Shown: positions 1-64,000 of the stretch, piece after piece
Numbering within the stretch: position 1 is the stretch's first letter
Layout of the letters: each line of letters starts with the position of its first letter
NCBI RefSeq assembly: GCF_016908325.1
Contig: NZ_JAFBDR010000019.1
Span: 1 to 64,000, forward strand
Source of the DNA: Aquibacillus albus
GTDB lineage: Bacteria > Bacillota > Bacilli > Bacillales > Amphibacillaceae
DNA length: 64,000 bases
Reading direction: 5' to 3'
Position numbers and translations under genes: made by a program
The notes under the pieces: model-generated
Seen by the model: the letters and a program-made list of their open reading frames with translations, nothing else
What the model was told of the DNA's origin: nothing
Database searches by the model: none

Positions 1-82
1 AGGATCATCAGCTCCAGTTCAATATAAAAGTAAATTGGCAGCATGACCCCAAACCTTATGTGTCTACTTGACAGGGGTAAGC

Positions 83-1564
83 TTACTGACCCCTTAAATC
101 CCATGTAAATACATCGATTGTCATTGCATCGCTTACTTCAAACGTAACTTTTCGATTGTCAGGGTGTTCGAATATGCGTGATGTGAATACTTTTGCTCCA
201 TTGTTGACGAACATTTCGACGGAGGATGCGTCGATAAATAGATGTAACTTATCTATCTTTTCTATTTTGTAATGTCTTGCTTCTATTTCATTCGTTTTTA
301 TGCTTTTGCGTTCGAAGGTTAAACGATTTTTCGCTTGATTAAAGATGACTCTCGTGTATTTTCCAAGCCATATCGTAAATTGCTTCGAACTGTTTGAAAG
401 AATGTCAACCATTAGCTCAAACGCTAGCTTCCCTACATTATCTAATTCAAATTGATTGCGAATAGTTACTTCCTTATATTCAACTGCATTTTCACGTAGC
501 TGCTTGAGCTCTTCTACTGGAGACTGATATACGCATCCGTCCACCAGCTTTAACTCTCTCGGTATCGTCATCGCATGAATCCATTCGTACTCCAAAGTCG
601 GATGGAATGCTTCATTTTCCTCAGGTACTCCCATCCAACCAAACATTAACCTGCGCTGACCTGAATCCAGTGTTGTTTGTGGAGCGTAAAAGTCAAAGCC
701 TTGATCTAACTCCACAAACTCCTGATGTTCGAAAGTCCCTTTATCTAAATTTGCCTTTCCAACAAAATATCCTGATTGGTAGATATTGTTATAATGATAG
801 CCATCTGCAGGAATACCTTGCGGCGAGAATAACAACACATCCTTATCTCCTAGAGAAAAGAGATCTGGACATTCCCACATATAACCAAACGATTCCTCAT
901 TACTTTGTGAAGTACCTGCCAATCGACCAATAAACTCCCATTGTTCTAAATCGTCTGAACCGTAAAGAACAACACATCCCTGCTCCTCTTCTGTTTGTGC
1001 GCCAATCACCATGTACCATCGATTATTTTCTTTCCAAACCTTAGGGTCACGGAAATGTGCCGTATACCCTTTAGGAACTGAAATCACTGGACCTTTCTTT
1101 TCAAAATGTACACCATCAGCAGAAACTGCTAAACATTGATAAGATTCTCGGTCTCCGTTTTCATCCCTGACATTACCTGTATAAAAAAGATATAGCTTAC
1201 CTTCGTGTTCAACAGCGCTTCCGGAATAACATCCATTCTTATCAAACCAATCACTTGGAGCTAGCGCGATAGGCTGTAATTGCCAATCCACTAGATTGGT
1301 TGAGGAATAGTGTCCCCAAAACTTCGGTCCATGCTTCGTCTCGAATGGATTCCATTGAAAAAATAGATGATACTCCCCTTTGTAATAAATAAAGCCATTT
1401 GGATCATTTAACAATCCAACTGGTGGAATCATATGATACTGCATTCGAAATGGATCTTGACTAGTAGTCTCACGATATTTTTCAAGCCTTTCCATTGCCT
1501 GTTCCTTTAAAAAACGGTCACGCTCTATATTAAGCGTGAGAGCCTTTTTCCCAAATTCCTTCAT
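83..1564 (-). CDS. scrB: Sucrose-6-phosphate hydrolase (GH32)
   Basis: Cytosolic invertase that splits sucrose-6-phosphate, delivered by the PTS, into glucose-6-phosphate and fructose. The 493-residue protein carries the three GH32 motifs: NDPNG with nucleophile Asp54, FRDPKVW (Asp173 transition-state stabiliser) and ECPDLF with the acid/base Glu231. The length is normal for the family, with a beta-sandwich C-terminal domain from about residue 350. It lacks a signal peptide, as expected for a PTS-linked hydrolase. It lies 17 nt after scrA on the same strand, with an AAGGGGAG ribosome site overlapping the end of scrA, so it is the last gene of the sucrose operon seen here. Bacillus calls the orthologue sacA. 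No fructokinase gene is visible in the window. Confidence 0.95.
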   Translation of the reverse strand: MKEFGKKALTLNIERDRFLKEQAMERLEKYRETTSQDPFRMQYHMIPPVGLLNDPNGFIYYKGEYHLFFQWNPFETKHGPKFWGHYSSTNLVDWQLQPIALAPSDWFDKNGCYSGSAVEHEGKLYLFYTGNVRDENGDRESYQCLAVSADGVHFEKKGPVISVPKGYTAHFRDPKVWKENNRWYMVIGAQTEEEQGCVVLYGSDDLEQWEFIGRLAGTSQSNEESFGYMWECPDLFSLGDKDVLLFSPQGIPADGYHYNNIYQSGYFVGKANLDKGTFEHQEFVELDQGFDFYAPQTTLDSGQRRLMFGWMGVPEENEAFHPTLEYEWIHAMTIPRELKLVDGCVYQSPVEELKQLRENAVEYKEVTIRNQFELDNVGKLAFELMVDILSNSSKQFTIWLGKYTRVIFNQAKNRLTFERKSIKTNEIEARHYKIEKIDKLHLFIDASSVEMFVNNGAKVFTSRIFEHPDNRKVTFEVSDAMTIDVFTWDLRGQ

Positions 1565-1581
1565 CCAAGCATGCTCCCCTT

Positions 1582-2982
1582 TTAATTGACAGTATCCTCT
1601 TTTTTATCAGAAAAACCAAACATCCAAGTCAGGACAAATGCGATCCCGATTGCAATCAGATTAACGAGCAAATAAAGTAAAATTTGGCCATTTAGATAGA
1701 GCAAGCTTCCTGGGATTACTGTGATCGCCATTCCCGTTGCTTCTAAGTTAAACAGTGAAGCAGCAAAACCACCAATGCCTCCACCAATCAACCCCATGAT
1801 AAATGGTTTAACGTAGCGTAAGTTAACCCCAAAAATAGCTGGTTCTGTTATTCCTAAAAATGCAGATAAAGAAGATGGTAATGCCAATGCTTTTAATTTG
1901 GTTGATGTCGACTTTAAACCAACCGCTAATGCCGCTCCACCTTGTGCAGCAATGGACGCTGTAATAATCGAGTTAAATGGGTTAACTCCATTGTTTTCCA
2001 ATAGCTTTATCTCTAATAGATTAAATATATGGTGTACCCCAGTGATTACGATAATTTGATGTAAGAACCCAATCAAAAGTCCACCTAAACCGATTGGCAA
2101 GCCTAACACCATTAGAGCACCTGATAAAATGCCATTCTCTACAACATGTAAAATTGGACCAATAACAAACAATGCAACAGCAATCATAATTAACAATGTT
2201 AAAAATGGTGTAAGAATTAAATCTAATGCTTCTGGTACACGCTTACGAATAAAACGCTCTAATTTTGCACCAAGAATTCCAGCAATAAATGCAGGTAAAA
2301 CAGATCCTTGGTAGCCAATTACGGGAATAAACCCTAGAAAATATAATGGTTCTACCGCTCCTTCCGCAACTCCCCATGCGTTAGGAAGCGAAGGACTAAC
2401 CAGCATTAAACCAAGAACTAAACCAATAATCGGTGTTCCGCCAAAGACACGAAACGTTGACCATGCAATTAATGCCGGCAAAAAGATAAAGGCTGTATCC
2501 GTTAAAATTTGTGTAAACATGATAAAGTTTTCTGAAATATCAGCTGGGGTTAATCCAAATAACGCTAGTATTTGTTCTTGCATAACTAAACCACGAAGCC
2601 CCATAAATAACCCTGTCGCTACAAGGACTGGGATAATTGGTACAAACACATCCCCCAATGTACGCGCTGCCCGTTGCAAGACGTTACCGCTTTTAGCAGC
2701 TTCCTGGGTTTGCTCTGCTTTTGTCGTGCCAATGACTCCTAATTTCTCGACCTCTTCATAAATACGATTAACTGTACCTGTTCCAAGGATAATTTGGAAC
2801 TGACCTGAGTTAAAAAAGGCACCCTTGACCTTATCAATTTTCTCTACTTTATCCTGATCAATTTCTTCCTTATCATTGACCATTATTCTTAAACGCGTAG
2901 CACAATGGGCTACTGATGAAATGTTTTCTTTTCCTCCAATAGCATCAATGATTTCTTGTGCTATTTTTCGATTTTCCGCCAT
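1582..2982 (-). CDS. scrA: Sucrose-specific PTS permease, IIBC components
   Basis: Membrane permease of the phosphotransferase system that imports and phosphorylates sucrose. The N-terminal IIB domain (about residues 1-85) has the phosphorylated cysteine in the CATRLR motif (Cys27). A IIC domain with about ten hydrophobic segments follows from residue 105, including the conserved GITEPAIFG segment. There is no IIA domain, so a separate glucose-type IIA must supply phosphate, as in Bacillus SacP. The ATG at 2982 follows AAGGAG. The promoter and two operators for the upstream repressor lie in 3014-3090. Sucrose specificity is inferred from the adjacent scrB and scrR; trehalose PTS permeases are the close alternative. 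Confidence 0.92.
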   Translation of the reverse strand: MAENRKIAQEIIDAIGGKENISSVAHCATRLRIMVNDKEEIDQDKVEKIDKVKGAFFNSGQFQIILGTGTVNRIYEEVEKLGVIGTTKAEQTQEAAKSGNVLQRAARTLGDVFVPIIPVLVATGLFMGLRGLVMQEQILALFGLTPADISENFIMFTQILTDTAFIFLPALIAWSTFRVFGGTPIIGLVLGLMLVSPSLPNAWGVAEGAVEPLYFLGFIPVIGYQGSVLPAFIAGILGAKLERFIRKRVPEALDLILTPFLTLLIMIAVALFVIGPILHVVENGILSGALMVLGLPIGLGGLLIGFLHQIIVITGVHHIFNLLEIKLLENNGVNPFNSIITASIAAQGGAALAVGLKSTSTKLKALALPSSLSAFLGITEPAIFGVNLRYVKPFIMGLIGGGIGGFAASLFNLEATGMAITVIPGSLLYLNGQILLYLLVNLIAIGIAFVLTWMFGFSDKKEDTVN

Positions 2983-3013
2983 TGTCTCTAACTCCTTTTC
3001 ATCATCATCTTAA

Positions 3014-3090
3014 TGTGTAATCGATTCCACATTGCGAAAAAAATATACCTTAAAATTGGTAATCGGTTTCAATCTGGAATCGATTCCACA
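3014..3090 (-). promoter_or_regulatory. scrA promoter flanked by two LacI-type operators
   Basis: Two 18-bp near-perfect inverted repeats with central ATCGAT lie at 3014-3031 and 3073-3090. Each half reads close to TGTGGAATC, with one mismatch in each site. Between them on the minus strand is a possible promoter, TTGAAA (3072-3067), 19-bp spacer, TATATT (3047-3042). Central-CG palindromes are typical LacI/GalR sites, and the two centres are 59 bp apart, which would allow looping or blocking on both sides of the promoter. Confidence 0.75.
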
Positions 3091-3095
3091 GGCAA

Positions 3096-4085
3096 TCATA
3101 CACTACCTCTTTCTAAAAGTCTATACGTTAGTGTTAATTTTTTTATGGCTTTATTTTCCTTTTTAATTTGGTCCAAAATCAGGATCGCCGCTTCTTTTCC
3201 AGCCTTCTCATTTTGATAATCGACCGTTGTTAATGACGGATCTAAGTGCATCGACACTTCAGACGCTCCAATTCCTGCAATAGCCACATCATCCGGAATG
3301 TTATAGTTATGTTCCTTTAAATACTTCATCGCACCAATTGCTAATCGATCAGTTACTGCAAAAACGGCTGTAGGCTTTTGGTTCGACGTTTCCATTATGT
3401 TTTTCATCGCAGTATATCCTGAATCAATATCAAAAATTCCTTTTTGTAGCCATGCTGGTTCAACAGCAAAATCGCTCTTCTCCATTTCATCCAAATAGCC
3501 CTTTTTCCGCAATAACCCAACGGACCGATCTGATTCAGCAACCCCAATAAATCCAATATGCTGATGTCCTTTTGAAATAAAAAGAGATGTTAACGCTCTT
3601 GCGACATGATAGTCATCATATAATACATTTGAAATACCATCGATTTCTTGACCAATCGCCACACAAGGGATAACTAATTGCGAAATTTTGTTGACTAATG
3701 CATCACTGACGTTGGTTGCTGCCAGTATAATCCCATCTACTTGACGACTTTTTAATAGGTCCATATATTCCATTTCTTTTTCTTTATTTAAATTCGTATT
3801 CGCAAGCAAAATTTGATAGCCTGATGCTGCTAGGATTTCATCCATTCCGGCTACTAGCCTACTAGATGTCTCGGTTCGGATTGTTGGTAAGATTACACCG
3901 ATTACTTTTGTTTGTTTCGTTCGTAATGACTTTGCATATTGACTAGGTATATAGCCTGTCTCTTCAATCACTTTTTCAATTCGTTTTCTAACATCTTCAC
4001 TAACATAGCCTGAATTGTTTAAAAATCTGGACACAGTTGTTCTAGAGACTTTTGCCATTTTCGCTATTTCATTAATGGTTGCCAT
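3096..4085 (-). CDS. scrR: LacI-family repressor of the sucrose operon
   Basis: 329-residue LacI/GalR regulator. The N-terminal helix-turn-helix spans residues 3-25 (TINEIAKMAKVSRTTVSRF), followed by a hinge helix and a periplasmic-binding-protein-like sugar domain from about residue 60. The gene is upstream of scrA on the same strand and two LacI-type palindromes lie just after its stop codon, so it most likely represses scrAB and is relieved by a sugar or sugar phosphate. A GGGGG-containing ribosome site precedes the ATG. LacI is a less common choice than the antiterminators used for sucrose in Bacillus subtilis. The effector is not readable from the sequence. Confidence 0.88.
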   Translation of the reverse strand: MATINEIAKMAKVSRTTVSRFLNNSGYVSEDVRKRIEKVIEETGYIPSQYAKSLRTKQTKVIGVILPTIRTETSSRLVAGMDEILAASGYQILLANTNLNKEKEMEYMDLLKSRQVDGIILAATNVSDALVNKISQLVIPCVAIGQEIDGISNVLYDDYHVARALTSLFISKGHQHIGFIGVAESDRSVGLLRKKGYLDEMEKSDFAVEPAWLQKGIFDIDSGYTAMKNIMETSNQKPTAVFAVTDRLAIGAMKYLKEHNYNIPDDVAIAGIGASEVSMHLDPSLTTVDYQNEKAGKEAAILILDQIKKENKAIKKLTLTYRLLERGSV

Positions 4086-4186
4086 GACCCAACCCCCTTC
4101 TTTTACAATGTCATTTTACACGATGCTGAATAATTAGGAAAATCTACATGCCTAGTTTCACTTATAACTAACTGAAAGTATAATAA

Positions 4187-4211
4187 AAAGGCCACATCAA
4201 AAGTGACCTTT
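4187..4211 (-). terminator. Rho-independent terminator after the ABC operon
   Basis: Nine-base-pair hairpin AAAGGTCAC / GTGGCCTTT (one G-U pair) read on the minus strand, starting at the stop codon of the ATPase gene and followed by TTTATTA. Confidence 0.7.
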
Positions 4212-4932
4212 ATAGCACCTTGCTCAAAAACGCTTTTGTTCTTTCGTTTTGTGGATTTCCAAATATCTCTTCTGGTTCATTTTCTTCCACTATATATCCT
4301 TCGTCCATAAAAATAACACGGTCGCCAACTTCTCTGGCAAAGCCCATCTCATGTGTAACAACGACCATAGTCATCCCCTCTTTTGCCAGCTGCTTCATAA
4401 CTTCTAACACTTCCCCGACCATCTCAGGATCCAATGCTGAAGTTGGTTCATCAAATAGCATAATCTTCGGTTCCATTCCAAGCGCACGAGCAATCGCTAC
4501 ACGCTGTTTTTGCCCACCAGATAATGAATCAGGATAGACCTGTGCCTTTTCTTTCAAGCCTACTTTTTCTAGAAGCTTCAGTGCTTTTTCTTCCGCTTCA
4601 CGTTTATTCCATTTACGAACAACTGTCATCGCGAGTGTTATATTATCCAGAACCGTTTTGTGCGGAAATAAATTAAACTGTTGAAACACCATCCCTACTT
4701 CAGTTCGGATTTCATTAATGTTCGTTTGTTTATCCGTAAGGTCCTTTCCTTCAATGAGTACTTGTCCATCTGTAATTGATTCCATTAAGTTTAAACAGCG
4801 CAAAAAGGTAGATTTACCAGAGCCGGATGGTCCAATAACGACAACTACCTCTTGAGGGTTTACCTCCACACTAATATCTTTTAGAACCTCTAATTCTCCA
4901 AATGATTTTTTAAGATTTTGTACCGAAATCAT
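4210..4932 (-). CDS. Polar amino-acid ABC transporter, ATPase (GlnQ/TcyC type)
   Basis: 240-residue ATP-binding subunit that powers import of an amino acid. Walker [10 protein letters not shown] lies at residues 34-42, the Q-loop at FQQFNLF, the signature LSGGQKQR near residue 138, Walker B as IMLFDEP and the switch His in VTHEMG. The length matches the polar amino-acid family. Its ATG overlaps the permease stop (ATGA, 4929-4932), so the two are translationally coupled. The substrate is not determined; glutamine, arginine, cystine and ectoine (Ehu) importers all share this architecture. Confidence 0.93.
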
Positions 4933-5600
4933 TCCGTATCTAACCTTCTTTCTAAGTAATTAAGCAAGTAAGTCAACGTTAATGTTAAAATAAGGTAGAT
5001 AAGTGCTACCGTTAAATACGGCTCCCAAACACGATAATACTCCCCTTGTGCTGCTCTTCCCCAGTAAAGCAATTCCGGTGCCGCAATAACAGCTGCTAGC
5101 GAGGAGTCCTTTAACAACACAATGAATTCATTCCCTAGTGGTGGAACCATTCGCTTAAATGCTTGTGGTAAAACAACGTACCACATCACTTGCAATTTGT
5201 TCATACCAAGTGAATGTGCCGCTTCTGCCTGCCCTTTGTCAATTGATTTAATCCCAGCACGAAAGATCTCTGCGATATAAGCTGCTGAGTTTAGAGATAA
5301 TGCAACAACACCTGACGCAATTGGATTTACCGGTGTCATAAATATCGGCATCAACCCAAAATGTATCAATAATATTTGAACAAACAATGGCGTACCTCTA
5401 AAGAAGTTGACGTACCAAATAAACGGGAGCCTCGCAATCGCTATTGGCGACATCTTGCCGATACCAATTAACAACCCCAAAGCCAATCCGAATAAGACAC
5501 CAGCTAAAGACATCCCAATGGTTACCAGTGCTCCTTTTAAAAAAAACGGAAGATAATCAACAATAATATCCCATCTAATATTCTCCCAAATATTCATCAT
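4929..5600 (-). CDS. Polar amino-acid ABC transporter, permease
   Basis: 223-residue inner-membrane permease of the HisM/GlnP family. About five hydrophobic segments are visible, and the family EAA-type loop appears as [22 protein letters not shown] around residues 130-152, where it docks onto the ATPase. Adjacent Met codons at 5600 and 5597 both fit; GAAGGT precedes them. It lies between the binding protein, separated by a strong hairpin, and the ATPase, overlapping the latter by 4 nt. With a single permease gene the transporter is presumably a homodimer in the membrane. Confidence 0.93.
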
Positions 5601-5655
5601 ACCTTCATAAAACTCCTTCTAGGTTTCTTTAAAAACTTGGCTAATCATGTAAAAT

Positions 5656-5700
5656 TGCGAAAAATTAGCGTAACGTTTTATCGTTACGCTAATTTTTTTT
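5656..5700 (-). terminator. Intra-operon hairpin between binding protein and permease
   Basis: Perfect 15-bp stem (5661-5675 with 5682-5696), six-base loop TTTTAT, and a T tract on the minus strand. It follows the binding-protein gene and precedes the permease, so it probably reduces readthrough and keeps the binding protein in excess over the membrane parts. Confidence 0.85.
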
Positions 5701-5711
5701 CTTATTATGCC

Positions 5712-6575
5712 TTATTCTGCAGCATTTAATATAACTTCAGTATCTACTTCTGACCCGAACCATTCTTGATAGATTTCTTCATACGTACCATTTTCAATCA
5801 CTGTTGTTAAAGCTTCATTAAAGTCTTCTACTAATTCACTACCTTTAGGGAAAATTAATCCATAGAATTCTGAATCAAAATTATCTTCATCTGTAATTGC
5901 TTCTACATTCGCATTTGGATTATTTTTCACAAATTCATTCGCAACAACGTTATCCGTTACAACTGCTTGTACATCACCATTTGTAAGTGCCATAAAAGCA
6001 ACTGCTGTTGTTTCATATTTGGAAATGTTATCACTATTTTTCCCTAATATTTTTTCAGCAGCAGACTGTCCAGTCGTACCATTTTGTACCCCTACTCTCA
6101 TTCCATTTAAATCCTCAGCACTTGTAATATCAGTACCTTCATTAAATACAATCATATGCGTAGACTCAAAATATGGCACAGAAAAATCATAGGATTCCTT
6201 TCGTTCCTCATCAATCGTTACAGCAGAAATACCTAAATCAATGCTTTTCGTATCTAAAGAAGCAAATAGTGGATCCCAGCCAGTATTTTTCAATTCATAT
6301 TCATATCCAGCTTCAGCCATAACCGCTTCTAATAAATCTACATCAAAGCCAGTAATTTCACCTTTTTCCATATATTCAAACGGGGCAAAAGCGGCATCTG
6401 TACCTACTTGCAACACTTTTCTTTCTTCTTTTGCGTCCTCGTTGGCACCTTCTTCTGTATCAGTACCATTCGTTCCCTCATCTGCACCTTCTTCCGTGCC
6501 TGTCCCACATGCTGTTAATATAAGTAAACCCATCGTCAATAAAGCTAATAGGAAATAAGTTAAACGATTCTTCAT
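5712..6575 (-). CDS. Amino-acid ABC transporter substrate-binding lipoprotein
   Basis: 287-residue lipoprotein tethered outside the membrane. The signal peptide is followed by the lipobox LTAC (lipidated Cys23). An acidic, Gly/Glu/Asp-rich linker covers residues 24-50, and an SBP_bac_3 domain starts with VGTDAAFAPFEY, a hallmark of the polar amino-acid family. It heads the importer operon with permease and ATPase. The acidic spacer is common in halotolerant bacilli. The ligand cannot be named from the sequence. Confidence 0.93.
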   Translation of the reverse strand: MKNRLTYFLLALLTMGLLILTACGTGTEEGADEGTNGTDTEEGANEDAKEERKVLQVGTDAAFAPFEYMEKGEITGFDVDLLEAVMAEAGYEYELKNTGWDPLFASLDTKSIDLGISAVTIDEERKESYDFSVPYFESTHMIVFNEGTDITSAEDLNGMRVGVQNGTTGQSAAEKILGKNSDNISKYETTAVAFMALTNGDVQAVVTDNVVANEFVKNNPNANVEAITDEDNFDSEFYGLIFPKGSELVEDFNEALTTVIENGTYEEIYQEWFGSEVDTEVILNAAE

Positions 6576-6717
6576 AATTATTCACTCCTGATTGTTCATA
6601 AGATTTTTACAGCAATAAAAATAATAACTCCAAATTGTATATTTATCAATAGTTTTGTATATTGTTTTCTTGGAAATATTATGAACTATTTGTTCACAAT
6701 TATGTATCAATATACAT

Positions 6718-6753
6718 AAAAAGACGATCACCGAAACATGCAATCGCCCTTTT
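6718..6753 (-). terminator. Terminator after the flavoprotein gene
   Basis: Hairpin with arms at 6718-6728 and 6743-6753 (AAAAGGGCGAT pairing with ATCGTCTTTTT, two G-U pairs), just beyond the stop codon at 6760 on the minus strand and ending in TTTTT. Confidence 0.65.
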
Positions 6754-6759
6754 CACGAA

Positions 6760-7719
6760 TTAGTTTAATGTTTTATGAATCCAAATCGCCGCCTGCATCC
6801 CATCCCCCATAGCTATTGTCATTTGTTCAGAGTGTACGACTACATCTCCAGCAGCCCAAACATTTTCTACACTTGTCATTTGTGTACGTGGATTTACTAA
6901 AATATGTTTGTTTTTATGAAGCTCTACTCCTAGCTGCTCTGCAAGCTCAGACTTCACTTCATTTCCTCCAAAAGCAACAAAGCCATGGTTCGCATGTATT
7001 TCTTTGCCACCTTCTAACTCAACACCTTTAAACTCTCCGTCTTGAGCAAAAACTTGCATAATCCGCTTATCATAATAAGTAATTCCTTGCTTGTTCAACG
7101 CTTCTAGCTTGTTTTCCTCTAATGGTTCTTGTTCATGGTTAACGTATATAAGATCTTTAGACCAATTCGTTAAAGTCAAAGCCATGTTGGCACCAGGAGT
7201 CCCAGAACCTAAGATAATCGCCTTTTTATTTAAAATTTCATACCCGTCACAGTCAGGACATATATAAACACTTTTACCTAAACATGGAATTAAGTTTGAA
7301 AAAGAAGGAATACGATCCTTTACACCTGTCGCAAACAAAATCCGCTGGGCTTGATATGAATTTCCGCTCTCTGTTTCTATGTCAAATACATCCTTATTTT
7401 TGTTCACACGTTTTACTGTAGCGTCCAGAAAATATACCCCTAGTTCTTTTGCTTGTTCGGTACCAATATCTCTCAACTTTTGCCCGCTAACACCATTAGG
7501 CCATCCAAGCACATTATGATAACAGCGACAAAGGTTTGACCTGCCACTTACTCTTGAATCAATTACGATCACGTCATGGCGATATCTGCCTAATTGGATA
7601 GCTGCTTGTAAGCCAGCGATACCACCACCAATAATTGCACACTCGTAACGAATGGTTAACTCCCCCATTTCTTTTTTTGTTATATTTTTAGTGTTTATCA
7701 TCCCATTTTTTTCACGCAT
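6760..7719 (-). CDS. Thioredoxin-reductase-like FAD/NAD(P)H oxidoreductase
   Basis: Flavoprotein of the class-II pyridine nucleotide-disulfide oxidoreductase superfamily. It has the FAD-binding GGGIAGLQ motif near residue 32, a redox CPDC motif followed by DGYE, an NAD(P)H-binding GSGTPG motif and the C-terminal AAGDV FAD motif. The size, about 300 residues after the likely start, fits thioredoxin-reductase-like proteins. No thioredoxin, peroxiredoxin or ferredoxin partner is adjacent, so the electron acceptor is unknown. The start is uncertain: Met at 7719, 7701 and 7668 are possible and none has a strong ribosome site. The family homology begins after residue 18. Confidence 0.82.
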   Translation of the reverse strand: MREKNGMINTKNITKKEMGELTIRYECAIIGGGIAGLQAAIQLGRYRHDVIVIDSRVSGRSNLCRCYHNVLGWPNGVSGQKLRDIGTEQAKELGVYFLDATVKRVNKNKDVFDIETESGNSYQAQRILFATGVKDRIPSFSNLIPCLGKSVYICPDCDGYEILNKKAIILGSGTPGANMALTLTNWSKDLIYVNHEQEPLEENKLEALNKQGITYYDKRIMQVFAQDGEFKGVELEGGKEIHANHGFVAFGGNEVKSELAEQLGVELHKNKHILVNPRTQMTSVENVWAAGDVVVHSEQMTIAMGDGMQAAIWIHKTLN

Positions 7720-7770
7720 GTATTATTTTCCAAAAAGGGTCTGTTAAAGGATAGTGTTGATATTTAGTAT

Positions 7771-7907
7771 ATTTTTGACTCATTATGCCAAATGGAAAAG
7801 AACACATTGAGAAAACAAGTTTTCTCCTGTGTTCTTTTCCATTTGGCATCCTTTCAGCTATGCTGATAGTCGTGTGAAATCCTGATTTCACACGATGAGT
7901 CAAAAAT
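7771..7907. repeat. Cloverleaf-like structured element (four-way inverted repeats)
   Basis: 137-bp non-coding element. A 13-bp outer stem (7771-7783 with 7895-7907) closes over three hairpins: a long one with 22-bp perfect arms (7785-7806, 7828-7849) plus a further 8 bp inside after a small bulge, a short one (7854-7858 with 7862-7866) and a perfect 12-bp arm pair (7870-7881 with 7884-7895). The last hairpin and the outer stem share one base. It sits between two leftward genes. It could be a miniature inverted-repeat element or a structured RNA; I see no second copy in the window. Confidence 0.7.
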
Positions 7908-7934
7908 TATCACCGAACTTTAACACGAACCTCC

Positions 7935-7976
7935 AAAAAAAGAAGGATGAAGCCACGGAGGTTCATCCTTCTTTTT
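7935..7976 (-). terminator. Terminator after the AEC carrier gene
   Basis: Strong hairpin with 15-bp arms (A-run GAAGGATGAA pairing with TTCATCCTTC T-run), placed directly at the stop codon at 7975; the A and T tracts make it able to work on both strands. Confidence 0.8.
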
Positions 7977-8874
7977 ATAACAATATAACTAATAAAATTG
8001 GCAGTGTAATTACACTTGCTAATGTACTGATTAATGTAGCACTGGAAACAAAGGCTGGCTTGACATTAAATTGCAAGGCATACATCGTCGTATTTGCTGC
8101 AGTTGGCATTGCGGCCATTAGAATCAAGATATCCTTTGTCATTTCATCAACTGGTAAAAATAGTGTAATTACATAAGCAATGACTGGTGCAAGGGCCAAT
8201 CGAATAAACAACGAAACAGATAGTTTACCCAATTCCATTTTCTTAAGCTTAATTGTCGCTAGCTGCATTCCAAGGACAATCATAATCGTAGGAATGGTAG
8301 CATCAGAGACCATATCCACTGCAATCATCATATTACTTCCTAAATCTATCTGTACTAAATTAAGCAAAATTCCTAGAAGAGCTCCGTAAATGACCGGAAA
8401 CCGAATCACTTGCTTCAATGGGGCTACTTTAATATTTCTTTCATTACCTTTTGCAGCATAATAGATCCCAACCGTGCACATGATTAATTGCTGTAGCACC
8501 ATTAAAATAACTGCATAATGCAAACCTCTTTCACCGAAAATTAACAGCACAAGAGGTGTTCCATAATTACCATTATTCATGAAAACAGAAGCTAGTATCA
8601 TCCCGCTTTTTTCTTCGTTATCCCACAACCTTATATAAGCAATCACATAGCATACCAAAATCGTTGCAACACATAGTAGCACAAGAAAAATACCCAAATA
8701 TACATAATCCATGTTTAACGTATTTTGATAGAAGGTTCGGAAGGCAAGAAACGGAGACATTAAATAAAGTGCAATAGTAGAGATTGGCTTTATCTCGATG
8801 TTCAATAACTTCATTCCGATGTATCCAATCGCAAAAATACCGAAAATGGGGATAAGAACTAATATAAATTCCAT
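7975..8874 (-). CDS. AEC-family carrier (auxin efflux carrier-like permease)
   Basis: 299-residue membrane protein of the auxin efflux carrier/malate-type AEC family (bile/arsenite/riboflavin transporter superfamily), with ten hydrophobic segments in two inverted halves. Bacterial members carry organic acids, amino acids or unknown metabolites; the substrate here is not known. I start at the ATG at 8874, preceded by CAGGTGAT at good spacing. An upstream TTG (8994) would add 40 hydrophobic residues but lacks a ribosome site, and the family homology begins at MEFILVLIPIFG. The gene is alone between the structured repeat and the ThrE pair. Confidence 0.82.
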   Translation of the reverse strand: MEFILVLIPIFGIFAIGYIGMKLLNIEIKPISTIALYLMSPFLAFRTFYQNTLNMDYVYLGIFLVLLCVATILVCYVIAYIRLWDNEEKSGMILASVFMNNGNYGTPLVLLIFGERGLHYAVILMVLQQLIMCTVGIYYAAKGNERNIKVAPLKQVIRFPVIYGALLGILLNLVQIDLGSNMMIAVDMVSDATIPTIMIVLGMQLATIKLKKMELGKLSVSLFIRLALAPVIAYVITLFLPVDEMTKDILILMAAMPTAANTTMYALQFNVKPAFVSSATLISTLASVITLPILLVILL

Positions 8875-9007
8875 AAAAATCACCTGTTTTTGATTATACG
8901 CAAACAGGAAAAAATAAGCTATGGAAAAACTCACCACAAGGAATAGGAAATGAGCGAAGAAGGTGTACTGAAGGCTTCGTATGACAGCACTCAAATACGC
9001 CGTGGTA

Positions 9008-9445
9008 CTATATTCGCTTCCACCCTGATTTACGGATGACTTGATTAATTACCTCTGAAAATACTAACCCAATTGCAATAGCTCCAGAAATTAAAAGCAC
9101 TTTAGCTGCCAATTGAACCGCTGTATTATAGTCATTTTCAACAAAATTACGCATTGCATCATAGGCCAGCCCACCAGGGACCAATGGAATAATCCCCGAA
9201 ACGATAAAGACAATAATCGGAGTTTTGTATAGTTTGGCACATAGTTGGCTCAATACAGCGACTACAACCGCTGCAGCAACCGTCGCAGGAACGGCATCGA
9301 TACCTAATTCGACGAAGACGATATAAACGATCCAACCACACATACCTACCAGACCACATTGGATTAAGTTTCTTTTAGGTGCATTAAAAATAATGCCGAA
9401 TGTTGCTGCCGCAAAAAAGCTTGTGACTAACTGTTCTATATACAT
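9008..9445 (-). CDS. Threonine/serine exporter, small subunit (ThrE_2, YjjB-like)
   Basis: 145-residue membrane protein, the C-terminal half (DUF3815/ThrE_2) of a split ThrE-type exporter. Four or five hydrophobic helices are visible, including the conserved segment SGIIPLVPGGLAYDAM (residues about 94-109). In actinobacteria the two halves are fused in ThrE; in many bacteria they are two adjacent genes, as here with the partner ending 1 nt upstream. I chose the ATG at 9445, preceded by GGGGGGAT; a GTG at 9490 would overlap the partner and add a non-conserved leader. The actual substrate (threonine/serine, or succinate as for YjjPB of E. coli) is not determined. Confidence 0.85.
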   Translation of the reverse strand: MYIEQLVTSFFAAATFGIIFNAPKRNLIQCGLVGMCGWIVYIVFVELGIDAVPATVAAAVVVAVLSQLCAKLYKTPIIVFIVSGIIPLVPGGLAYDAMRNFVENDYNTAVQLAAKVLLISGAIAIGLVFSEVINQVIRKSGWKRI

Positions 9446-9446
9446 A

Positions 9447-10208
9447 TTATCCCCCCACGATAGATAGTACAACAGCAATACCCGCACCAATTGCGAATGC
9501 AGTTAAAAATGCTTCTGCGCCCTTGGATAGACCCGAAACCAAATGTCCGGCCATTAAATCTCGTACAGCGTTTGTGATTAAAAGGCCAGGTACCAATGGC
9601 ATGACAGAGCCAATGATGATTTTATCTAGCTCATTACCTATTCCAAAAAATAAAAAGCAATACGCAATTAAACCAATCATGACCGCGGCAAAAAACTCAG
9701 CAAAAAAACGAATTTCAACGACACGATGGGAATATACCACCGTGGAGTATCCGATTCCACCTGTAATAAGTGCAGGAATGAAATCACTCCATTGACCATT
9801 AAACATGATAGCAAAACTACCACTTGTCACGGATGCTGCCATTACTTGAACTGGTATGGAATACGCATGTGTTTGTTTTTCAATTTCCTTTAGCCGCTGA
9901 CTCGCCTGAGCTACTGACAGTTCACCGCTGCTAATTTTTCTAGATACACTATTTACTAAAGTTACTTTATGTAAGTCTGTTGAACGTTCAACAATGCGAA
10001 CGAAACTCGTTGGATCTGTATCTTGTATGGAAAAGAGAATGCCCGTCGGTGTCACAAAGCTTTGTGGGTTTTCAATCCCATAAGAAGCTGCAATTCGTAT
10101 CATTGTATCTTCTACACGATACGTTTCGGCACCACTTTGTAACATTAATTTCCCAGCCAATATACAAACTTTAGTGATTTCATTTTTATGATCCGTATGG
10201 TTAGTCAT
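9447..10208 (-). CDS. Threonine/serine exporter, large subunit (ThrE_1, YjjP-like)
   Basis: 253-residue protein with an N-terminal soluble ThrE_1 (DUF1212) domain and five hydrophobic segments from about residue 120. The motif LMLQSGAETYRVEDTM near residue 20 is typical of the family. It forms a complex with the product of the next gene in the inner membrane and exports small metabolites. The stop codon is 1 nt from the start of the small subunit, indicating translational coupling. No regulator lies next to the pair. Confidence 0.87.
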   Translation of the reverse strand: MTNHTDHKNEITKVCILAGKLMLQSGAETYRVEDTMIRIAASYGIENPQSFVTPTGILFSIQDTDPTSFVRIVERSTDLHKVTLVNSVSRKISSGELSVAQASQRLKEIEKQTHAYSIPVQVMAASVTSGSFAIMFNGQWSDFIPALITGGIGYSTVVYSHRVVEIRFFAEFFAAVMIGLIAYCFLFFGIGNELDKIIIGSVMPLVPGLLITNAVRDLMAGHLVSGLSKGAEAFLTAFAIGAGIAVVLSIVGG

Positions 10209-10326
10209 ATTTATCTCTCCATATTTTTCCTACTTCATTTAATTATAAGCAATTCAATAAGGAGGTATCAAATTGATTCATAAATAAAAAGAGAAAGAAC
10301 CTTTCGTCCTTCCTCTCCTCCTATGA

Positions 10327-11475
10327 TCATTTACCAAACGGCAACACATGATAAATAGTGATACCGATACTTCCAACTAATGCAATTCCACCCATACTTA
10401 GGTATAAGAAGCCTCCACCCATCGTATCGATTAACGAACCTCCAATTAGCGAGCCAATTATCCCCGATACACCAAAAAACATCGACACAAACACAAGATG
10501 TCCGGTCGATTGTAATACTTTTGGAATAAGCCTTGTTACATATTGAAAGGCAGACAAGTAAAACACACCAAACGTCAATCCATGTAAAAATTGAAAAGCT
10601 ACGATAAACATCGGATCTTCAATAAAACCGTATGCAAACCAACGAATACTATAAAGTAATCCTGCAATAATAATAAAAACTAGTGGGTGAAGTTTTCTAA
10701 ACCAATACCCGGCAAAAGCAAATACGAGTGCCTCACTTGCCACCCCAACAAACCATGACACTCCAATCAGGCTTTCTGTTCCACCCAACTGGTCAATATA
10801 GATACCTATAAAACTATCATTAGCTCGGTGGGTCGTCGTTATAAACATAATTAAAAATAAAAAGATAATAAAAGGTTTGTTTTTCGTTAGACGTCGTAAA
10901 TCCTTGAATTGAATTGGTTTTGCATTTATTTTTACGTCCTTCAGCCAAAAGCAGACAGCTAAAGCCAATCCAGCCAAAAAGAGATATGGCCAAATCATAT
11001 ATTCAATTCCAACCATAGAAAGTAATTCCCCAACGGCTAGTGATGAAGTAGCAAAACCAATCGAACCCCACATCCGAATCGTTCCAAATGAGATACCTAA
11101 CTCATCAGCTCTTCTTTGGGACAAGCTGTCACCTAATGCCCCAACAGGCGCCGCAAAGAAAAAAAACACGACAGCCATCATTAATAACAGCGGAACCGTT
11201 GTCATTTGCAAGAAAATATAACTTCCAACCATTAAGCATATTAAACAAATAATTACTATCCGTTTAACCGTTTGATACTTATCGCTCATATACCCCCAAA
11301 ATGGCTGAGAAATGATCGCAGCCATCGGACCAATAGCTAAAACCCATCCAATTTCCTTACCATCTAATCCTTTAAACTGAAGATATAATGGCAAAAAACT
11401 TATGATAATCGTATTTGCACCGTGAAAACTGAACAGCAACATCTTTAAAGGAATTAATGATTCTCTATTTGACAA
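10327..11475 (-). CDS. MFS transporter, LacY/phenylpropionate-permease-like
   Basis: 382-residue major facilitator protein with twelve hydrophobic segments. The conserved loop after the second helix reads GYMSDKYQTVKR, and the overall pattern (GWVLAIGPMAAIISQPFWG) matches the MFS_1_like/3-phenylpropionate permease group, which includes Bacillus YwbF. The substrate is unknown and the gene stands alone. A purine-rich stem-like segment at about 10290-10320 may be its terminator but pairs imperfectly. The ATG at 11475 is followed 5' by a normal AGGGGGAG ribosome site. Confidence 0.8.
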   Translation of the reverse strand: MSNRESLIPLKMLLFSFHGANTIIISFLPLYLQFKGLDGKEIGWVLAIGPMAAIISQPFWGYMSDKYQTVKRIVIICLICLMVGSYIFLQMTTVPLLLMMAVVFFFFAAPVGALGDSLSQRRADELGISFGTIRMWGSIGFATSSLAVGELLSMVGIEYMIWPYLFLAGLALAVCFWLKDVKINAKPIQFKDLRRLTKNKPFIIFLFLIMFITTTHRANDSFIGIYIDQLGGTESLIGVSWFVGVASEALVFAFAGYWFRKLHPLVFIIIAGLLYSIRWFAYGFIEDPMFIVAFQFLHGLTFGVFYLSAFQYVTRLIPKVLQSTGHLVFVSMFFGVSGIIGSLIGGSLIDTMGGGFLYLSMGGIALVGSIGITIYHVLPFGK

Positions 11476-11640
11476 TTAAGCTTCTCCCCCTACTAGAGCA
11501 AAAAATATCCTTGAAATACGGAACATTGTATTCGCATTTCAAGGAAAGCATACATCCATATCGTTTTTTAACTATTACCCAATTATACGAGTAAAAGGAT
11601 CGAATGCAAAGGTTTCTTAAACGATAGTGAAAAATAAATT

Positions 11641-11756
11641 AATCAAATAATTTTGATAAAACTGTTGCCAAGCACACTTTTTCATAATATAATTAAATCA
11701 AATAATTTTGATAAAATTTCCTACTATAAATCAATTTTTTTTGATTTAATTATCAA
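11641..11756 (+). promoter_or_regulatory. Promoter with three ArsR/SmtB-like operators
   Basis: A strong promoter TTGCCA (11665-11670), 17-bp spacer, TATAAT (11688-11693) is flanked by identical 16-bp sites of the form ATCAA-N6-TTGAT at 11642-11657 and 11697-11712. A third site lies at 11730-11745, with an overlapping TTGAT-N6-ATCAA repeat at 11741-11756. The two first sites sit just upstream of -35 and over the start point. This arrangement resembles ArsR/SmtB-family metalloregulator control. No arsR gene is in the window, so the regulator would act from elsewhere. Confidence 0.65.
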
Positions 11757-11787
11757 ATAAAATGGATCATACAAGGAGGAGGGTTCC

Positions 11788-12654
11788 ATGCTTCAAGAAA
11801 TAGTAATTAGCTTTCTGAAAATTGCTTTAGAGTTAACCGGATTATTTATTGTTATCACGTTTGTCGTCAGTCTGCTACAAGGATTTATTCCATTTGAAAA
11901 AATTGAAAGACACCTGACAGGAAAAAACAAAATTGCCGGGGTATTTTTTGCTATCATTTTTGCATTTCTTACGCCTTTTTGTTCCTGTTCTACGATTCCG
12001 ATCGTTGTAACGATGTTAAAGAAAAAATTACCCTTTGGTCTAGTTATGATTTTCTTATTTTCATCTCCAGTACTAGACCCGACCATATTAACGATTATGG
12101 GGGTCATTTTAGGGTGGAAGGTAACACTTATTTATATTGTAGTTACAGCAACCTTTTCGATTGTCATCGGGTTGGCATTAGAAGCCTTAGGGATGGAGAA
12201 GGCCGTTAAAAATGTCGTTATGAGTGGTTATCAAGAAAAAACCGTTCCCTTTAGTTTTCGTTATGCATGGAAAGAGACCGTTGATTTAATGAAGTCAGTG
12301 TACCCCTATCTATTCATTGGAGCGGCCATTGGAGCAACAATCTATGGAATTGTTCCAACTGAGTGGATATCAAACACATTCGGAGCAGAGCATTGGTGGC
12401 TCATTCCGTTAGCTGCAGTTGTTGGTATCCCTTTATATATTCGGTTATCTAGTATGATTCCAATTTCTCAAATGTTAATTCTAAAAGGGATGGCCCTAGG
12501 ACCAGTTATGGCAATGATGATTAGTTCAGCGGGTGCCAGTTTACCAGAAGTAATGCTTTTAAAATCGATTTTCAAAGTGCAACTCGTCATCCTTTTTGTT
12601 CTATCGGTTATTACTATGTCTACCTTATCCGGGTTTATTTTCTACCTATTATAG
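11788..12654 (+). CDS. ArsP/YraQ-type permease (organoarsenical or metalloid efflux candidate)
   Basis: 288-residue membrane protein with about eight helices of the DUF318/ArsP permease family. The conserved cytosolic-membrane motif TPFCSCSTIP places a cysteine pair at residues 65 and 67; in characterised ArsP proteins equivalent cysteines bind trivalent organoarsenicals. The gene has an AAGGAGGAGGG ribosome site and its own promoter with ArsR-like operators. It is followed by a gene for a 44-residue peptide with three Cys-Cys pairs and a terminator, forming a two-gene operon. Arsenic transport is inferred; some family members have other or unknown substrates. Confidence 0.78.
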   Translation: MLQEIVISFLKIALELTGLFIVITFVVSLLQGFIPFEKIERHLTGKNKIAGVFFAIIFAFLTPFCSCSTIPIVVTMLKKKLPFGLVMIFLFSSPVLDPTILTIMGVILGWKVTLIYIVVTATFSIVIGLALEALGMEKAVKNVVMSGYQEKTVPFSFRYAWKETVDLMKSVYPYLFIGAAIGATIYGIVPTEWISNTFGAEHWWLIPLAAVVGIPLYIRLSSMIPISQMLILKGMALGPVMAMMISSAGASLPEVMLLKSIFKVQLVILFVLSVITMSTLSGFIFYLL

Positions 12655-12697
12655 ATGATGTTCAAAAAGTCTCAGGTTATAAAAGGAGGTGATTACC

Positions 12698-12832
12698 ATG
12701 ATAAATTTACTGAAAAAGGTCGTAGGAAAAAGTGAAAAAGAAGCTTCATCCTGTTGTACCATCCAAATTACAGAAAAAAAGGAAAACAAAGAAGAGGATT
12801 GTTGTGATAACTCGGATTCTTCTTGTTGTTAA
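12698..12832 (+). CDS. Micropeptide with three vicinal cysteine pairs
   Basis: 44-residue peptide that I do not recognise as a named family. It begins MINLLKKVVG and contains ASSCC (Cys19-20), EEDCC (35-36) and a C-terminal SSCC (43-44). The rest is Lys/Glu-rich and probably unstructured. An ideal AAAGGAGGTGAT ribosome site lies 4 nt before the ATG, and a strong terminator follows 8 nt after the stop, so it is almost certainly expressed. It is 43 nt downstream of the ArsP-like permease. Vicinal cysteines bind As(III), Sb(III) or other soft metals, as the pairs of the ArsD chaperone do, so a metalloid-binding partner for the permease is the inference. Confidence 0.7.
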   Translation: MINLLKKVVGKSEKEASSCCTIQITEKKENKEEDCCDNSDSSCC

Positions 12833-12840
12833 GCAAGAAA

Positions 12841-12881
12841 GGCTGTCCCTTCATTGCAAGGGCAGCCCTTCTTCTTTTTTT
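12841..12881 (+). terminator. Terminator of the arsP-like operon
   Basis: Hairpin GGCTGTCCCTT / AAGGGCAGCC (loop CATTGC, one G-U pair), then a long T-rich run ending in TTTTTTT; it reaches the stop codon of the convergent CAP-domain gene. Confidence 0.85.
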
Positions 12882-13635
12882 ATTTCTTAATAAACAACTG
12901 TGTCCAGTAATCTCCGTTCGAAGCATACCCAACACCTATATGCGTTACTTTCTTGTTTAAAATGTTTTTTCTGTGACCCGGACTATTCATCCATCCCTCA
13001 ACAACCTCTTGTGCTGATTGTTGACCTCTTGCAATGTTTTCTGCAGCAGTTGTGTACTCTATTCCCTGTGATTGCAACATATCAAAAGGAGTACCATATG
13101 TCGGAGAATTATGTGAGAAATAATTATTATTCGCCATGTCCTCTGACTTCATCTGTGCTGCATTTGTTAATGGCTGGTCCTGTTTAAGCGGTGGTAAGCC
13201 ATTGTTTTGTCTTTCCTGATTCGTTAATTCAATAACTTCTGCCTGTATATTTGTTGGTTGATTTTCTGTTTGTTTTTGTTGTGGTTGGTTCTGCTCCTCT
13301 TGTTGAGGAATTGCTTGTTGTTGCTGATCTGGATTTTGTTGTTGGTAACGCTGATTTGTGTCAGGTTGAGCTTGTTGCCCGTTCTGTCCACCAGGAATTC
13401 TAAATATATTTTGCTCACGCCCCGGTCGAACAGGGATGTCATACCTATTTGGAATTTCATTAACTCCAAAATTATTATCATTATCACCTGCATTAAATCC
13501 CACTTGTTGTGGTGTTGCAGGATCATTACCTGGATTTGCTTGATCGATCTGGTTCGCATCATTATTACAACCAGTTGCCACAACACCTAGAAGGAATGCT
13601 AATACGGTGTATTGAAAAATCTTCATGTTTTTCAC
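12880..13635 (-). CDS. CAP-domain (SCP/PR-1) lipoprotein, YkwD-like
   Basis: 251-residue exported lipoprotein. The signal peptide ends in a lipobox-like VATGC (Cys23). A long low-complexity linker rich in Gln, Asn and Pro follows (about residues 30-125), and then a C-terminal CAP domain starting at ELTNQERQNNGLPPL. CAP-family residues are visible in SHNSP, AENIARGQ and WMNSPGHRKNIL. Bacillus YkwD and YlbC have the same plan. The biochemical role of bacterial CAP proteins is poorly known. The gene stands alone and converges on the micropeptide operon. Confidence 0.85.
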   Translation of the reverse strand: MKNMKIFQYTVLAFLLGVVATGCNNDANQIDQANPGNDPATPQQVGFNAGDNDNNFGVNEIPNRYDIPVRPGREQNIFRIPGGQNGQQAQPDTNQRYQQQNPDQQQQAIPQQEEQNQPQQKQTENQPTNIQAEVIELTNQERQNNGLPPLKQDQPLTNAAQMKSEDMANNNYFSHNSPTYGTPFDMLQSQGIEYTTAAENIARGQQSAQEVVEGWMNSPGHRKNILNKKVTHIGVGYASNGDYWTQLFIKK

Positions 13636-13768
13636 CTCTGTTTTTAAAATTAATCATTTATACTATTTACTTAAACAGAGGTGTTATGCTTTATATTTCG
13701 CATTAACATCTATTAGTCATTTTGCTAAAATTTGATTACTTATATTTAAAAGCAGATGTTCAAAAAAG

Positions 13769-14788
13769 TTATATTCTTTTCAGCGTAAAGCTCGGAATCA
13801 TTTCACCAATCTTTTCTTTTCTTGCATTACGGACAGGAGCATGATGGTATTCAGATAATTGACTGAACGCATTTTCAGTTCCAATCCCTAACTGATGAAG
13901 CACTTCCATCGAAGCAACATTGGTCGCTCGCTCGTTACCATCTTCTACTTTTAAAGCTATTCCAATGCCGGTATCTTTGTCACCGATACAATGTACACCT
14001 TCTGCACCAACCTTAGCTACAAGCCGCCCATTAAATACCCGCATTAAGTCGGTATCATACCGGTCTGTTCCTGCTACCATCTCTGGATACTTAGTCATTG
14101 CTTCACGAATTTTCTCAAATGATGCTTTTCTTTGCTCACTTCCATTTGCCCAAAGATTCGGCACAGCTAATCTTGTGAAAGCCAAAGCAAGGTTGTATAA
14201 CGGTAAACGATGAACAGGGAGACCACAACCATCAACGGAAGTAGCTATTTTTTCCTTTGCATAGTCGCTAGCGTTGGAAATAACCTCGATAATTTCTAAC
14301 TGATACGGATGATCTGGATCTCTATAATGATCAATATCCAATGCTTTTTTAAGGGACCCTGCAAGCATTCCCGCATGTTTACCGGAACAGTTATGATAAA
14401 CTGGGGTCAGCTCCCCTCCACTTTTTATCAGTTTTTTATAACTATCCTTGTCCCTTGGTATATGAGTACCACACTGAAGTGCACTTTCCTCTAAGTCAAT
14501 TTTCGCTAATACATCCTTTACTCCTTGTCTATGAAAGTCTTCACTGTTATGACTCGCACAAAACAAGGCAAGCTCTTTTTGCGTTAACCCATAAGTCTCG
14601 ATTGCACCAGATTCAACTAATGGTGCCGCCTGAAATGGCTTTAGCGAGGAGCGGCCAAATGTCAGGCGAAATGGATCGCCATAATATCCGATTAATTTAC
14701 CTTCAGCTGATACTACAGCTATATGTACTTGGTGACTACTTTCTATGTATTGTCCTCTATAGACATGAACCTCATGCAGCTTCGTCAA
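13769..14788 (-). CDS. L-asparaginase II family protein (thermolabile type)
   Basis: 339-residue protein of the Asparaginase_II family (Rhizobium etli-type, class 3), which hydrolyses asparagine to aspartate and ammonia in the cytosol. Characteristic segments are GRSSLKPFQA near residue 48, CSGKHAGM with its conserved Cys-Ser-x-Lys near residue 135, and DGCGLPVH near residue 188. This family is unrelated to the AnsA/AnsB fold. No amino-acid carrier or regulator is adjacent. The start codon lies 15 nt after a GGGGAG sequence, slightly long. Some homologues are annotated only by similarity, so activity is inferred. Confidence 0.85.
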   Translation of the reverse strand: MTKLHEVHVYRGQYIESSHQVHIAVVSAEGKLIGYYGDPFRLTFGRSSLKPFQAAPLVESGAIETYGLTQKELALFCASHNSEDFHRQGVKDVLAKIDLEESALQCGTHIPRDKDSYKKLIKSGGELTPVYHNCSGKHAGMLAGSLKKALDIDHYRDPDHPYQLEIIEVISNASDYAKEKIATSVDGCGLPVHRLPLYNLALAFTRLAVPNLWANGSEQRKASFEKIREAMTKYPEMVAGTDRYDTDLMRVFNGRLVAKVGAEGVHCIGDKDTGIGIALKVEDGNERATNVASMEVLHQLGIGTENAFSQLSEYHHAPVRNARKEKIGEMIPSFTLKRI

Positions 14789-14867
14789 TTTTATTCTCCC
14801 CTTTGTTCATTGCTTATCACTATACACATGTTACTACGAACCGAATGAAACTGGAATCCATAACACC

Positions 14868-15599
14868 TTATAAATGATGTAGCCACAGTGAAATAAAAAC
14901 CCCTATCGAAGTAATGAATCCAACACTTGGTCCGCCTTTTTTAAATGCTTCTGGCATCATCGTTGAAGCAATCATAGAGATAATAGCGCCTCCAGCGAAT
15001 GCACTCATTATTGCTTTTATGCTATCCGGTGCTGCCTCAAGAAATGTTCCACCAACAGAGCTAAGCGCAGAAAAAAATACAACAAGTAACCAAAGGAAGA
15101 TAATCTTTTTCTTTGAATACCCATTCTTTTGCAAGCCAACAGTGCTTGATATTCCTTCTGGTAAATTACTTATAAAAATAGAAATGACGAGTGCTAAGCT
15201 TACCGATTCTCCACCAATCAAGCTCATCCCAATCATCGCTGATTCAGGTAACGTATCCATAATTGTTCCAATAAAAATCCCTAATCCTGCACTTGATGAC
15301 GACGTATCATGTTGTCGATCTGATTCTTTCCGTTGATGACCACCTTTATTTGTTACAATGATATCTAAAATAGTGAATACTAACGCTCCTCCAAGAAATC
15401 CAATGGCAAGTTCTTTAAAACCACTTAACTCTAAGGCTTCTCCTAGGAGTTCATACGTTGTTGCGCCTATTAGGGCTCCTGTTCCCAGAGCCATGATAAA
15501 CGCAATTAAACGCTTAGGAATGGAAAACTTCAGAACAATTATGGCACCTGCCATTGTTGCAGATGCAGCAATGGTACCCCATAGTATCGCATTCCACAT
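14868..15599 (-). CDS. ZIP-family divalent metal transporter
   Basis: 243-residue membrane protein with eight hydrophobic segments. Helix 4 has SNLPEGISS and helix 5 has GGAIISMIASTMMPEAF; the polar residues in these helices form the metal path in ZIP carriers such as ZupT, which import zinc or other divalent ions. The intracellular loop between helices 3 and 4 is short and contains GGHQRK and DRQHD. The gene stands alone after an AGGAGG-like site. The substrate metal is not determined. Confidence 0.82.
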   Translation of the reverse strand: MWNAILWGTIAASATMAGAIIVLKFSIPKRLIAFIMALGTGALIGATTYELLGEALELSGFKELAIGFLGGALVFTILDIIVTNKGGHQRKESDRQHDTSSSSAGLGIFIGTIMDTLPESAMIGMSLIGGESVSLALVISIFISNLPEGISSTVGLQKNGYSKKKIIFLWLLVVFFSALSSVGGTFLEAAPDSIKAIMSAFAGGAIISMIASTMMPEAFKKGGPSVGFITSIGVFISLWLHHL

Positions 15600-15760
15600 G
15601 AAGAAAAGCCTCCTATCAGAATGAAACTACTCGCTACCATTAAAATCATCCAAAATTAAGGGAAATATTCGCGCAATTACTGAATGTTTGTCTTTTTTCG
15701 CGAGAAGACCCCCACTTCAACAAAAGTGACCATTTTCCTCATTTATGTTAAAAGGCAAAC

Positions 15761-15805
15761 AAAAACAGCTATCGATTGAATTTTTTCAAACGGATAGCTG
15801 TTTTT
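15761..15805. terminator. Isolated bidirectional terminator-like hairpin
   Basis: Perfect 13-bp arms (15761-15773 and 15793-15805) with A and T runs outside. It lies just after the stop codon of the decayed reading frame described at 15819-16007, about 200 nt downstream of the MATE gene. The rest of 15600-15760 holds nothing I recognise. Confidence 0.6.
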
Positions 15806-15818
15806 ATATGTAGTACCC

Positions 15819-16007
15819 CTAGACAATTGAAACCAACGATGATCGTAACGACTCATCCCCCAATATTGCTAAAGACTTCCCTTGCTTTCTCTCTATCTCT
15901 AAGAAAACTTTATCATCTAATCTTCCACACTCCAACATTTTTGTAAGATTATGTCACGAAGAATTTAACCTAACAACGAGCCCACCAAGAGCTGCGCCAC
16001 TTATCAT
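15819..16007 (-). pseudogene. Possible decayed small gene after the MATE gene
   Basis: A single reading frame opens with an ATG that overlaps the MATE stop codon (ATGA), is broken by TGA at 15954-15956, and continues to TAG at 15819. The second part encodes a plausible 39-residue stretch (MLECGRLDDKVFLEIERK and on) ending 14 nt before a terminator-like hairpin. I do not recognise the product. The frame conservation across the stop suggests a gene with a nonsense mutation, but chance cannot be excluded. Confidence 0.3.
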
Positions 16008-17362
16008 TTGGTGTCTTTTTGAACATCCTCTTTAAATATTTCTTTTTCTCTCCACCTGCCATATCGATAATACAAAAATGCGAATAAACTGCTGATTACA
16101 AAACTAATCCCCATCCCTAATCCAATTCCTATTTCGCCAAACTTGGACGAGAACAAATATGTAAGTGGATAACGTAAAATCCAGAATGAGATGACATTTA
16201 AAATTAGCACTTGATACATGGCCCCTGCAGCTCGAACAACACCATTTAAAATAAAATTAATTCCTAAAAATGGGTAAAAGAAAGCAACAATGGTTAAATA
16301 AGTAGCACCAAATTGTACAGCAGCTTGATCTTGTATAAATAATTGAATCCCGAATTGCGCAAATAAAACAAGGAGTAATGCAACAAAAAGCATGATTAAA
16401 AAATTATAGATAACTCCATATTTAGAAATTTTCGATACCCTTTCCCATTTATTCACACCGATATTTTGACCAGCCATACTATTTACAGCAGTGCCCAACG
16501 CATGACAAGGTAAAATAAAGATACTATCTAGTCGTTGCGCTGCACTAAACCCTGCAACGACAGCCTCTCCATGTGAAGTAACGACACTCATAATTGCTGC
16601 AGACCCAGCAGAAATGACTGACATTTGCAGTCCTGATGGGATACCTAAGTGTAAAATTAGCTTTACTTCAGCAATGGCAGGTAAAGATGGAACGGGGAAT
16701 GGAACAAGCTCTTTACGAAGGACATAGTAAATACCATATAAAAAAGCAATCCCTTGAGAGCATACCGTTGCATACGCTGCTCCATGTATCCCTAAGTCAA
16801 AAACAGAAATAAAAACAGGATCAAAAATAAAATTTAATATAACTGCAATCATAACGAATCGAAGTGGAGTTTTACTATCACCTATTGCACGTAAAACAGT
16901 TCCAATAAAATTGTAGCCTAATAAAAAAAGAATCCCTAATGCATTTATTTTCAAGTAAACGGACGCGTCATCCATCATAGATGAGGGTGTGCCTAACAAG
17001 CTTAAAATCGGATTTGCTAAAAGAAACCCAATCAAACCTAAAAAGATTGCCATTATCGTTAACGTAACCACAAACGCATTTAAATAGCTTTTTAGACCCT
17101 CTTCATTTCCTTTCCCTTTTTGTTGGGATAATACAGTTAACGTTGTATTATTTATTCCGATAATAAATGACAACAACGTAAAAATGACAATACTTGAAAC
17201 TGCAACTGCTCCTAACGCATTTGCCCCTAATAAATTTCCCACCCATAAGCTATCAATAAACTGATAGGATACTTGCAGCAAGTTGGTAAACATAATTGGG
17301 GCAGAGAAGGTCAATAGTTGATTGATTATCTTTCCATTTGTAAAATCCTGCTGTTTTCTCAT
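16004..17362 (-). CDS. MATE-family multidrug/toxin exporter
   Basis: 452-residue membrane protein with twelve hydrophobic segments arranged as two similar halves, each with a MatE domain. The first half opens LLTFSAPIMFTNLLQVSYQFIDSLWVGNLLGANALGAVAVSS, represented here by QFIDSLWVGN near residue 32, typical of the DinF/NorM superfamily. It exchanges cations for drugs or metabolites. A short charged C-terminal tail ends the protein. No regulator is adjacent. The substrate is unknown. Confidence 0.9.
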   Translation of the reverse strand: MRKQQDFTNGKIINQLLTFSAPIMFTNLLQVSYQFIDSLWVGNLLGANALGAVAVSSIVIFTLLSFIIGINNTTLTVLSQQKGKGNEEGLKSYLNAFVVTLTIMAIFLGLIGFLLANPILSLLGTPSSMMDDASVYLKINALGILFLLGYNFIGTVLRAIGDSKTPLRFVMIAVILNFIFDPVFISVFDLGIHGAAYATVCSQGIAFLYGIYYVLRKELVPFPVPSLPAIAEVKLILHLGIPSGLQMSVISAGSAAIMSVVTSHGEAVVAGFSAAQRLDSIFILPCHALGTAVNSMAGQNIGVNKWERVSKISKYGVIYNFLIMLFVALLLVLFAQFGIQLFIQDQAAVQFGATYLTIVAFFYPFLGINFILNGVVRAAGAMYQVLILNVISFWILRYPLTYLFSSKFGEIGIGLGMGISFVISSLFAFLYYRYGRWREKEIFKEDVQKDTK

Positions 17363-17552
17363 TACACATTCTCCTCTATCCGCTCTTGTTACTTTTATTC
17401 ATTTTACCAGGAGATCAATGTTTCAGCATCGACAAAAGCTTCTTTTCCCAAACGAGAATATAGTAATATCTATGAATGATTAACATACTATGATGATAAG
17501 TGTATCCTTTAATGGTTACTTCCAATTACCAAGCAAAAGGAGAATCTTATCT

Positions 17553-17765
17553 ATGGAAACATTTGGACGTGGATGCTTGTATATTATGGTTGGGATTATT
17601 GTCCTAACAATCATTGCTATGATTACTCGAAGCTCGATTAATATCCCTTTGATTGTTCTTATTCCGTTGCTTTTCATTGCATTCTGGGCTGCAAGCCAAA
17701 AAACAAAATCAAACAGTGGGGATGCAGGTGGCTTTGGAGGAGATGATGATGACGATAGTGATTAA
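17553..17765 (+). CDS. Small membrane protein with acidic tail
   Basis: 70-residue protein of unknown function. Two hydrophobic segments (about residues 8-27 and 32-50) are followed by a tail with GGFGG and a run of aspartates. I start at the ATG at 17553, which has AAAGGAG nine nt upstream; the longer frame from 17490 lacks a ribosome site. No terminator is evident. Nothing around it suggests a role. Confidence 0.6.
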   Translation: METFGRGCLYIMVGIIVLTIIAMITRSSINIPLIVLIPLLFIAFWAASQKTKSNSGDAGGFGGDDDDDSD

Positions 17766-17939
17766 ACAAGGTGTTTTTTACTTTACAGCTATCAAATGAA
17801 TACATAAAGAATTATTTCTTCTTTTCTTTCCCGCACTCCCCTTTATCAATTTATAACCTTAGCGGAAACGATATCCTCGAAAAAAACATTGTTATATAAA
17901 CTTACAACAAAAGGGAAAATTTCCTCCTTAATCCCTATA

Positions 17940-18002
17940 CTATTCCCAAGTAGATAGCTTTTCTAACGCTTGTTGAACTTCAACTTCCGTTAACTTTTCC
18001 AT
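17940..18002 (-). pseudogene. Remnant of pterin-4a-carbinolamine dehydratase
   Basis: On the minus strand a start codon with GAAGGAAGA upstream opens a 20-residue frame, MEKLTEVEVQQALEKLSTWE, followed by TAG. This matches the usual N-terminus of pterin-4a-carbinolamine dehydratase (PhhB) in length and pattern. Downstream frames give only degenerate similarity, so the gene seems truncated. The remaining DNA between 17766 and 18224 holds nothing else that I recognise. Confidence 0.4.
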
Positions 18003-18224
18003 TTTAATTCTTCCTTCGATTTCTTTTATCAGTTCATGAATGGTTATATTTAACCAACAAAACCTATCCCCTAATATTAGTATAAAAGCTTTCACAAAAT
18101 TGTAATTTTTTTTGGTAAATAATCGTTTATTCCTTATTTACGTTGGAAATACTTAGAAGGAGTTTGATTTTATACGAAATAAATCTGAATGATACTTAAT
18201 TATTATAAAAAAGGAGCGGTATCA

Positions 18225-18449
18225 GTGGGTTATTTAAGAGAAGCCGTAGAGCAACAAAAGAAATTATTAATCCATCAATTGATGAATGATGGTGCCGTTG
18301 AGTATAATCGTGCAGAATTACAAAAAATGACCATCCATGAGCTTCTAAATGAATACGATCAATTTTTAATTACTACGAAGCGGAGTAAGAATAATTCACT
18401 AAAGTTCACCCGTTCGATAAGTGTTCAAAATAGAAGGAAGCCAAGCTAA
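18225..18449 (+). CDS. Fur-regulated basic protein-like small protein (FbpA family)
   Basis: 74-residue basic protein. The N-terminal half (VGYLREAVEQQKKLL to ELLNEYDQF) matches the FbpA family, small proteins that in Bacillus subtilis help the iron-sparing response. The C-terminal 25 residues are Lys/Arg/Ser-rich. I start at GTG 18225, with AAAGGAG at good spacing. A loose Fur-like inverted repeat (TGATACT-TA-ATTATTA) lies at about 18190-18205, but its spacing differs from the consensus. A paralogue is encoded at 29486. Confidence 0.65.
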   Translation: MGYLREAVEQQKKLLIHQLMNDGAVEYNRAELQKMTIHELLNEYDQFLITTKRSKNNSLKFTRSISVQNRRKPS

Positions 18450-18489
18450 TCCAAAACGGCAAGTTAAATGACAATAGAAATAGCAGACA

Positions 18490-18524
18490 AAAACGCATGG
18501 ATCATCATGAAATCCATGCGTTTT
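18490..18524. terminator. Bidirectional terminator between Fbp-like gene and ectoine operon
   Basis: Perfect 13-bp stem AAAACGCATGGAT / ATCCATGCGTTTT with a nine-base loop, lying between two convergent genes; it serves the end of the leftward ectoine operon and probably also the rightward small gene. Confidence 0.8.
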
Positions 18525-18595
18525 AAAATTTATATTTAATGAAAATTTCCATTTTGCTGAATGCTTTCTTAACTGGCAAAAAGAGATCAAATTCC

Positions 18596-20041
18596 TTACA
18601 TGACCTGTTGTAAGCGAAAGCAAACCACTTTTTCTTCAGTCATTGCTTCTATCGCTGATCGTACACCTTCTCTTCCTAATCCTGATCCTTTCACTCCACC
18701 AAATGGCATGGCATCAATTCGATAGTCACTCGTGTCATTTACCATCACACCGCCAACATGTAAATTATGAATTGCATAATAGGCCTTATCTATATTTTCT
18801 GTAAAGATTCCGGCTTGCAAACCATAATTCACGTCATTTGAGCTTTCCACTGCCTGATATAGATCATCGACAGCATTAACCACTACAACAGGTCCGAATA
18901 CTTCTTCCTTCGCAATTTTTGCAGTGCTAGGAACCTCGGTTAAAATCGTAGGCGAGAAAAACGCTCCTTCCCGTTTTCCACCAAATTGCAGCGTAGCACC
19001 ATCATATAATGCCTCATTCACCCATGATTCTACTCGAATTGCTTCCTCTTCTGAAATCATTGGACCCATATCCGTAAGTTCATCTAATTTTTCTCCAACC
19101 TTTAATTCCGCTGTTCTTTCTACAAAGGCTTGCATAAAGGCTGCATAACTTTCTTTCTCAACATAAATTCTTTGAACACCAATACAATTTTGACCTACCG
19201 CGGAAAAAGCTCCAGACACACATGCCTTGACAGCATCGTTAATATTCGCATCATTTAATACAATTACTGGAGAGTTAGAACCCAGTTCCATGTTAATTTT
19301 TTTAATACCGGCCTTACTTGCGATCCGCTCACCTGCGTTCGGGCCTCCCGTAAACGAAATCATCCTTACCTTTGGATGGGTAGTTAGTGGCTCACCGATT
19401 TCCCTACCTGAACCAGTCAATACCGAAAGCAGCCCTGCAGGTAGACCAGCTTCCATAAACGCTTCTGCCAATAATAATGCACTTAATGGTGTAACGGATG
19501 CTGGTTTGACAACAATGGCATTCCCAGCAGCAATCGCAGGTCCAACTTTATGTGCAACCAAGTTCAACGGATCGTTAAATGGAGTAATTGCTCCGATAAC
19601 CCCTACTGGAAAACGATAACTATATCCTACCCGATTTTCGCTGCCTTCGCTTTGATCAAAATTTATCGTTTCCCCATTAATTCTTCTTGCCTCTTCCGCA
19701 CTAATTTGAATGGTTTGAATGGCACGCTTCACTTCTCCTCGCGCCTCGTTAATTGTCTTACTACCTTCAAGTGCAATCGTTCTTGCAAATTTCTCGCGGT
19801 ATTCATCCATATAAGCAGCGACTCGGTTCAACACGCGGATTCGTTCATGCGTTGGCCATGGCTGTGTAGAACGGTATGCTTCATCTGCCTTTTCAATTGC
19901 AAATAGCATATCACTGCTTGTTGCGGCTGGAACTCGTGCAATCACTTGACCACTCTCTGGATTACATACATCAAATGTCTTTGCAGCATCAATCCATTGA
20001 CCAGCAAGTAACATTTTTTCATTTTTAACTTGTAGTTGCAT
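18596..20041 (-). CDS. NAD(P)-dependent aldehyde dehydrogenase of the ectoine operon
   Basis: 481-residue ALDH-superfamily enzyme. The catalytic cysteine lies in SAVGQNCIGVQ near residue 285, the general-base glutamate in NMELGSNSP, the NAD(P) Rossmann motif in SFTGGPNAGE, and the conserved EEVFGPV appears near residue 378. It is the last gene of the eutD operon, 14 nt after the homoserine dehydrogenase-like gene, with GGAGGGTGA before the ATG. In known ectoine catabolism DoeC, also an ALDH, oxidises aspartate semialdehyde to aspartate, and that role is inferred here from position. Succinate- or other semialdehydes are possible alternatives. Confidence 0.82.
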   Translation of the reverse strand: MQLQVKNEKMLLAGQWIDAAKTFDVCNPESGQVIARVPAATSSDMLFAIEKADEAYRSTQPWPTHERIRVLNRVAAYMDEYREKFARTIALEGSKTINEARGEVKRAIQTIQISAEEARRINGETINFDQSEGSENRVGYSYRFPVGVIGAITPFNDPLNLVAHKVGPAIAAGNAIVVKPASVTPLSALLLAEAFMEAGLPAGLLSVLTGSGREIGEPLTTHPKVRMISFTGGPNAGERIASKAGIKKINMELGSNSPVIVLNDANINDAVKACVSGAFSAVGQNCIGVQRIYVEKESYAAFMQAFVERTAELKVGEKLDELTDMGPMISEEEAIRVESWVNEALYDGATLQFGGKREGAFFSPTILTEVPSTAKIAKEEVFGPVVVVNAVDDLYQAVESSNDVNYGLQAGIFTENIDKAYYAIHNLHVGGVMVNDTSDYRIDAMPFGGVKGSGLGREGVRSAIEAMTEEKVVCFRLQQVM

Positions 20042-20055
20042 ACTGTCACCCTCCT

Positions 20056-21108
20056 TTAAATTTTCGTTAGGGCGCTTTGTCTTTGAAAGTTAATGATATC
20101 AATGAGTAATGAATATCCAGTTTCGATTAATCCTGCTCCAGCTCCTGTCAACATAATAGGCCCAGATAAGTCACATTCATATAAGATTGCATTTGTCGCT
20201 CCAGAAACTCCAGCTAAAGGATTTTCTGTGTCAATTAACTCTGGTTTTACCGTAGCCGTAACACTTCCATTTTCTTTGGTTATACGAGCCAACAGCTTCC
20301 ATTTCTTATTGTTTTCTTTCGCTTCTTCAATTTTGTCAACTGTCATGTCTGATATTCCCTTACATTCTATATCTTGTGGAGGAATTGGTGTATTCATTAA
20401 ATAACTCGATAGAATCGCCGCCTTATACCTGGCATCATAGCCTTCTACATCACTTGTCGGATCCGCCTCTGCATAGCCAAGCTCCTGCGCTTTTTCCAGC
20501 GCATCTTCGTATGTCTTTCCCTTTTCCATTTCGGTTAAAATATAATTAGTCGTTCCATTCAAAATGCCCTTAATTTCTTTAATGTCATTTCCTGCTAGTG
20601 TTGATATCGGCATTCTTAGGGCAGGTGTTCCACTCATTACCGTTCCTTCAAACCCCCAGAAGACACCGTTCTTTTCTGCTAAACTAGATAGTTCGTGATA
20701 AGCAAGGGCTACTGGTCCTTTGTTGGTAGTCACAACGCTTTTCTTATTTTCAAAAGCTGTACGGATATGATCGATTGCTGGCTGACCTGTTTTAACATCC
20801 GTAAATGTTACTTCTACGATCATATCTGCATTGGAATGCTTGATTGTTTCGAGGCTATCCCAGCCCTTCACTATTCCAGGTTCATCAGGATAGTTTTCAA
20901 CATTACCTGTATCTTCTACAACCTTTAGCAATTGTTCGATGTCTAAGCCACCTGGCTGATACACCGATCCTTTCATAACATCAGACACTGCAACAACTAC
21001 AGGATCTAGCCCATACGAATCTTTCAAACTAACTTTCTGGTCTTTAAAAAGCTTTGCTAACGCCTGACCGACACCACCAAATCCAATGAAAGCAACTTTC
21101 AAACCCAA
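20056..21108 (-). CDS. Homoserine dehydrogenase-family enzyme in the ectoine operon
   Basis: About 350-residue NAD(P)-dependent dehydrogenase with no ACT domain. The Rossmann motif VAFIGFGGVGQAL opens the protein, and the homoserine dehydrogenase signature is visible as GILNGTTNYILTEME and AEADPTSDVEGYDA with the catalytic Asp-Lys region. It would interconvert homoserine and aspartate semialdehyde. A biosynthetic copy would normally sit with thrC/thrB, but here it lies between an M20 deacetylase and an aldehyde dehydrogenase, so a catabolic role is likely. GGAGG is eight nt before the TTG at 21108; a TTG two codons later or one at 21123 are alternatives. Confidence 0.82.
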   Translation of the reverse strand: MGLKVAFIGFGGVGQALAKLFKDQKVSLKDSYGLDPVVVAVSDVMKGSVYQPGGLDIEQLLKVVEDTGNVENYPDEPGIVKGWDSLETIKHSNADMIVEVTFTDVKTGQPAIDHIRTAFENKKSVVTTNKGPVALAYHELSSLAEKNGVFWGFEGTVMSGTPALRMPISTLAGNDIKEIKGILNGTTNYILTEMEKGKTYEDALEKAQELGYAEADPTSDVEGYDARYKAAILSSYLMNTPIPPQDIECKGISDMTVDKIEEAKENNKKWKLLARITKENGSVTATVKPELIDTENPLAGVSGATNAILYECDLSGPIMLTGAGAGLIETGYSLLIDIINFQRQSALTKI

Positions 21109-21125
21109 ATCATTCACCTCCAAGA

Positions 21126-22328
21126 TTATTTCTTACTAGTTAATAGCTTGTGGGTGCATTCTGATAGAAGTGCTACACCGATTGGTAGCGCATCTTCATT
21201 GATTTGAAAATTAGACGTATGCAAGCTTCCTGTTGTATCCCCATTGAATGCACAACCTAAAAAGAACATTGCACCTGGAATCTGCTTTGTTATATGACCA
21301 AAATCTTCCCCACCCATACCAAAGGGCTCTTCATAAATCGGCATATTCGGATAAACAGTTTGTGCCGTTTGTTTAATTAATTCTGTTATTTCTTCATCGT
21401 TATCAAGTGCAGGCTCCCCATGTTCAATTTCAAGCTGATACGCTCCCCCTAATGATTCCGTTATTTTAGCAATCGATTGTAATTCATCGATTAACTGTTG
21501 GCGAACGTCATCTGTATAGGAGCGTAGCGTTCCTTTGATCACTATTTTTTCAGGAATGACATTGGCTGTATGGCCACCATGAATTTCTCCCACACTTATC
21601 GTTCCAACATCGAGTGGATTTATCTTTCTGCTTATAAGACTATAAATTCCTTGAAGTACGTAGGAAGACATCCAGATAGGATCCGTTCCTTGATATGGAT
21701 AACCACCATGTCCTCCTGTCCCTAAGATTTCAAGGGAAAAATTATCAATATTTGCCATACTAGGACCCTTATTTATTTGCAGCTCTCCAGTATTGCGCCA
21801 AGGACAAACATGTAAAGCAATTACTGCATCCAAGTCATTAATCATACCAGAACGAAGTAAATACGGTGCCCCAGTTAATCCGTTCGCATCTGCACTTTCT
21901 TCTGCTGGCTGGAAAATAAATTTAATCGTACCATTTATTCTACCTTCTCTATAATCCTCAGCTAATAGCTTTGCGGCTCCCAATAACATGGTAATATGGG
22001 CATCATGACCACAAGCATGCATAATTCCTTCATGTTCGGATTGATATTCGACCCCTGTTTGTTCTTGTATTGGCAATGCATCCATATCCGCTCGAACACC
22101 GATGACAGGCCCACTTCCCGAGGAGAGGGTGGCAACAATACCATACCCTGCAATTCCTGTCTGAATGTTAAATATATCTTCTGCTTCCAACACGCTTTGG
22201 ATAAAATCACTTGTTTTTTTCTCTTGAAAGCTTAATTCTGGGTAGCGATGCAAGTGGCGACGCCAATCCATTAACTGTGCTTTTATAAACTGAGAACGTT
22301 TCGTTACATCCCAATTTTCAGTTTTCAA
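21126..22328 (-). CDS. M20-family amidohydrolase, candidate N-acetyl-diaminobutyrate deacetylase
   Basis: About 400-residue zinc-dependent amidohydrolase of the M20D (IAA-amino acid hydrolase/hippurate hydrolase) family. Metal-ligand segments GVRADMDALP, HACGHDAH and PAEES are present, and the dimerisation domain lies between about residues 180 and 300. Such enzymes remove acyl groups from amino acids. In its operon with ectoine hydrolase it is the obvious candidate to deacetylate N-acetyl-2,4-diaminobutyrate, the step done elsewhere by the unrelated EutE/DoeB. The start is uncertain: TTG 22328 after AAGGGGGG is preferred; a frame starting within the previous gene is longer, and a GAGGAGGAG site sits near 22370. 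Confidence 0.82.
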   Translation of the reverse strand: MKTENWDVTKRSQFIKAQLMDWRRHLHRYPELSFQEKKTSDFIQSVLEAEDIFNIQTGIAGYGIVATLSSGSGPVIGVRADMDALPIQEQTGVEYQSEHEGIMHACGHDAHITMLLGAAKLLAEDYREGRINGTIKFIFQPAEESADANGLTGAPYLLRSGMINDLDAVIALHVCPWRNTGELQINKGPSMANIDNFSLEILGTGGHGGYPYQGTDPIWMSSYVLQGIYSLISRKINPLDVGTISVGEIHGGHTANVIPEKIVIKGTLRSYTDDVRQQLIDELQSIAKITESLGGAYQLEIEHGEPALDNDEEITELIKQTAQTVYPNMPIYEEPFGMGGEDFGHITKQIPGAMFFLGCAFNGDTTGSLHTSNFQINEDALPIGVALLSECTHKLLTSKK

Positions 22329-22374
22329 GGTAAGCCCGCCCCCCTTCCTTGTATTAATAGAAAAGCTCCTCCTC

Positions 22375-23571
22375 TTAACGTACAAATAAACTTTCTGGAA
22401 GCGCCTGAAACGCTTGATCTAAATCATAAATGAGGTCATCTACATCTTCAATTCCTGCTGAATAACGGATCAACCCTTCTGGTATCCCCATTGCTGCTCT
22501 TTCTTCTGGTGTACATTCAACGTGACTCGTTGTTCGTGATGGGCCTACAACCGTTTCTACTGATCCTAAGTTAGCTGCTTTATTTGCATACTTTAGCTTT
22601 GGTAATAGATGTCTTAGTGTATCTACTCCACCTTTTACCGCAAAGCTCAACATTCCTCCAAAATTATTCATTTGCTTTTTGGCAATGTCATGTCCTGGAT
22701 GATCCTCCAAGCCTGGATAGAATACCGATTCAACAACATCAACCGTTTTTAAATAACGTGCGATAGCCATTGCATTTTCACACTGCTTATCAATACGTAA
22801 CTTCAATGTTTTCATTCCTCTAAGCAATAAATAAGCTGCCATTGGATCTAATGTTGCTCCATTAATTTCACGATAATGATAGATCTGCTCAACTAACTCT
22901 TTCTTACCACAAACAGAACCACCGAGAGCGTCTGCATGACCCCCTAAGAATTTAGTAGCACTGTGAATGACTAAGTCAGCACCAAGTTCTAACGGGTTTT
23001 GATTAATTGGTGTTGCAAAGGTATTATCAACAATGACCATTGCTCCAGCCTTTTTCCCTGCTTTTGCCATTCGCTCGATATCAGTTATTTTTACCGTTGG
23101 ATTCGTCGGACTTTCCAAATAAAGCACCTTGCAGCCTTTTGCGACTTCCTTTTCGATTGCTTCATGATCCCCTGTATCACATAGCACTACATCAATATTT
23201 TGCTTCGGTAAAAATTCTGTAAAAATTTTATTCGTTCCGCCGTACGTGTCTTTTATGGAAACAATTCGGTCGCCTGGAAATAAAAATGTTCCTAGTGTAT
23301 TGCTTATCGCTGCCATCCCTGTCGAAAAGCTAGTAGCTGCTTCTGCATTCTCTAAATCTTTTATCTTTTCTTCAAACGCTTGAACAGTTGGATTCGTGTT
23401 TCGACCATAAATGTGTCCTTCTTTTTTCCCAATGGCAACATCGTACCACTCATCCATATCATCATAGCCGAACGAAACACTATGAACGACAGGAACCTGT
23501 GTAGCTCCAAATGCCAAAGAATCTTTCTCTCCAGCCCATATCGCTCGCGTTGCTATTTTTGATTGTCTCAT
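22375..23571 (-). CDS. Cys/Met-metabolism PLP enzyme (gamma-lyase/gamma-synthase fold)
   Basis: 398-residue PLP-dependent enzyme of the cystathionine gamma-synthase/gamma-lyase and methionine gamma-lyase family. The PLP-binding lysine is in HSATKFLGGH (Lys207), the phosphate-binding YGRNTNPT covers residues 55-62 and the stacking tyrosine is in DTYGGTN (Tyr110). Members eliminate or replace the gamma-substituent of homoserine derivatives. It starts with TAATG, sharing a base with the eutC stop, inside the ectoine operon. Sulfur metabolism genes are absent, so I infer action on a four-carbon product such as diaminobutyrate or homoserine; the reaction is unproven. Confidence 0.85.
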   Translation of the reverse strand: MRQSKIATRAIWAGEKDSLAFGATQVPVVHSVSFGYDDMDEWYDVAIGKKEGHIYGRNTNPTVQAFEEKIKDLENAEAATSFSTGMAAISNTLGTFLFPGDRIVSIKDTYGGTNKIFTEFLPKQNIDVVLCDTGDHEAIEKEVAKGCKVLYLESPTNPTVKITDIERMAKAGKKAGAMVIVDNTFATPINQNPLELGADLVIHSATKFLGGHADALGGSVCGKKELVEQIYHYREINGATLDPMAAYLLLRGMKTLKLRIDKQCENAMAIARYLKTVDVVESVFYPGLEDHPGHDIAKKQMNNFGGMLSFAVKGGVDTLRHLLPKLKYANKAANLGSVETVVGPSRTTSHVECTPEERAAMGIPEGLIRYSAGIEDVDDLIYDLDQAFQALPESLFVR

Positions 23572-24539
23572 TACGTATTCCTCCCTTTACATTTGTTTAT
23601 TAAACGTTCATACGCAAACCTAGCAATCGCAGTATCCTGAATACCCGTTCCAGTCAAATCACACACGGTAATTTGTTCAGGGGTTTCTCTGCCAACTGCA
23701 GCGCCAGAAGTAATTTGACCCAATTCCAACACATTATTGCCTACAAATTTTTCTGATTTACCCTTCAACTCTCCTAAACGAGTCGACTGTTCTTTTTTGT
23801 CACATACTACTAGATCAGCAGCTTCCACTACATGTTCATCTAGCTCCCTTTTATGCTCTGCGTCCGATCCCATGGCTGTAATGTGCAGCCCCGGGTGAAG
23901 CCATTCCGCTCTAATCACAGGATCTGTTGCTGGTGTCGTTGTAATAACTGTATCACTGCTTTGAACAACCTCTTTTGGATGCTCCATCAATTGAACAGGG
24001 ACTTGAAGTTCTTTTTCCATCTCCTGCTTATACTTTTCTGCCTTTTCCTTTGTTCTTCCATATACAAATAGCTTCTCAATTTTCCGTACTAAGGAAACTG
24101 CCTTTACTTGCAAACGTGCTTGTGCACCGGTACCGATCACACCAACATTCGGACTTTTGGTTTTAGCCAAATACTTTGCAGCTACCGCCCCTGCTGCAGC
24201 CGTACGTATATCTGTCAAATAACCATTATCAGCTAACACTGCTTTTGGGACGCCTGTTTTGGAACTAATCAGCAACATTAGGCCGTTTGCAGATGGTAAC
24301 CCTAGCTTATAATTATTGAAAAAGCCGGAAGATATCTTTATCGCAAAGCTATCGTAGCCAGGAACATATGCAGACTTAATATCCACTTCGCCATTATAAT
24401 CTGGTACATCGACTCGCATAATAGGTGGCATCTGAACTTCCTTAACCAATAAATCGGTAAAAGCTTGCTCAATAATATTGATTAATAGATGGTTTAGAGT
24501 AACTACTTCCTCTAATTGCTTCTTGCTGACAACTTCCAC
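23571..24539 (-). CDS. eutC: Hydroxyectoine utilisation protein EutC (ornithine cyclodeaminase fold)
   Basis: 322-residue NAD-binding protein of the ornithine cyclodeaminase/mu-crystallin family. Features typical of EutC are MPPIMRVDVPDYNGEVDIKSAYVPG, here seen as NGEVDIKSAYVPG near residue 51, DNGYLTDIRTAAAG near residue 107, the Rossmann GVIGTGAQARLQ near residue 136 and LHITAMGSDAEHK. With EutB it is thought to convert 5-hydroxyectoine to ectoine. It follows eutD by 12 nt with GGGAGGTG before a GTG start, and overlaps the next gene by one base. Alanine dehydrogenase or ornithine cyclodeaminase are less likely given eutB and eutD. Confidence 0.87.
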   Translation of the reverse strand: MEVVSKKQLEEVVTLNHLLINIIEQAFTDLLVKEVQMPPIMRVDVPDYNGEVDIKSAYVPGYDSFAIKISSGFFNNYKLGLPSANGLMLLISSKTGVPKAVLADNGYLTDIRTAAAGAVAAKYLAKTKSPNVGVIGTGAQARLQVKAVSLVRKIEKLFVYGRTKEKAEKYKQEMEKELQVPVQLMEHPKEVVQSSDTVITTTPATDPVIRAEWLHPGLHITAMGSDAEHKRELDEHVVEAADLVVCDKKEQSTRLGELKGKSEKFVGNNVLELGQITSGAAVGRETPEQITVCDLTGTGIQDTAIARFAYERLINKCKGRNT

Positions 24540-24551
24540 CGGTGCACCTCC

Positions 24552-25760
24552 CTAGCTAATAATTCCGCCATGTTGGTTCCTGTGAAAAGGGTCCTTCACA
24601 ACCAAATCCCTCGGAAAATCTGTAAATGTCTCACACCCGGCATCCGTCACACGAAATGATTCACTAATCTCGATTCCATAATTGTCAAACCAGAGGCCAG
24701 GAATTAAATGAAAAGTCATATTCGGCTGCAAGACGGTTGGATCGCCCATTCGCAGACTCGCTGTATGCTCTCCCCAATCAGGTGGATAGTTGAGACCGAC
24801 AGAATAACCAAGTCTTGCTTCTTTCTCAATTCCATGTTTTTTAATACTATTTCTCCAAATACTTTCAACCTCACCACATGTCATACCTGGCTTTACAGAA
24901 TGTAACACCTCATTTAACCCTTCTACTACAACAGGTGTAATTTTTTCTAGTTCCTTAGATGGCTTTCCAATGGAAACGGTTCGAGCTAACGGAACATGAT
25001 ACCTTTTATAACAACCTGCAAGTTCTACAATTACTGCTTCACCTTCCTGGTATCGTTTATCTGACCATGTTAGGTGCGGTGCCGATGTGTTTTCACCAGA
25101 AGGTAACAATGGGACAATGGCCGGATAATCTCCACCATAATCTTTCGTCCCGCTAACAACTTGATAATAAATATTAGCTGCAACATCGCACTCTCTAACA
25201 CCCGCATATATACTTTCTGTCGCTTTAAACATTGCTTCATCAGCAATTTTAGCTGCCTTTTTCATATATTCAATTTCTTGATCTGATTTTATAATCCGAA
25301 CATAATTTACTAATAAATCCGCATCTTTAAAAGTTGCGTTTGGTAACCCTTGTTTTAAGCGTTCCAATGCCTTTGCAGAGAAGTAATAATTATCCATCTC
25401 CACTCCAATATAGCGATTACCTTGACCAATCTGTTTTAATATTTCTGCTACGAAATCCATTGGATGGTAAACAGATGATTGAACATAATAATCTGGATAC
25501 GCGATAACATTCTCGTCATAAATCCATGTAGTAGCTTTTGCACCGTTTGCATCTTGATAGCGTCCAATCCATATTGGCTGTGGTTCATCAATAATAACGA
25601 TTAACATTTGGTGAACGTAAAACGACCAAGCATCATACCCAGATAAATAATTCATATTTGCAGGGTCCGTGACTAGTAAGACTTCAATGCCACTCTCTGC
25701 CATCCTTTGCTTTGTCTTACTCAGACGGTTTTGATACTCAATAATATCAAATGAAAGCAT
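24552..25760 (-). CDS. eutD: Ectoine hydrolase EutD/DoeA (M24 fold)
   Basis: 402-residue enzyme with a creatinase N-domain and a pita-bread M24 C-domain. It opens the ectoine ring to N-acetyl-2,4-diaminobutyrate. EutD-type segments include DPANMNYLSGYDAWSFYVHQ near residue 32 and AYPDYYVQSSVYHPMD near residue 87. The Asp ligands of metal-dependent M24 peptidases are replaced (VELAG in place of the Asp motif, with Glu246 counting from the chosen start), which agrees with the metal-free ectoine hydrolases that use a glutamate. ATG 25760 follows GGGGGAAGG; a Met nine codons upstream lacks a ribosome site. It leads the six-gene operon. Confidence 0.88.
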   Translation of the reverse strand: MLSFDIIEYQNRLSKTKQRMAESGIEVLLVTDPANMNYLSGYDAWSFYVHQMLIVIIDEPQPIWIGRYQDANGAKATTWIYDENVIAYPDYYVQSSVYHPMDFVAEILKQIGQGNRYIGVEMDNYYFSAKALERLKQGLPNATFKDADLLVNYVRIIKSDQEIEYMKKAAKIADEAMFKATESIYAGVRECDVAANIYYQVVSGTKDYGGDYPAIVPLLPSGENTSAPHLTWSDKRYQEGEAVIVELAGCYKRYHVPLARTVSIGKPSKELEKITPVVVEGLNEVLHSVKPGMTCGEVESIWRNSIKKHGIEKEARLGYSVGLNYPPDWGEHTASLRMGDPTVLQPNMTFHLIPGLWFDNYGIEISESFRVTDAGCETFTDFPRDLVVKDPFHRNQHGGIIS

Positions 25761-26012
25761 GTCGCCTTCCCCCTTCCTGTCTGTCATTGACAGAATTTTT
25801 TAACTATTTGTTAGTTCTATCATATGAAAATTTTCTTTCATTTGTAATGTTCAAACTGTATGAAATTAATCCATCGCCTTTTATACACATTTAACATCAA
25901 ATAAATCCAAAATTGATTATTTTAGTATTTTATAGTTAAATACGGGCAATTTACTCATAAATAATCTAAATTACGCTTATTTATTAGAATTTCGATTAGG
26001 TATTTCATATAG

Positions 26013-26045
26013 ATTATAGTAAAAATTGGAAGTAAACCAATTTTT
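26013..26045 (-). promoter_or_regulatory. Predicted eutD operon promoter with inverted-repeat operator
   Basis: On the minus strand TTGGTT (26040-26035), a 16-bp spacer and TATAAT (26018-26013) form a promoter. A perfect inverted repeat AAAAATTGG-N7-CCAATTTTT (26021-26045) covers the -35 box and spacer. The leader to the eutD start is about 245 nt of AT-rich DNA in which I see no other conserved element. PucR, encoded next door, is the natural candidate to bind here. Confidence 0.5.
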
Positions 26046-26090
26046 TTACTGTTACTATTGCCCTTCCCATTATGACGAAAAGTAAAACAA

Positions 26091-26144
26091 AAATGCCCGA
26101 TAACTAATTCAATAAACAATAGTCAAATTAGTTATCAGGCATTT
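26091..26144 (-). terminator. Terminator after pucR
   Basis: Long hairpin with 19-nt arms at 26091-26109 and 26126-26144 (one mismatch), 10 nt after the pucR stop on the minus strand; it separates the eutB-pucR transcript from the eutD operon. Confidence 0.8.
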
Positions 26145-26153
26145 CAGTAACAA

Positions 26154-27830
26154 TTATTTAATTTTTTTTAACGTCCATAGCCGCACACTCAGTTCTAATA
26201 AAAAGGAATCATCCGAATCTATTAATGATAATTGCGTGAGAGCCTCAATGTTCCTTAAACGATGCAGCAACGACTGTCTATGCAAGTTTAACGCACGAGC
26301 CGTTTGACTGACATTCCCTTTATATTTGTTGTAAGTCATAAACGTATATAATAAGTCCGTTTGTCGCTTTTTATCATAATCTAACAACGGTTGAAGTGTT
26401 TCCTTTACAATCGATGCAATTTCACTTTCTTTGGAAATCGCCATTAGTAAGCGATTTATTTTTGTATTACTAAAAAAGGTTCGTTCCCCTCGATCACCTT
26501 GCTGCACACCTATATCAAGAGCTGTTTTCGCCTCTTGATACGTTTCATAAAAGGCAGTTTCATTATCCTTTGGTGTACTAATTCCCCAAGATAATTCCAT
26601 GCCAGCCAGCAATTCATTTAATCTCCGCGAAATTGTGTCCAGAAAGTGATTGGCAGTCTCCATGTAAGGATGGTGATCTGCTTCTAAAAAAATAATAACT
26701 TGACCCTCATCAAAGGTTGCCATCGTATGACGTCCCAATAACTTTCCAGCATAGGTTATTTCCTTTTGAATATAATAGTTTAAACTTTGTAAGGATGAAT
26801 TTTCTGGACTGTCGTTTTTATCACGAACCAGGTCCTCACGATTACTAACTTCCCCTAGAAGACAAACATATGGATAATTTAAATCATAGCCAAGAAGTTT
26901 CGCCTTTGACAAAAGCTGATCATCAATAGGCGTTTCTTGCTTAGCGAGATTTAATACAAAATTATCCTTTAATCGTATTTCGGTTAGTTCTATCGCATTC
27001 TCTTTAACAAAGTAAAGGGCACAAGCGGTTAAGGCATGCTCTAAAACATTCATTACAAACCAGGATAGCTGCTCTTTACTTTTTGGTTGAACAATTAAAT
27101 AGCCTTGTGTTTTATGATTATTAATAATAGGAAGCTGAAAAATAATTTTGTCATCTAAATCGTAAGCTTCCAAATGATAGTATAACGGGTGCTCCTTAAA
27201 ATGAAGATCAATAGAAGAATTTGGTTGAAGGTTATGTTGGCTATTTTCATCCTGATAAACACGTAACACTTGTTTATTCATGTGTTGATTCGCCCTAATA
27301 AAACCAGATTGATCCACCATTAAAACGGGCATTCGAATGAAACGGTATAACGTATGGGAAATTTGTTGCAAATCCTTGTCTTGTAGCACACAGTCGATGA
27401 GCTTTTGTCTAACCTTTTCCGCCTGCTGCCTTTCTTCCTGCTTATCCAGTGTTATTTTTTCCATTACATGCTGAAGGATATCACCAAATCGAATCTCCCA
27501 AGGAATATCAATGAGGATCAGGTCATTCTTGTTAGCAACTTGTATCACTCGATCAGGGATATCATAAACATATCTACCGGTGGCAACACCTAATATAGAT
27601 GCTCCAGACTGCACAACATCCTCTACGTATTCTTCCAAGAGTTGCGGATCATTTTCGCAACCCATCCCTGTAGTCAAAACAAATTCATTCTTTCTCACAA
27701 AATTTTCTACAGGTAATTCGATAACAGAAATCCATTCAACAAACGTTTCTTTTAACAACTGCTTTCCGGCTTTGACTTTTGAAGTCTCTAAAATCGATAG
27801 TTGAACAATATCTTCTGCTGAAACCCCCAT
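26154..27830 (-). CDS. PucR-family transcriptional regulator of the ectoine cluster
   Basis: About 558-residue regulator. An N-terminal PucR domain (roughly residues 5-125) is followed by a central GGDEF-like/sensor region and a C-terminal PucR-type helix-turn-helix from about residue 495 (YNKYKGNVSQTARALNLHRQ). Bacillus PucR activates purine catabolic genes and is itself nitrogen controlled. Here the gene lies between eutB and eutD, 26 nt after eutB, so it most probably senses an ectoine-derived metabolite and controls both operons. Proteobacterial clusters use the unrelated MocR-type EnuR. Start: ATG 27830, five nt after GAGGTGA; GTG 27839 lies inside that site. Confidence 0.83.
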   Translation of the reverse strand: MGVSAEDIVQLSILETSKVKAGKQLLKETFVEWISVIELPVENFVRKNEFVLTTGMGCENDPQLLEEYVEDVVQSGASILGVATGRYVYDIPDRVIQVANKNDLILIDIPWEIRFGDILQHVMEKITLDKQEERQQAEKVRQKLIDCVLQDKDLQQISHTLYRFIRMPVLMVDQSGFIRANQHMNKQVLRVYQDENSQHNLQPNSSIDLHFKEHPLYYHLEAYDLDDKIIFQLPIINNHKTQGYLIVQPKSKEQLSWFVMNVLEHALTACALYFVKENAIELTEIRLKDNFVLNLAKQETPIDDQLLSKAKLLGYDLNYPYVCLLGEVSNREDLVRDKNDSPENSSLQSLNYYIQKEITYAGKLLGRHTMATFDEGQVIIFLEADHHPYMETANHFLDTISRRLNELLAGMELSWGISTPKDNETAFYETYQEAKTALDIGVQQGDRGERTFFSNTKINRLLMAISKESEIASIVKETLQPLLDYDKKRQTDLLYTFMTYNKYKGNVSQTARALNLHRQSLLHRLRNIEALTQLSLIDSDDSFLLELSVRLWTLKKIK

Positions 27831-27856
27831 AAGCCTCACCTCATTTTGACAGCAAA

Positions 27857-28840
27857 TTAATGGTTTTCCATAACACGACGCACAGTTGCTGAATCTACAT
27901 TACTGCCACTTACAATGAAAACAATTGGTCCTTTACGTACACTTTTTTTCGTTTTCAACAACCAGCCAATACTTGTTGCAGCAGCGCCTTCCACCACCAT
28001 TTTATGATAGTTTATCATAAAAATCATGCCCTTCGCTATCGCTTTCTCTGAAACTAACAAGCTATCATCCATGTATTTTTTTGTCATGGAAAATGTATAC
28101 CTATTATCGAGACCAATCCCGCCAAGTAAACTATCTGCTAAAGTATCGGTTTCTTTCATCGTTATTGGTTTACCTTCTTTTATACTGTGATGCATAACAG
28201 CAGACTGCTCCATTGTCATACCAGTGACCTTGATGCCTGGGTTCATATTCTTCAAAAAAAATCCAATGCCAGATAATAGTCCGCCACCAGATAATGGGAT
28301 AACCACTTGGTTCACGGACGGACAATCCGCCATTATTTCTAAGCCAATGGTTGCTTGACCTGCAATAACCTCCAGATCATCAAACGGTTTAATTGTCGTT
28401 ATACCTTCTTTCTTTTCTAACTCGCCACAATAGGCTGCTGCATCATCTTGACCTTCGCCTACTACTTCTACTCGGGCACCCAGGTCTCTCAATCTATTTA
28501 CTTTTACTTCTGGCACTCTATTTGATATGCATACTGTTGCAGGAATTCCTAACTTTTTTGCTACATAAGCCACAGCAATACCATGATTACCTGTGGAAAA
28601 TGTTGCAACCCCCTTTTTTTGCTGAGACTCCGATAACGAGAGGATTTTATTTGCAGCACCTCTAATTTTAAACGATCCTGTTTCGTGCATGTTTTCTAAT
28701 TTTAAATAAATCGGCGTATTCGTCAATTTTGAAAGAGGATATGAGTAGATAAGTGGTGTTTTTTCAACGATTGGTTCTAATCGCTTTCTTGCTTCCCACA
28801 CATCCTTCACAGTTATTTCCACTTGGTCATTTCGCTCCAT
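27857..28840 (-). CDS. eutB: Hydroxyectoine utilisation dehydratase EutB
   Basis: 327-residue PLP enzyme of the threonine/serine dehydratase fold. The PLP lysine is in GSFKIRGAANK near residue 53, and the glycine-rich phosphate loop is SGGGLLSG near residue 174. EutB-typical segments are TLADSLLGGIGLDNRYTF and MVVEGAAATS. With EutC it removes the hydroxyl of 5-hydroxyectoine in current models. It lies 72 nt after tnrA with no terminator between, and upstream of pucR. Start ATG 28840 follows AAAGGTGAT; a longer frame from 28876 has no ribosome site. Biosynthetic threonine dehydratase is the main alternative, made less likely by the eutC/eutD neighbours. Confidence 0.86.
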   Translation of the reverse strand: MERNDQVEITVKDVWEARKRLEPIVEKTPLIYSYPLSKLTNTPIYLKLENMHETGSFKIRGAANKILSLSESQQKKGVATFSTGNHGIAVAYVAKKLGIPATVCISNRVPEVKVNRLRDLGARVEVVGEGQDDAAAYCGELEKKEGITTIKPFDDLEVIAGQATIGLEIMADCPSVNQVVIPLSGGGLLSGIGFFLKNMNPGIKVTGMTMEQSAVMHHSIKEGKPITMKETDTLADSLLGGIGLDNRYTFSMTKKYMDDSLLVSEKAIAKGMIFMINYHKMVVEGAAATSIGWLLKTKKSVRKGPIVFIVSGSNVDSATVRRVMENH

Positions 28841-28912
28841 CAAAATCACCTTTTTTAGAGAATATTGTGCATCCATATATTTTATACCTACGCAAAGCAG
28901 ACGTTGTTTAGA

Positions 28913-29236
28913 CTATTCTTTTTGAACACCAAATCGGGCATTAATTTCACCACGCAGTAGCTCCTTGCGATACCGCCTTTCTTCTTTCCGTTTCGCCTTT
29001 AACATTTCTTGTCTTATTTCGTAGGTTTGAACCCCTTCTTCACGTTTATTTGCAATATCAATTAACTGTTCCACGTCAGAAAATGAATATTTTCTATTTC
29101 CTTTTGGTGATCTTTCTGGAAAAATTAATTTCCTTTCTTCATAATAGCGTATTTGCCTCTCTGACAAACCTGTTAATTCACTGACTACTCCAATCGTAAT
29201 GACTTTTCTTTCTTTATAAGAAGGATTATCAGCCAA
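28913..29236 (-). CDS. tnrA: MerR-family nitrogen regulator TnrA
   Basis: 107-residue regulator of the GlnR/TnrA branch of the MerR family. The winged helix-turn-helix includes [20 protein letters not shown] (about residues 15-34) and [21 protein letters not shown]. The C-terminal end, ending in [11 protein letters not shown], corresponds to the short tail by which TnrA is held by feedback-inhibited glutamine synthetase. No glnA is adjacent, which favours TnrA over GlnR. The TTG start follows GGTGGTGA. A perfect TnrA box and a suitably placed promoter lie upstream, implying positive autoregulation. It appears to head the transcript tnrA-eutB-pucR. Confidence 0.9.
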
Positions 29237-29327
29237 TTTTCTTCACCACCGTTTTAAATTTTGTCTAACCACTCGACGTTTGGTTGAAAGTGGTAATCGT
29301 CATAAAAAGTAAAATTACATATGTTTC

Positions 29328-29381
29328 ATTATACATCGAATACGAAAACAACTATATGATTGTGTTAGATTATCTAACACA
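29328..29381 (-). promoter_or_regulatory. tnrA: TnrA box and predicted tnrA promoter
   Basis: The 17-mer TGTTAGATTATCTAACA (29363-29379), inside a 21-bp perfect inverted repeat (29361-29381), fits the GlnR/TnrA consensus TGTNAN7TNACA. On the minus strand TATAAT lies at 29333-29328 with no good -35 box. The box centre would be about 50 bp before the start point, the position at which TnrA is known to activate. A further half-site ATCTAACA lies at 29386-29393. The same box could influence the divergent Fbp-like gene. Confidence 0.85.
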
Positions 29382-29485
29382 TAACATCTAACACAAGTAA
29401 AAAACATTGTAAAAAACGCTCACAGATTACATGCATTCGAATAAAATTTTTCATACAATGAATACATGAGAAAGGAGAGATCCAC

Positions 29486-29656
29486 ATGTCATACTTAAGA
29501 AAAGCTGTTAATCAACAAAAAAGCCTTTTAATTAAAAAACTAATTCAAGCAGGTGCCTATCAACCTACTGATCATTCCATATATGAAAAAACAATCACAG
29601 AACTAGTTGATGAATATAAAAAAAGTAAAGCAAGTAAACAAAATAATGCAGTCTAA
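29486..29656 (+). CDS. FbpA-like small basic protein
   Basis: 56-residue basic protein, MSYLRKAVNQQKSLLIKK at the start and a TELVDEY motif before a Lys/Ser-rich tail. It matches the Fur-regulated basic protein A family and is a paralogue of the protein encoded at 18225 (shared YLR.AV.QQK..LI pattern). AAAGGAGAG precedes the ATG. It starts 105 nt from the TnrA box and runs divergently from tnrA. I see no convincing Fur box, so nitrogen rather than iron control is possible. Confidence 0.7.
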   Translation: MSYLRKAVNQQKSLLIKKLIQAGAYQPTDHSIYEKTITELVDEYKKSKASKQNNAV

Positions 29657-29683
29657 AAAATTTGAAGGGAGTCAGCAAAAGAA

Positions 29684-29818
29684 ATGGAAAAAGAGGCTAT
29701 TGATTTAGCAAAAAAACTTGTAGAACTGGACCTTTTAAGAGATGAACTTTGGGAAAGCCTTGCTGCCATTGCAGGAGATAAAGCGCATGAATTATTACGA
29801 GTCGTTCAAAATAGTTAG
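29684..29818 (+). CDS. Small helical protein of unknown function
   Basis: 44-residue mildly acidic peptide, probably one amphipathic helix pair (AIDLAKKLVELDLLRDELWE near the start). It is 27 nt after the FbpA-like gene, has GAAGGGAG upstream and is followed by a strong terminator, so it is the second gene of a two-gene operon. I do not recognise a family. Confidence 0.55.
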   Translation: MEKEAIDLAKKLVELDLLRDELWESLAAIAGDKAHELLRVVQNS

Positions 29819-29840
29819 GCGTGCAAATATGTACCTCAGC

Positions 29841-29877
29841 TTGTAGAGAAGCCCTAGGGTTTCTCTACAATTTTTTT
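29841..29877 (+). terminator. Terminator of the Fbp-like operon
   Basis: Hairpin TTGTAGAGAA / TTCTCTACAA with an inner CCC/GGG pair and a following run of seven T, 22 nt after the 44-residue gene. Confidence 0.85.
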
Positions 29878-29977
29878 AAAGGCTATTGTCGTATTTTTTG
29901 TTTTTTCATTACACAGTTGACACATAATGCGACATAACTGCTATCGTGACTATTCCCATCCTATATAAGATGAGTGC

Positions 29978-30113
29978 TAATCTAAGCTGCGGAAAAACAC
30001 TCGCTTTCCATGGGGAACGCTTCAGCCTCCTCACGAGCAAAAAGCGCTCGCTGCGGGGTCTTCAGACTGTTCCTTTCCCATAGGAGTCTCGCATTTTTCC
30101 GCAGCTTAGATTA
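29978..30113 (+). repeat. GC-rich imperfect palindromic repeat, copy 1
   Basis: 136-bp element bounded by a perfect 20-bp inverted repeat (29978-29997 with 30094-30113, core AGCTGCGGAAAAA). Its interior (CGCTTTCC, CAGCCTCCTC, GCGGGGTCTTCAG, AGGAGTC) is far richer in GC than the flanks and matches a class of intergenic repeats common in Bacillaceae genomes. Copy 2 lies inverted 48 bp away. Confidence 0.75.
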
Positions 30114-30160
30114 CTATTATGGGGAAAAATGTCTGACTTCTATTTATATATATCACTTTA

Positions 30161-30280
30161 CAGCGGAGGAAATACACGAAGACTCCTGCGGGAGGAATGG
30201 CATCGGTGAGACCCCGCAGAGCGAAAGCTCGAGGAGGCTCACCAGCCGCCCGCGGAAAGCGAAGTGTATTTCCGCAGCGG
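30161..30280 (-). repeat. GC-rich imperfect palindromic repeat, copy 2 (inverted)
   Basis: About 120-bp element. Read on the minus strand it shares with copy 1 the GCTGCGGAAA end, CTTCGCTTTCC, GCCTCCTCGAG, GCGGGGTCTCA and AGGAGTC blocks. Ends GGAAATACAC/GTGTATTTCC pair. The surrounding 29878-30461 contains no gene that I can support. Confidence 0.7.
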
Positions 30281-30461
30281 TATTCAAGCACTCTCAAATT
30301 GTTGCGCAGGATAACATTCTTGCATTCATATCAGTGTTACTGCCTCTTTCCTACTTTTTTAGTGCAAATCTGCACTCTATTTTTCTATAGCAGTAACAGC
30401 ACACCCTCCTTTTCTAACGAATAAGCTATATTAAATTCATTCATAGTATGGAGTGGTATTT

Positions 30462-32522
30462 ATGGATTTGCCTTCAATACTGTCTGGACCGATTGTTCGA
30501 AGGACGGAAGCCTCTCACGTACACCTATGGATAGCGACGAGTGAAGACTATTCAATGGATGCAGCATTATACGATGTTGACAATGCTTATCGAATGATAG
30601 ATTCAGAGACGGAAACCGAAACGATAGAATTAGGTAAAAAACTATTTATTCATTTAGTAAAAATCATGCCTGTTCAGGAAGAATTGCCGACCAACCGATT
30701 AATTGGTTACAATCTTTTTTTTAGAAAAGAGTCAACTACTATTGATCTAAATCAACTTGGTTTATTGTCAAAGCAAAACCCACATGCAATCATTTATGGT
30801 GATTTTAAATATCCTACATTTTACATGAATACGAGAAATGCAAACAACGTTCTTTATGGTTCTTGCCGTAAACCACAAAGTTACGGAGATGATGCACTTG
30901 TTGGTGCAGATTTAATTATCGAAGAGAGTCAGGATGATATTTGTAATCGACCAAGCTCACTTTTTCTCATGGGTAACCAAATTTACGCTGATGATATACC
31001 TGTTCCACTGCGTACCTTTATTATGGAGTTAGGAAAAGAGTTAATAGGTAAGGATGAAAAACTTGAGAGATTAGATACTCGACTAAAAATGAACTCCAAA
31101 TTATCATTTTTAAATGAATTATCCGGAAGACAATATATGATCAAACAACTCGCTCAGTTTACACCAAATCATGGAGCCAACCATCTTATTACCCTCGGTG
31201 AATATGCAGCCATGTATTTACTATCGTTTGGACCTCAGCTTTGGGATTTAGCGGAGAGTTACGGTGTTTTTGATACTTTTAATACGGATATGCAAGACGA
31301 TTATTTTGTTGCAATTCCAGACCAGCCAAATAAAAAAGCGCTCGAAAAGGAGCTTAACCAAAATCGAATGGAATATATAGAACAAGCGACGAACATTTAT
31401 CAATTTCAACAAGATTTATATCGAATCCGTCGTCTCCTTGCTAATACCCCTACCTATATGATTTTTGACGACCATGATATTACAGGTGATTGGAACTTAA
31501 CAAGCGAATGGAAAACAGCCGTCCGAAATGCCCCACTCGGTAAACACATAGTAGCTAATGGATTAGCAGCTTATTGGGCTTTTCAAGGCTGGGGAAATAA
31601 CCCAAATGCATTCGATACGTTGTTTAAAGCAACGATGCAAAATTATATGCAAGCTTTTTCAATCGAGTCAGACTCCTATCAAGATTGGGTCGACATGTTA
31701 TGGAATTTTAATGATTGGCAATTTGTTGCACCAACCTACCCAAAAGCTATCTTTCTTGATACACGTACAATGAGATCAAACGCCATCAATGTAAGCGCTA
31801 CCAAAGAAGAGGAAGTTCAACGTTCTCAGTTAAAGAACACAGAAGGATGGAAAAAAGCTTCTGCATTACTAAAAAACAGTGGCTGGAAACACCAAAGTCC
31901 ATTAATTGTTGTTTCTCCAAGACCACTTTACGGTAATGACTTGATTGAAGCTACCTTATACAATTTTTTTAATCCATTACGCTTTCTCGGAATCAAAAGG
32001 CAGCGTATGCTTGATTTAAAAGCTCGGAAATATAATAGAGATGAGTTTCATACATTCTACCGATGGTTAGCAGAGTGTAATCCAAGTCATTGCTTTATTT
32101 TGTCAGGGGATAGTCATTATGCAGCAGCTCTTAAATCTACAGTTGAATATAATGAAGGAAAGAATTTAAAGCTATATCAATTTACAAGCAGTCGATTAAC
32201 TGATATCTGTTCCGTCACTTCAGATTCCTTCTTAACTAAAGCAGTTCATTTCATTAAAAATAGAATGCAGAAACGAATTTTCCGTTATTGTGATAATCAA
32301 AACAACCTAGTGATAGAGGACAAAGGTGCGCCGTGCCCTCCAACGTATAGGTGGCGAGAAACGATTCGATATCTGTCTACAGAAAATGGGAAGATGATAG
32401 ATACAGAAAATAATGTAGGAATGCTAATACTAGATTCTCAATCCGTTCAGAACGTTTTGGTCAAGTATTATGGACTTCATAAGCAAATGATACCCTATGA
32501 AAAATTGAATTTAATCGACTAA
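30462..32522 (+). CDS. PhoD-like phosphatase (metallophosphoesterase)
   Basis: About 686-residue protein of the PhoD alkaline-phosphatase family. Metal-site segments are visible: YGSCRKP near residue 130, the central FDDHDITGDWN and the late GDSHYAA. Unlike the secreted PhoD of Bacillus it has no signal peptide and no Tat motif, so it is probably cytosolic. N-terminal residues 1-100 form a small beta domain. ATG 30462 lies eight nt after GGAG. It stands alone, converging on an ABC exporter gene. Phosphodiesterase versus monoesterase activity is not predictable. Confidence 0.78.
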   Translation: MDLPSILSGPIVRRTEASHVHLWIATSEDYSMDAALYDVDNAYRMIDSETETETIELGKKLFIHLVKIMPVQEELPTNRLIGYNLFFRKESTTIDLNQLGLLSKQNPHAIIYGDFKYPTFYMNTRNANNVLYGSCRKPQSYGDDALVGADLIIEESQDDICNRPSSLFLMGNQIYADDIPVPLRTFIMELGKELIGKDEKLERLDTRLKMNSKLSFLNELSGRQYMIKQLAQFTPNHGANHLITLGEYAAMYLLSFGPQLWDLAESYGVFDTFNTDMQDDYFVAIPDQPNKKALEKELNQNRMEYIEQATNIYQFQQDLYRIRRLLANTPTYMIFDDHDITGDWNLTSEWKTAVRNAPLGKHIVANGLAAYWAFQGWGNNPNAFDTLFKATMQNYMQAFSIESDSYQDWVDMLWNFNDWQFVAPTYPKAIFLDTRTMRSNAINVSATKEEEVQRSQLKNTEGWKKASALLKNSGWKHQSPLIVVSPRPLYGNDLIEATLYNFFNPLRFLGIKRQRMLDLKARKYNRDEFHTFYRWLAECNPSHCFILSGDSHYAAALKSTVEYNEGKNLKLYQFTSSRLTDICSVTSDSFLTKAVHFIKNRMQKRIFRYCDNQNNLVIEDKGAPCPPTYRWRETIRYLSTENGKMIDTENNVGMLILDSQSVQNVLVKYYGLHKQMIPYEKLNLID

Positions 32523-32545
32523 CCATCATTGGCTATACTATTAAA

Positions 32546-32588
32546 AAAAGAACCTCACCATCCAGCTTGGCATTGGCGAGGTTCTTTT
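32546..32588. terminator. Bidirectional terminator between phoD-like gene and ABC exporter
   Basis: Stem AAAGAACCTC / GAGGTTCTTT, further short pairing inside the loop, with A and T runs outside; both convergent genes end here. Confidence 0.8.
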
Positions 32589-32603
32589 GTGATGCATGTT
32601 TTA

Positions 32604-34313
32604 TTATTGTTGGACACGATGGAGCTTAGCAAATGTACCATCTTTTTGAATTAATTCTTCATGCGTTCCCTGTTCTTCTATTCCTTGATCGGTTACGACA
32701 ATAATTCGATCAGCATTTTTGATTGTAGCAAGGCGATGAGCGATAATTAACGTCGTTCTATTCCTAGCAAGTTCATTTAATGCCTGTTGTATCACCAATT
32801 CTGTTTCGGTATCTAAGGCAGAAGTTGCCTCATCTAAAATTAAAATCGGTGGATTTTTCAAAAACATCCGAGCAATTGCTATTCGCTGTTTTTGTCCTCC
32901 AGATAACTTCAATCCACGCTCCCCCACCTCGGTCTCATATCCTTTTGGCAGAGAGTCAATGAAAGCTTCTAAATGAGCCTTTTTAGCTGCATCCTGTATT
33001 TCTTGATCCGTTGCGTCTCGTTTCCCATAAGCGATGTTTTCACGTAGCGTCCCGGTAAATAGGAACACATCTTGTTGAACGATTCCGATTTGGTGACGCA
33101 ACGATTGCTTTGTCATATCCCGAATGTCCAGCCCATCTATTGTTATTGCACCATCATTCACATCATAGAATCTAGGTATTAATGAACAAATCGTTGTTTT
33201 ACCCGCACCAGACGGACCTACAAATGCAATGGTTTCTCCCGCATCTATATGCAGATTAATATCCTTTAATACCGTTTGATGGTTTTCATAGCCGAATGTT
33301 ACGTGATGAAAATCAATATCGCCACGAAGATTTTTCACCTTGATCGCGTTCTCTTGGTCAACAACCTCGGGCTCTGTATCAATTAACTCCGTAAATCGTT
33401 TGAAGCCGGCCATCCCTTTCGGATACATTTCCATCAGTGCACTAATTTTATCAATCGGTTTAAAAAGAACATTGACATATAAAACAAAACCGACTAATTC
33501 TCCATAGGAAAGCTGATTATTAAAGCTAAGCCAAGCACCAAGTACCAACACCACTAACACAATTAGTCTAGTCATCATATAGATTCCTGATAAACCATAA
33601 GACATTACTTTATAAGAACTAATCTTTGCATGTCGAAAGTTTTGGTTGTCCTTCGTAAACCTTGCAATTTCATAATCCTCATTCGTAAATGATTGAACAA
33701 CTCGTACACCGGATACACTATCCTCTACTCGCGCATTGACATCACCAATTTCCCGATACATACGCTTCCAAGCATTATTCATCCGAATGTTACAAAAGTA
33801 AATAAGCCAAACTAAAAAGGGAACAGCCAATAAAATAACAAGCGCTAATTTGACGTTAATCGTAAACATGATCCAGAACGCACCGATAAACGTCATGCAT
33901 GCGATAAACAAATCCTCAGGACCATGGTGTGCTAACTCACCAATATCAAATAAGTCATTGGTAATCCGACTCATAATATGCCCTGTTTTTGTATTATCGA
34001 AAAAGCGAAACGACTGTTTTTGAACATGCTTAAATAACTGTTGCCGCATATCGGTTTCGATATTAATGCCGAGCTTATGGCCCCAATAGTTGACAATATA
34101 CTGTAAAAATGTACTGAGAATATATAATAGCAGAAGTGCTACACTGACAGTAGCAATCATAGACCAGTTGTTCGTTGGAAGCAGGTCATCTATAAACCAT
34201 TGGACAGCCAATGGAAAAGCGAGCTCCAAAATAGCAACGACTACTGCACAGCTAAAATCCAAGATAAATAATCTTTTATGAGGTAAATAATAGGAATAAA
34301 ATCGACGAATCAA
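32604..34313 (-). CDS. ABC exporter, fused membrane and ATPase domains
   Basis: About 569-residue half-transporter that would dimerise in the membrane. Six hydrophobic helices fill residues 15-300. The ATPase follows with Walker A GPSGAGKTT, Q-loop IVQQDVFLF, signature LSGGQKQR, Walker B ILILDEATSALD and the switch His in IAHRLAT. The pattern is that of multidrug/lipid exporters such as BmrA and YfiB/YgaD. A single gene without partner suggests a homodimer. The start is uncertain: GTG 34322 lies too close to AAAGGGAA, so TTG 34313 is preferred. Substrate unknown. Confidence 0.87.
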   Translation of the reverse strand: MIRRFYSYYLPHKRLFILDFSCAVVVAILELAFPLAVQWFIDDLLPTNNWSMIATVSVALLLLYILSTFLQYIVNYWGHKLGINIETDMRQQLFKHVQKQSFRFFDNTKTGHIMSRITNDLFDIGELAHHGPEDLFIACMTFIGAFWIMFTINVKLALVILLAVPFLVWLIYFCNIRMNNAWKRMYREIGDVNARVEDSVSGVRVVQSFTNEDYEIARFTKDNQNFRHAKISSYKVMSYGLSGIYMMTRLIVLVVLVLGAWLSFNNQLSYGELVGFVLYVNVLFKPIDKISALMEMYPKGMAGFKRFTELIDTEPEVVDQENAIKVKNLRGDIDFHHVTFGYENHQTVLKDINLHIDAGETIAFVGPSGAGKTTICSLIPRFYDVNDGAITIDGLDIRDMTKQSLRHQIGIVQQDVFLFTGTLRENIAYGKRDATDQEIQDAAKKAHLEAFIDSLPKGYETEVGERGLKLSGGQKQRIAIARMFLKNPPILILDEATSALDTETELVIQQALNELARNRTTLIIAHRLATIKNADRIIVVTDQGIEEQGTHEELIQKDGTFAKLHRVQQ

Positions 34314-34477
34314 TGCAGGCACTTCCCTTTCACACTTGGTACAAAAATTCTAAATACATAATCGGATTATAAATCGAATCCTTACGATAAGCAATTTTAT
34401 CGCTCTCTCTTCTCAAAATACGCATATTTTTCATCTAGATACAAATAATAGAATGAATGAATTGGAGGAGGGATATG

Positions 34478-34657
34478 ATGGATGTACAAAGAGCACAAGA
34501 AATTATTGAATCACCAAAAATGATCAACGTACTTTATGAGGAAACGCCTATTTACATTCAGCACGTTGATGAGGATGCATCTACAGCTCGCGTCTTTCCT
34601 GTTGACGAGCCACAAAATGAAAGAAACGTGCCTTTAGATAGCTTGCGAGAAGCTTAA
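34478..34657 (+). CDS. sspH: H-type small acid-soluble spore protein SspH
   Basis: 59-residue protein, exactly the size of Bacillus SspH, with the family pattern MDVQRAQEII, IYIQHVDE and ending in VPLDSLREA. It is made in the forespore and is a minor spore-core protein. GGAGGAGGG lies five nt before ATG 34478. A terminator follows. It shows that the organism belongs to a spore-forming lineage. Confidence 0.88.
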   Translation: MDVQRAQEIIESPKMINVLYEETPIYIQHVDEDASTARVFPVDEPQNERNVPLDSLREA

Positions 34658-34666
34658 TTATGCAAT

Positions 34667-34700
34667 AGAGATCTTTCTCAGTACGAGAAGATCTCTTTTC
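34667..34700 (+). terminator. Terminator of sspH
   Basis: Hairpin AGAGATCTT-TCTC / GAGA-AGATCTCT with a one-base bulge and TTTTCC after it, 9 nt beyond the sspH stop. Confidence 0.75.
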
Positions 34701-34752
34701 CTATCTACAAGCATTAATTTATTCAATAATGGTTTGATGGAGGAAAACAAGA

Positions 34753-35478
34753 ATGACAGATACGATTAAAGATTTATTCATTGTCCTAGGAAGGATTGTA
34801 ACTATTTTACCATTGATGTTGATGCTGACACTATATATGGGGAAAAGGGCAATTGGTGAACTTCCGGTCTTTGACTTCCTAATCATCTTGACACTAGGTG
34901 CCGTAGTCGGCGCGGATATAGCAGACCCCAGTATCGACCATCTACCTACAGCCTTTGCAATTGTTATAATTGCGATACTACAGAGACTGGTTGCATCATG
35001 GAAGATAGCCAATCGAAAATTCGGCCGATTACTTACGTTTGAACCAATGGTTGTTGTGAAGGATGGGAAGTTTTTACATGCTAATTTAAAAAAGAGTCGC
35101 TATTCGATTGACAATATCTTGCAGATGCTACGTTTAAAAGATGTATTTGACCTGAATGATGTTGAACTTGCTATTATTGAAGCTAATGGATCTTTAAGCG
35201 TGTACAAAAAAGAAGCAAAACAAACAGTCACTATAGAAGATATGGGGATTGCAAAGAAATCTACTAGTTTAGCTTTCCCAGTCGTAGTGGAAGGAAAGCT
35301 ATATTCGGATGTACTTCAACAATTTAACGTCGACGATCAATGGCTTCATCAGCAATTATCTTCTCTAGGTATCGATAATATTAATGACGTGTTTTATGCT
35401 TCTATCAATAACAAGCTAGAACTCCATCTAACAAGAAAACAAGAACAGATCCAGAACATCCCAATTGTCCACCATTAG
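34753..35478 (+). CDS. DUF421 membrane protein (YetF/YcaP-like)
   Basis: 241-residue protein with three N-terminal hydrophobic helices and a two-part cytosolic DUF421 region (residues 95-215). The segment TLYMGKRAIGELPVFDFLIILTLGAVVGADIAD, seen as GKRAIGELPVFDF near residue 30, is typical. Bacillus has several paralogues, some made in spores. GGAGG precedes the ATG. The stop codon overlaps the stop of the convergent tadC by 4 nt. Function is unknown. Confidence 0.8.
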   Translation: MTDTIKDLFIVLGRIVTILPLMLMLTLYMGKRAIGELPVFDFLIILTLGAVVGADIADPSIDHLPTAFAIVIIAILQRLVASWKIANRKFGRLLTFEPMVVVKDGKFLHANLKKSRYSIDNILQMLRLKDVFDLNDVELAIIEANGSLSVYKKEAKQTVTIEDMGIAKKSTSLAFPVVVEGKLYSDVLQQFNVDDQWLHQQLSSLGIDNINDVFYASINNKLELHLTRKQEQIQNIPIVHH

Positions 35479-36380
35479 AACGCACCAAGAAAACGGATAA
35501 CCGCTGGACCTAACAAAACAATAAAAATACAAGGAAAGATAAACAAAATGAGAGGAAAAAGCATCTTTATCGGTGCTTTCATTGCAGCCTCCTCTGCTCT
35601 TTGCTTTCTTCTTTCTCGTATTTCACTCGACTGAACACGCATTATTTGAACCATCCCAATCCCAAGCTGTTCAGCTTGAATGATACTACCGATGAGTGCC
35701 CGAACATCGTCAAGTACTAACCGATTACGTACACCATTCAGTGCCTCTCGCCTTGTTTTTCCTAATCGCATTTCTTCTAAACAACGTTGAAACTCATTTG
35801 ATAGTACGCCTTCTTTTTTTGCCACAACTTTACTCAAAGCCGAATCAAAACCTAAACCAGCTTCAATACTTACCGTTACCAAGTCTAAAAAATCAGGTAA
35901 TTCTTTTAATGCCTGATTATTTCGCTCTGCAATTTTCTTTTTTATTAAAATCATTGGTAGGTATCTTGCAATTACGATACTTCCTAATAAAAATAATAAA
36001 AACACACCAGTATTTAATCGTCCAAACAACGCCCAAACAACTACCAAGCCAGGTAATAAGAGAAATAATGCTAATTGGATAAACCGGTACTCAACAGGAG
36101 TCAATCCAAAAGGACTGCCGGCTTGAAGTAATTTTAATTCAATCGCTGCTATTTGTTCTTCGGATACATTTTTTTGATAGTTTTTCTTTAACCTTTTCCA
36201 TACTGGCTGAATGATTCGATTGGAAAACGATTGCTTCTCTTCGTCTTGTGACATTGTCTCCTTATTGACATGAAGCACGGCATTCACACGGCTTTCAAGC
36301 TGCTGCCTCTTTTCTGATTTAAAAGCAAACAGCCCATAGATCAGTAATAAAAGACTCAGTGTATACGTTATAATTATCAT
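35475..36380 (-). CDS. tadC: Tad pilus assembly membrane protein TadC
   Basis: 301-residue inner-membrane protein of the type II secretion F (GspF) family. Hydrophobic segments lie at the N-terminus, near residues 105-140 and at the C-terminus. The T2SSF domain (DFLDLVTVSIEAGLGFDSAL) starts near residue 165. It pairs with TadB to form the platform through which the Flp pilin is assembled. It is the last gene of the leftward tad operon, 5 nt after tadB, and no terminator separates it from the convergent DUF421 gene. Confidence 0.88.
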   Translation of the reverse strand: MIIITYTLSLLLLIYGLFAFKSEKRQQLESRVNAVLHVNKETMSQDEEKQSFSNRIIQPVWKRLKKNYQKNVSEEQIAAIELKLLQAGSPFGLTPVEYRFIQLALFLLLPGLVVVWALFGRLNTGVFLLFLLGSIVIARYLPMILIKKKIAERNNQALKELPDFLDLVTVSIEAGLGFDSALSKVVAKKEGVLSNEFQRCLEEMRLGKTRREALNGVRNRLVLDDVRALIGSIIQAEQLGIGMVQIMRVQSSEIRERRKQRAEEAAMKAPIKMLFPLILFIFPCIFIVLLGPAVIRFLGAF

Positions 36381-36385
36381 CCTGA

Positions 36386-37360
36386 TTACACCTCGATCGT
36401 CGTTACTTTCTTTATGAAAATAAAACCTAGTAGGCTAGAAATACTGGCAGCAACCATCAAAATAATGCCAAATGGATGCTCAAATAAGACACCAATATAG
36501 TTTGGCTCAATTATATATAACATAAATCCTAGAATCACTGGTAATAGACCGACAATAAGACCAGATAATCGCCCTTGAGCAGTCAATGTACTAATTTGAC
36601 CTTGGATTTTAATTCTTGCCCGAATCGTTTCTACAATTTTCTCTAAAACGGTTGCCAAGTTCCCCCCGACCTGCCTTTGAATAATAATTGCTTGAATCAT
36701 TAAATCTAAATCCTCACTTGGCATCCGATCCTTCCAACGATTTAACGAATCTTCTACACTTGCGCCGTATTGCATTTCGCGCAATACCATTTCTACCTCT
36801 TCTTTCATTGGGGAAGCAGCTTCCTCCATCACAGATTTTAGTCCTTGTTGAAAGCTAAACCCTGCTCTTAATCCGCCAATCAGTGTTGTTATCATTTCCG
36901 GCAAGGCATCGTTAAACGCCTTTAAACGATCCCTTTGTTTTTTTAGAAGGATAAACTTCGGAACGAAATACCCAATCATAGCCCCGACTGGTAGGAGAAA
37001 AATACGTTCAAACAGCAGATAAAACAAACCCGCACACAATGACACCGCAATCCACTGAAACATAATGTATTCCTCTGGCTTTAGTGGCAAGCCTGCTCGA
37101 TTTAATGCAGCCTCGAGCTTTACATTTTTTTCTTTTGTTAAAACCTTTTTTCGGATTTGTTTTTTTGTAAAGGTAAATGAAAATTTAGGCTTTTCTTGCT
37201 TTTTCTGCTGTTTCTCATCTTGTTTTGCATCCATAAGGTATCGATTTACTCGATCTTGAACCTTGTTTGATTTTAACAATAACCGCTTCAATATCGCATA
37301 AAAAAATAAAAAGGAGGAAAGCAGCACCATAGCTATTACAATTTCTTTCACTGTTCCCAC
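36386..37360 (-). CDS. tadB: Tad pilus assembly membrane protein TadB
   Basis: 324-residue inner-membrane protein of the GspF family, partner of TadC. It has an N-terminal helix, a charged Lys/Gln-rich stretch (residues 35-80), two helices near 105-140 and a T2SSF domain with MITTLIGGLRAGFSFQQGL from about residue 155. It overlaps the end of the TadA gene by 13 nt, which points to coupled translation. Confidence 0.88.
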   Translation of the reverse strand: MGTVKEIVIAMVLLSSFLFFYAILKRLLLKSNKVQDRVNRYLMDAKQDEKQQKKQEKPKFSFTFTKKQIRKKVLTKEKNVKLEAALNRAGLPLKPEEYIMFQWIAVSLCAGLFYLLFERIFLLPVGAMIGYFVPKFILLKKQRDRLKAFNDALPEMITTLIGGLRAGFSFQQGLKSVMEEAASPMKEEVEMVLREMQYGASVEDSLNRWKDRMPSEDLDLMIQAIIIQRQVGGNLATVLEKIVETIRARIKIQGQISTLTAQGRLSGLIVGLLPVILGFMLYIIEPNYIGVLFEHPFGIILMVAASISSLLGFIFIKKVTTIEV

Positions 37361-38781
37361 TCTCCAGCTCTTAAGAAGACACTCATCGGGATATCGATAC
37401 CTGAGCTTTCCAATCGATCAAAAAACTTTGGACGAACACCTGTTGGAACTAATTCACCCATTACTTTGCCTTGTTCATCCAGCCCCTTTTGTTCAAAAGT
37501 AAAGATATCCTGAAGTACAACGACATCTCCTTCTAATCCTTGTACTTCTGTTATACTGACAATTTTTCGTGATCCATCCTTTAGCCTTGATTGTTGAATA
37601 ATCACATCAATCGCGCCTGAAATCTGCTCTCTAATCGCTTTTACTGGCAGCTCGACACCAGCTAATAAAACCATTGTTTCTAACCTGGAAATCATATCCC
37701 GTGGACTATTCGAGTGCCCTGTTGCCAGTGATCCATCATGGCCAGTATTCATCGCTTGCAGCATATCCAACGCCTCTGCACCACGCACCTCACCAATGAC
37801 AACACGATCTGGGCGCATTCGTAACGAATTACGCACAAGGTCACGAATCGTAATCGCACCCTTCCCCTCAATATTGGGCGGCCTTGATTCCAGTGATACG
37901 ACATGCTCTTGTCCTAATTGTAATTCGGCAGCATCTTCAATCGTTACAATTCGCTCATCATTTGGAATGAAGTTAGACAAAACGTTTAAACTAGTTGTTT
38001 TTCCAGAACCCGTACCACCACTTACAAAAATGTTAAGTCTTGCTTTGACACAGGCATCTAAAAAAACAGCCATCTCATTCGTTAATGTACCAAATGTAAT
38101 TAAGTCTTCTATTTGAAAGGGGTCCTTCGAAAATTTTCGAATGGTTATCGTAGGACCATTTAAGGCAAGTGGAGGAATAATCGCATTTACCCTTGATCCA
38201 TCCGGTAAACGTGCATCCACCATTGGACTACTTTCATCAATCCGCCTTCCAATTGGAGCAACAATCTTTTCAATCACACTCATCACATGTTCATTATCTC
38301 GAAAGCTAATATCCGTTAAGATTATTTTTCCTTTCCGCTCACAATACACTTGGTCCGGACCATTGACCATCACCTCCGAAACATCTTCATCTAATAACAA
38401 AGGGTTTATCGGACCAAATCCCGTTAGATCATTGATTAGCTCTTCTACCACTTTCTTTCGGTCAACGGAACCCTTGAATTCATCCTCTTCCTTTAAAATA
38501 TCCATAGCCATTTGCTCTATCTCTGGAACAATTTCTTCGACCTCTTGACCCTTTTTCATTGCTTGTAAAATTTGTTGGTGCAGCACCTGTTTAAAGGCCT
38601 GTTGCTTTTCGTTCTTTTTTTTCGGTTTCGCAGCTTTATGGATGGTTTCTGTCTTTTGAATTCGCGTAGTGCTCTGCTGTTTGGAAGGCTGATAAACCGC
38701 GGCTTTCGTTCCCTGAGGCTCTTGTTCCTTTTGCTCCGCCTGGTCATTTGTCTTATTTTGGATGCGACTCAACAAACTCAT
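37348..38781 (-). CDS. tadA: Tad pilus secretion ATPase TadA/CpaF
   Basis: 477-residue ATPase of the type II/IV secretion family that drives pilus assembly. A poorly conserved, Gln/Lys-rich N-terminus (1-75) precedes the CpaF-type domain. Walker A is SGGTGSGKTT, Walker B follows DRVVIGEVRG, and the Asp/His boxes VTIEDAAELQL and GHDGSLATGHSN are present. It acts on the cytosolic face with TadB and TadC. Start and stop overlap neighbours on both sides (38781; 37348-37360). Confidence 0.92.
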   Translation of the reverse strand: MSLLSRIQNKTNDQAEQKEQEPQGTKAAVYQPSKQQSTTRIQKTETIHKAAKPKKKNEKQQAFKQVLHQQILQAMKKGQEVEEIVPEIEQMAMDILKEEDEFKGSVDRKKVVEELINDLTGFGPINPLLLDEDVSEVMVNGPDQVYCERKGKIILTDISFRDNEHVMSVIEKIVAPIGRRIDESSPMVDARLPDGSRVNAIIPPLALNGPTITIRKFSKDPFQIEDLITFGTLTNEMAVFLDACVKARLNIFVSGGTGSGKTTSLNVLSNFIPNDERIVTIEDAAELQLGQEHVVSLESRPPNIEGKGAITIRDLVRNSLRMRPDRVVIGEVRGAEALDMLQAMNTGHDGSLATGHSNSPRDMISRLETMVLLAGVELPVKAIREQISGAIDVIIQQSRLKDGSRKIVSITEVQGLEGDVVVLQDIFTFEQKGLDEQGKVMGELVPTGVRPKFFDRLESSGIDIPMSVFLRAGEWEQ

Positions 38782-39620
38782 TAGCCATTCACCCCTTTCC
38801 CTTTAAACGGAAGTAAATGTGACAATACAGATTTTTTGTTTTTCATTGTTTCTATCGAAGCATGTGTGTTGGAGGCTATACCTTCTGCCATTTTAAAAAT
38901 GGATTTAGACAAATCAGAACTGGCTTGACTTAACACAAAAGGGAGTCCTAAATTCAGAGATTGAGAAGCCAATTTAAAATTATTTGGGATAAAAAATGCG
39001 TGATGCTCGCCAAGCATTTCCGGTACATCTTTGGCTTCCATTAAGCTTTCCATTGTATAACGATTGACAACTAAAGACACTTTATCTCTAATCCCTAATT
39101 CACGAAAGGTTTCCAGCATTAACTTCGTATTTTTTAAGGCAGTCATTTCCAAATTGGTAACTAACAAAATTTTGTCCGCTTGCTCTAATAGGTCAATCGA
39201 TTGTTCTTGAATACCGATCCCATTGTCAACAATCAAATAATCTTGTTGCGCTTTTAATAGATGGATGATTTTCATGACAGCTTCACTCGTAACAAGGTCT
39301 GCATATTCAGGTTTTTCCGGGGCCGCTAATATGTTCACACCTGTAGCATGTTCTGTTAAAAAATCTTGTATAGAAGTATGATCTATTTGATTCAATTCCT
39401 CTATCACGTCCTTGATTGTAAAAGAAGGGTGCAAGTCTAATGCCAGGGCTACATCACCAAACTGAAAATCCGCATCCATTAATGCCACATCTAAATTATT
39501 CTTATTTAACGCTACGGCCAGGTTAACAGACAAAAGGGTTTTTCCTATGCCACCCTTTGCACTACAGACAGCAACGACCTTCGCAGCACTTGACTTCTTG
39601 GCATCTTCCATATGTGCCAT
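38781..39620 (-). CDS. tadZ: TadZ/CpaE-type MinD-like ATPase
   Basis: 279-residue P-loop ATPase of the MinD/ParA family. The deviant Walker A motif CSAKGGIGKTLLSVNLA lies near residue 18, and ALMDADFQFGDVALALDL near residue 46 is CpaE-like. It has no N-terminal receiver-like domain, so it is shorter than classical CpaE. In Tad systems the protein localises the machinery at the pole. It sits between cpaB and tadA in the operon, overlapping tadA by one base. Confidence 0.87.
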   Translation of the reverse strand: MAHMEDAKKSSAAKVVAVCSAKGGIGKTLLSVNLAVALNKNNLDVALMDADFQFGDVALALDLHPSFTIKDVIEELNQIDHTSIQDFLTEHATGVNILAAPEKPEYADLVTSEAVMKIIHLLKAQQDYLIVDNGIGIQEQSIDLLEQADKILLVTNLEMTALKNTKLMLETFRELGIRDKVSLVVNRYTMESLMEAKDVPEMLGEHHAFFIPNNFKLASQSLNLGLPFVLSQASSDLSKSIFKMAEGIASNTHASIETMKNKKSVLSHLLPFKGKGVNG

Positions 39621-39635
39621 AGCAGCTTCTCTCCT

Positions 39636-40310
39636 TTATTCCTCTTCTGTTGGCAGAATACTAGAGTGTAAAGTAAAGTGAATCAACCCTTCTTCTGATG
39701 CATGGATCAACGCTTTCGCATCATCCGGCTTTAACTCTAATGTGACTGAGCTATATTCTACATATCCTTCATCTTCCCCAGCTGTTGTTTCCGTTAATTT
39801 TCGTCCAACTGCTAGTACACGTACCTTAGATAGAAGCTGTTCCGTTTCAACCGAATCATCCTCTAATATTTTAGAATGGATAACATCTACATAATCCTCG
39901 GGGTCTATTAAATTAGAAACAGATTGCACGATATTAACTCCTACAGAAACTGCTCGAAAACCATCTTTAATTTTTCGAGAAACAACCTTTTCTTCTGCTT
40001 CATCAGCTTGGACTCGGTGAGCTAAAATAACTTCCCCCTTCTCGATAGCAGCTGTTGCAATTTTCCCTTCCACATCCTCTAGAGAGGTTAATGTTGTTGG
40101 ATGTACATCTTTCTTAGTCACTTCAGTCAGTTCAACGAGCTCCACTGACATCTGCTGATTTTGCCGGATTGCTTCCTTTGCTACAACTACTTTTGTAACA
40201 TCTGGTGCAGATGCTCCTTTTGTTTCGTTTTGTTGCAAATAATTGATAAATAAAAAGGTAGTGAAAATGGCCATAACAAGGGACAATAATAAAATTACTC
40301 GTGATTTCAT
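39636..40310 (-). CDS. cpaB: Flp pilus assembly protein CpaB/RcpC
   Basis: 224-residue protein with one N-terminal membrane helix (residues 5-24) and a SAF domain (about 40-105; VVVAKEAIRQNQQMSVELVELTEV). In Gram-negatives RcpC works with the secretin; Gram-positive systems lack a secretin but keep this protein, and its role there is not known. It lies 8 nt after the TadG-like gene and 15 nt before tadZ. Confidence 0.83.
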   Translation of the reverse strand: MKSRVILLLSLVMAIFTTFLFINYLQQNETKGASAPDVTKVVVAKEAIRQNQQMSVELVELTEVTKKDVHPTTLTSLEDVEGKIATAAIEKGEVILAHRVQADEAEEKVVSRKIKDGFRAVSVGVNIVQSVSNLIDPEDYVDVIHSKILEDDSVETEQLLSKVRVLAVGRKLTETTAGEDEGYVEYSSVTLELKPDDAKALIHASEEGLIHFTLHSSILPTEEE

Positions 40311-40318
40311 TTTTTCAC

Positions 40319-41224
40319 CTACTCTGTTAATCGAATACTGTATGCACCACGATCTACTGCATTTGTATCTTCAAATCCTGTATCGGTGCGCTTGATAAAC
40401 ATTCCTGTAATCGATGTATCGTTATTTTGCATCCGTTCTAGTATATAAAAGTAAGCAAACCCAGTTATCTGCACTTGCTTCATTTGATTCGAATCCTGAT
40501 TGTATGGCTGATAAACAGGGACAAGCAAAATTCTTCTGCAATCCCGTTGATCAGGGTCATCACAGCTATCAACTAATTCATCGACTACCTTTTTTGTCTT
40601 ACCAGCAATATTACCTGTCTGCGTATCAACAATATCGCCAACTTTTAGTTCTTCTTGAAATCCATGACGTAGATTATCTTCATAAGTAGCAGCACCAGGG
40701 CCTTCTAAAGCTAAGATGCCAAAATTACCAGTGTCGACGTCGTCTGAATCTACTTTTAACTCGTAATTAACCCCATACTCTAGTGATATCGATTCATTAA
40801 TACCTAATGGAGCAGCACCGACGACTCTACCCATTTTTCCTAAACTTGCTGTCGCTTGAGCACTAACGTTAATTGTTTCAAATCCTAGCAAACTAGAAAA
40901 CGCAAGCTCTACAGGCTCGTCAAGGTCAACCGATACCTGTTCGTTCAAGGTGACATTGATGTTTGATAAAGCAGCTGATTCTCGGTGGAAAGCTATAATT
41001 GCATCGACTATTTCTTCTACTTCCGTTTCATCTTCATCTGTTAATTCCTGTGCTCCTGATAACGCTGCAGCATTTGCTACCTTTTGCAGGTGGGACTTCG
41101 TCATATAAAGCATACCGCCATCAATGATTAAACCCGTGAACGTTAATAAAGCCATAAACGATATGGAGACAAGTACTAGCACATTTCCTTGTTCCTTCTT
41201 AAAAAATTTTTTTATCTTCTTCAT
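40319..41224 (-). CDS. TadG-like Tad-domain protein
   Basis: About 301-residue protein with a basic N-terminus, then a pseudopilin-like segment (EQGNVLVLVSISFMALLTF) and the Tad-domain signature LIIDGGMLYMTKSHLQKVANAAALSGAQ. The rest is probably extracellular. A pair of cysteines (CDDPDQRDC) lies near residue 225. Members are minor components of Flp pili. ATG 41224 follows GAGAGGGG; a Met five codons upstream overlaps the tadE stop. Confidence 0.8.
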   Translation of the reverse strand: MKKIKKFFKKEQGNVLVLVSISFMALLTFTGLIIDGGMLYMTKSHLQKVANAAALSGAQELTDEDETEVEEIVDAIIAFHRESAALSNINVTLNEQVSVDLDEPVELAFSSLLGFETINVSAQATASLGKMGRVVGAAPLGINESISLEYGVNYELKVDSDDVDTGNFGILALEGPGAATYEDNLRHGFQEELKVGDIVDTQTGNIAGKTKKVVDELVDSCDDPDQRDCRRILLVPVYQPYNQDSNQMKQVQITGFAYFYILERMQNNDTSITGMFIKRTDTGFEDTNAVDRGAYSIRLTE

Positions 41225-41235
41225 TACTACCCCTC

Positions 41236-41619
41236 TCATTCTATTCGTATCGTAGAATCGACTTGGAGCAGAATTTCATCAGGTAGGAATGTACTTACAA
41301 CGGGAATGAATGGATCTACAGGATAGGTAAGGGAAACCGTTACATATTCACCAGGCTTGCGCATCTCTTCAGAAGGGGAAATGGCCACTTCTAGCTCCGA
41401 ACGATCTCCAGCACTAAAATTATTACGGGCAAACTGTTCCATTTCAGGATCTCCCTTACTAAAACTGCCGAGCCGAACCGTTTCCTGTGCAGTAAAATGT
41501 AACGTGGAATAGGTGTAAATCATTCTACCAATATCAAATACACCAACAAGGATGATGAGTAGCATTGGAATTACAAGGGACATTTCTACTAATGCTTGTC
41601 CTTTTTCCTCGCGCATCAT
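41236..41619 (-). CDS. tadE: TadE-like pseudopilin
   Basis: 127-residue minor pseudopilin. The N-terminus has a processing-type motif EEKGQALVEMSLVIP with a Gly-Gln junction and Glu at +5, then one hydrophobic helix. The prepilin peptidase encoded just upstream would cleave it. It overlaps tadV by 4 nt (ATGA arrangement). Confidence 0.83.
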   Translation of the reverse strand: MMREEKGQALVEMSLVIPMLLIILVGVFDIGRMIYTYSTLHFTAQETVRLGSFSKGDPEMEQFARNNFSAGDRSELEVAISPSEEMRKPGEYVTVSLTYPVDPFIPVVSTFLPDEILLQVDSTIRIE

Positions 41620-42128
41620 AAGAATTGAACCCCATTTACAAAAAACGCCATCATCGTACCACCCGCAATCGCCACTCCATACGGGTATGTTGCCTGAAGA
41701 CTTTCCTGACTCGGAAATATTTTAACTCCATATTTCATGCCACATAAGGAGTAAACAAGTACTCTCATTCTCTGAAAAGCACCTCGCCTGAACAACATAA
41801 TAGCTAACCCAATAGCAGCCCCAATGATTGCCATATACACTGCTGCAGCAAGGACAAATGATACACCCTTGATTGCACCAATTACTGCTAAAAGCTTTAC
41901 ATCCCCAGCACCCATGCCGCCCATCAAATATGGAATCAAAAGAATGGCAAATCCAGTTAGAAGCCCTAGTAAACTATGACCTAACCCTGAAAAGCCACCT
42001 GTAAAAAAGTGAAAAAGGAGGGCAAGGACAAGAGATGGAAAAATGACATGGTTATATATTTTTCTAGACTTTAGGTCTGTTATGACACAGGTCAATAGAA
42101 TGATAAATAACAAGATGTTGATTAGCAT
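41616..42128 (-). CDS. tadV: Prepilin peptidase TadV/CpaA (A24 family)
   Basis: 170-residue membrane aspartic protease that processes Flp pilin and pseudopilins. The two catalytic aspartates are in VITDLKSRKI (Asp near residue 18) and in MGAGDVKL (GxGD motif near residue 75). It has five or six hydrophobic helices and lacks the N-terminal methylase domain of PilD, as is usual for Tad systems. It lies 31 nt after the flp pilin gene. Confidence 0.88.
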   Translation of the reverse strand: MLINILLFIILLTCVITDLKSRKIYNHVIFPSLVLALLFHFFTGGFSGLGHSLLGLLTGFAILLIPYLMGGMGAGDVKLLAVIGAIKGVSFVLAAAVYMAIIGAAIGLAIMLFRRGAFQRMRVLVYSLCGMKYGVKIFPSQESLQATYPYGVAIAGGTMMAFFVNGVQFL

Positions 42129-42159
42129 TGGTTTGCCCTCCTATTTATTAATTTAATTA

Positions 42160-42348
42160 TTAACCAGACTCTTCACCGCTAGGATTCTTAATCATATCTA
42201 CAACATCTTGGAACTTGGCAGTTATTTCTTCTCCAAGCGTAATTAAAATTGCCACCACGCCAATTGCAATTACACCTAACACCAACGCATATTCTGTCAT
42301 CCCTTGACCTTCTTCTTCTAACAACAATGCTTTAAATTTGTTTAACAT
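42160..42348 (-). CDS. flp: Flp-type IVb pilin
   Basis: 62-residue major pilin. The class IVb motif is present: cleavage expected after Gly14 in EEEG-QGMTEYALVLG, with Glu at +5 and Tyr at +6, followed by a hydrophobic helix. The mature pilin would be 48 residues. AGGGGAG precedes the ATG. It is the second gene of the operon, after a DUF192 gene, and lies behind a c-di-GMP riboswitch. Confidence 0.92.
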   Translation of the reverse strand: MLNKFKALLLEEEGQGMTEYALVLGVIAIGVVAILITLGEEITAKFQDVVDMIKNPSGEESG

Positions 42349-42365
42349 GAAAATCTCCCCTTTTC

Positions 42366-42707
42366 TTATTTAAATTGAATAACATGACCAACCATCGTTT
42401 CCGTTTGCTTTGCTACACCCTCAGGAAGCTCAATGACGGCAACTGACCGCTTCTGTCGCTTACCAATTTTTCCCGGCTGCAAAGCCTCATCCATTGCCAC
42501 AATTTCATTTTTTTCATTAAGGTATAAGATATCGATGGCATAATTCATAAAAAATGTGTGAATGGACTGGCAGGGTTTAATCAGTAATCCAGAGCCTGAG
42601 TCCAACGCTTTTGTAAACATTAATCCGATTAACCTTTCCCAAAAAGTGTCTGCCTCGCGAAGGTTAGTCGCTAACGTTTGTCCATTACTCAGGTTAACTA
42701 ATTCCAA
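42366..42707 (-). CDS. DUF192-domain protein at the head of the tad operon
   Basis: 113-residue protein of the DUF192 family (small beta-barrel; residues ADTFWERLIGLMF and IHTFFMNYAIDILYLN are typical). Function unknown; members are often exported in archaea but this one has no signal peptide. I start at TTG 42707, four nt after GGAGGTGA; the frame could extend to a GTG at 42746 but that lies in the terminator stem. It is the first gene downstream of the riboswitch. Confidence 0.8.
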   Translation of the reverse strand: MELVNLSNGQTLATNLREADTFWERLIGLMFTKALDSGSGLLIKPCQSIHTFFMNYAIDILYLNEKNEIVAMDEALQPGKIGKRQKRSVAVIELPEGVAKQTETMVGHVIQFK

Positions 42708-42732
42708 TCTCTCACCTCCATTAAATAAAATT

Positions 42733-42759
42733 AACCCCGCCTTCACCGAAAGCGGGGTT
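42733..42759 (-). terminator. Riboswitch expression-platform terminator
   Basis: Hairpin AACCCCGC / GCGGGGTT with an 11-base loop, followed on the minus strand by AATTTTATTT, lying between the c-di-GMP aptamer and the first gene of the tad operon. Confidence 0.75.
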
Positions 42760-42847
42760 GTTGTTCGTAGTTATATTTGCTATAAAGAAGTTGGTCGTTT
42801 TTCTAGTTGAATGGACGATCCCTTATAGAAAAAACTACACCCTGATC

Positions 42848-42945
42848 TTTCGGTAACTGGCTGGCATAGTGTTCCATACACTGAAGCCCCTATAGCTTTG
42901 CGTCACTGGCTTTCACCAGCTTTGCCTTTATCGAGAATCAGTTAT
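42848..42945 (-). ncRNA. c-di-GMP-I (GEMM) riboswitch aptamer
   Basis: Read on the minus strand the element has the GEMM-I landmarks in order: AAAGGCAAAGC, a CTGG-TGAAAG-CCAG stem with a GNRA-type loop, GTGACGCAAAGCTATAGGG, a second hairpin with TGGAACACTA, and the closing CAGCCAGTTACCG. Flanking TAACTG/CAGTTA can pair. It binds cyclic di-GMP and here precedes a terminator and the Flp/Tad pilus genes, so it should tie pilus expression to c-di-GMP. Its own promoter must lie in the AT-rich 42946-43319 stretch, where I see no other conserved element. Confidence 0.9.
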
Positions 42946-43319
42946 TTACTTTTCCGACTGATCTCTTGTAACCATGATAATGGATGCAGTAGATAACGAG
43001 AACCCAACAATAAGCTCAATTATTTTGACATAAAAAAGGGAAATTTGATGGATATAGGACAATTACCATCATTATCTGGATATTTAAGCCTATCATTTCT
43101 CGTATTCACCTGTCATTCACTTGTAATTTTTTCCATAATTTTCATGAAATTGACCTAGTTATTTTTTTGAAAAAAGTATGTAATCTTAAAAATATGACAT
43201 GTTTTTCAATCACCTTACATTTCATACACCGACAAATGACATAAAGCGTCTTACGAAAGCAAATCATTTAGTCCTATACTAACGTTATTTGTTATAGTTA
43301 ATTAGAAGGAGGCAACAAC

Positions 43320-43607
43320 ATGAAGATCTCAATTACACAACCAGCTGCCAAGTGGTATATCGATGAAATGGATTTAAAGGAAGGAGATTTCGTCCGCTTC
43401 TTTGTTCGTTATGGAGGGCACGGTGGTGTACACAAAGGTTTTTCTCTTGCATTATCCAATGACCAACCGAATGATCCAGCAATGCAAACAGAAGCTCTGG
43501 GAATTACGTTTTATGTAGAAAACTCGGATATTTGGTACTTTGATGGAATGGATTTTCATATGAAATACAGCAGAAAATTTGATGAAGTGGAATATGTGAT
43601 AGAGTAA
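43320..43607 (+). CDS. HesB/IscA-like protein without cysteines (YneR-like)
   Basis: 95-residue protein of the HesB/YadR/YfhF family, matching Bacillus YneR in size and in the segment GDFVRFFVRYGGHGG. The three cysteines used by IscA to bind iron-sulfur clusters are absent; the protein has no cysteine at all, so it is not an Fe-S scaffold. AGGAGG precedes the ATG by good spacing. Single gene with its own terminator. Function unknown. Confidence 0.82.
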   Translation: MKISITQPAAKWYIDEMDLKEGDFVRFFVRYGGHGGVHKGFSLALSNDQPNDPAMQTEALGITFYVENSDIWYFDGMDFHMKYSRKFDEVEYVIE

Positions 43608-43617
43608 TTTTTAGGAT

Positions 43618-43650
43618 GGTATAGGCTCGAGGTAGTCTATACCTTTTTTT
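43618..43650 (+). terminator. Terminator of the yneR-like gene
   Basis: Stem GGTATAG / CTATACC with a run of seven T, 10 nt after the stop codon. Confidence 0.8.
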
Positions 43651-43679
43651 ATGAGAGATACAGATTTGCACCGAAAAAA

Positions 43680-43703
43680 CGCACATTGCCATGACAATGT
43701 GCG
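43680..43703. terminator. Terminator after the GH43 gene
   Basis: Perfect hairpin CGCACATTG / CAATGTGCG, flanked by AAAAAA and TTTATTT; lies 15 nt beyond the leftward GH43 stop at 43719. Confidence 0.75.
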
Positions 43704-43718
43704 TTTATTTATATTTCA

Positions 43719-44876
43719 TTACTTTACCGTTACAGACACTTTAGCTTTCTGTGTAGATACATCCACATCCTGACCAGGTATGCCAAAGTATGGTGTCCCA
43801 TCGTTATTCCAAAACAGACGTTGTACACGCGCATGACGGTTATGATCATATAATGGATTGCCTTCTATTTCTTTATATGGACGTGCATGATAAACAAGTA
43901 AATCATAGCCATCTTCATCGACAGTGAAGCTATTATGCCCAGGTCCATATTCACTTGTTTCTTCGCTAGATACAAAGACTGGCTCTGGTGTTTTTGTCCA
44001 CGATTTCGGATCTAGCAAATCACTATTTTCATCCGCTGATAAAAGCCCCATCGCATATCGATCATCTGTTGCTGCACCAGAATAAGCAATAAATACTTTA
44101 CCATTGCGGCGCAAGAAAGCTGGACCTTCATTTACATAAAAACCTTCTTGTTCCCACTTATATTCAGGAGTAGAAAGAAAAACCTGTTCTTTAATTGTCC
44201 ATGGATTGCTCATCTCTGCAATATACATATTGGAAATCGTATCATTATCTACCTTTTGTGCCCAAACGAGATAACGCTTCCCTTGGTGCTCAAAGGTTGT
44301 TGCATCTAGCGAGAAGCTTTGAAATTCCGTATTGATTTGACCTTTTTCCGTCCAATTTCCCTCTAATGGATTTTCTGCATCAGTTTCCAATACGTAAGGA
44401 CGGATTTCCCACACATCATCCTTTTCTCCAGCTGCAAAATAGATGTACCATTTCCCATCAATAAAATGAAGTTCAGGTGCCCAAATATGTTCGGACATCA
44501 CACCGCTTTCATGCTTTTTCCAAACAACCGTTTCAGGAGCATCGGTAAGCCCTTCTATTGTTTTGGATCTTCTTAAGACGATACGATCATAGAGTGGATA
44601 GGAGCCTGTGAAATAATAATAACCGTCTGTATGCTTGTATATATAAGGATCTGCCCTTTGTTCTACAAGATGCTTTCGGTATGTTTTATGTTCTAAGGTA
44701 CCTTCTACTGTAAACGTTCCTTTTTCAGCTAATTGAGCTGATTCAACCGAATCCCATTGCACATTAAAATCTGCAACAATGCCATTATCTAAAACTGCCT
44801 CTACCTTTTCAGGTAATTTAGGAGCGATTCCTACTGTTGTTTCAAGTTCAAATGATTTAACATCTGTTACCTTCAT
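43719..44876 (-). CDS. GH43 glycosidase with N-terminal Ig-like domain
   Basis: 385-residue glycoside hydrolase of family 43. An N-terminal Big_4-type bacterial Ig-like domain (about 1-68) is followed by a five-bladed propeller. Predicted catalytic residues are Asp76 in RADPY (base), Asp191 in SLDATTF (pKa modulator) and Glu250 in NEGPAF (acid). The subgroup suggests alpha-L-arabinofuranosidase or beta-xylosidase. There is no signal peptide, so it would act on imported oligosaccharides. Paired AraR-like sites upstream support an arabinose link. The usual GGGAGATAG ribosome site precedes the ATG. Confidence 0.83.
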   Translation of the reverse strand: MKVTDVKSFELETTVGIAPKLPEKVEAVLDNGIVADFNVQWDSVESAQLAEKGTFTVEGTLEHKTYRKHLVEQRADPYIYKHTDGYYYFTGSYPLYDRIVLRRSKTIEGLTDAPETVVWKKHESGVMSEHIWAPELHFIDGKWYIYFAAGEKDDVWEIRPYVLETDAENPLEGNWTEKGQINTEFQSFSLDATTFEHQGKRYLVWAQKVDNDTISNMYIAEMSNPWTIKEQVFLSTPEYKWEQEGFYVNEGPAFLRRNGKVFIAYSGAATDDRYAMGLLSADENSDLLDPKSWTKTPEPVFVSSEETSEYGPGHNSFTVDEDGYDLLVYHARPYKEIEGNPLYDHNRHARVQRLFWNNDGTPYFGIPGQDVDVSTQKAKVSVTVK

Positions 44877-44926
44877 CTCTCTATCTCCCTCTCGTTTAAT
44901 CTAAGCGCTATCATTATTATATCAAG

Positions 44927-44984
44927 AATTGTACTTACAAGTAAGAGGTAATTACTATTTTAAACGGAAGTTATACTAACAAGT
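44927..44984 (-). promoter_or_regulatory. Paired AraR-like operators upstream of the GH43 gene
   Basis: Two related 16-mers, AATTGTACTTACAAGT (44927-44942) and AGTTATACTAACAAGT (44969-44984), agree at 13 of 16 positions and lie 42 bp (four helical turns) apart. Both resemble the AraR palindrome around TTGTAC/GTACAA. A catabolite (cre)-like TGATAGCGCTTAGA reads on the minus strand near 44901-44914 with two mismatches. Confidence 0.5.
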
Positions 44985-44987
44985 AAA

Positions 44988-45010
44988 GGATGTTGATTGA
45001 ATCAACATCC
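44988..45010 (-). terminator. Terminator of fhs
   Basis: Hairpin GGATGTTGAT / ATCAACATCC with a three-base loop, followed by TTTACTT on the minus strand, 11 nt beyond the fhs stop. Confidence 0.7.
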
Positions 45011-45020
45011 TTTCCCTTTT

Positions 45021-46697
45021 TTAGAACAAGCCAATAGCATCTCCGTCTTCACTCACATCCATTTGTAATGCTGCTGGTTCAGCTGGTAATCCAGGCATTG
45101 TCAGAATATCCCCTGTTAGGGCGACGATAAAGCCAGCACCAATGGAGGGACATAATTCCTTAACAGTAATTGTAAATCCAGTTGGTCTACCTAATAACTT
45201 CGGATCATCCGACAACGAATACTGTGTCTTTGCCATACAAACAGGAAGATTGGACCATCCATTAGCATGAAATTCTTCTAGCTGTGCTCGTGCATTCGGT
45301 GTGAAATCTACCTTCTCTGCCCCATAAACCCTTTTGGCAATGGTAGTAATTTTACTTTCAATGGAATCCTCTAATGAGTAAAGTGGACGATATTCACTCT
45401 TCTTATTGTTGATTACGTTTAAAAGTGTATGTCCTAATTCGACTCCACCTTCCCCTCCTTCTTCCCATACGTTTGCAACTGCTACCTCAATCCCTCTATC
45501 CTTACACCATTTTTTTACTACTTCTATTTCTTTGTCTGTGTCTGTAATAAATCGATTAATCGCAACCACATAGGCTAAACCAAATGCTTCAATGGTTTCT
45601 ACATGCTTTGCTAAGTTGTCCATTCCTTCACGTAATGCTTGTCCATTTTCAGATTTCAACTCACTTTTGGATAAGCCCCCATGCATCTTTAATGCACGAA
45701 TCGTCGCTACAATGACAACTGCTTCTGGCTTTATTTCACCTAGTCTGGCCTTGATGTTCAAAAATTTTTCCGCACCAAGATCGGCCCCAAATCCTGCTTC
45801 TGTTACAACAAAATCGCCTAGCTTACTCGCAACTTTGGTCGCCAAAACACTATTACAGCCATGAGCAATGTTGGCAAACGGCCCACCATGAATAATCGCT
45901 GGTGTATTTTCTAAAGTTTGTACAAGGTTTGGTTTAATTGCCTCTTTTAATAATAATGTTAGTGCACCTTCCACACCCAAATCTTTTACTGTTATTGGGA
46001 AACCATTTGATTTGTAGCCGACAACAATTTTGGCAAGCCTACTTTTCAAATCCTGCATACTTGTTGCTAAACAAAATATCGCCATAATTTCGGAGGCAAC
46101 CGTGATATTAAAGCCATCCTCTCTTGGAACACCTTGCTTTACTCCTCCTAAGCCAACAATCACTTGTCTTAAGGCACGATCATTTAAATCTACAACTCGC
46201 TTCCATACGATTCTACGTGTATCTATTTCGCAAGCATTTCCTTGAAAGATATGGTTATCAATAAAAGCAGACAACGCGTTATTTGCTGTCGTGATCGCAT
46301 GAATATCTCCGGTGAAATGAAGGTTGATATCCTCCATCGGCATGACTTGCGAATAACCGCCACCACTCGCTCCACCTTTTAATCCCATCGTCGGACCTAA
46401 GGAAGGTTCCCGTAAAGCAACAACGGCTTTCTTACCAATTTTATTTAATGCTTGTCCTAATCCTACCGTTACCGTTGATTTCCCTTCACCAGCAGGGGTT
46501 GGATTTAAAGATGTGACAAGCACTACCTTTCCATCCGGTTTATCTTTCAATCGATCCAACACATCAAGGGAGATTTTTGCTTTGTATTTGCCATATGGCT
46601 CCCATTCTTCTTCCTTTAATCCTATCGAGGAAGCGATTTCCTCTATTCTTTTTAGATTTGCTTGTTGTGCAATTTCTATATCACTATGTACTTTCAT
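45021..46697 (-). CDS. fhs: Formate-tetrahydrofolate ligase
   Basis: 558-residue cytosolic ligase making 10-formyltetrahydrofolate from formate, ATP and THF. The P-loop TPAGEGKST lies near residue 67, with family segments [15 protein letters not shown] and [12 protein letters not shown]. Length is typical. The start codon follows AGGATG weakly. The gene is monocistronic here, with terminator below. Bacillus subtilis lacks fhs but many halotolerant Bacillaceae have it; it feeds purine and glycine metabolism. Confidence 0.96.
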
Positions 46698-46796
46698 ATT
46701 TTTTCATCCTATCTCTTTTTTGGAGTAACAAAAAATAGTTTGAATGGTTACTCACTATCTATTTTTCATCAGTATAGCATTTTCTTTCCTCCCATG

Positions 46797-46850
46797 AAAA
46801 AAAAGCTGGTGGAAAAGCACATTTGCTCGTGCATTTCCGTCAGCTTTTTT
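46797..46850 (-). terminator. Terminator at the end of the DUF2500 gene
   Basis: AAAAAAGCTG / CAGCTTTTTT stem with an inner GGAA/TTCC pair, overlapping the stop codon at 46849 on the minus strand. Confidence 0.7.
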
Positions 46851-47235
46851 AAGTATCTCGTGAAAATCCAAGATAACGGGTTCCTTGAAAAGTAAGCATA
46901 CCTAAGTCCGCTTCTGCTATCTGGCCATATTCTTGGCCACTCACTTTAAATTCAGATCGGTCACCACTTTCAAATTCAAACGTTACATAATAATCAGTTC
47001 TTGACCCATGGTGTACATGATTACCATGTCCATGCGATCTTCGGCTTACATGCGTACGTTTCGATTTTACTACTGCAGGAACAGTCAGTTGTGGAGATTG
47101 ATTGTTTTGATTCCATTGACCAATCCCTTTTATGACGTTAAATATAATCGTTCCAATAACAACAACAAAAACAATCATAATAATAATTGGTACGATCTGA
47201 AACATAATATCTCCAGGAAAACCTATTCCTCCCAC
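46849..47235 (-). CDS. DUF2500 membrane protein (YhhM-like)
   Basis: 128-residue protein with one N-terminal membrane helix (residues 12-33), a Gln/Asn-rich linker, a His-rich patch (HGHGNHVHHG) near residue 70 and a small beta domain (YYVTFEFESGDRSEF) typical of DUF2500. The GTG start lies seven nt after AGGAGG. The His cluster could bind metal, but no role is known. Confidence 0.8.
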   Translation of the reverse strand: MGGIGFPGDIMFQIVPIIIMIVFVVVIGTIIFNVIKGIGQWNQNNQSPQLTVPAVVKSKRTHVSRRSHGHGNHVHHGSRTDYYVTFEFESGDRSEFKVSGQEYGQIAEADLGMLTFQGTRYLGFSRDT

Positions 47236-47435
47236 TCCAATTCCTCCTAGAAGTATTGATTATAGTAACTAATTTTAACACATTTATTGCTTACGCTATC
47301 TAAAATTTGTAATTATTGATTTTATTTGGTAATATTTCTAAGGCTTTTTTCTTTCCATACATAATCTAAGTCAAAATAAAGACAATAAGGAAAAGCTATG
47401 TAAGAGTGACAACGAATAAAAGGAGAGAATAATTA

Positions 47436-48950
47436 ATGAAACAAGGATCAACAGTATATTACGTTTCACTTGTCATCTTATCTCTACTTGTCTTGTTCGG
47501 AATTATTTTTCCAGACTCACTAGAGGAATTAACAGGTAATGTGCAAGCTTTTTTTTCTGCATCGTTTGGATGGTATTATTTAATACTCGTTACCGTTTTT
47601 GTCATTGTCTGTTTATATTTTTTAATTACTCCTGTTGGAAGAATTAAATTAGGCAAGCAGGATGATAAGCCTGAATTTTCTAGACCGACTTGGTTAGCCA
47701 TGCTATTTAGTGCAGGAATGGGGATCGGTTTGGTATTCTATGGAACGGCTGAGCCGATTAGTCATTATGCTATAAGTTCACCTACTGGAGAAACAGGAAC
47801 AGACCAAGCCATTCGAGATGCACTGCGCTTTACATTTTTTCACTGGGGAATACACGCCTGGGCAATATATGGCATCGTTGCAATGGTTATTGCTTACTTT
47901 AACTTCCGTCATAAAGAGCCAGGTTTAATTAGTACAACACTAAGACCGATTTTAGGAAACAGTGTTGATGGTGGAACTGGGAAATTGATTGATATTTTAG
48001 CAGTACTAGCAACAGTGATGGGGGTGGCAACAACACTAGGCTTTGGAGCCGTTCAAATTAATGGTGGGTTGTCCTTCTTATTTAATATCCCAATATCGAT
48101 TGTATCTCAGTTCATTATCATCGCAATCGTTACTGTCCTTTTCTTATTTTCGGCTTGGACAGGATTAAGTAAAGGAATTAAAATCTTGAGTAATGTCAAT
48201 ATGGTGCTTGCAGCCATATTATTCTTAACTGTACTTGTCTTTGGTCCAACCCTATTTATTTTAAATATTTTCACAGACACAGTTGGAACTTATCTGCAGA
48301 ACTTACCAAGAATGAGCTTTCGAATCTCACCATTAGATGAAGAAAATAGAGCATGGATAAACGGCTGGACAATCTTTTACTGGGCATGGTGGATTGCCTG
48401 GTCACCATTTGTTGGCGTGTTTATTGCACGTGTCTCTAGGGGAAGAACGATTCGTGAATTTGTGTTCTATGTCTTATTAGCGCCATCGATTATAGGTTTT
48501 CTATGGTTTGCAACCTTTGGAGGAACAGCGATTCAATTAGAACACGATAACATCGCCCAAATCTCTGCGCTTGCAACAGAGGAGTCGTTATTTGGAATGT
48601 TATCTAATTACCCTTTAGGATTCTTTGCTTCGATTGTAGCCATGGTTTTAATTGGCACATTTTTCATTACTTCTGCGGATTCAGGAACCTATGTATTAGG
48701 AATGATGACAACAAATGGTTCGCATTCACCTGGAGCAAAAATCAAAATAACCTGGGGTATTATGTTAGCTGCTATCGCACTTGTCTTACTCTATTCCGGA
48801 GGTCTTCAAGCACTTCAAAATCTCATGATAGCGGCTGCACTTCCATTCTCTGTGATTATGGCTTTAATGACGGCTAGCTTAATTAAAGCACTTAATAATG
48901 AAGCAAAGGAACTAGGAATAGGTCGTATACCAAAACGCAAAAAAACGTAA
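47436..48950 (+). CDS. BCCT-family osmolyte transporter (OpuD/BetP-like)
   Basis: 504-residue secondary transporter with twelve helices. The trademark aromatic box and following loop are visible as WAWWIAWSPFVGVFIARVSRGRTIREF near residues 311-337, and GMGIGLVFYGTAEP lies near residue 89. BCCT carriers import glycine betaine, choline, carnitine or ectoine with sodium. The C-terminal tail is short (about 15 residues), so the osmosensing domain of BetP is missing. AAAGGAGAG precedes the ATG. Glycine betaine is the default guess; ectoine uptake is possible given the ectoine catabolic genes. Confidence 0.9.
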   Translation: MKQGSTVYYVSLVILSLLVLFGIIFPDSLEELTGNVQAFFSASFGWYYLILVTVFVIVCLYFLITPVGRIKLGKQDDKPEFSRPTWLAMLFSAGMGIGLVFYGTAEPISHYAISSPTGETGTDQAIRDALRFTFFHWGIHAWAIYGIVAMVIAYFNFRHKEPGLISTTLRPILGNSVDGGTGKLIDILAVLATVMGVATTLGFGAVQINGGLSFLFNIPISIVSQFIIIAIVTVLFLFSAWTGLSKGIKILSNVNMVLAAILFLTVLVFGPTLFILNIFTDTVGTYLQNLPRMSFRISPLDEENRAWINGWTIFYWAWWIAWSPFVGVFIARVSRGRTIREFVFYVLLAPSIIGFLWFATFGGTAIQLEHDNIAQISALATEESLFGMLSNYPLGFFASIVAMVLIGTFFITSADSGTYVLGMMTTNGSHSPGAKIKITWGIMLAAIALVLLYSGGLQALQNLMIAAALPFSVIMALMTASLIKALNNEAKELGIGRIPKRKKT

Positions 48951-48977
48951 GAAAATGTAAATGTAAACAGTGAAAAA

Positions 48978-49018
48978 GGGGGTCAGACCCCTAAAGGGTC
49001 TGACCCCCCTGTTTTTTT
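48978..49018. terminator. Bidirectional terminator with GGGGTCAGACCCC core
   Basis: 13-bp perfect arms GGGGGTCAGACCC (48978-48990) and GGGTCTGACCCCC (48996-49008) followed by a T run. It lies between the convergent BCCT and alaT genes. The same 13-base core occurs in the hairpin at 59079-59091. Confidence 0.85.
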
Positions 49019-50186
49019 ATATGTTATTGATAAATCTATTTATTCGTTTCATCGACTCATCTAGCTGTTTTAAGGAAGTAGCGTATGAGCAACGAATATA
49101 GCCTTCACCACTGGAGCCAAACACATTTCCGGGAACGACAGCAACCTTTTCCTCATGTAACAGTTTCTCTGCAAAGGTCTCTGATGTCAGTCCTGTTTTC
49201 TTAATGGATGGAAAGACGTAAAACGCTCCTCCAGGCATATGGCAATCAAGGCCCATCTCTTTCAACGCTTTGACGACGAAATTCCTTCGCTGCTGATAGC
49301 TTCGTTTCATCTTTTGCACACTGCTCTCACCATTTCTCAAAGCCTCTAAAGCCCCATGCTGAGCCATTGTTGGTGCGCACATCATTGTATATTGATGAAT
49401 TTTTGTCATTGCTTCAATGATGGAAACTGGTCCAGCCGCATAACCTAATCGCCAACCAGTCATGGCAAATGCCTTGGAAAATCCGGAAATTAAAATGGTT
49501 CGTTCCTCCATTTCAACGATGGAAGCAAAGCTTGTAAACGATTCATCATACGTTAATTCAGCATATATTTCATCAGAAATTACGATTAAATCATGTTTTT
49601 CTACAACAGCTGCAATTTTACCCAATTCTTCATTATTCAGTACGGTACCCGTCGGATTATTCGGACTACAAAGGATGATAGCTTTGGTATTAGGGGTAAT
49701 TGCTTTTTCTAATTGCTCTGCTTGAACTTTAAATTCCTTTTCTGCATCAGCATGAACAGTAATTGGATTTCCACCGGCTAAAGTAACTGCTGGTGCGTAA
49801 GATACAAAGCCAGGCTCAACAACAATAACCTCTTCACCTGGATTTAAAATTGCCCTTAAAGCTAAGTCAATTGCCTGACTAGCACCAACTGTAACGATTA
49901 ATTGATTTTCTGGGTTATAATCAAGGCTATAATGCTTATTTAAAAAATGACTAATTTCCTTCCGAAGCTCTAATAAGCCCGAATTTGCTGTATATGCAGT
50001 ATATCCCTGCTCAAGCGAATGGTAGCTTGCTTCAATCACGTTCCACGGTGTAACAAAATCTGGCTCCCCAACCCCCAACGATATGACATTATCCATCTTT
50101 GAAGCCAAATCAAAAAAACGTCGGATTCCCGAAGGTTTTAAGCTCTCAACCGTTTTTGAAAGATAGGAAGTTCCTTGTATTGTCAT
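49017..50186 (-). CDS. alaT: Aminotransferase class I/II, AlaT (YugH-like)
   Basis: 389-residue PLP aminotransferase of the aspartate-aminotransferase fold. It opens with TVESLKPSGIRRFFDLASKMDNVISLGVGEPDF, seen here as GIRRFFDLA near residue 20, and the PLP lysine is in SGFSKAFAMTGWRLG near residue 236. It closely follows Bacillus YugH, now AlaT, which makes alanine from pyruvate and glutamate. The start overlaps the alaR stop by 4 nt, so the pair is an operon. Substrate is inferred from that synteny. Confidence 0.87.
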   Translation of the reverse strand: MTIQGTSYLSKTVESLKPSGIRRFFDLASKMDNVISLGVGEPDFVTPWNVIEASYHSLEQGYTAYTANSGLLELRKEISHFLNKHYSLDYNPENQLIVTVGASQAIDLALRAILNPGEEVIVVEPGFVSYAPAVTLAGGNPITVHADAEKEFKVQAEQLEKAITPNTKAIILCSPNNPTGTVLNNEELGKIAAVVEKHDLIVISDEIYAELTYDESFTSFASIVEMEERTILISGFSKAFAMTGWRLGYAAGPVSIIEAMTKIHQYTMMCAPTMAQHGALEALRNGESSVQKMKRSYQQRRNFVVKALKEMGLDCHMPGGAFYVFPSIKKTGLTSETFAEKLLHEEKVAVVPGNVFGSSGEGYIRCSYATSLKQLDESMKRINRFINNI

Positions 50187-50677
50187 GGTGTCACCATAAT
50201 TCTTTTGTCATCTTCACCGTCATCAAAAATGACACCATCATGCTTATATTTCTTGAGAACAAAATGAGTCGTTGTAGAGATAACTGTATCAAGGGTTGAT
50301 AATTTCTCGGAGACAAAACGGCTGATTTCCATCATGGTTTTTCCTTCTACTGAAACAGATAAATCATAAGCACCTGACATTAAGTAAACAGCTTTAACTT
50401 CTGGAAAGCGATAAATTCGCTCAGCTACCTTATCAAAGCCAACACCTCTTGCAGGTGTAACCTTCACATCAATCATGGCCGTAACTTCTTCAGATTCCAA
50501 AACCTTCGACCAATTAATAATGGTTGAATAACCTAATATGGCATTATCGTTCTCTAATTTTTCTATCATTTTTTTCGTTTCTTCGACGCTTACATCAATC
50601 ATCTTCGCTATACTTTCAATATTTATCCTTGCATTTTCCTCCAATAATTCTAGAAGCTCTATTTCTTTCTGTTTCAA
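50183..50677 (-). CDS. alaR: Lrp/AsnC-family regulator AlaR (YugG-like)
   Basis: 164-residue regulator. The N-terminal helix-turn-helix (INIESIAKMIDVSVEETKKMIEKLE, about residues 17-42) is followed by an AsnC ligand-binding RAM domain with MSGAYDLSVSVEG near residue 98. Its partner gene alaT starts within its stop codon. Bacillus AlaR activates alaRT in response to alanine. A DoeX-like ectoine regulator is also of the AsnC family but is a less likely reading here. Confidence 0.87.
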   Translation of the reverse strand: MKQKEIELLELLEENARINIESIAKMIDVSVEETKKMIEKLENDNAILGYSTIINWSKVLESEEVTAMIDVKVTPARGVGFDKVAERIYRFPEVKAVYLMSGAYDLSVSVEGKTMMEISRFVSEKLSTLDTVISTTTHFVLKKYKHDGVIFDDGEDDKRIMVTP

Positions 50678-50861
50678 GCTGAATCACCTACTTTTCTGCT
50701 AATTAAAAATCTGACAATTTTTATCTAATGTTACTACAAACAAACCGCAATTTAAAGTATATCCTCAATCAGTTTGAACACGCACTTATTGGAATAAATC
50801 TTTTCCCAAATTTTTTGAACATACATATTATATTGTTAAAAAGTAAACGGGAGTAATGAAA

Positions 50862-51566
50862 ATGACATTAAATTATACGAACCTATTAGCAAAATTAGGT
50901 GTTGGTGGTGCACACCCTGGAAGTATGGCGGTAACAAAAAAAATAGCAGAGAAGCTTCCTATTGATTCATTCACAAAAATTTTGGACGCTGGCTGTGGAA
51001 CCGGTAAAACCGTTGAATACCTAGCAGAAAAATTTGATTGTGAAACTGTCGGTTTAGATATTGATACAGAGATGACAAATCAGGCCATACAACGGATTGA
51101 AACAAAACCAATCAAGGCTACTATTGTTCAAGGAAGCACAGAACAACTGCCCTTCGAATCGGATTCCTTTGACATTATTCTATCCGAATCAGTTACATCC
51201 TTTACGAATATATCTAAATCATTAGCAGAATATGCAAGGGTCTTACACCCCAATGGCAGATTAGTTTTATTAGAAATGACCAATACTGGCTGGTTAGATA
51301 AGAGTGAAATCCAAGAATTAAAAGATTTTTATCAAGTTACAGATGTTCCTACTAAAGACGAGTGGATTCATTTAATTGAAAAGAATGGGTTTTCCCTAAT
51401 GGAAAAAGAAACAGTCGACCCTTATTTAGGTAGCAACTATGAGCTAAACCACCCTGCTAAAATGAATGAAACAATGCTTCAGTTAATGGCTAAGCACCAT
51501 TATTTAAGTGAGAAATATGCTGATCGATTAGGTTCTTATCTTTATTATTGTCAACGGAAGGAATGA
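50862..51566 (+). CDS. SAM-dependent class I methyltransferase
   Basis: 234-residue methyltransferase. Motif I ILDAGCGTGKT binds SAM near residue 41, the acidic loop is VGLDIDTEM and motif IV is FDIILSES near residue 108. The fold is that of UbiE/Methyltransf_11 enzymes; substrate unknown. GGGAG lies eight nt before ATG 50862; an ATG two codons earlier is too close. Its stop overlaps an ATG of the next gene (ATGA), so both may be coexpressed. Confidence 0.82.
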   Translation: MTLNYTNLLAKLGVGGAHPGSMAVTKKIAEKLPIDSFTKILDAGCGTGKTVEYLAEKFDCETVGLDIDTEMTNQAIQRIETKPIKATIVQGSTEQLPFESDSFDIILSESVTSFTNISKSLAEYARVLHPNGRLVLLEMTNTGWLDKSEIQELKDFYQVTDVPTKDEWIHLIEKNGFSLMEKETVDPYLGSNYELNHPAKMNETMLQLMAKHHYLSEKYADRLGSYLYYCQRKE

Positions 51567-51571
51567 TATTT

Positions 51572-52390
51572 GTGACAATTATACCTACAGATCAATGGTT
51601 AACCGTTTATGAAAAAAACAAAAAAAGAAATCACAAACGGAATCTTCAAGTTCAAAAAGAAGCATTGTGTCAGAAGTTATTGGATTATTTTCCAACTGCT
51701 AATATAGATGATTTACATGCTCATTTATTAAGCCACGGATTGTTTTTACCAGATCCATCAGATAAACAGGTAATTAGAAAAATGATCAAAAGGAACGTGT
51801 GGAAACAGGCAGAGAAAGGATTGTCGACCTTAAAAAAAGCGTGGAAAGGTCCAGATGTTCCTGTCTTTATTTTTCCTTCTAATTTTACAAGTCGTGTACT
51901 CCAAAGGGAATTCAACGGATTATCTGGTCTGAGCTTTCGCGATAAAATGTTTTTGTTTATAACAGATAAAACGACTACAAAGGAATTACTTGCTTTGATT
52001 ACGCATGAGTATAACCATGTTTGTCGTCTTCATTTCATAGACAAAACAGAAGAGGAGCTATGCTTATTAGACTCCCTAATCCTAGAGGGATTGGCTGAAA
52101 ATGCAGTTCGCAGCTTATTAGGTGATAAATATATAGCAAATTGGACCAAATTATACTCTGACGAAGAGGTAAAAAAGCACTGGAAAAAATGGATCAAACC
52201 GAATATTGATATGAAAAAAACAGATCGGCGCCATGATATATTGTTATATGGAAAAGGAAATATTCCGAAGTCGTTAGGGTACAATACCGGCTATCATCTC
52301 GTGTACTCATTTCTTCAAAATAGCAATAAATCAATTTTTGAAAGCTTACGATTATCCTCTGATGAGATCTTTCATAATTCTTCCTATTAA
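51572..52390 (+). CDS. DUF2268 putative zinc protease (YjaZ-like)
   Basis: About 272-residue protein matching Bacillus YjaZ. The zinc motif HEYNH is in LITHEYNHVCRLH near residue 148, and a downstream glutamate in LILEGLAEN provides the third ligand, as in gluzincins. No signal peptide. GGAAGG is followed at nine nt by GTG 51572, which I prefer; ATG 51563, overlapping the upstream stop, has no spacing. The true activity is not established. Confidence 0.77.
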   Translation: MTIIPTDQWLTVYEKNKKRNHKRNLQVQKEALCQKLLDYFPTANIDDLHAHLLSHGLFLPDPSDKQVIRKMIKRNVWKQAEKGLSTLKKAWKGPDVPVFIFPSNFTSRVLQREFNGLSGLSFRDKMFLFITDKTTTKELLALITHEYNHVCRLHFIDKTEEELCLLDSLILEGLAENAVRSLLGDKYIANWTKLYSDEEVKKHWKKWIKPNIDMKKTDRRHDILLYGKGNIPKSLGYNTGYHLVYSFLQNSNKSIFESLRLSSDEIFHNSSY

Positions 52391-52395
52391 TGCGT

Positions 52396-52424
52396 TGTTC
52401 AAAAAGTTGGCGACTTTTTGAACA
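52396..52424 (+). terminator. Terminator after the DUF2268 gene
   Basis: Perfect 12-bp arms TGTTCAAAAAGT / ACTTTTTGAACA around a five-base loop, just after the stop codon. TGTTCAAAAAG-like half-sites also occur after the genes ending at 12654 and before the asparaginase stop near 13755. Confidence 0.65.
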
Positions 52425-52546
52425 TCAACTATTAATAAATGTGCGATAACCATCGGTCAACTAACCTCTACATTTCGTCCACTCCTTTCATAACCTATTA
52501 TAAGTGTTGGAGAGCACTAATCGGAAGTATGAAAGGAGCACTTTGT

Positions 52547-52801
52547 ATGTCAAACTATTTTAACATGTGTCAAAAGAACGTTGGAAAACCAGTTAAGATA
52601 ACAACAAAGGATGGCAGAGTCCATCGTGGTATTATTCAACGAGTAAACCATTCTCATGTATTCTTACAACCAACCCCTCGAGGACTAGGCGGCTATGGAT
52701 TTGGCTACTGGGGACCGTATGGATACGGACCTGGTTTTGGTGTTGGGGTTGCATTTGGAGCAATTGCTACTTTAGCTTTCCTTCCATTCTTCTTCTGGTA
52801 A
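52547..52801 (+). CDS. Small Sm-like, Gly/aromatic-rich protein
   Basis: 84-residue protein. Residues 1-42 look like a small beta-barrel (VGKPVKITTKDGRVHRGIIQRVN, with the DGRVxxG turn of Sm/LSM folds). The second half is a Gly/Tyr/Phe-rich run (GYGFGYWGPYGYGP) ending in a hydrophobic stretch. GAAAGGAGC lies before ATG 52547; a longer frame from 52439 lacks a ribosome site. Spore-coat or surface roles are plausible but unproven. Confidence 0.6.
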   Translation: MSNYFNMCQKNVGKPVKITTKDGRVHRGIIQRVNHSHVFLQPTPRGLGGYGFGYWGPYGYGPGFGVGVAFGAIATLAFLPFFFW

Positions 52802-52825
52802 ACACTATTTCCTACTACCAATTTA

Positions 52826-52863
52826 AGAGAGGATGCTCTATCTATAGGGCATCCTCTCTTATT
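52826..52863 (+). terminator. Terminator after the Gly-rich protein gene
   Basis: Stem AGAGAGGATGC / GCATCCTCTCT followed by TATTGTATTTTTTT, 25 nt beyond the stop. Confidence 0.75.
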
Positions 52864-52907
52864 GTATTTTTTTGAACTTAGTGAAAAAGACAGCACCAAT
52901 GAAAGCA

Positions 52908-53264
52908 TTATTGAAGCAATGATTTATCTATATATCCATCGTGTTTCTTAAGAATTTCTATAGCCGCATCTACATCTTCATCTTCTACATCAAATTCTAA
53001 TAAGTGTTTTCGCCTATCTTCAGCATCGTCTCCTATGTCATCCAAGTCGAGTTGACCATAAGCTGCAGCAAAAAAACCATTATTTGTTACGGCGGCACCA
53101 CCAGAACCAGTATTAACAGCAGCAATTGGTACTATCATTTCAGGTTCAGCATCCTCTGGCATTTCATCAACTACCACATTATTGACATGTAAACGATGCA
53201 AATCTGCGTGTACCGCTTCTGCATCATTTTCGTTTTTAAAATAGGCTAGGATATGTGTAGCCAT
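52908..53264 (-). CDS. Small acidic protein of unknown function
   Basis: 118-residue acidic protein. The N-terminal 40 residues (THILAYFKNENDAEAVHADLHRL) look like a small alpha/beta ferredoxin-like domain as in stress proteins of the YflT group. A Gly/Ala-rich middle and a C-terminal segment (EFDVEDEDVDAAIEILKKHDG) follow. AAAGGGGTG precedes the ATG. No named family is recognised with confidence. Confidence 0.6.
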   Translation of the reverse strand: MATHILAYFKNENDAEAVHADLHRLHVNNVVVDEMPEDAEPEMIVPIAAVNTGSGGAAVTNNGFFAAAYGQLDLDDIGDDAEDRRKHLLEFDVEDEDVDAAIEILKKHDGYIDKSLLQ

Positions 53265-53378
53265 GGATACACCCCTTTCCGTTATTTATGCTTGCTTACT
53301 AATAAATTACCCATTATTCCTTATCTTAAACAAGCATCCTATTCTCGAAAAACAAAGTGATTTTCAGAAGTGCCTTTT

Positions 53379-55337
53379 TCAACCGTGCATGTACGCTTCT
53401 GCCTTATCCCAAGGTACGGTATAGCCTTTTCCTTTAGCACAGAAGATTGATGAGGAGCTGTATTCGGGATCAGCATCTTTATTGTATCCAATCCGCTCGA
53501 TAACTTCCTCTTGATTGTGACACGGGAAGTAGCCAGCAAATGTTAAATGAATGGATCCTTTTCCTTGAGTAAACGATGCCAGATCAACACTATATTGCTT
53601 AAAGGTAGCTACTGGTGCTGTACCAGTTATTGTTGCTTTTTCACCTTCTGTATTCGGTGTTTCAAATGTTCCGTTCGCTTGTTGGATATCTGAAATGACT
53701 CTGCCCATCAATTCTATTTCAACCCTAATTTTGAATTGATAATAAGGCTCTAGCAAGAGATTATTTGCTTTTTCTAGTCCTTGTCTCAATGCACGAAACG
53801 CAGCTTCCCTAAAATCGCCTCCCGACGTATGCTTTTCATGTGCTCTACCCGTTAATAACGTAATTTTCACGTCCGTAACAGCAGATCCTGTTAGTAAACC
53901 ATGATGCTCTCGTTCAAACAGATGATGCCTAATCAAGTTTTGATTCCCGACAGACAGGTCATCGGCATGACAGGCATTCTCAAAAGAGATACCACTGTTT
54001 CGTTCAGCAGGCTCTATCTTCAAATGGACTTCCGCATAGTGCTTTAATGGTTCGAAGTGTCCATAGCCAACCACTGGCGCTTCGATCGTTTCTTTATATA
54101 CAATTTCTGGATCTGCAAAAGACACCGATAAATCAAACCGTTCTTTCACATACTGCTCTAACACTTCTAATTGAACGGTTCCCATTACATGGATATGTAT
54201 GTCCTGCAACCTTTCATCCCAATGAACATGTAACGAAGGGTCTTCAGCATCTAATATTTGAAACAGCCTTAATGCTTCTTTCACAGGTAAAGATGGGTCT
54301 ACAATCACTTTAGACTTTAACGTTGGAATCATTTCAAATGCTGCTTTTTCCTTTAATGCTCCAAGCCCATCACCAACTTGTGCATCCGTTAATCCAGTAA
54401 CAGCAAATAATTCTCCTGCATGGACAGTCTCCACTTGTTCGTATTTTTCCCCGTGGTACATTCGAAGCTGTGTAACTTTTTCCTCCATTTGTTGATTAAA
54501 AGCCCCGTAAGCCAAGGGTTCACGAACACTTAATGTTCCAGCCAACGCTTTTATAAAGGTAAGTCTCGTGCCATTTTCATCATGTCTAATTTTATAAACG
54601 CGTCCAGAAAAGGCCTCCTGATTATTATAATTGGTAAGCGTTAGGGAATCGAATACATGTAAAAATTCCACGACACCGATATCCTGAAGTGCCGACCCGT
54701 GCATAACAGGAAACACTTGATTGCGATTAATCTGATCGATGAGGTTGTTCAACCATATCTCTTGATCATATCCTTTCTCCATATACATTTCTAAAAGCTG
54801 CTCATCTCTTTCTGCTAAAAATTCTACCAAAGCTTCATCCATGTTTCCTTCTAGGTTCGCTCCTGTTATAGGAAAAGCATCCTCGGTCATATGCTTGCGA
54901 ATATCTGCTAAAACTTTTTCCATATTCGCACCAACGCGATCGATTTTATTGATAAAGAAAAAGGTTGGAATTCGATGCTTTTGAAGTAACTGCCAAACTG
55001 TTTCCGTATGCCCCTGGACACCTTCCACTGCACTAACAATGACGATAGCATAATCCATCACTTGAATCGCCCGTTCCATTTCCGGAGAAAAATCGACGTG
55101 ACCAGGTGTGTCAATAAGATGATAGGTTGATTGCTTATACGTAAACGTTGTTTGGTCCGCAAAAACAGTAATACCCCGTTGTTTTTCAATCGTATGACTA
55201 TCAAGGAATGCGTCCTTATGATCGACCCTTCCCCGCTTTTTGATTCGACTTGTATGGTAAAGCAGTTGTTCAGAAAAGGTTGTCTTCCCTGCATCAACGT
55301 GTGCCAATATTCCTATCGTTTTATGCAAATTCCCCAC
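53379..55337 (-). CDS. TetM-like ribosomal protection GTPase
   Basis: 652-residue translational GTPase of the EF-G/TetM family. G1 is AHVDAGKTT (residues 12-20), G2 lies in EKQRGITV, G3 is DTPGHVDF and G4 is NKIDRVG. The domain order of ribosomal protection proteins is present up to a C-terminal helix (KAEAYM). It is about as long as TetM/TetO and shorter than EF-G. Such chromosomal homologues remove tetracycline from the ribosome or serve an unknown housekeeping role; resistance cannot be inferred from sequence alone. The C-terminal tip (YSSSSIFCAKGKGYTVPW) resembles that of TetM. It stands alone with no mobile-element traces. Confidence 0.82.
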   Translation of the reverse strand: MGNLHKTIGILAHVDAGKTTFSEQLLYHTSRIKKRGRVDHKDAFLDSHTIEKQRGITVFADQTTFTYKQSTYHLIDTPGHVDFSPEMERAIQVMDYAIVIVSAVEGVQGHTETVWQLLQKHRIPTFFFINKIDRVGANMEKVLADIRKHMTEDAFPITGANLEGNMDEALVEFLAERDEQLLEMYMEKGYDQEIWLNNLIDQINRNQVFPVMHGSALQDIGVVEFLHVFDSLTLTNYNNQEAFSGRVYKIRHDENGTRLTFIKALAGTLSVREPLAYGAFNQQMEEKVTQLRMYHGEKYEQVETVHAGELFAVTGLTDAQVGDGLGALKEKAAFEMIPTLKSKVIVDPSLPVKEALRLFQILDAEDPSLHVHWDERLQDIHIHVMGTVQLEVLEQYVKERFDLSVSFADPEIVYKETIEAPVVGYGHFEPLKHYAEVHLKIEPAERNSGISFENACHADDLSVGNQNLIRHHLFEREHHGLLTGSAVTDVKITLLTGRAHEKHTSGGDFREAAFRALRQGLEKANNLLLEPYYQFKIRVEIELMGRVISDIQQANGTFETPNTEGEKATITGTAPVATFKQYSVDLASFTQGKGSIHLTFAGYFPCHNQEEVIERIGYNKDADPEYSSSSIFCAKGKGYTVPWDKAEAYMHG

Positions 55338-55540
55338 CTCTAATACTCATCGATTTCCATTACTTCTATTCGTTCGAAGTTTTGAATTTTTACTTTCTAC
55401 TAGTATAGCAAAGGTTTCATCTTATTTGGGTAGTTCACCTTCTCATGTAAAAGTAATGTTTATTTTTTCACGTTAGGAAAGTTTAAAATTTTAGCGCTGA
55501 AGTTAATCGACGTAGTAAAAATTTTTAGGAACTAAGTATA

Positions 55541-55587
55541 AGCGCAACTAGGCGATCGCCTGCGCCTAAAGGCTTGGCGCTAGCCAA
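55541..55587. repeat. GC-rich palindromic repeat candidate
   Basis: 47-bp block rich in GC inside AT-rich DNA. It contains the palindrome AGGCGATCGCCT (55550-55561) and a hairpin GCGCC / GGCGC (55562-55566 with 55576-55580), starting AGCGC and ending near GCGCTAGCC. It looks like an interspersed repeat of halotolerant Bacillaceae, but no second copy lies here. The rest of 55338-55665 contains no gene that I can see. Confidence 0.45.
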
Positions 55588-55665
55588 ATTTTCTTTAATT
55601 CCCTCTATTTGAAAGCGTTCTTTTCCTGTAAAATAAAAATAACCGAAACGTTGAGGGGGATGTAC

Positions 55666-56925
55666 ATGAAGGGGTTTACGAAACAAGAAAACAGCTGGAT
55701 GTTTTATGACTGGGCAAATTCTGCCTATTCCATTATTATTACAACCGCTATATTTCCAATTTTTTATAAGGCAGCAGCAACGAATGCTGGTGTCAGTGCT
55801 GCAAACTCTACCGCTTACTTAGGATATACCATTTCTATTTTCACCTTTATCTTAGCTATGCTTAGTCCAATCTTAGGGACAGTTGCAGATTACCAAGGAA
55901 TGAAAAAGCGTTTTTTTACTTTCTTTTTCGGGTTAGGTGTCCTATCAACAGCGTTCCTCGCTTTTGTTCCAAGTGAACAATGGTTATTGCTCCTCATTTG
56001 TTATACGATCGCATCGATTGGCTCAACTGGAGCAAACGTCTTCTATGATGCCTTTCTTGTAGATGTAACAACAGAAAAGCGGATGGATCGTATTTCGGCT
56101 AGAGGATTTGGATTAGGGTATATCGGTAGTACAATCCCCTTTATTATTAGTATCGCAATTATCATGTTAGCTCAAACAGAGACAATACCTCTATCCAGTA
56201 CGAACGCTAGCCGAATTGCATTCATTATTACCGCTATTTGGTGGGGAATATTTGCGATTCCGATGTTAAAGCATGTCCATCAAAAGCATTATATTAATCG
56301 AGAACCAAAGCTTGTACTTAATAGCTTTAAACGGTTAGCTAATACATTTAAAGAAATTAAAAAATATCGTGCAGTTTTCTTATTCCTTCTCGCCTACTTT
56401 TTTTACATTGATGGTGTTGGTACAGTTATTTCCATGTCAACAGCATATGGGACGGACTTAGGAATAAGCGCTACCAATTTACTAGTTGTTCTATTTGTCA
56501 CTCAAGTAGTCGCTGCCCCGTTTGCTATTTTATATGGTCGGCTTTCCGAGCGATTCACAGGTAAAAAGATGCTTTATGTCGGTATCTGTGTGTATATCAT
56601 TGTTTGTATCTATGCGTTTTTCTTAGAGACTGTGTTAGATTTTTGGATACTAGCCATGCTCGTCGCTACCTCTCAAGGAGGTATTCAAGCATTAAGTAGG
56701 TCCTATTTTGCTAAGCTAATACCAAAGAATCACGCAAATGAGTTTTTCGGTTTCTATAATATATTCGGAAAGTTCGCATCCATCATGGGACCCGTTCTAT
56801 TAGGAGCAACCGCACAAGTAACTGGGAAATCGAACATGGGTGTATTTAGTCTAGTCATTCTATTCATTATTGGTTTTATTATTCTTGCTTATGTACCAGA
56901 GCCAAAATCAGAATCAGCTGCATAA
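55666..56925 (+). CDS. MFS transporter of the UMF1/Atg22 type (YxiO-like)
   Basis: 419-residue membrane protein with twelve hydrophobic segments, matching Bacillus YxiO. The start MKGFTKQENSWMFYDWANSAYS has the family signature FYDWANSAYS near residue 15, and GGIQALSRSYFAKLIP near residue 346 is the UMF1 pattern. Substrate unknown. GAGGGGG is six nt before ATG 55666; earlier starts (55660 and a TTG at 55609) fit less well. Confidence 0.82.
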   Translation: MKGFTKQENSWMFYDWANSAYSIIITTAIFPIFYKAAATNAGVSAANSTAYLGYTISIFTFILAMLSPILGTVADYQGMKKRFFTFFFGLGVLSTAFLAFVPSEQWLLLLICYTIASIGSTGANVFYDAFLVDVTTEKRMDRISARGFGLGYIGSTIPFIISIAIIMLAQTETIPLSSTNASRIAFIITAIWWGIFAIPMLKHVHQKHYINREPKLVLNSFKRLANTFKEIKKYRAVFLFLLAYFFYIDGVGTVISMSTAYGTDLGISATNLLVVLFVTQVVAAPFAILYGRLSERFTGKKMLYVGICVYIIVCIYAFFLETVLDFWILAMLVATSQGGIQALSRSYFAKLIPKNHANEFFGFYNIFGKFASIMGPVLLGATAQVTGKSNMGVFSLVILFIIGFIILAYVPEPKSESAA

Positions 56926-56968
56926 ACGTTATAAAGATTTCCATGGATAAATTGCTTATTTAAATTGG

Positions 56969-57007
56969 AAAACAGCCAAAAAGGACCTAACCCTTCATGG
57001 CTGTTTT
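56969..57007. terminator. Bidirectional terminator between yxiO-like gene and nsrR
   Basis: Perfect 10-bp arms AAAACAGCCA / TGGCTGTTTT with a 19-base loop and T run. Confidence 0.75.
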
Positions 57008-57157
57008 TTATTTAAAAACTAAAGCATGTTAACCGAGCAAAACTCGAGCTTTGGCTTATTTCTCCAGGGTATTTTGCAACACCAACAAAGCTTTAAAGCA
57101 TTGTTGTGTGATTTGTTAATTCTATTATGTTTTAGGAGCGTATCGGAACTAGATTCT

Positions 57158-57610
57158 TCATCCGTTCTCAGTTTTTGTCATAAAAATCAATTCTTTCAAC
57201 GCATCTTTATTTACTAAAAGATCTTCCAGTGTATAGGAATCAAGTACTTTGAAGTAAGCCTCTAGCGCCTCATTGAGTACTCCTTTTAATCGACAAGCCG
57301 GACTAATTTTGCACGTATTTCTCGTTTCATCAAAACATTCCACCAGGTGAATGGGACTTTCTGTATGCCTTACAATCGAGCCTACATTAATAGTAGTTGG
57401 ATTTTGGCTGAGCTTGATACCACCATTCCTACCTCTTATCGTCTCAATAAACCCTAACTTGCCTAATTCATAAACGACCTTACTTAAATGGTTATTCGAT
57501 ATATTATAAAAATTTGCTATTTCTTTAATGTTCGATTGTTTTCCTTCAGGTTGGGTTCCTAAATAAATTAGAACGCGTAACGTATAATCCGTAAAGGAAG
57601 TTAACTGCAT
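57158..57610 (-). CDS. nsrR: Nitric-oxide-sensing repressor NsrR (Rrf2 family)
   Basis: 150-residue Rrf2-family regulator. The winged helix-turn-helix covers residues 1-65 and three cysteines, ECFDETRNTC-KISPAC, hold the [4Fe-4S] cluster. Counted from ATG 57610 they are Cys92, Cys100 and Cys106, the same numbers as in Bacillus NsrR, which supports that start; AAAGGTGAT precedes it. A GTG three codons upstream is the alternative. It is divergent from hmp, whose promoter carries two NsrR boxes. Confidence 0.93.
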   Translation of the reverse strand: MQLTSFTDYTLRVLIYLGTQPEGKQSNIKEIANFYNISNNHLSKVVYELGKLGFIETIRGRNGGIKLSQNPTTINVGSIVRHTESPIHLVECFDETRNTCKISPACRLKGVLNEALEAYFKVLDSYTLEDLLVNKDALKELIFMTKTENG

Positions 57611-57700
57611 ATAAATCACCTTTATTCTATCTTTAATTTCTATTCACTATATCATTATACACGATACAAACCATTAAGTTTAAATGTGAACATTTTCTTA

Positions 57701-57772
57701 AAGATGTATTTAAAATATTGCTTTTGTACACTGAATCCCCTTACAATAAAAGATGTATTTAAAATGTATCTT
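57701..57772 (+). promoter_or_regulatory. hmp: hmp promoter with two NsrR boxes
   Basis: Promoter TTGCTT (57718-57723), 18-bp spacer, TACAAT (57742-57747). One NsrR-type repeat beginning AAGATGTATTTAAAAT lies at 57701-57723 over the -35 box; a better one (AAGATGTATTT-A-AAATGTATCTT arms) lies at 57750-57772 over the start point. Nitric oxide would release both. Confidence 0.8.
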
Positions 57773-57798
57773 TTATAACTCCAAGGAGGGTTTCTGGA

Positions 57799-59031
57799 AT
57801 GACAGTAACTACACGTTTAGATGAAAAAACAATTGAAATTGTAAAATCAACAGCTCCTGTATTAGAAAAACATGGGGAAGCAATTACGAAACGTTTTTAT
57901 CCATTGATGTTTGAAAATCACCCTGAACTGTTACATGTATTTAATCACGCCAACCAACAGCAAGGAAAACAGCAAAAGGCTTTAGCTAATACGGTTTACG
58001 CAGCAGCAAAATATATTGATCATTTAGAAGCAATCGTCCCCGTCGTTAAACAAATCGCCCATAAACACCGAAGCTTGCAAGTTAAACCTGAACAATATCC
58101 AATTGTAGGAGAGCATCTTTTATTAGCCATTAAGGATGTATTAGGTGATGCTGCAACTGATGAGATTCTTGAGGCTTGGGGTAAAGCATATGGTGTGATA
58201 GCTGATGTATTTATTCAGGTGGAAAAAGAAATGTATGAAGAAGCAGCAGAGAAAAAAGGCGGGTGGGACGGATTTCGTGACTTCGTTGTAGCTAAAAAGG
58301 TAAAAGAGAGTGACGCAATCACTTCTTTCTACTTAAAACCAAAAGATGGTAAAGCCATTTCCGAATACCTACCAGGACAATATGTCAGCATTCGTTGTTA
58401 TATTGAAGGAGAAACCTACACACATATTCGACAGTACAGTTTGTCAGATGCACCAGGAAAAGATTATTACCGAATAAGTGTGAAGCGCGAAGCAGATAGT
58501 GATATCAAACCTGATGGAATTGTTTCCAACTATTTGCATGATCAAATTAGCGAAGGGGATGTTGTTGAATTAACTGCACCAGCTGGTGATTTTGTATTAA
58601 ATATGGACTCCTTTGAACCGGTTGTCCTAATTAGTGGTGGCGTTGGGCAAACGCCAATGCTTAGCATGTTAAATACAATCGTAGAACAACAACCTAGTCG
58701 AGAAGTTACGTTTATTCATGCTGCAATAAATGGAGACTTCCATGCAATGGACAACGAAGTAACTGAACTAGCGAACAATAATGAAAATGTGAATTATTTT
58801 CTTTGCTATGAAAACCCAACAGATTATGACCGTGAACAAAACCGCTTTGATAAGGAGGGATATGTAGAATTAGAATGGTTACAACAAATTTTACCTGACA
58901 ACCAAGCAGATTTTTATTTTTGTGGCCCGGTACCATTTATGAAAGTGATTAAACATGGCTTAAAAGCCTGGAACGTTCCAGAAGAAAAAATCCACTTTGA
59001 ATTCTTTGGTCCAGCTGATCAATTAGATTAA
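57799..59031 (+). CDS. hmp: Flavohemoglobin, nitric oxide dioxygenase
   Basis: 410-residue enzyme that oxidises NO to nitrate with NAD(P)H and O2. The globin domain (1-145) has the proximal His90 in IAHKHRS and a distal Tyr34 in KRFYPLMF. FAD binding is by RQYSLSDAPG near residue 214, and NAD(P)H binding by ISGGVGQTPMLSM near residue 281 and FCGPVPFM near residue 375. Length matches Hmp. AAGGAGGG precedes the ATG. It is divergent from nsrR and controlled by the boxes above. Confidence 0.95.
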   Translation: MTVTTRLDEKTIEIVKSTAPVLEKHGEAITKRFYPLMFENHPELLHVFNHANQQQGKQQKALANTVYAAAKYIDHLEAIVPVVKQIAHKHRSLQVKPEQYPIVGEHLLLAIKDVLGDAATDEILEAWGKAYGVIADVFIQVEKEMYEEAAEKKGGWDGFRDFVVAKKVKESDAITSFYLKPKDGKAISEYLPGQYVSIRCYIEGETYTHIRQYSLSDAPGKDYYRISVKREADSDIKPDGIVSNYLHDQISEGDVVELTAPAGDFVLNMDSFEPVVLISGGVGQTPMLSMLNTIVEQQPSREVTFIHAAINGDFHAMDNEVTELANNNENVNYFLCYENPTDYDREQNRFDKEGYVELEWLQQILPDNQADFYFCGPVPFMKVIKHGLKAWNVPEEKIHFEFFGPADQLD

Positions 59032-59066
59032 ATAAACCACCAATAGTGTCCGCGACACACGGACAA

Positions 59067-59102
59067 ATGTCCACAAGCGGGGTCAGACCCCTTTGTGGAC
59101 AT
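59067..59102. terminator. Terminator-like hairpin with GGGGTCAGACCCC core
   Basis: Outer arms ATGTCCACAA / TTGTGGACAT (59067-59076, 59093-59102) enclose the palindrome GGGGTCAGACCCC (59079-59091). A smaller TGTCC/GGACA hairpin precedes it at 59047-59064. It lies between convergent hmp and the APH-fold gene; a clear T run is missing on the plus strand. Confidence 0.55.
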
Positions 59103-60049
59103 TATGATAATTGGTTTGCACATTGAACTAGATTTGAAATTGTTTCATTTAGTTGTTCACGTAATCTTTCTTTCGGCCAATTACTGTTTCCGTTGTTTAG
59201 GTCTTGTTGAATAAGTAGAAGCATCCAAAGGCTAAATACAGTAGAAAACAAATAATATTCCTGTTTGAAGGAATGATGGGAAAAACTGAGTCCGTAAAAC
59301 GCCATTTGATCTAAATAGCAGCCTAGCACATGTTCTCTTAAGATAGGTGTAACTTCCTTTGGAAACATTGGATGAGACATATCCATTAAATGATACAAAT
59401 CCCAAAATGGTACGTTTAGATGTGCGTGCTCCCAATCTAAAACGACCACCTGCTGATCAGTAACAGCATAATTTCCTAAGTGCAGGTCCCCATGCGAAAA
59501 AACTTTAACATTTGAGAAGGGATTTTCTTCCAAAAGTAAAAAAATTATATCCATGTATCTTTTTGGAATCGAATGCTCAGAAGCTATTCGTAATATCTCC
59601 TGTTTGTTTGCAAAAACATCAGCAGTAATATCTTCTATATATGGCTTCGGGCCATGTAAATCTTCATGCTTCAAGTTATCTGTAGGAACGGTATGCCACT
59701 TGGCCATACATTTTATTACTTCAAGAACTACCTTTTCATTAAATACATGATTAAGCGAGCCCAAATCTTCAAAAATCATCCAATGATTATCCGGGTCTGT
59801 ACTTGACGATTTTGCAATCATTTTCGGATAAAACGGAGGTAACGAAGGTAAAACATATTCATAAATCCACTGCTCTTTACCTAGTTGGCTATCATTCGTC
59901 AAAGGTTTGAAAATATAACTTTCTGAGGCAGACAAATAAAACCGCTCTACATTTTTGCCGTTCATACCTTGGTAAAGGATTTCTCTATCCTGCACATATT
60001 TTCCATTCAGCTTCCCATTCGATAAAACCATCTTTTCGAGCATCTTCAT
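59102..60049 (-). CDS. Aminoglycoside-phosphotransferase-fold kinase
   Basis: 315-residue protein kinase-like fold protein. The catalytic loop is VFSHGDLHLGNY near residue 184 and the metal-binding aspartate follows in VVVLDWEHAH. Such APH-family genes in Bacillus phosphorylate sugars, choline or other small molecules (for example the CotS/ytnP-like spore-coat group, here not clearly matched); antibiotic modification cannot be assumed. AGAGGT precedes the ATG. Single gene. Confidence 0.72.
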   Translation of the reverse strand: MKMLEKMVLSNGKLNGKYVQDREILYQGMNGKNVERFYLSASESYIFKPLTNDSQLGKEQWIYEYVLPSLPPFYPKMIAKSSSTDPDNHWMIFEDLGSLNHVFNEKVVLEVIKCMAKWHTVPTDNLKHEDLHGPKPYIEDITADVFANKQEILRIASEHSIPKRYMDIIFLLLEENPFSNVKVFSHGDLHLGNYAVTDQQVVVLDWEHAHLNVPFWDLYHLMDMSHPMFPKEVTPILREHVLGCYLDQMAFYGLSFSHHSFKQEYYLFSTVFSLWMLLLIQQDLNNGNSNWPKERLREQLNETISNLVQCANQLS

Positions 60050-60173
60050 GTTTACCTCTACCTTTACTATTATTATGAATGTTTACCTATATATGGTATT
60101 CTCGCTAAATCCGTTAAATTCCTCCTATGACCATTGTTTCATATGGAACACAGATGGGATTTATCCAGTAAAA

Positions 60174-60206
60174 AAACATTCCGATTCTCAATTGACCGGA
60201 ATGTTT
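60174..60206 (-). terminator. Terminator of the uxa operon
   Basis: Perfect 10-bp arms AAACATTCCG / CGGAATGTTT and a T run on the minus strand, 17 nt after the uxaC stop. Confidence 0.8.
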
Positions 60207-60222
60207 CTCTATTATTCTCTAA

Positions 60223-61629
60223 CTATGAAAAATTAAAGTATTGCTCAGCATTGTAATAAGATATTCCTTGAACAATGTTTCCTAGTAATTCCATATCATT
60301 TGGAATCTCTCCGCTTTCAACCCAGCTACCAATTAATGAACATACGAGTCTTCTAAAGTATTCATGTCTTGGATAAGATAGCAGACTACGTGAATCTGTT
60401 AACATTCCTATAAATTGACTGAATACACCAATATTAGCTAGTGTCGTCATTTGATCCAGCATACCAGGTTTACTATCATTAAACCACCAAGCGGTTCCAA
60501 ACTGCATTTTTCCTGGGACTCCACCACCTTGAAAGCTACCTGTTATTGTTGCAAGCGTACTGTTGTCAGTAGGGTTTAAAGAATAAAGAATTGTTTTGGG
60601 CAGTGCATTTTCCTTATCCATCGAATCTAATAACCTTACAAGTGGCTTTCCAACTAATTCATCATTCATCGAATCAAATCCAGTATCAGGACCTAACTCG
60701 TTAAACATTCTCGTGTTATTGTTTCGGTGAGCATTAATATGAAATTGCATCGCCCAATCATGCTTTGCGTACTGTTTACCTAAAAACGTTAACGTATAAG
60801 ATTTAAACTTTCGCTCATCATCAAGTGAAACTTTATTCCCCTCAAGCGCTTGTTGGAAAGATGAAACTACTTCTTCCTTAGTTGCTTCTGCATACATCAT
60901 CGAGTCAATTGCATGGTCCGATACTTTTCCACCAATTGAATTAAAAAATTCAACTCTAGCTTCAAGTGCACTTAAAAAGTCATCATAAGATGAAATGCTC
61001 ATATCAGCTGCTTGCTCTAATTTTTTCACCCAGTCCTGAAAACCATCTCTATTTATTTCAAGACCTTTATCCGGGCGAAAACTAGGAAGCATTTTACAAT
61101 CAAATTCTGGAGCTTCTTCCTTCAGCTTAATATGATATTCTAAACTATCGACCGGATCATCTGTGGTACAAACTACCTTTACCTTTGATTTTTCAATAAA
61201 ATCACGTGCACGAAATTCTCCGCTTGTTAATTTGGCATTGACCTTTTCCCAAATTTCAGGTGCGCTTTTCTCATTAAGTACATCATAAACATCGAAAAAT
61301 CGTTGCAGCTCCAAGTGCGTCCAGTTGTACAATGGATTTCCGATTAACATTGGAACCGTTTTCGCCCAAGCCATAAACTTATCATAATCACTAGCATTTC
61401 CAGTAATGTATTCTTCATCAATTCCATTTGCCCGCATCGCACGCCACTTATAGTGATCACCATATAGCCAGATTTCCGTTATGTTGTTGAATTGTTTGTT
61501 TTCGTAAATTTCTTGAGGAACTAAGTGACAATGATAGTCGATGATTGGAAGATCCTTTGCATATTCAAAGTACAATTTTTTACCAATCTCGTTATCTAGT
61601 AAAAAATTTTCATCCATAAATTGTTTCAT
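60223..61629 (-). CDS. uxaC: Glucuronate isomerase
   Basis: About 468-residue amidohydrolase-fold isomerase converting glucuronate to fructuronate and galacturonate to tagaturonate. The metal-binding HCH motif is in IIDYHCHLVP near residue 30, and IGNPLYNWTHLELQRFF near residue 93 is family-typical. ATG 61629 follows TAGGGG; a Met six codons earlier overlaps that site. It lies 45 nt after uxaE on the same strand, so the two form a uronate operon that ends in a strong terminator. Confidence 0.93.
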   Translation of the reverse strand: MKQFMDENFLLDNEIGKKLYFEYAKDLPIIDYHCHLVPQEIYENKQFNNITEIWLYGDHYKWRAMRANGIDEEYITGNASDYDKFMAWAKTVPMLIGNPLYNWTHLELQRFFDVYDVLNEKSAPEIWEKVNAKLTSGEFRARDFIEKSKVKVVCTTDDPVDSLEYHIKLKEEAPEFDCKMLPSFRPDKGLEINRDGFQDWVKKLEQAADMSISSYDDFLSALEARVEFFNSIGGKVSDHAIDSMMYAEATKEEVVSSFQQALEGNKVSLDDERKFKSYTLTFLGKQYAKHDWAMQFHINAHRNNNTRMFNELGPDTGFDSMNDELVGKPLVRLLDSMDKENALPKTILYSLNPTDNSTLATITGSFQGGGVPGKMQFGTAWWFNDSKPGMLDQMTTLANIGVFSQFIGMLTDSRSLLSYPRHEYFRRLVCSLIGSWVESGEIPNDMELLGNIVQGISYYNAEQYFNFS

Positions 61630-61674
61630 TCTACCCCTACTTTCCATTTATTTTCCATTAAGTTTCAAAAGCTT

Positions 61675-63186
61675 TTACAACCCAAGTAATTCAGCATGTC
61701 TCCCGATATGTTTCTTAAGTGCCTCACGATAGACCTCTTCATTTTCATTTAACGTTTGGAAAAATTCATCTTTGAATAAGTAATTACCACTGTTATCTTT
61801 TGCAGTTAATAAAACACCATATGTCACATGGATTAATTGACGAGCAGCATCGTGATCCATGTAGGAAGGCAATTCATTATCCGGTTTAAGATCAAGTGGA
61901 TCAATACTGTCTAAATCTGGGGTAATGTGATAATACTTTAATGCCTCATCGAAATGTTCCAGGGCGTACGTATGCATTCTACGATATAAATCTGGATTCG
62001 TATCTGCAATCACCCTTACAGCCTCCAACCAATTGGTACCTGCTGTTTTAACGTGAAGCAATCCTTTCGTGTATTTACCGATAATCGGGAATACACTGAA
62101 CTTATCACTACCAGAATGAATACTAAGCTTATAGCCAAAGTGCTCAGCAATTTGGGCATGTTCGCTTAACTCTTTTTCAAATTGTTCCATATCTCCAATG
62201 TAATCAATACCCTTTTGGAATTCACCACAGAACCTCGGTGCAAGACTGGTAACAGATACACCTCTTCTTTTCAGCTCATTTGCCACAAAAAAATGGGCAT
62301 CTGGAGATGTTACTGTTTCTGTTTCATCGATTGAAACCTCAAAATCGATCGCCTTATCCGCATTCGCTAAATAAGTAGTGTAAACATGCTCCATGTAATC
62401 AAGTGCTTCACCATATAACAACACATTCTTCCTGACAGCGGTCTCATCATAGCTAATCGCCAATCCATTTACATCAAAAGATTTATTTAAATACTCACTG
62501 TTGAAATAGTCTCTTTTCTCCTGTGATAATTGGTTAAATTCTGCTTGCACTTCTTCTGCTGAAGCTGATTCTATACGATTAGGAATTTGCTCAGAACAAT
62601 CTAGTGTTAACATGGAGTACCCTAATGATAATGCATATTCAATGTCCTTTTCTTCTTTGATATGATCGCCATCTGCACCATATCCACCCTTGTATCCTTC
62701 CTGAAAAACTGCGTAGGTTGCAGCATCAAGAATATCGTGCATCGTCCGATTGGTTAAATCTAATTCACGAATACTCTGTTGAGCCAAAACCGGCTTTACT
62801 TTATGGTTTTCTATCGTATCAATATGACCAGGTGAGGCTAGGCCTAATCGATCTCCCAATCCCATTGTAGCAATTTCCGTACCGAATGCTTGGGGAACTG
62901 TATAGTCAAAATAACGATTAAGGACAAGTCGATTTTCATGGGAAAGTGGACATGCTTTACCAGTATCCTTTACGTTCTTTCCCTGCAGCTCATCATAAAG
63001 TGCTCCTTCACCAGCAGCCAGCAGCCATCTTTGGTCGACATCTTTTACCATTAATAACTTTACATTTTCATGTTCTGTGAACGATTTTTCGTAGACTTTT
63101 AGATTACTAGTTGTTCCCAACACGTTACCCTTACTCAATGACTCAAGCACCTCAACAAGATGATTCAAATCAACAACATGGTTCAA
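61675..63186 (-). CDS. uxaE: Tagaturonate/fructuronate epimerase UxaE
   Basis: 503-residue protein of the UxaE family (known from Thermotoga), which interconverts tagaturonate and fructuronate and so lets galacturonate join the glucuronate route without UxaB. Conserved segments include GLGDRLGLASPGHI near residue 108, YGADGDHIKEE near residue 168 and SIHSGSDKFSVFP near residue 355, probably part of the metal site. TTG start 63186 follows AAAGGAG. It leads the uxaE-uxaC operon behind a 20-bp palindrome. Confidence 0.87.
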   Translation of the reverse strand: MNHVVDLNHLVEVLESLSKGNVLGTTSNLKVYEKSFTEHENVKLLMVKDVDQRWLLAAGEGALYDELQGKNVKDTGKACPLSHENRLVLNRYFDYTVPQAFGTEIATMGLGDRLGLASPGHIDTIENHKVKPVLAQQSIRELDLTNRTMHDILDAATYAVFQEGYKGGYGADGDHIKEEKDIEYALSLGYSMLTLDCSEQIPNRIESASAEEVQAEFNQLSQEKRDYFNSEYLNKSFDVNGLAISYDETAVRKNVLLYGEALDYMEHVYTTYLANADKAIDFEVSIDETETVTSPDAHFFVANELKRRGVSVTSLAPRFCGEFQKGIDYIGDMEQFEKELSEHAQIAEHFGYKLSIHSGSDKFSVFPIIGKYTKGLLHVKTAGTNWLEAVRVIADTNPDLYRRMHTYALEHFDEALKYYHITPDLDSIDPLDLKPDNELPSYMDHDAARQLIHVTYGVLLTAKDNSGNYLFKDEFFQTLNENEEVYREALKKHIGRHAELLGL

Positions 63187-63292
63187 AAAAAATCAGCTCC
63201 TTTTCATTTTCCTTCGTTGAATCCCTTTTTGATATCGGTTACATTTAGTTGAAAAGAAAATTTGAATGCCGAAGTTTCAAATTTTCAAATCT

Positions 63293-63312
63293 TAATAACA
63301 ACGTTGTTATTA
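63293..63312. promoter_or_regulatory. Palindromic operator upstream of uxaE
   Basis: Perfect 20-bp palindrome TAATAACAACGTTGTTATTA, centred on CG, 108 bp before the uxaE start. The form is that of a LacI-family (ExuR/UxuR-like) operator. The regulator is not in the window. The rest of 63187-63496 is AT-rich and otherwise unremarkable. Confidence 0.65.
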
Positions 63313-63496
63313 TTGTAAAACATTTTGGGTTAATGAACAACCGTTTCTGTTCAGATTCTAAATTTTTATAACTATAAGAATCAAGCTACATAATAAGATG
63401 AATAAATCGTGGTAGGTTCATCATTTCTTGAATGAAGAAAGGAGAAACACTCCAAAACTGGATTGCTCCCCCAACTCCTCACTAATTATCCATTTA

Positions 63497-64000
63497 TTAG
63501 CCTACGATGGTTTGGTCTGGCAATACTTCGTTCATACTACCCGTTCGATATCCATTCAAATCAATAGAAATATAAGAGAAACCTAGTGATTTAAATTTCA
63601 AATCAATCTTTTCACGATATTCGATGATCCCATTCATCTTTTCTGGGAGAACTTCAATTCTAGCAATCTCTCCGTGATGACGTACACGTACCATATTAAA
63701 GCCTAGCTTTATCAAGAATTTTTCTGCCTCGTCAACTTGATAGATTTTTTGTTTGTCTAGTATTGTGCCATATGGAATTCGAGATGCCAGACTACAAGAT
63801 GCTGGTTTATCCCAAACCGGGACGTCGATTTCCTTCGCTAATGCTCGAATCTCTCTTTTATAAAGCTTTGCTTCTTGTAAAACACTACGGACTCCAGCTT
63901 CTGTTCTTGCCTTTAAACCGGGACGAAAATCGTCTACATCATCCATGATCATGCCATCCAACACATAGGCATAACCCATTTTTTCGGCTAGCTGATTTAG
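63497..64000 (-). CDS. larE: LarE-type sulfur transferase (partial, 5' end beyond window)
   Basis: C-terminal 167 residues of the LarE family, PP-loop enzymes that add sulfur to the pincer nickel cofactor of lactate racemase. Characteristic are RPGLKARTEAGVRS, KREIRALAKEIDVPVWDKPASCSLASRIPYG (seen here as DKPASCSLASRIPYG with its cysteine), RVRHHGEIARIEV and the ending GSMNEVLPDQ. The reading frame stays open past position 64000, so the N-terminal PP-loop half is outside. A larB/larC/larA partner is not visible on this side. Confidence 0.87.
   Translation of the reverse strand, partial: LNQLAEKMGYAYVLDGMIMDDVDDFRPGLKARTEAGVRSVLQEAKLYKREIRALAKEIDVPVWDKPASCSLASRIPYGTILDKQKIYQVDEAEKFLIKLGFNMVRVRHHGEIARIEVLPEKMNGIIEYREKIDLKFKSLGFSYISIDLNGYRTGSMNEVLPDQTIVG

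Follow-up and report, generated by a model that had tools for sequence, protein, structure and literature searches.

Gene Organization of the Locus

The window analyzed here is a stretch of 64,000 nt from Aquibacillus albus (assembly GCF_016908325.1, contig NZ_JAFBDR010000019.1, positions 1 to 64,000, forward strand). Homologues of eutB, eutC and eutD and a gene for a PucR regulator form a single 10.3-kb block of long ORFs, all on the minus strand, where the original prediction had placed them. In the eutD operon, eutD and eutC are followed by genes for a Cys/Met-family enzyme (CysMet), an M20 amidohydrolase, a short homoserine dehydrogenase (HSD) and an aldehyde dehydrogenase (ALDH). The intergenic gaps measure 36 bases (tnrA-eutB), 17 bases (eutB-pucR) and 366 bases (pucR-eutD), and from eutD onward to ALDH 12, -1, -11, 2 and 14 bases, which fits the two operons proposed earlier. 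Downstream of pucR, direct reading of the 366-base region (25788..26153, minus strand) showed an inverted repeat and, behind it, a run rich in T; the presumed eutD-operon promoter follows these, and no operator sequence was identified in this region by such reading.

The pucR gene (26154..27839, minus strand) encodes a protein matching PF07905 (110.2 bits) and PF13556 (51 bits), and an ORF of this PucR cluster is present in 65 of the 79 loci. PucR is likely the local regulator, acting as activator of the eutD operon. The neighboring gene for the global nitrogen regulator TnrA (28913..29236, minus strand; NF053740, TransRegTnrAGPos, 170.4 bits against a cut-off of 140) lies directly upstream of eutB, with which it is possibly co-transcribed, and its adjacency suggests a link between the cluster and nitrogen limitation. 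Two sites resembling what we take to be the TnrA-box consensus lie upstream of tnrA-eutB-pucR (29363-29379 and 29408-29424). The window holds four such matches against 1.69 expected, with at least four in 6 of 100 shuffles, and a site within 190 bases upstream of tnrA was present in all seven scanned clusters with an adjacent tnrA.

By profile search, neither DoeB, a class-III aminotransferase nor a BCCT, TRAP or Ehu-type importer was found among the nine proteins encoded between tnrA and the ALDH gene, both included, and the six neighboring ORFs, the latter comprising asparaginase II, ZIP-like, MATE and ABC_membrane/ABC_tran proteins and two without a family.

EutD, EutB and EutC

The eutD/doeA gene (24552..25787, minus strand) encodes a predicted ectoine hydrolase of the M24/creatinase fold. 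Its start is probably the internal ATG at 25760 rather than 25787; that codon has a strong ribosome-binding site. The protein scores 505.6 bits against TIGR02993 (cut-off 613) and 254.2 bits against the second ectoine-hydrolase model, NF038259 (cut-off 575), and the best non-ectoine NCBIfam model, PepQ, reaches 131.9 bits. Its best PDB match is Halomonas elongata DoeA (409 bits, E 1.8e-121), followed by an Xaa-Pro dipeptidase (133 bits, E 1.4e-37), so that both PDB and NCBIfam comparisons place EutD nearer to DoeA than to the M24 peptidases. As none of the 397 genomes of the window's order reaches the TIGR02993 threshold, this cut-off excludes the whole branch.

EutB (27857..28876, minus strand), a PLP enzyme of the threonine-dehydratase fold predicted to dehydrate a hydroxyectoine-derived substrate, exceeds the cut-off of the EutB model NF005680 (420.3 against 413 bits) and falls below that of TIGR02991 (354.2 against 413.35). 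Its partner EutC (23571..24539, minus strand), a reductase of the ornithine-cyclodeaminase/mu-crystallin fold, likewise exceeds NF006141, named "cyclodeaminase" (460 against 408 bits), and falls below TIGR02992, named "EutC" (402.9 against 471.65). EutB is present in 32 of 79 loci, each of which also has EutC. The three assignments of the original prediction thus held for two models (NF005680 and NF006141) and missed four (TIGR02991, TIGR02992, TIGR02993 and NF038259); despite these missed cut-offs, threonine dehydratase, ornithine cyclodeaminase and Xaa-Pro peptidase did not give better matches.

CysMet, M20, HSD and ALDH

CysMet (22375..23571, minus strand) is a PLP enzyme of the Cys/Met-metabolism gamma-family, scoring 745.9 bits against NF006097, the model of the PRK08249 subgroup (cut-off 600). 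It was not assigned as a methionine gamma-lyase (TIGR01328, 400.5 bits against a cut-off of 549.7), and all 78 EutD-linked members carry Gly at what is presumably the position of the active-site Cys of that enzyme. The listed active-site residues are nearly identical between EutD-linked and unlinked members, and for this reason sequence alone does not reveal the substrate. We predict that CysMet converts DABA into homoserine and NH3, a new reaction. To our knowledge, no activity has been established for any member of the family, nor is any PLP enzyme known to cleave DABA in this way, with a gamma-elimination followed by the addition of water. A gamma-ammonium, moreover, leaves poorly, which speaks against such an elimination.

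The M20 amidohydrolase (21126..22385, minus strand; TIGR01891, 359.9 bits against 153.75) falls short of the DoeB2 model (NF038260, 228.8 bits against a cut-off of 550) and was not so assigned. It is predicted to deacetylate N-acetyl-DABA in place of EutE/DoeB, and one DoeB query gave no match in the 78 loci. An M20 ORF is missing from 16 of 79 loci, among them L058, which has M20 pieces; beyond these, L019 has only a distant M20 outside the operon. M20 paralogues were present in all 11 M20-less genomes searched, the best at 35-39% identity in each. As a separate observation, the parts of PMC10203224 consulted report that the strain 3ASR75-11 genome contains doeB. The cluster of this strain carries the full CysMet gene set, and we count the doeB against a route through homoserine.

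The 355-aa HSD (20056..21123, minus strand; NF004912, 432.4 bits against 373) shares 45% identity with the HSD of the Rhizobium plasmid pRL8 and 30-33% with the two longer HSDs that A. albus also encodes, and is predicted to run oxidatively, from homoserine to aspartate semialdehyde. The ALDH (18596..20041, minus strand; PF00171, 533.7 bits), a predicted aspartate-semialdehyde dehydrogenase, is 47% identical to the HSD-adjacent ALDH of pRL8, versus 38% to a Rhizobium ALDH in the DoeC position. These four profile assignments bear out the earlier statement that other enzyme families fill the operon.

Comparison with Known Ectoine Clusters

The DoeABCD/EutABCDE systems of Halomonas elongata, Ruegeria pomeroyi and Sinorhizobium meliloti resemble the window in EutD, in EutB and EutC where hydroxyectoine is handled, and in reaching aspartate via aspartate semialdehyde, as predicted for the window. 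In contrast, none of EutE/DoeB, DoeD, EutA, AsnC/DoeX or EnuR was found in the window's cluster, in agreement with the absences, including that of an importer, listed by the original prediction; CysMet and HSD stand for DoeD, M20 for DoeB, and a PucR (PF07905) takes the place of the MocR-type EnuR/EhuR.

The cluster type itself was published in April 2026 (Boas Lichty et al., PMC13188858), as putative Bacillales ectoine clusters pucR-eutBCD-atf and abgB-thrA-adh, with identical gene content and an almost unchanged gene order, so that the window is a member of that type. In the parts of that report consulted, the Gram-positive clusters are called tentative until tested, thrA is described solely as an enzyme reducing aspartate semialdehyde to homoserine, and no route through homoserine is given. 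Its atf corresponds by position to CysMet, which we do not regard as an aminotransferase (PF01053, Cys_Met_Meta_PP, 436.9 bits, versus Aminotran_1_2, 34.9 bits). The sections consulted on halotolerant methylotrophs (PMC7192451) describe doeBDAC clusters in which, as predicted here, an ectoine producer degrades ectoine and in which, as in the window cluster, no transporter or EnuR gene is present; their DoeB is divergent (22% identical to that of H. elongata) and, unlike the window, they use the transaminase DoeD.

Gene Linkage Across Genomes

Among the 397 genomes of the window's order, EutD and CysMet are each found in 119 and together in 113, in all of which their starts lie at most 5.5 kb apart. 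HSD occurs in 95 genomes, 94 of them with CysMet, always within 2.7 kb of it; three of the six genomes with CysMet and no EutD have HSD as well. Because HSD accompanies CysMet even where EutD is missing, we read the product of CysMet as homoserine. The neighborhood of the cluster is conserved in 78 Bacillota loci and in the set of 397 genomes and, with the profiles, supports the earlier view that Gram-positive bacteria have a variant of ectoine breakdown whose gene set is non-standard. All eight genes, and a ProP-like gene, also lie on a plasmid of Priestia megaterium ATCC 14581.

In three swap loci (L067, L088, L090), EutD, M20 and ALDH are kept, CysMet and HSD are absent, and a class-III aminotransferase adjoins ALDH. 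The EutD proteins of these loci form one clade beside the CysMet-type clade of the window, and the swap was probably one event. A DoeD-type class-III aminotransferase lies in the cluster in one of 78 loci, there without CysMet and HSD; tblastn with the L067 aminotransferase found no such gene inside the clusters of the others among these 78, and in L006 and L007 a 26% homologue sits on the opposite strand, some 1.5 kb upstream. Exceptions were also seen. G341 has HSD and ALDH beside EutD and lacks a close CysMet, its best matches having 36-38% identity, and G320 lacks CysMet and HSD, with no aminotransferase found in its two EutD loci and a 51% homologue elsewhere in its genome. HSD is absent from 22 of the 113 genomes with EutD and CysMet; in these, and in the 8 of 79 loci with neither HSD nor ALDH, the CysMet product must be used otherwise.

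Outside the order, enterobacterial plasmids, Klebsiella ones among them, carry EhuABCD genes, a gene for an EhuR-type MocR regulator (568.5 bits against a cut-off of 480), doeA, doeB and, directly after these, a CysMet gene whose product is 65% identical to that of the window. This order puts CysMet after the DABA-forming step. Queries for the aminotransferase, DoeC, HSD and ALDH had no match in one Klebsiella plasmid record, of which 25 kb were viewed. In 28 of the 36 plasmid records that matched at all, the matches extended over at least 80% of the stretch running from the regulator through doeA and doeB to CysMet. All three Rhizobium plasmids viewed, pRL8 among them, resemble the window in an HSD (45-47% identity) directly followed by an ALDH (47-48%), and differ from it in having no EutD match in the stretches viewed. 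Two of them have a Cys/Met-family gene (35-38% identity) within 7 kb of the pair; none was found on pRL8. The parts of PMC10228743 consulted assign RLV_0467, the orthologue of pRL80071, to an HSD family that is strongly oxidative, and locate it close to the homoserine-catabolism cluster. The sole HSD match on pRL8, which the window HSD resembles in sequence and in the ALDH that comes next, is probably pRL80071.

A Predicted Route Through Homoserine

We consider it reasonably probable that the block encodes (hydroxy)ectoine catabolism with a rebuilt middle step, predicted to run from ectoine via N-acetyl-DABA, DABA, homoserine and aspartate semialdehyde to aspartate. Judging by their families, EutD would open ectoine to N-acetyl-DABA and M20 would deacetylate this to DABA; CysMet would then remove the gamma-amino group by gamma-elimination and add water, giving homoserine and ammonia, which the dedicated HSD and ALDH would oxidize in turn to aspartate semialdehyde and aspartate. 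The step from DABA through homoserine to aspartate semialdehyde is proposed because of the gene swaps: CysMet and HSD together would stand in for DoeD, so that ammonia would be set free and one more nicotinamide cofactor would be reduced. EutB and EutC would be a separate hydroxyectoine module, catalyzing dehydration and then reduction. A parallel is the canavanine-gamma-lyase of Hauth et al. (2022), cited here via part of PMC10018355, a PLP gamma-lyase that likewise forms homoserine from a gamma-substituted amino acid; the likeness is one of reaction, and its leaving group, unlike that predicted for CysMet, is hydroxyguanidine.

CysMet could instead be a plain gamma-lyase turning DABA into 2-oxobutanoate and two NH3, destined for isoleucine or propionyl-CoA metabolism, with HSD and ALDH as a side branch. 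Known Cys/Met gamma-lyases do release 2-oxobutanoate, neither HSD nor ALDH is present in 8 of 79 loci or the viewed Klebsiella stretch, and the unlinked CysMet genes of four loci (L097, L098, L101, L102) lie near an apparent 2-oxo-acid dehydrogenase operon, although the sole gene profiled there, for E1-alpha of L097, scored 363.9 bits, under the cut-off of 393.85. We nevertheless think this unlikely, as it gives HSD no role, yet HSD is absent from five of the six genomes with EutD and no CysMet and tracks CysMet without EutD.

It is also rather improbable that CysMet acts directly on N-gamma-acetyl-DABA to give acetamide and homoserine, making a deacetylase needless and leaving M20 to the N-alpha isomer. 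H. elongata DoeA forms both isomers (alpha:gamma 2:1; PMC5924519, in part), and the 16 loci without an M20 ORF keep CysMet; however, the M20 paralogues might serve there, the DoeA of a methanotroph yields mainly N-alpha-acetyl-DABA (PMC7192451), and on the Klebsiella plasmids CysMet comes after doeB, the product of which acts on the N-alpha isomer. Just as doubtful is the standard route, in which CysMet or an unlinked aminotransferase such as EctB transaminates DABA to aspartate semialdehyde and HSD reduces the surplus to homoserine. The atf label, the class-III aminotransferases in the genome (one beside ectC) and the merely threefold slower growth on ectoine of an H. elongata doeD deletion (PMC3187862, in part) agree with it, but CysMet fits the Cys/Met profile far better than Aminotran_1_2, and a reductive HSD should stay beside a true aminotransferase, whereas none of the three swap loci has kept one. 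That the substrate is some cyclic amidine other than ectoine, or else an N-acylated diamino acid, with only family-level likeness to EutBCD, is very improbable: the missed cut-offs, including NF038260, leave only NF005680 and NF006141 passed, and the EutD family also contains peptidases, but DoeA is the nearest solved relative of EutD, with an E-value some 84 orders of magnitude below that of the dipeptidase, EhuABCD and EhuR accompany the Klebsiella CysMet, and ectoine synthase is present in 97 of 119 EutD genomes.

Returning to the homoserine route, we hold it to be marginally the better bet that the PRK08249 family catalyzes an undescribed conversion of L-2,4-diaminobutanoate to L-homoserine and NH3, giving a transaminase-free ectoine route in 113 of 397 species and on enterobacterial plasmids, with CysMet-HSD-ALDH acting in EutD-less relatives on another gamma-substituted amino acid, perhaps S-methylmethionine. 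As the genome of A. albus also contains ectoine synthase (ectC) and hydroxylase (ectD) genes and the neighborhood of the cluster yielded no importer, the cluster probably serves mainly to recycle the cell's own ectoine. The frequency of ectoine synthase among EutD genomes suggests that many Gram-positive halophiles do the same. In the parts consulted, PMC10203224 quotes the view that ectoine producers usually do not catabolize ectoine, takes it as mainly an osmolyte in its own isolates, and allows that producer-consumers may not be as rare as believed.

If right, our reading would supply ectoine catabolism with an enzyme that it has been missing and with a branch that needs no transaminase, give the thrA-type gene of the 2026 report a pathway role and correct its atf label. 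A widespread PLP family annotated merely as "cystathionine gamma-synthase family protein" would gain a function, and over a quarter of the sampled species in the window's order would carry the route.

Gene Organization and Family Assignment of the Cluster

According to the open reading frames (ORFs), the cluster lies on the minus strand (28876 to 18596) and comprises, in order, eutB, pucR, eutD and eutC, followed by the genes for a PLP enzyme of the Cys/Met gamma family (CysMet), an M20 amidohydrolase (M20), a short homoserine dehydrogenase (HSD) and an aldehyde dehydrogenase (ALDH). The gap between eutB and pucR is 17 bases, and the six genes from eutD through the ALDH gene are separated by at most 14 bases. 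Between pucR and eutD lie 366 bases, which hold an inverted repeat and then a T-rich stretch. The main points of the original prediction, eutB, eutC and eutD homologues and a pucR gene on one strand with a break between two operons, agree with this arrangement. Among the six flanking ORFs of the window that were profiled, none encodes an importer of the known ectoine type.

The surroundings contain an L-asparaginase II gene (13769–14788; PF06089, 403.2 bits) on the strand of the cluster, approximately 3.8 kb downstream, and a c-di-GMP-I riboswitch aptamer on the minus strand (42849–42936; 79.3 bits, gathering cut-off 35). Upstream, a plus-strand ORF of 689 residues (30453–32522) has no Pfam match at E 1e-5 and is conserved in 4 of 79 loci (the window and the best 78 of 589 candidates).

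The predicted Eut families were recovered in part by profile comparison. The EutB protein passes one of two EutB models and fails the other, and for the EutC protein the score exceeds the cut-off of PRK08291 (the 'cyclodeaminase' model) and misses that of the model named EutC. EutD remains below the TIGR02993 equivalog cut-off (505.6 of 613), but scores far over the best non-ectoine model (131.9); it is also below the cut-off of a second ectoine-hydrolase model (254.2, cut-off 575). The closest solved relative of EutD is the ectoine hydrolase DoeA. As none of the 397 genomes sampled from the window's order attains the TIGR02993 cut-off, this threshold excludes the present EutD branch. The M20 protein is below the DoeB2 cut-off (228.8, cut-off 550). 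The PLP enzyme is a member of the Cys/Met gamma family (NF006097, 745.9 over 600; PF01053, 436.9 bits; Aminotran_1_2, 34.9). A function as methionine gamma-lyase was rejected, based on a Cys to Gly replacement in all 78 EutD-linked members (from the window and the best 78 of 589 loci) and a score that misses the model cut-off.

Conservation of the Gene Set

One scan retained the best 78 of 589 candidate loci, which together with the window gives 79; because the best candidates were chosen, this set leans to near relatives, and some genomes are counted twice (e.g., L061 and L068). The proposed synteny of eutD with a Cys/Met PLP gene and HSD across Bacillota was found, with CysMet, HSD and ALDH present in 70 of these 79 loci. 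CysMet occurs without HSD and ALDH in eight, and ALDH without CysMet or HSD in one (L067, Niallia endozanthoxylica). CysMet is the most conserved protein of the cluster, with a median identity of 81.6% (77 loci, compared to 68.6% for EutD in 78 loci, among the best 78 of 589). The M20 ORF is missing from 16 of the 79 loci, with M20 pieces in one (L058). All 11 searchable M20-less genomes contain M20 paralogues, the best in each being 35–39% identical. For strain 3ASR75-11, whose cluster is our locus L008, doeB has been reported (PMC10203224).

Among 397 genomes drawn evenly from the window's order, presumably Bacillales, EutD and CysMet were each found in 119 and both in 113, in all of which their starts are at most 5.5 kb apart. 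HSD is present in 95 genomes, 94 of which have CysMet within 2.7 kb. Fisher p-values for these co-occurrences are tiny, but were computed ignoring the relatedness of the genomes. As counter-evidence, 22 genomes with EutD and CysMet lack HSD.

A Proposed Route From Diaminobutanoate to Homoserine

Taken with the gene content, linkage, family assignments and two swaps that we observe, the substrates we infer for the cluster enzymes describe a route from ectoine via N-acetyl-L-2,4-diaminobutanoate, L-2,4-diaminobutanoate (DABA), homoserine and aspartate semialdehyde to aspartate. The fold class is evident from sequence; a monomer model would not reveal the substrate. In the first swap, seen in three operons (L067, L088, and L090), EutD, M20 and ALDH are kept, CysMet and HSD are absent, and a class-III aminotransferase adjoins the ALDH, which is 65, 62, and 64% identical to that of the window, respectively. 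By tblastn, none of the other loci among the best 78 of 589 has an aminotransferase of this type in the cluster; L006 and L007 carry a 26% homologue of the L067 enzyme approximately 1.5 kb upstream, in the opposite orientation. The three operons group as a single clade of the EutD tree (99/96), beside the 17-row CysMet-type clade of the window, and the swap therefore was probably a single replacement event. If ALDH takes aspartate semialdehyde in both versions, CysMet and HSD jointly must convert DABA to this compound; since HSD forms it from homoserine, CysMet should form homoserine.

Several genomes run counter to this pattern. In G292 and G373, EutD is retained and its neighbourhood holds a class-III aminotransferase of another kind together with a semialdehyde dehydrogenase; the aminotransferase of G373 matches a GABA-transaminase model (750.4 over 676). 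In G341, HSD and ALDH adjoin EutD, but no close CysMet is present. G320 has neither CysMet nor HSD, and neither of its two viewed EutD loci shows an aminotransferase. G341 and G320 both encode aminotransferases 51–52% identical to that of L067 elsewhere in the genome.

Within the aligned CysMet family, the positions that we take to be the PLP lysine, the ring aspartate, the tyrosine beside the gamma position and the carboxylate-binding arginine are invariant. Between the two phosphate-binding residues, one position is Gly in 78 of 78 EutD-linked members (the window and the best 78 of 589 loci) and Asn in 8 of 8 unlinked ones. CysMet would first form an external aldimine with DABA, then eliminate its protonated gamma-amino group, and finally add water, releasing homoserine. 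To our knowledge, this reaction would be new. A precedent is provided by canavanine-gamma-lyase (PMC10018355).

CysMet and HSD in Other Gene Neighbourhoods

CysMet without EutD was found in 6 of the 397 genomes, three of which have CysMet-HSD-ALDH followed by a permease (L096, L099, and L100). For the L096 permease the best model is the S-methylmethionine permease, below its cut-off (665.0 bits, cut-off 716), and the other two belong to the same BLAST cluster. The neighbours of a second CysMet in G384 are a permease of this kind and a homocysteine S-methyltransferase (457.9 bits, cut-off 215). The EutD-free copies group in a single clade of the CysMet tree, which branches from within the EutD-linked copies. 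CysMet and HSD therefore travel together independently of ectoine.

A role of CysMet in normal methionine synthesis was set aside, as the neighbours of the eight EutD-free copies viewed do not fit: HSD-ALDH and permease in three, permease and homocysteine methyltransferase in one, and a 2-oxo-acid dehydrogenase-like operon in four. The homocysteine methyltransferase, in L103, is the only link to methionine among them. Four loci are candidate S-methylmethionine gamma-lyase operons, which would yield dimethyl sulfide and homoserine (L096:8742–14073, L099:8929–14254, L100:8820–14206, and L103:6036–9732); they combine the EutD-free CysMet relative with HSD-ALDH and/or an S-methylmethionine-permease-like gene, and once with homocysteine S-methyltransferase. 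In the remaining four (L097, L098, L101, and L102), CysMet lies next to a large regulator-like gene and an apparent acetoin/pyruvate-type 2-oxo-acid dehydrogenase operon, and neither HSD nor ALDH is present.

HSD-ALDH pairs are present on all three Rhizobium plasmids viewed, in two with a Cys/Met-family gene (35–38%) within 7 kb; near the pair of pRL8 no such gene was found. Identity of the window HSD is 45% to the pRL8 enzyme, compared to 30–33% to the two longer HSDs that its genome also encodes; for the window ALDH, identity is 47% to that of pRL8 and 38% to an ALDH in DoeC position. RLV_0467, orthologue of pRL80071, represents an HSD family that strongly prefers homoserine oxidation and lies near a homoserine-catabolism cluster (PMC10228743); the single HSD match on pRL8 is, in our reading, pRL80071. 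In two Rhizobium loci (L182:7986–15995 and L183:6260–10462), HSD-ALDH and aspartate ammonia-lyase accompany the 35–38% Cys/Met PLP gene, whose annotation is aminotransferase class I/II-fold; each is another candidate homoserine-forming locus, possibly for canavanine or a similar amino acid.

The second swap is seen in a mixed-type ectoine uptake and breakdown cluster on a Klebsiella plasmid (L082:3912–15406), with ehuABCD, an EhuR-type MocR gene, doeA, doeB and then CysMet, and divergent eutB and eutC. By tblastn, the 25 kb viewed contain no L067-type aminotransferase, DoeC, HSD or ALDH. In the Halomonas route, as covered in PMC3187862, a transaminase and a dehydrogenase come after DABA formation; the Klebsiella stretch lacks both, and CysMet comes immediately after doeA and doeB, whose Halomonas counterparts form DABA. 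A megablast search with the stretch from the regulator gene through doeA and doeB to CysMet hit 36 plasmid records, 28 of them (Klebsiella and one Pluralibacter) over at least 80% of its length. The doeA-doeB-CysMet DNA gave no megablast hit in E. coli genomes. No CysMet was found in the stretches viewed of two haloarchaeal EutD loci (L084 and L085).

Ectoine Production, Transport, and Possible Nitrogen Control

The host genome encodes ectoine synthase (EctC), an adjoining class-III aminotransferase and ectoine hydroxylase (383 over 336.5). Co-occurrence of EctC and EutD is strong (both 97, EutD only 22, EctC only 20, neither 258 of 397 genomes). For transport we compared all 22 EutD genomes without ectC to 40 producers, i.e., 39 of the 97 EutD genomes with ectC in listing order plus L090, omitting the window, G292 and G373 (the latter two without CysMet). 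The two groups do not differ in having any protein of at least eight membrane segments at a distance of up to 2 kb from the cluster (11/22 non-producers, 19/40 producers). In post hoc counts, BCCT or ProP-like MFS genes lie by the cluster in 11/22 genomes without and 3/40 with ectC, and EutB/EutC in 17/22 and 5/40, respectively.

The tnrA gene lies 36 bases upstream of eutB, with two TnrA-box-like sites (28913–29424 together). At least one such site occurs in 7 of 7 scanned clusters with adjacent tnrA, and in several relatives tnrA is directly upstream of pucR. Within 350 bases upstream, no TnrA boxes were found for 91 EutD, 61 PucR or 30 EutB ORFs (the window and the best 78 of 589 loci); nitrogen control of eutD itself is thus not supported. 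Outside these 79 loci, one Priestia plasmid (L083) has a TnrA box approximately 175 bases before eutD. No PucR operator was identified. The L083 cluster, from Priestia megaterium ATCC 14581, also includes pdxS, which encodes PLP synthase, between its eutB and eutD genes (L083:8794–9678), fitting a PLP-heavy pathway.

Near relatives of the window in Aquibacillus (L001–L005) have no eutC between eutD and CysMet, and ectD is given only for A. albus and A. halophilus among the strains in the part of PMC10203224 covered; eutBC may thus accompany hydroxyectoine making in this genus.

Relation to Described Clusters

This cluster type was reported by Boas Lichty et al. (AEM, April 2026; PMC13188858), and the window is a member of it. 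From the gene order, we expect their atf to correspond to the CysMet gene. The parts of that paper covered assign to thrA only the reduction of aspartate semialdehyde to homoserine and propose no homoserine route. Going by titles, abstract openings and some passages, no description of a DABA-homoserine route was found in the open-licence literature, nor was this specific, testable biochemical reading of the cluster. The gene list has mostly been in print since April 2026; the cluster is real, and its reading in the original prediction as a Gram-positive variant of ectoine breakdown is supported.
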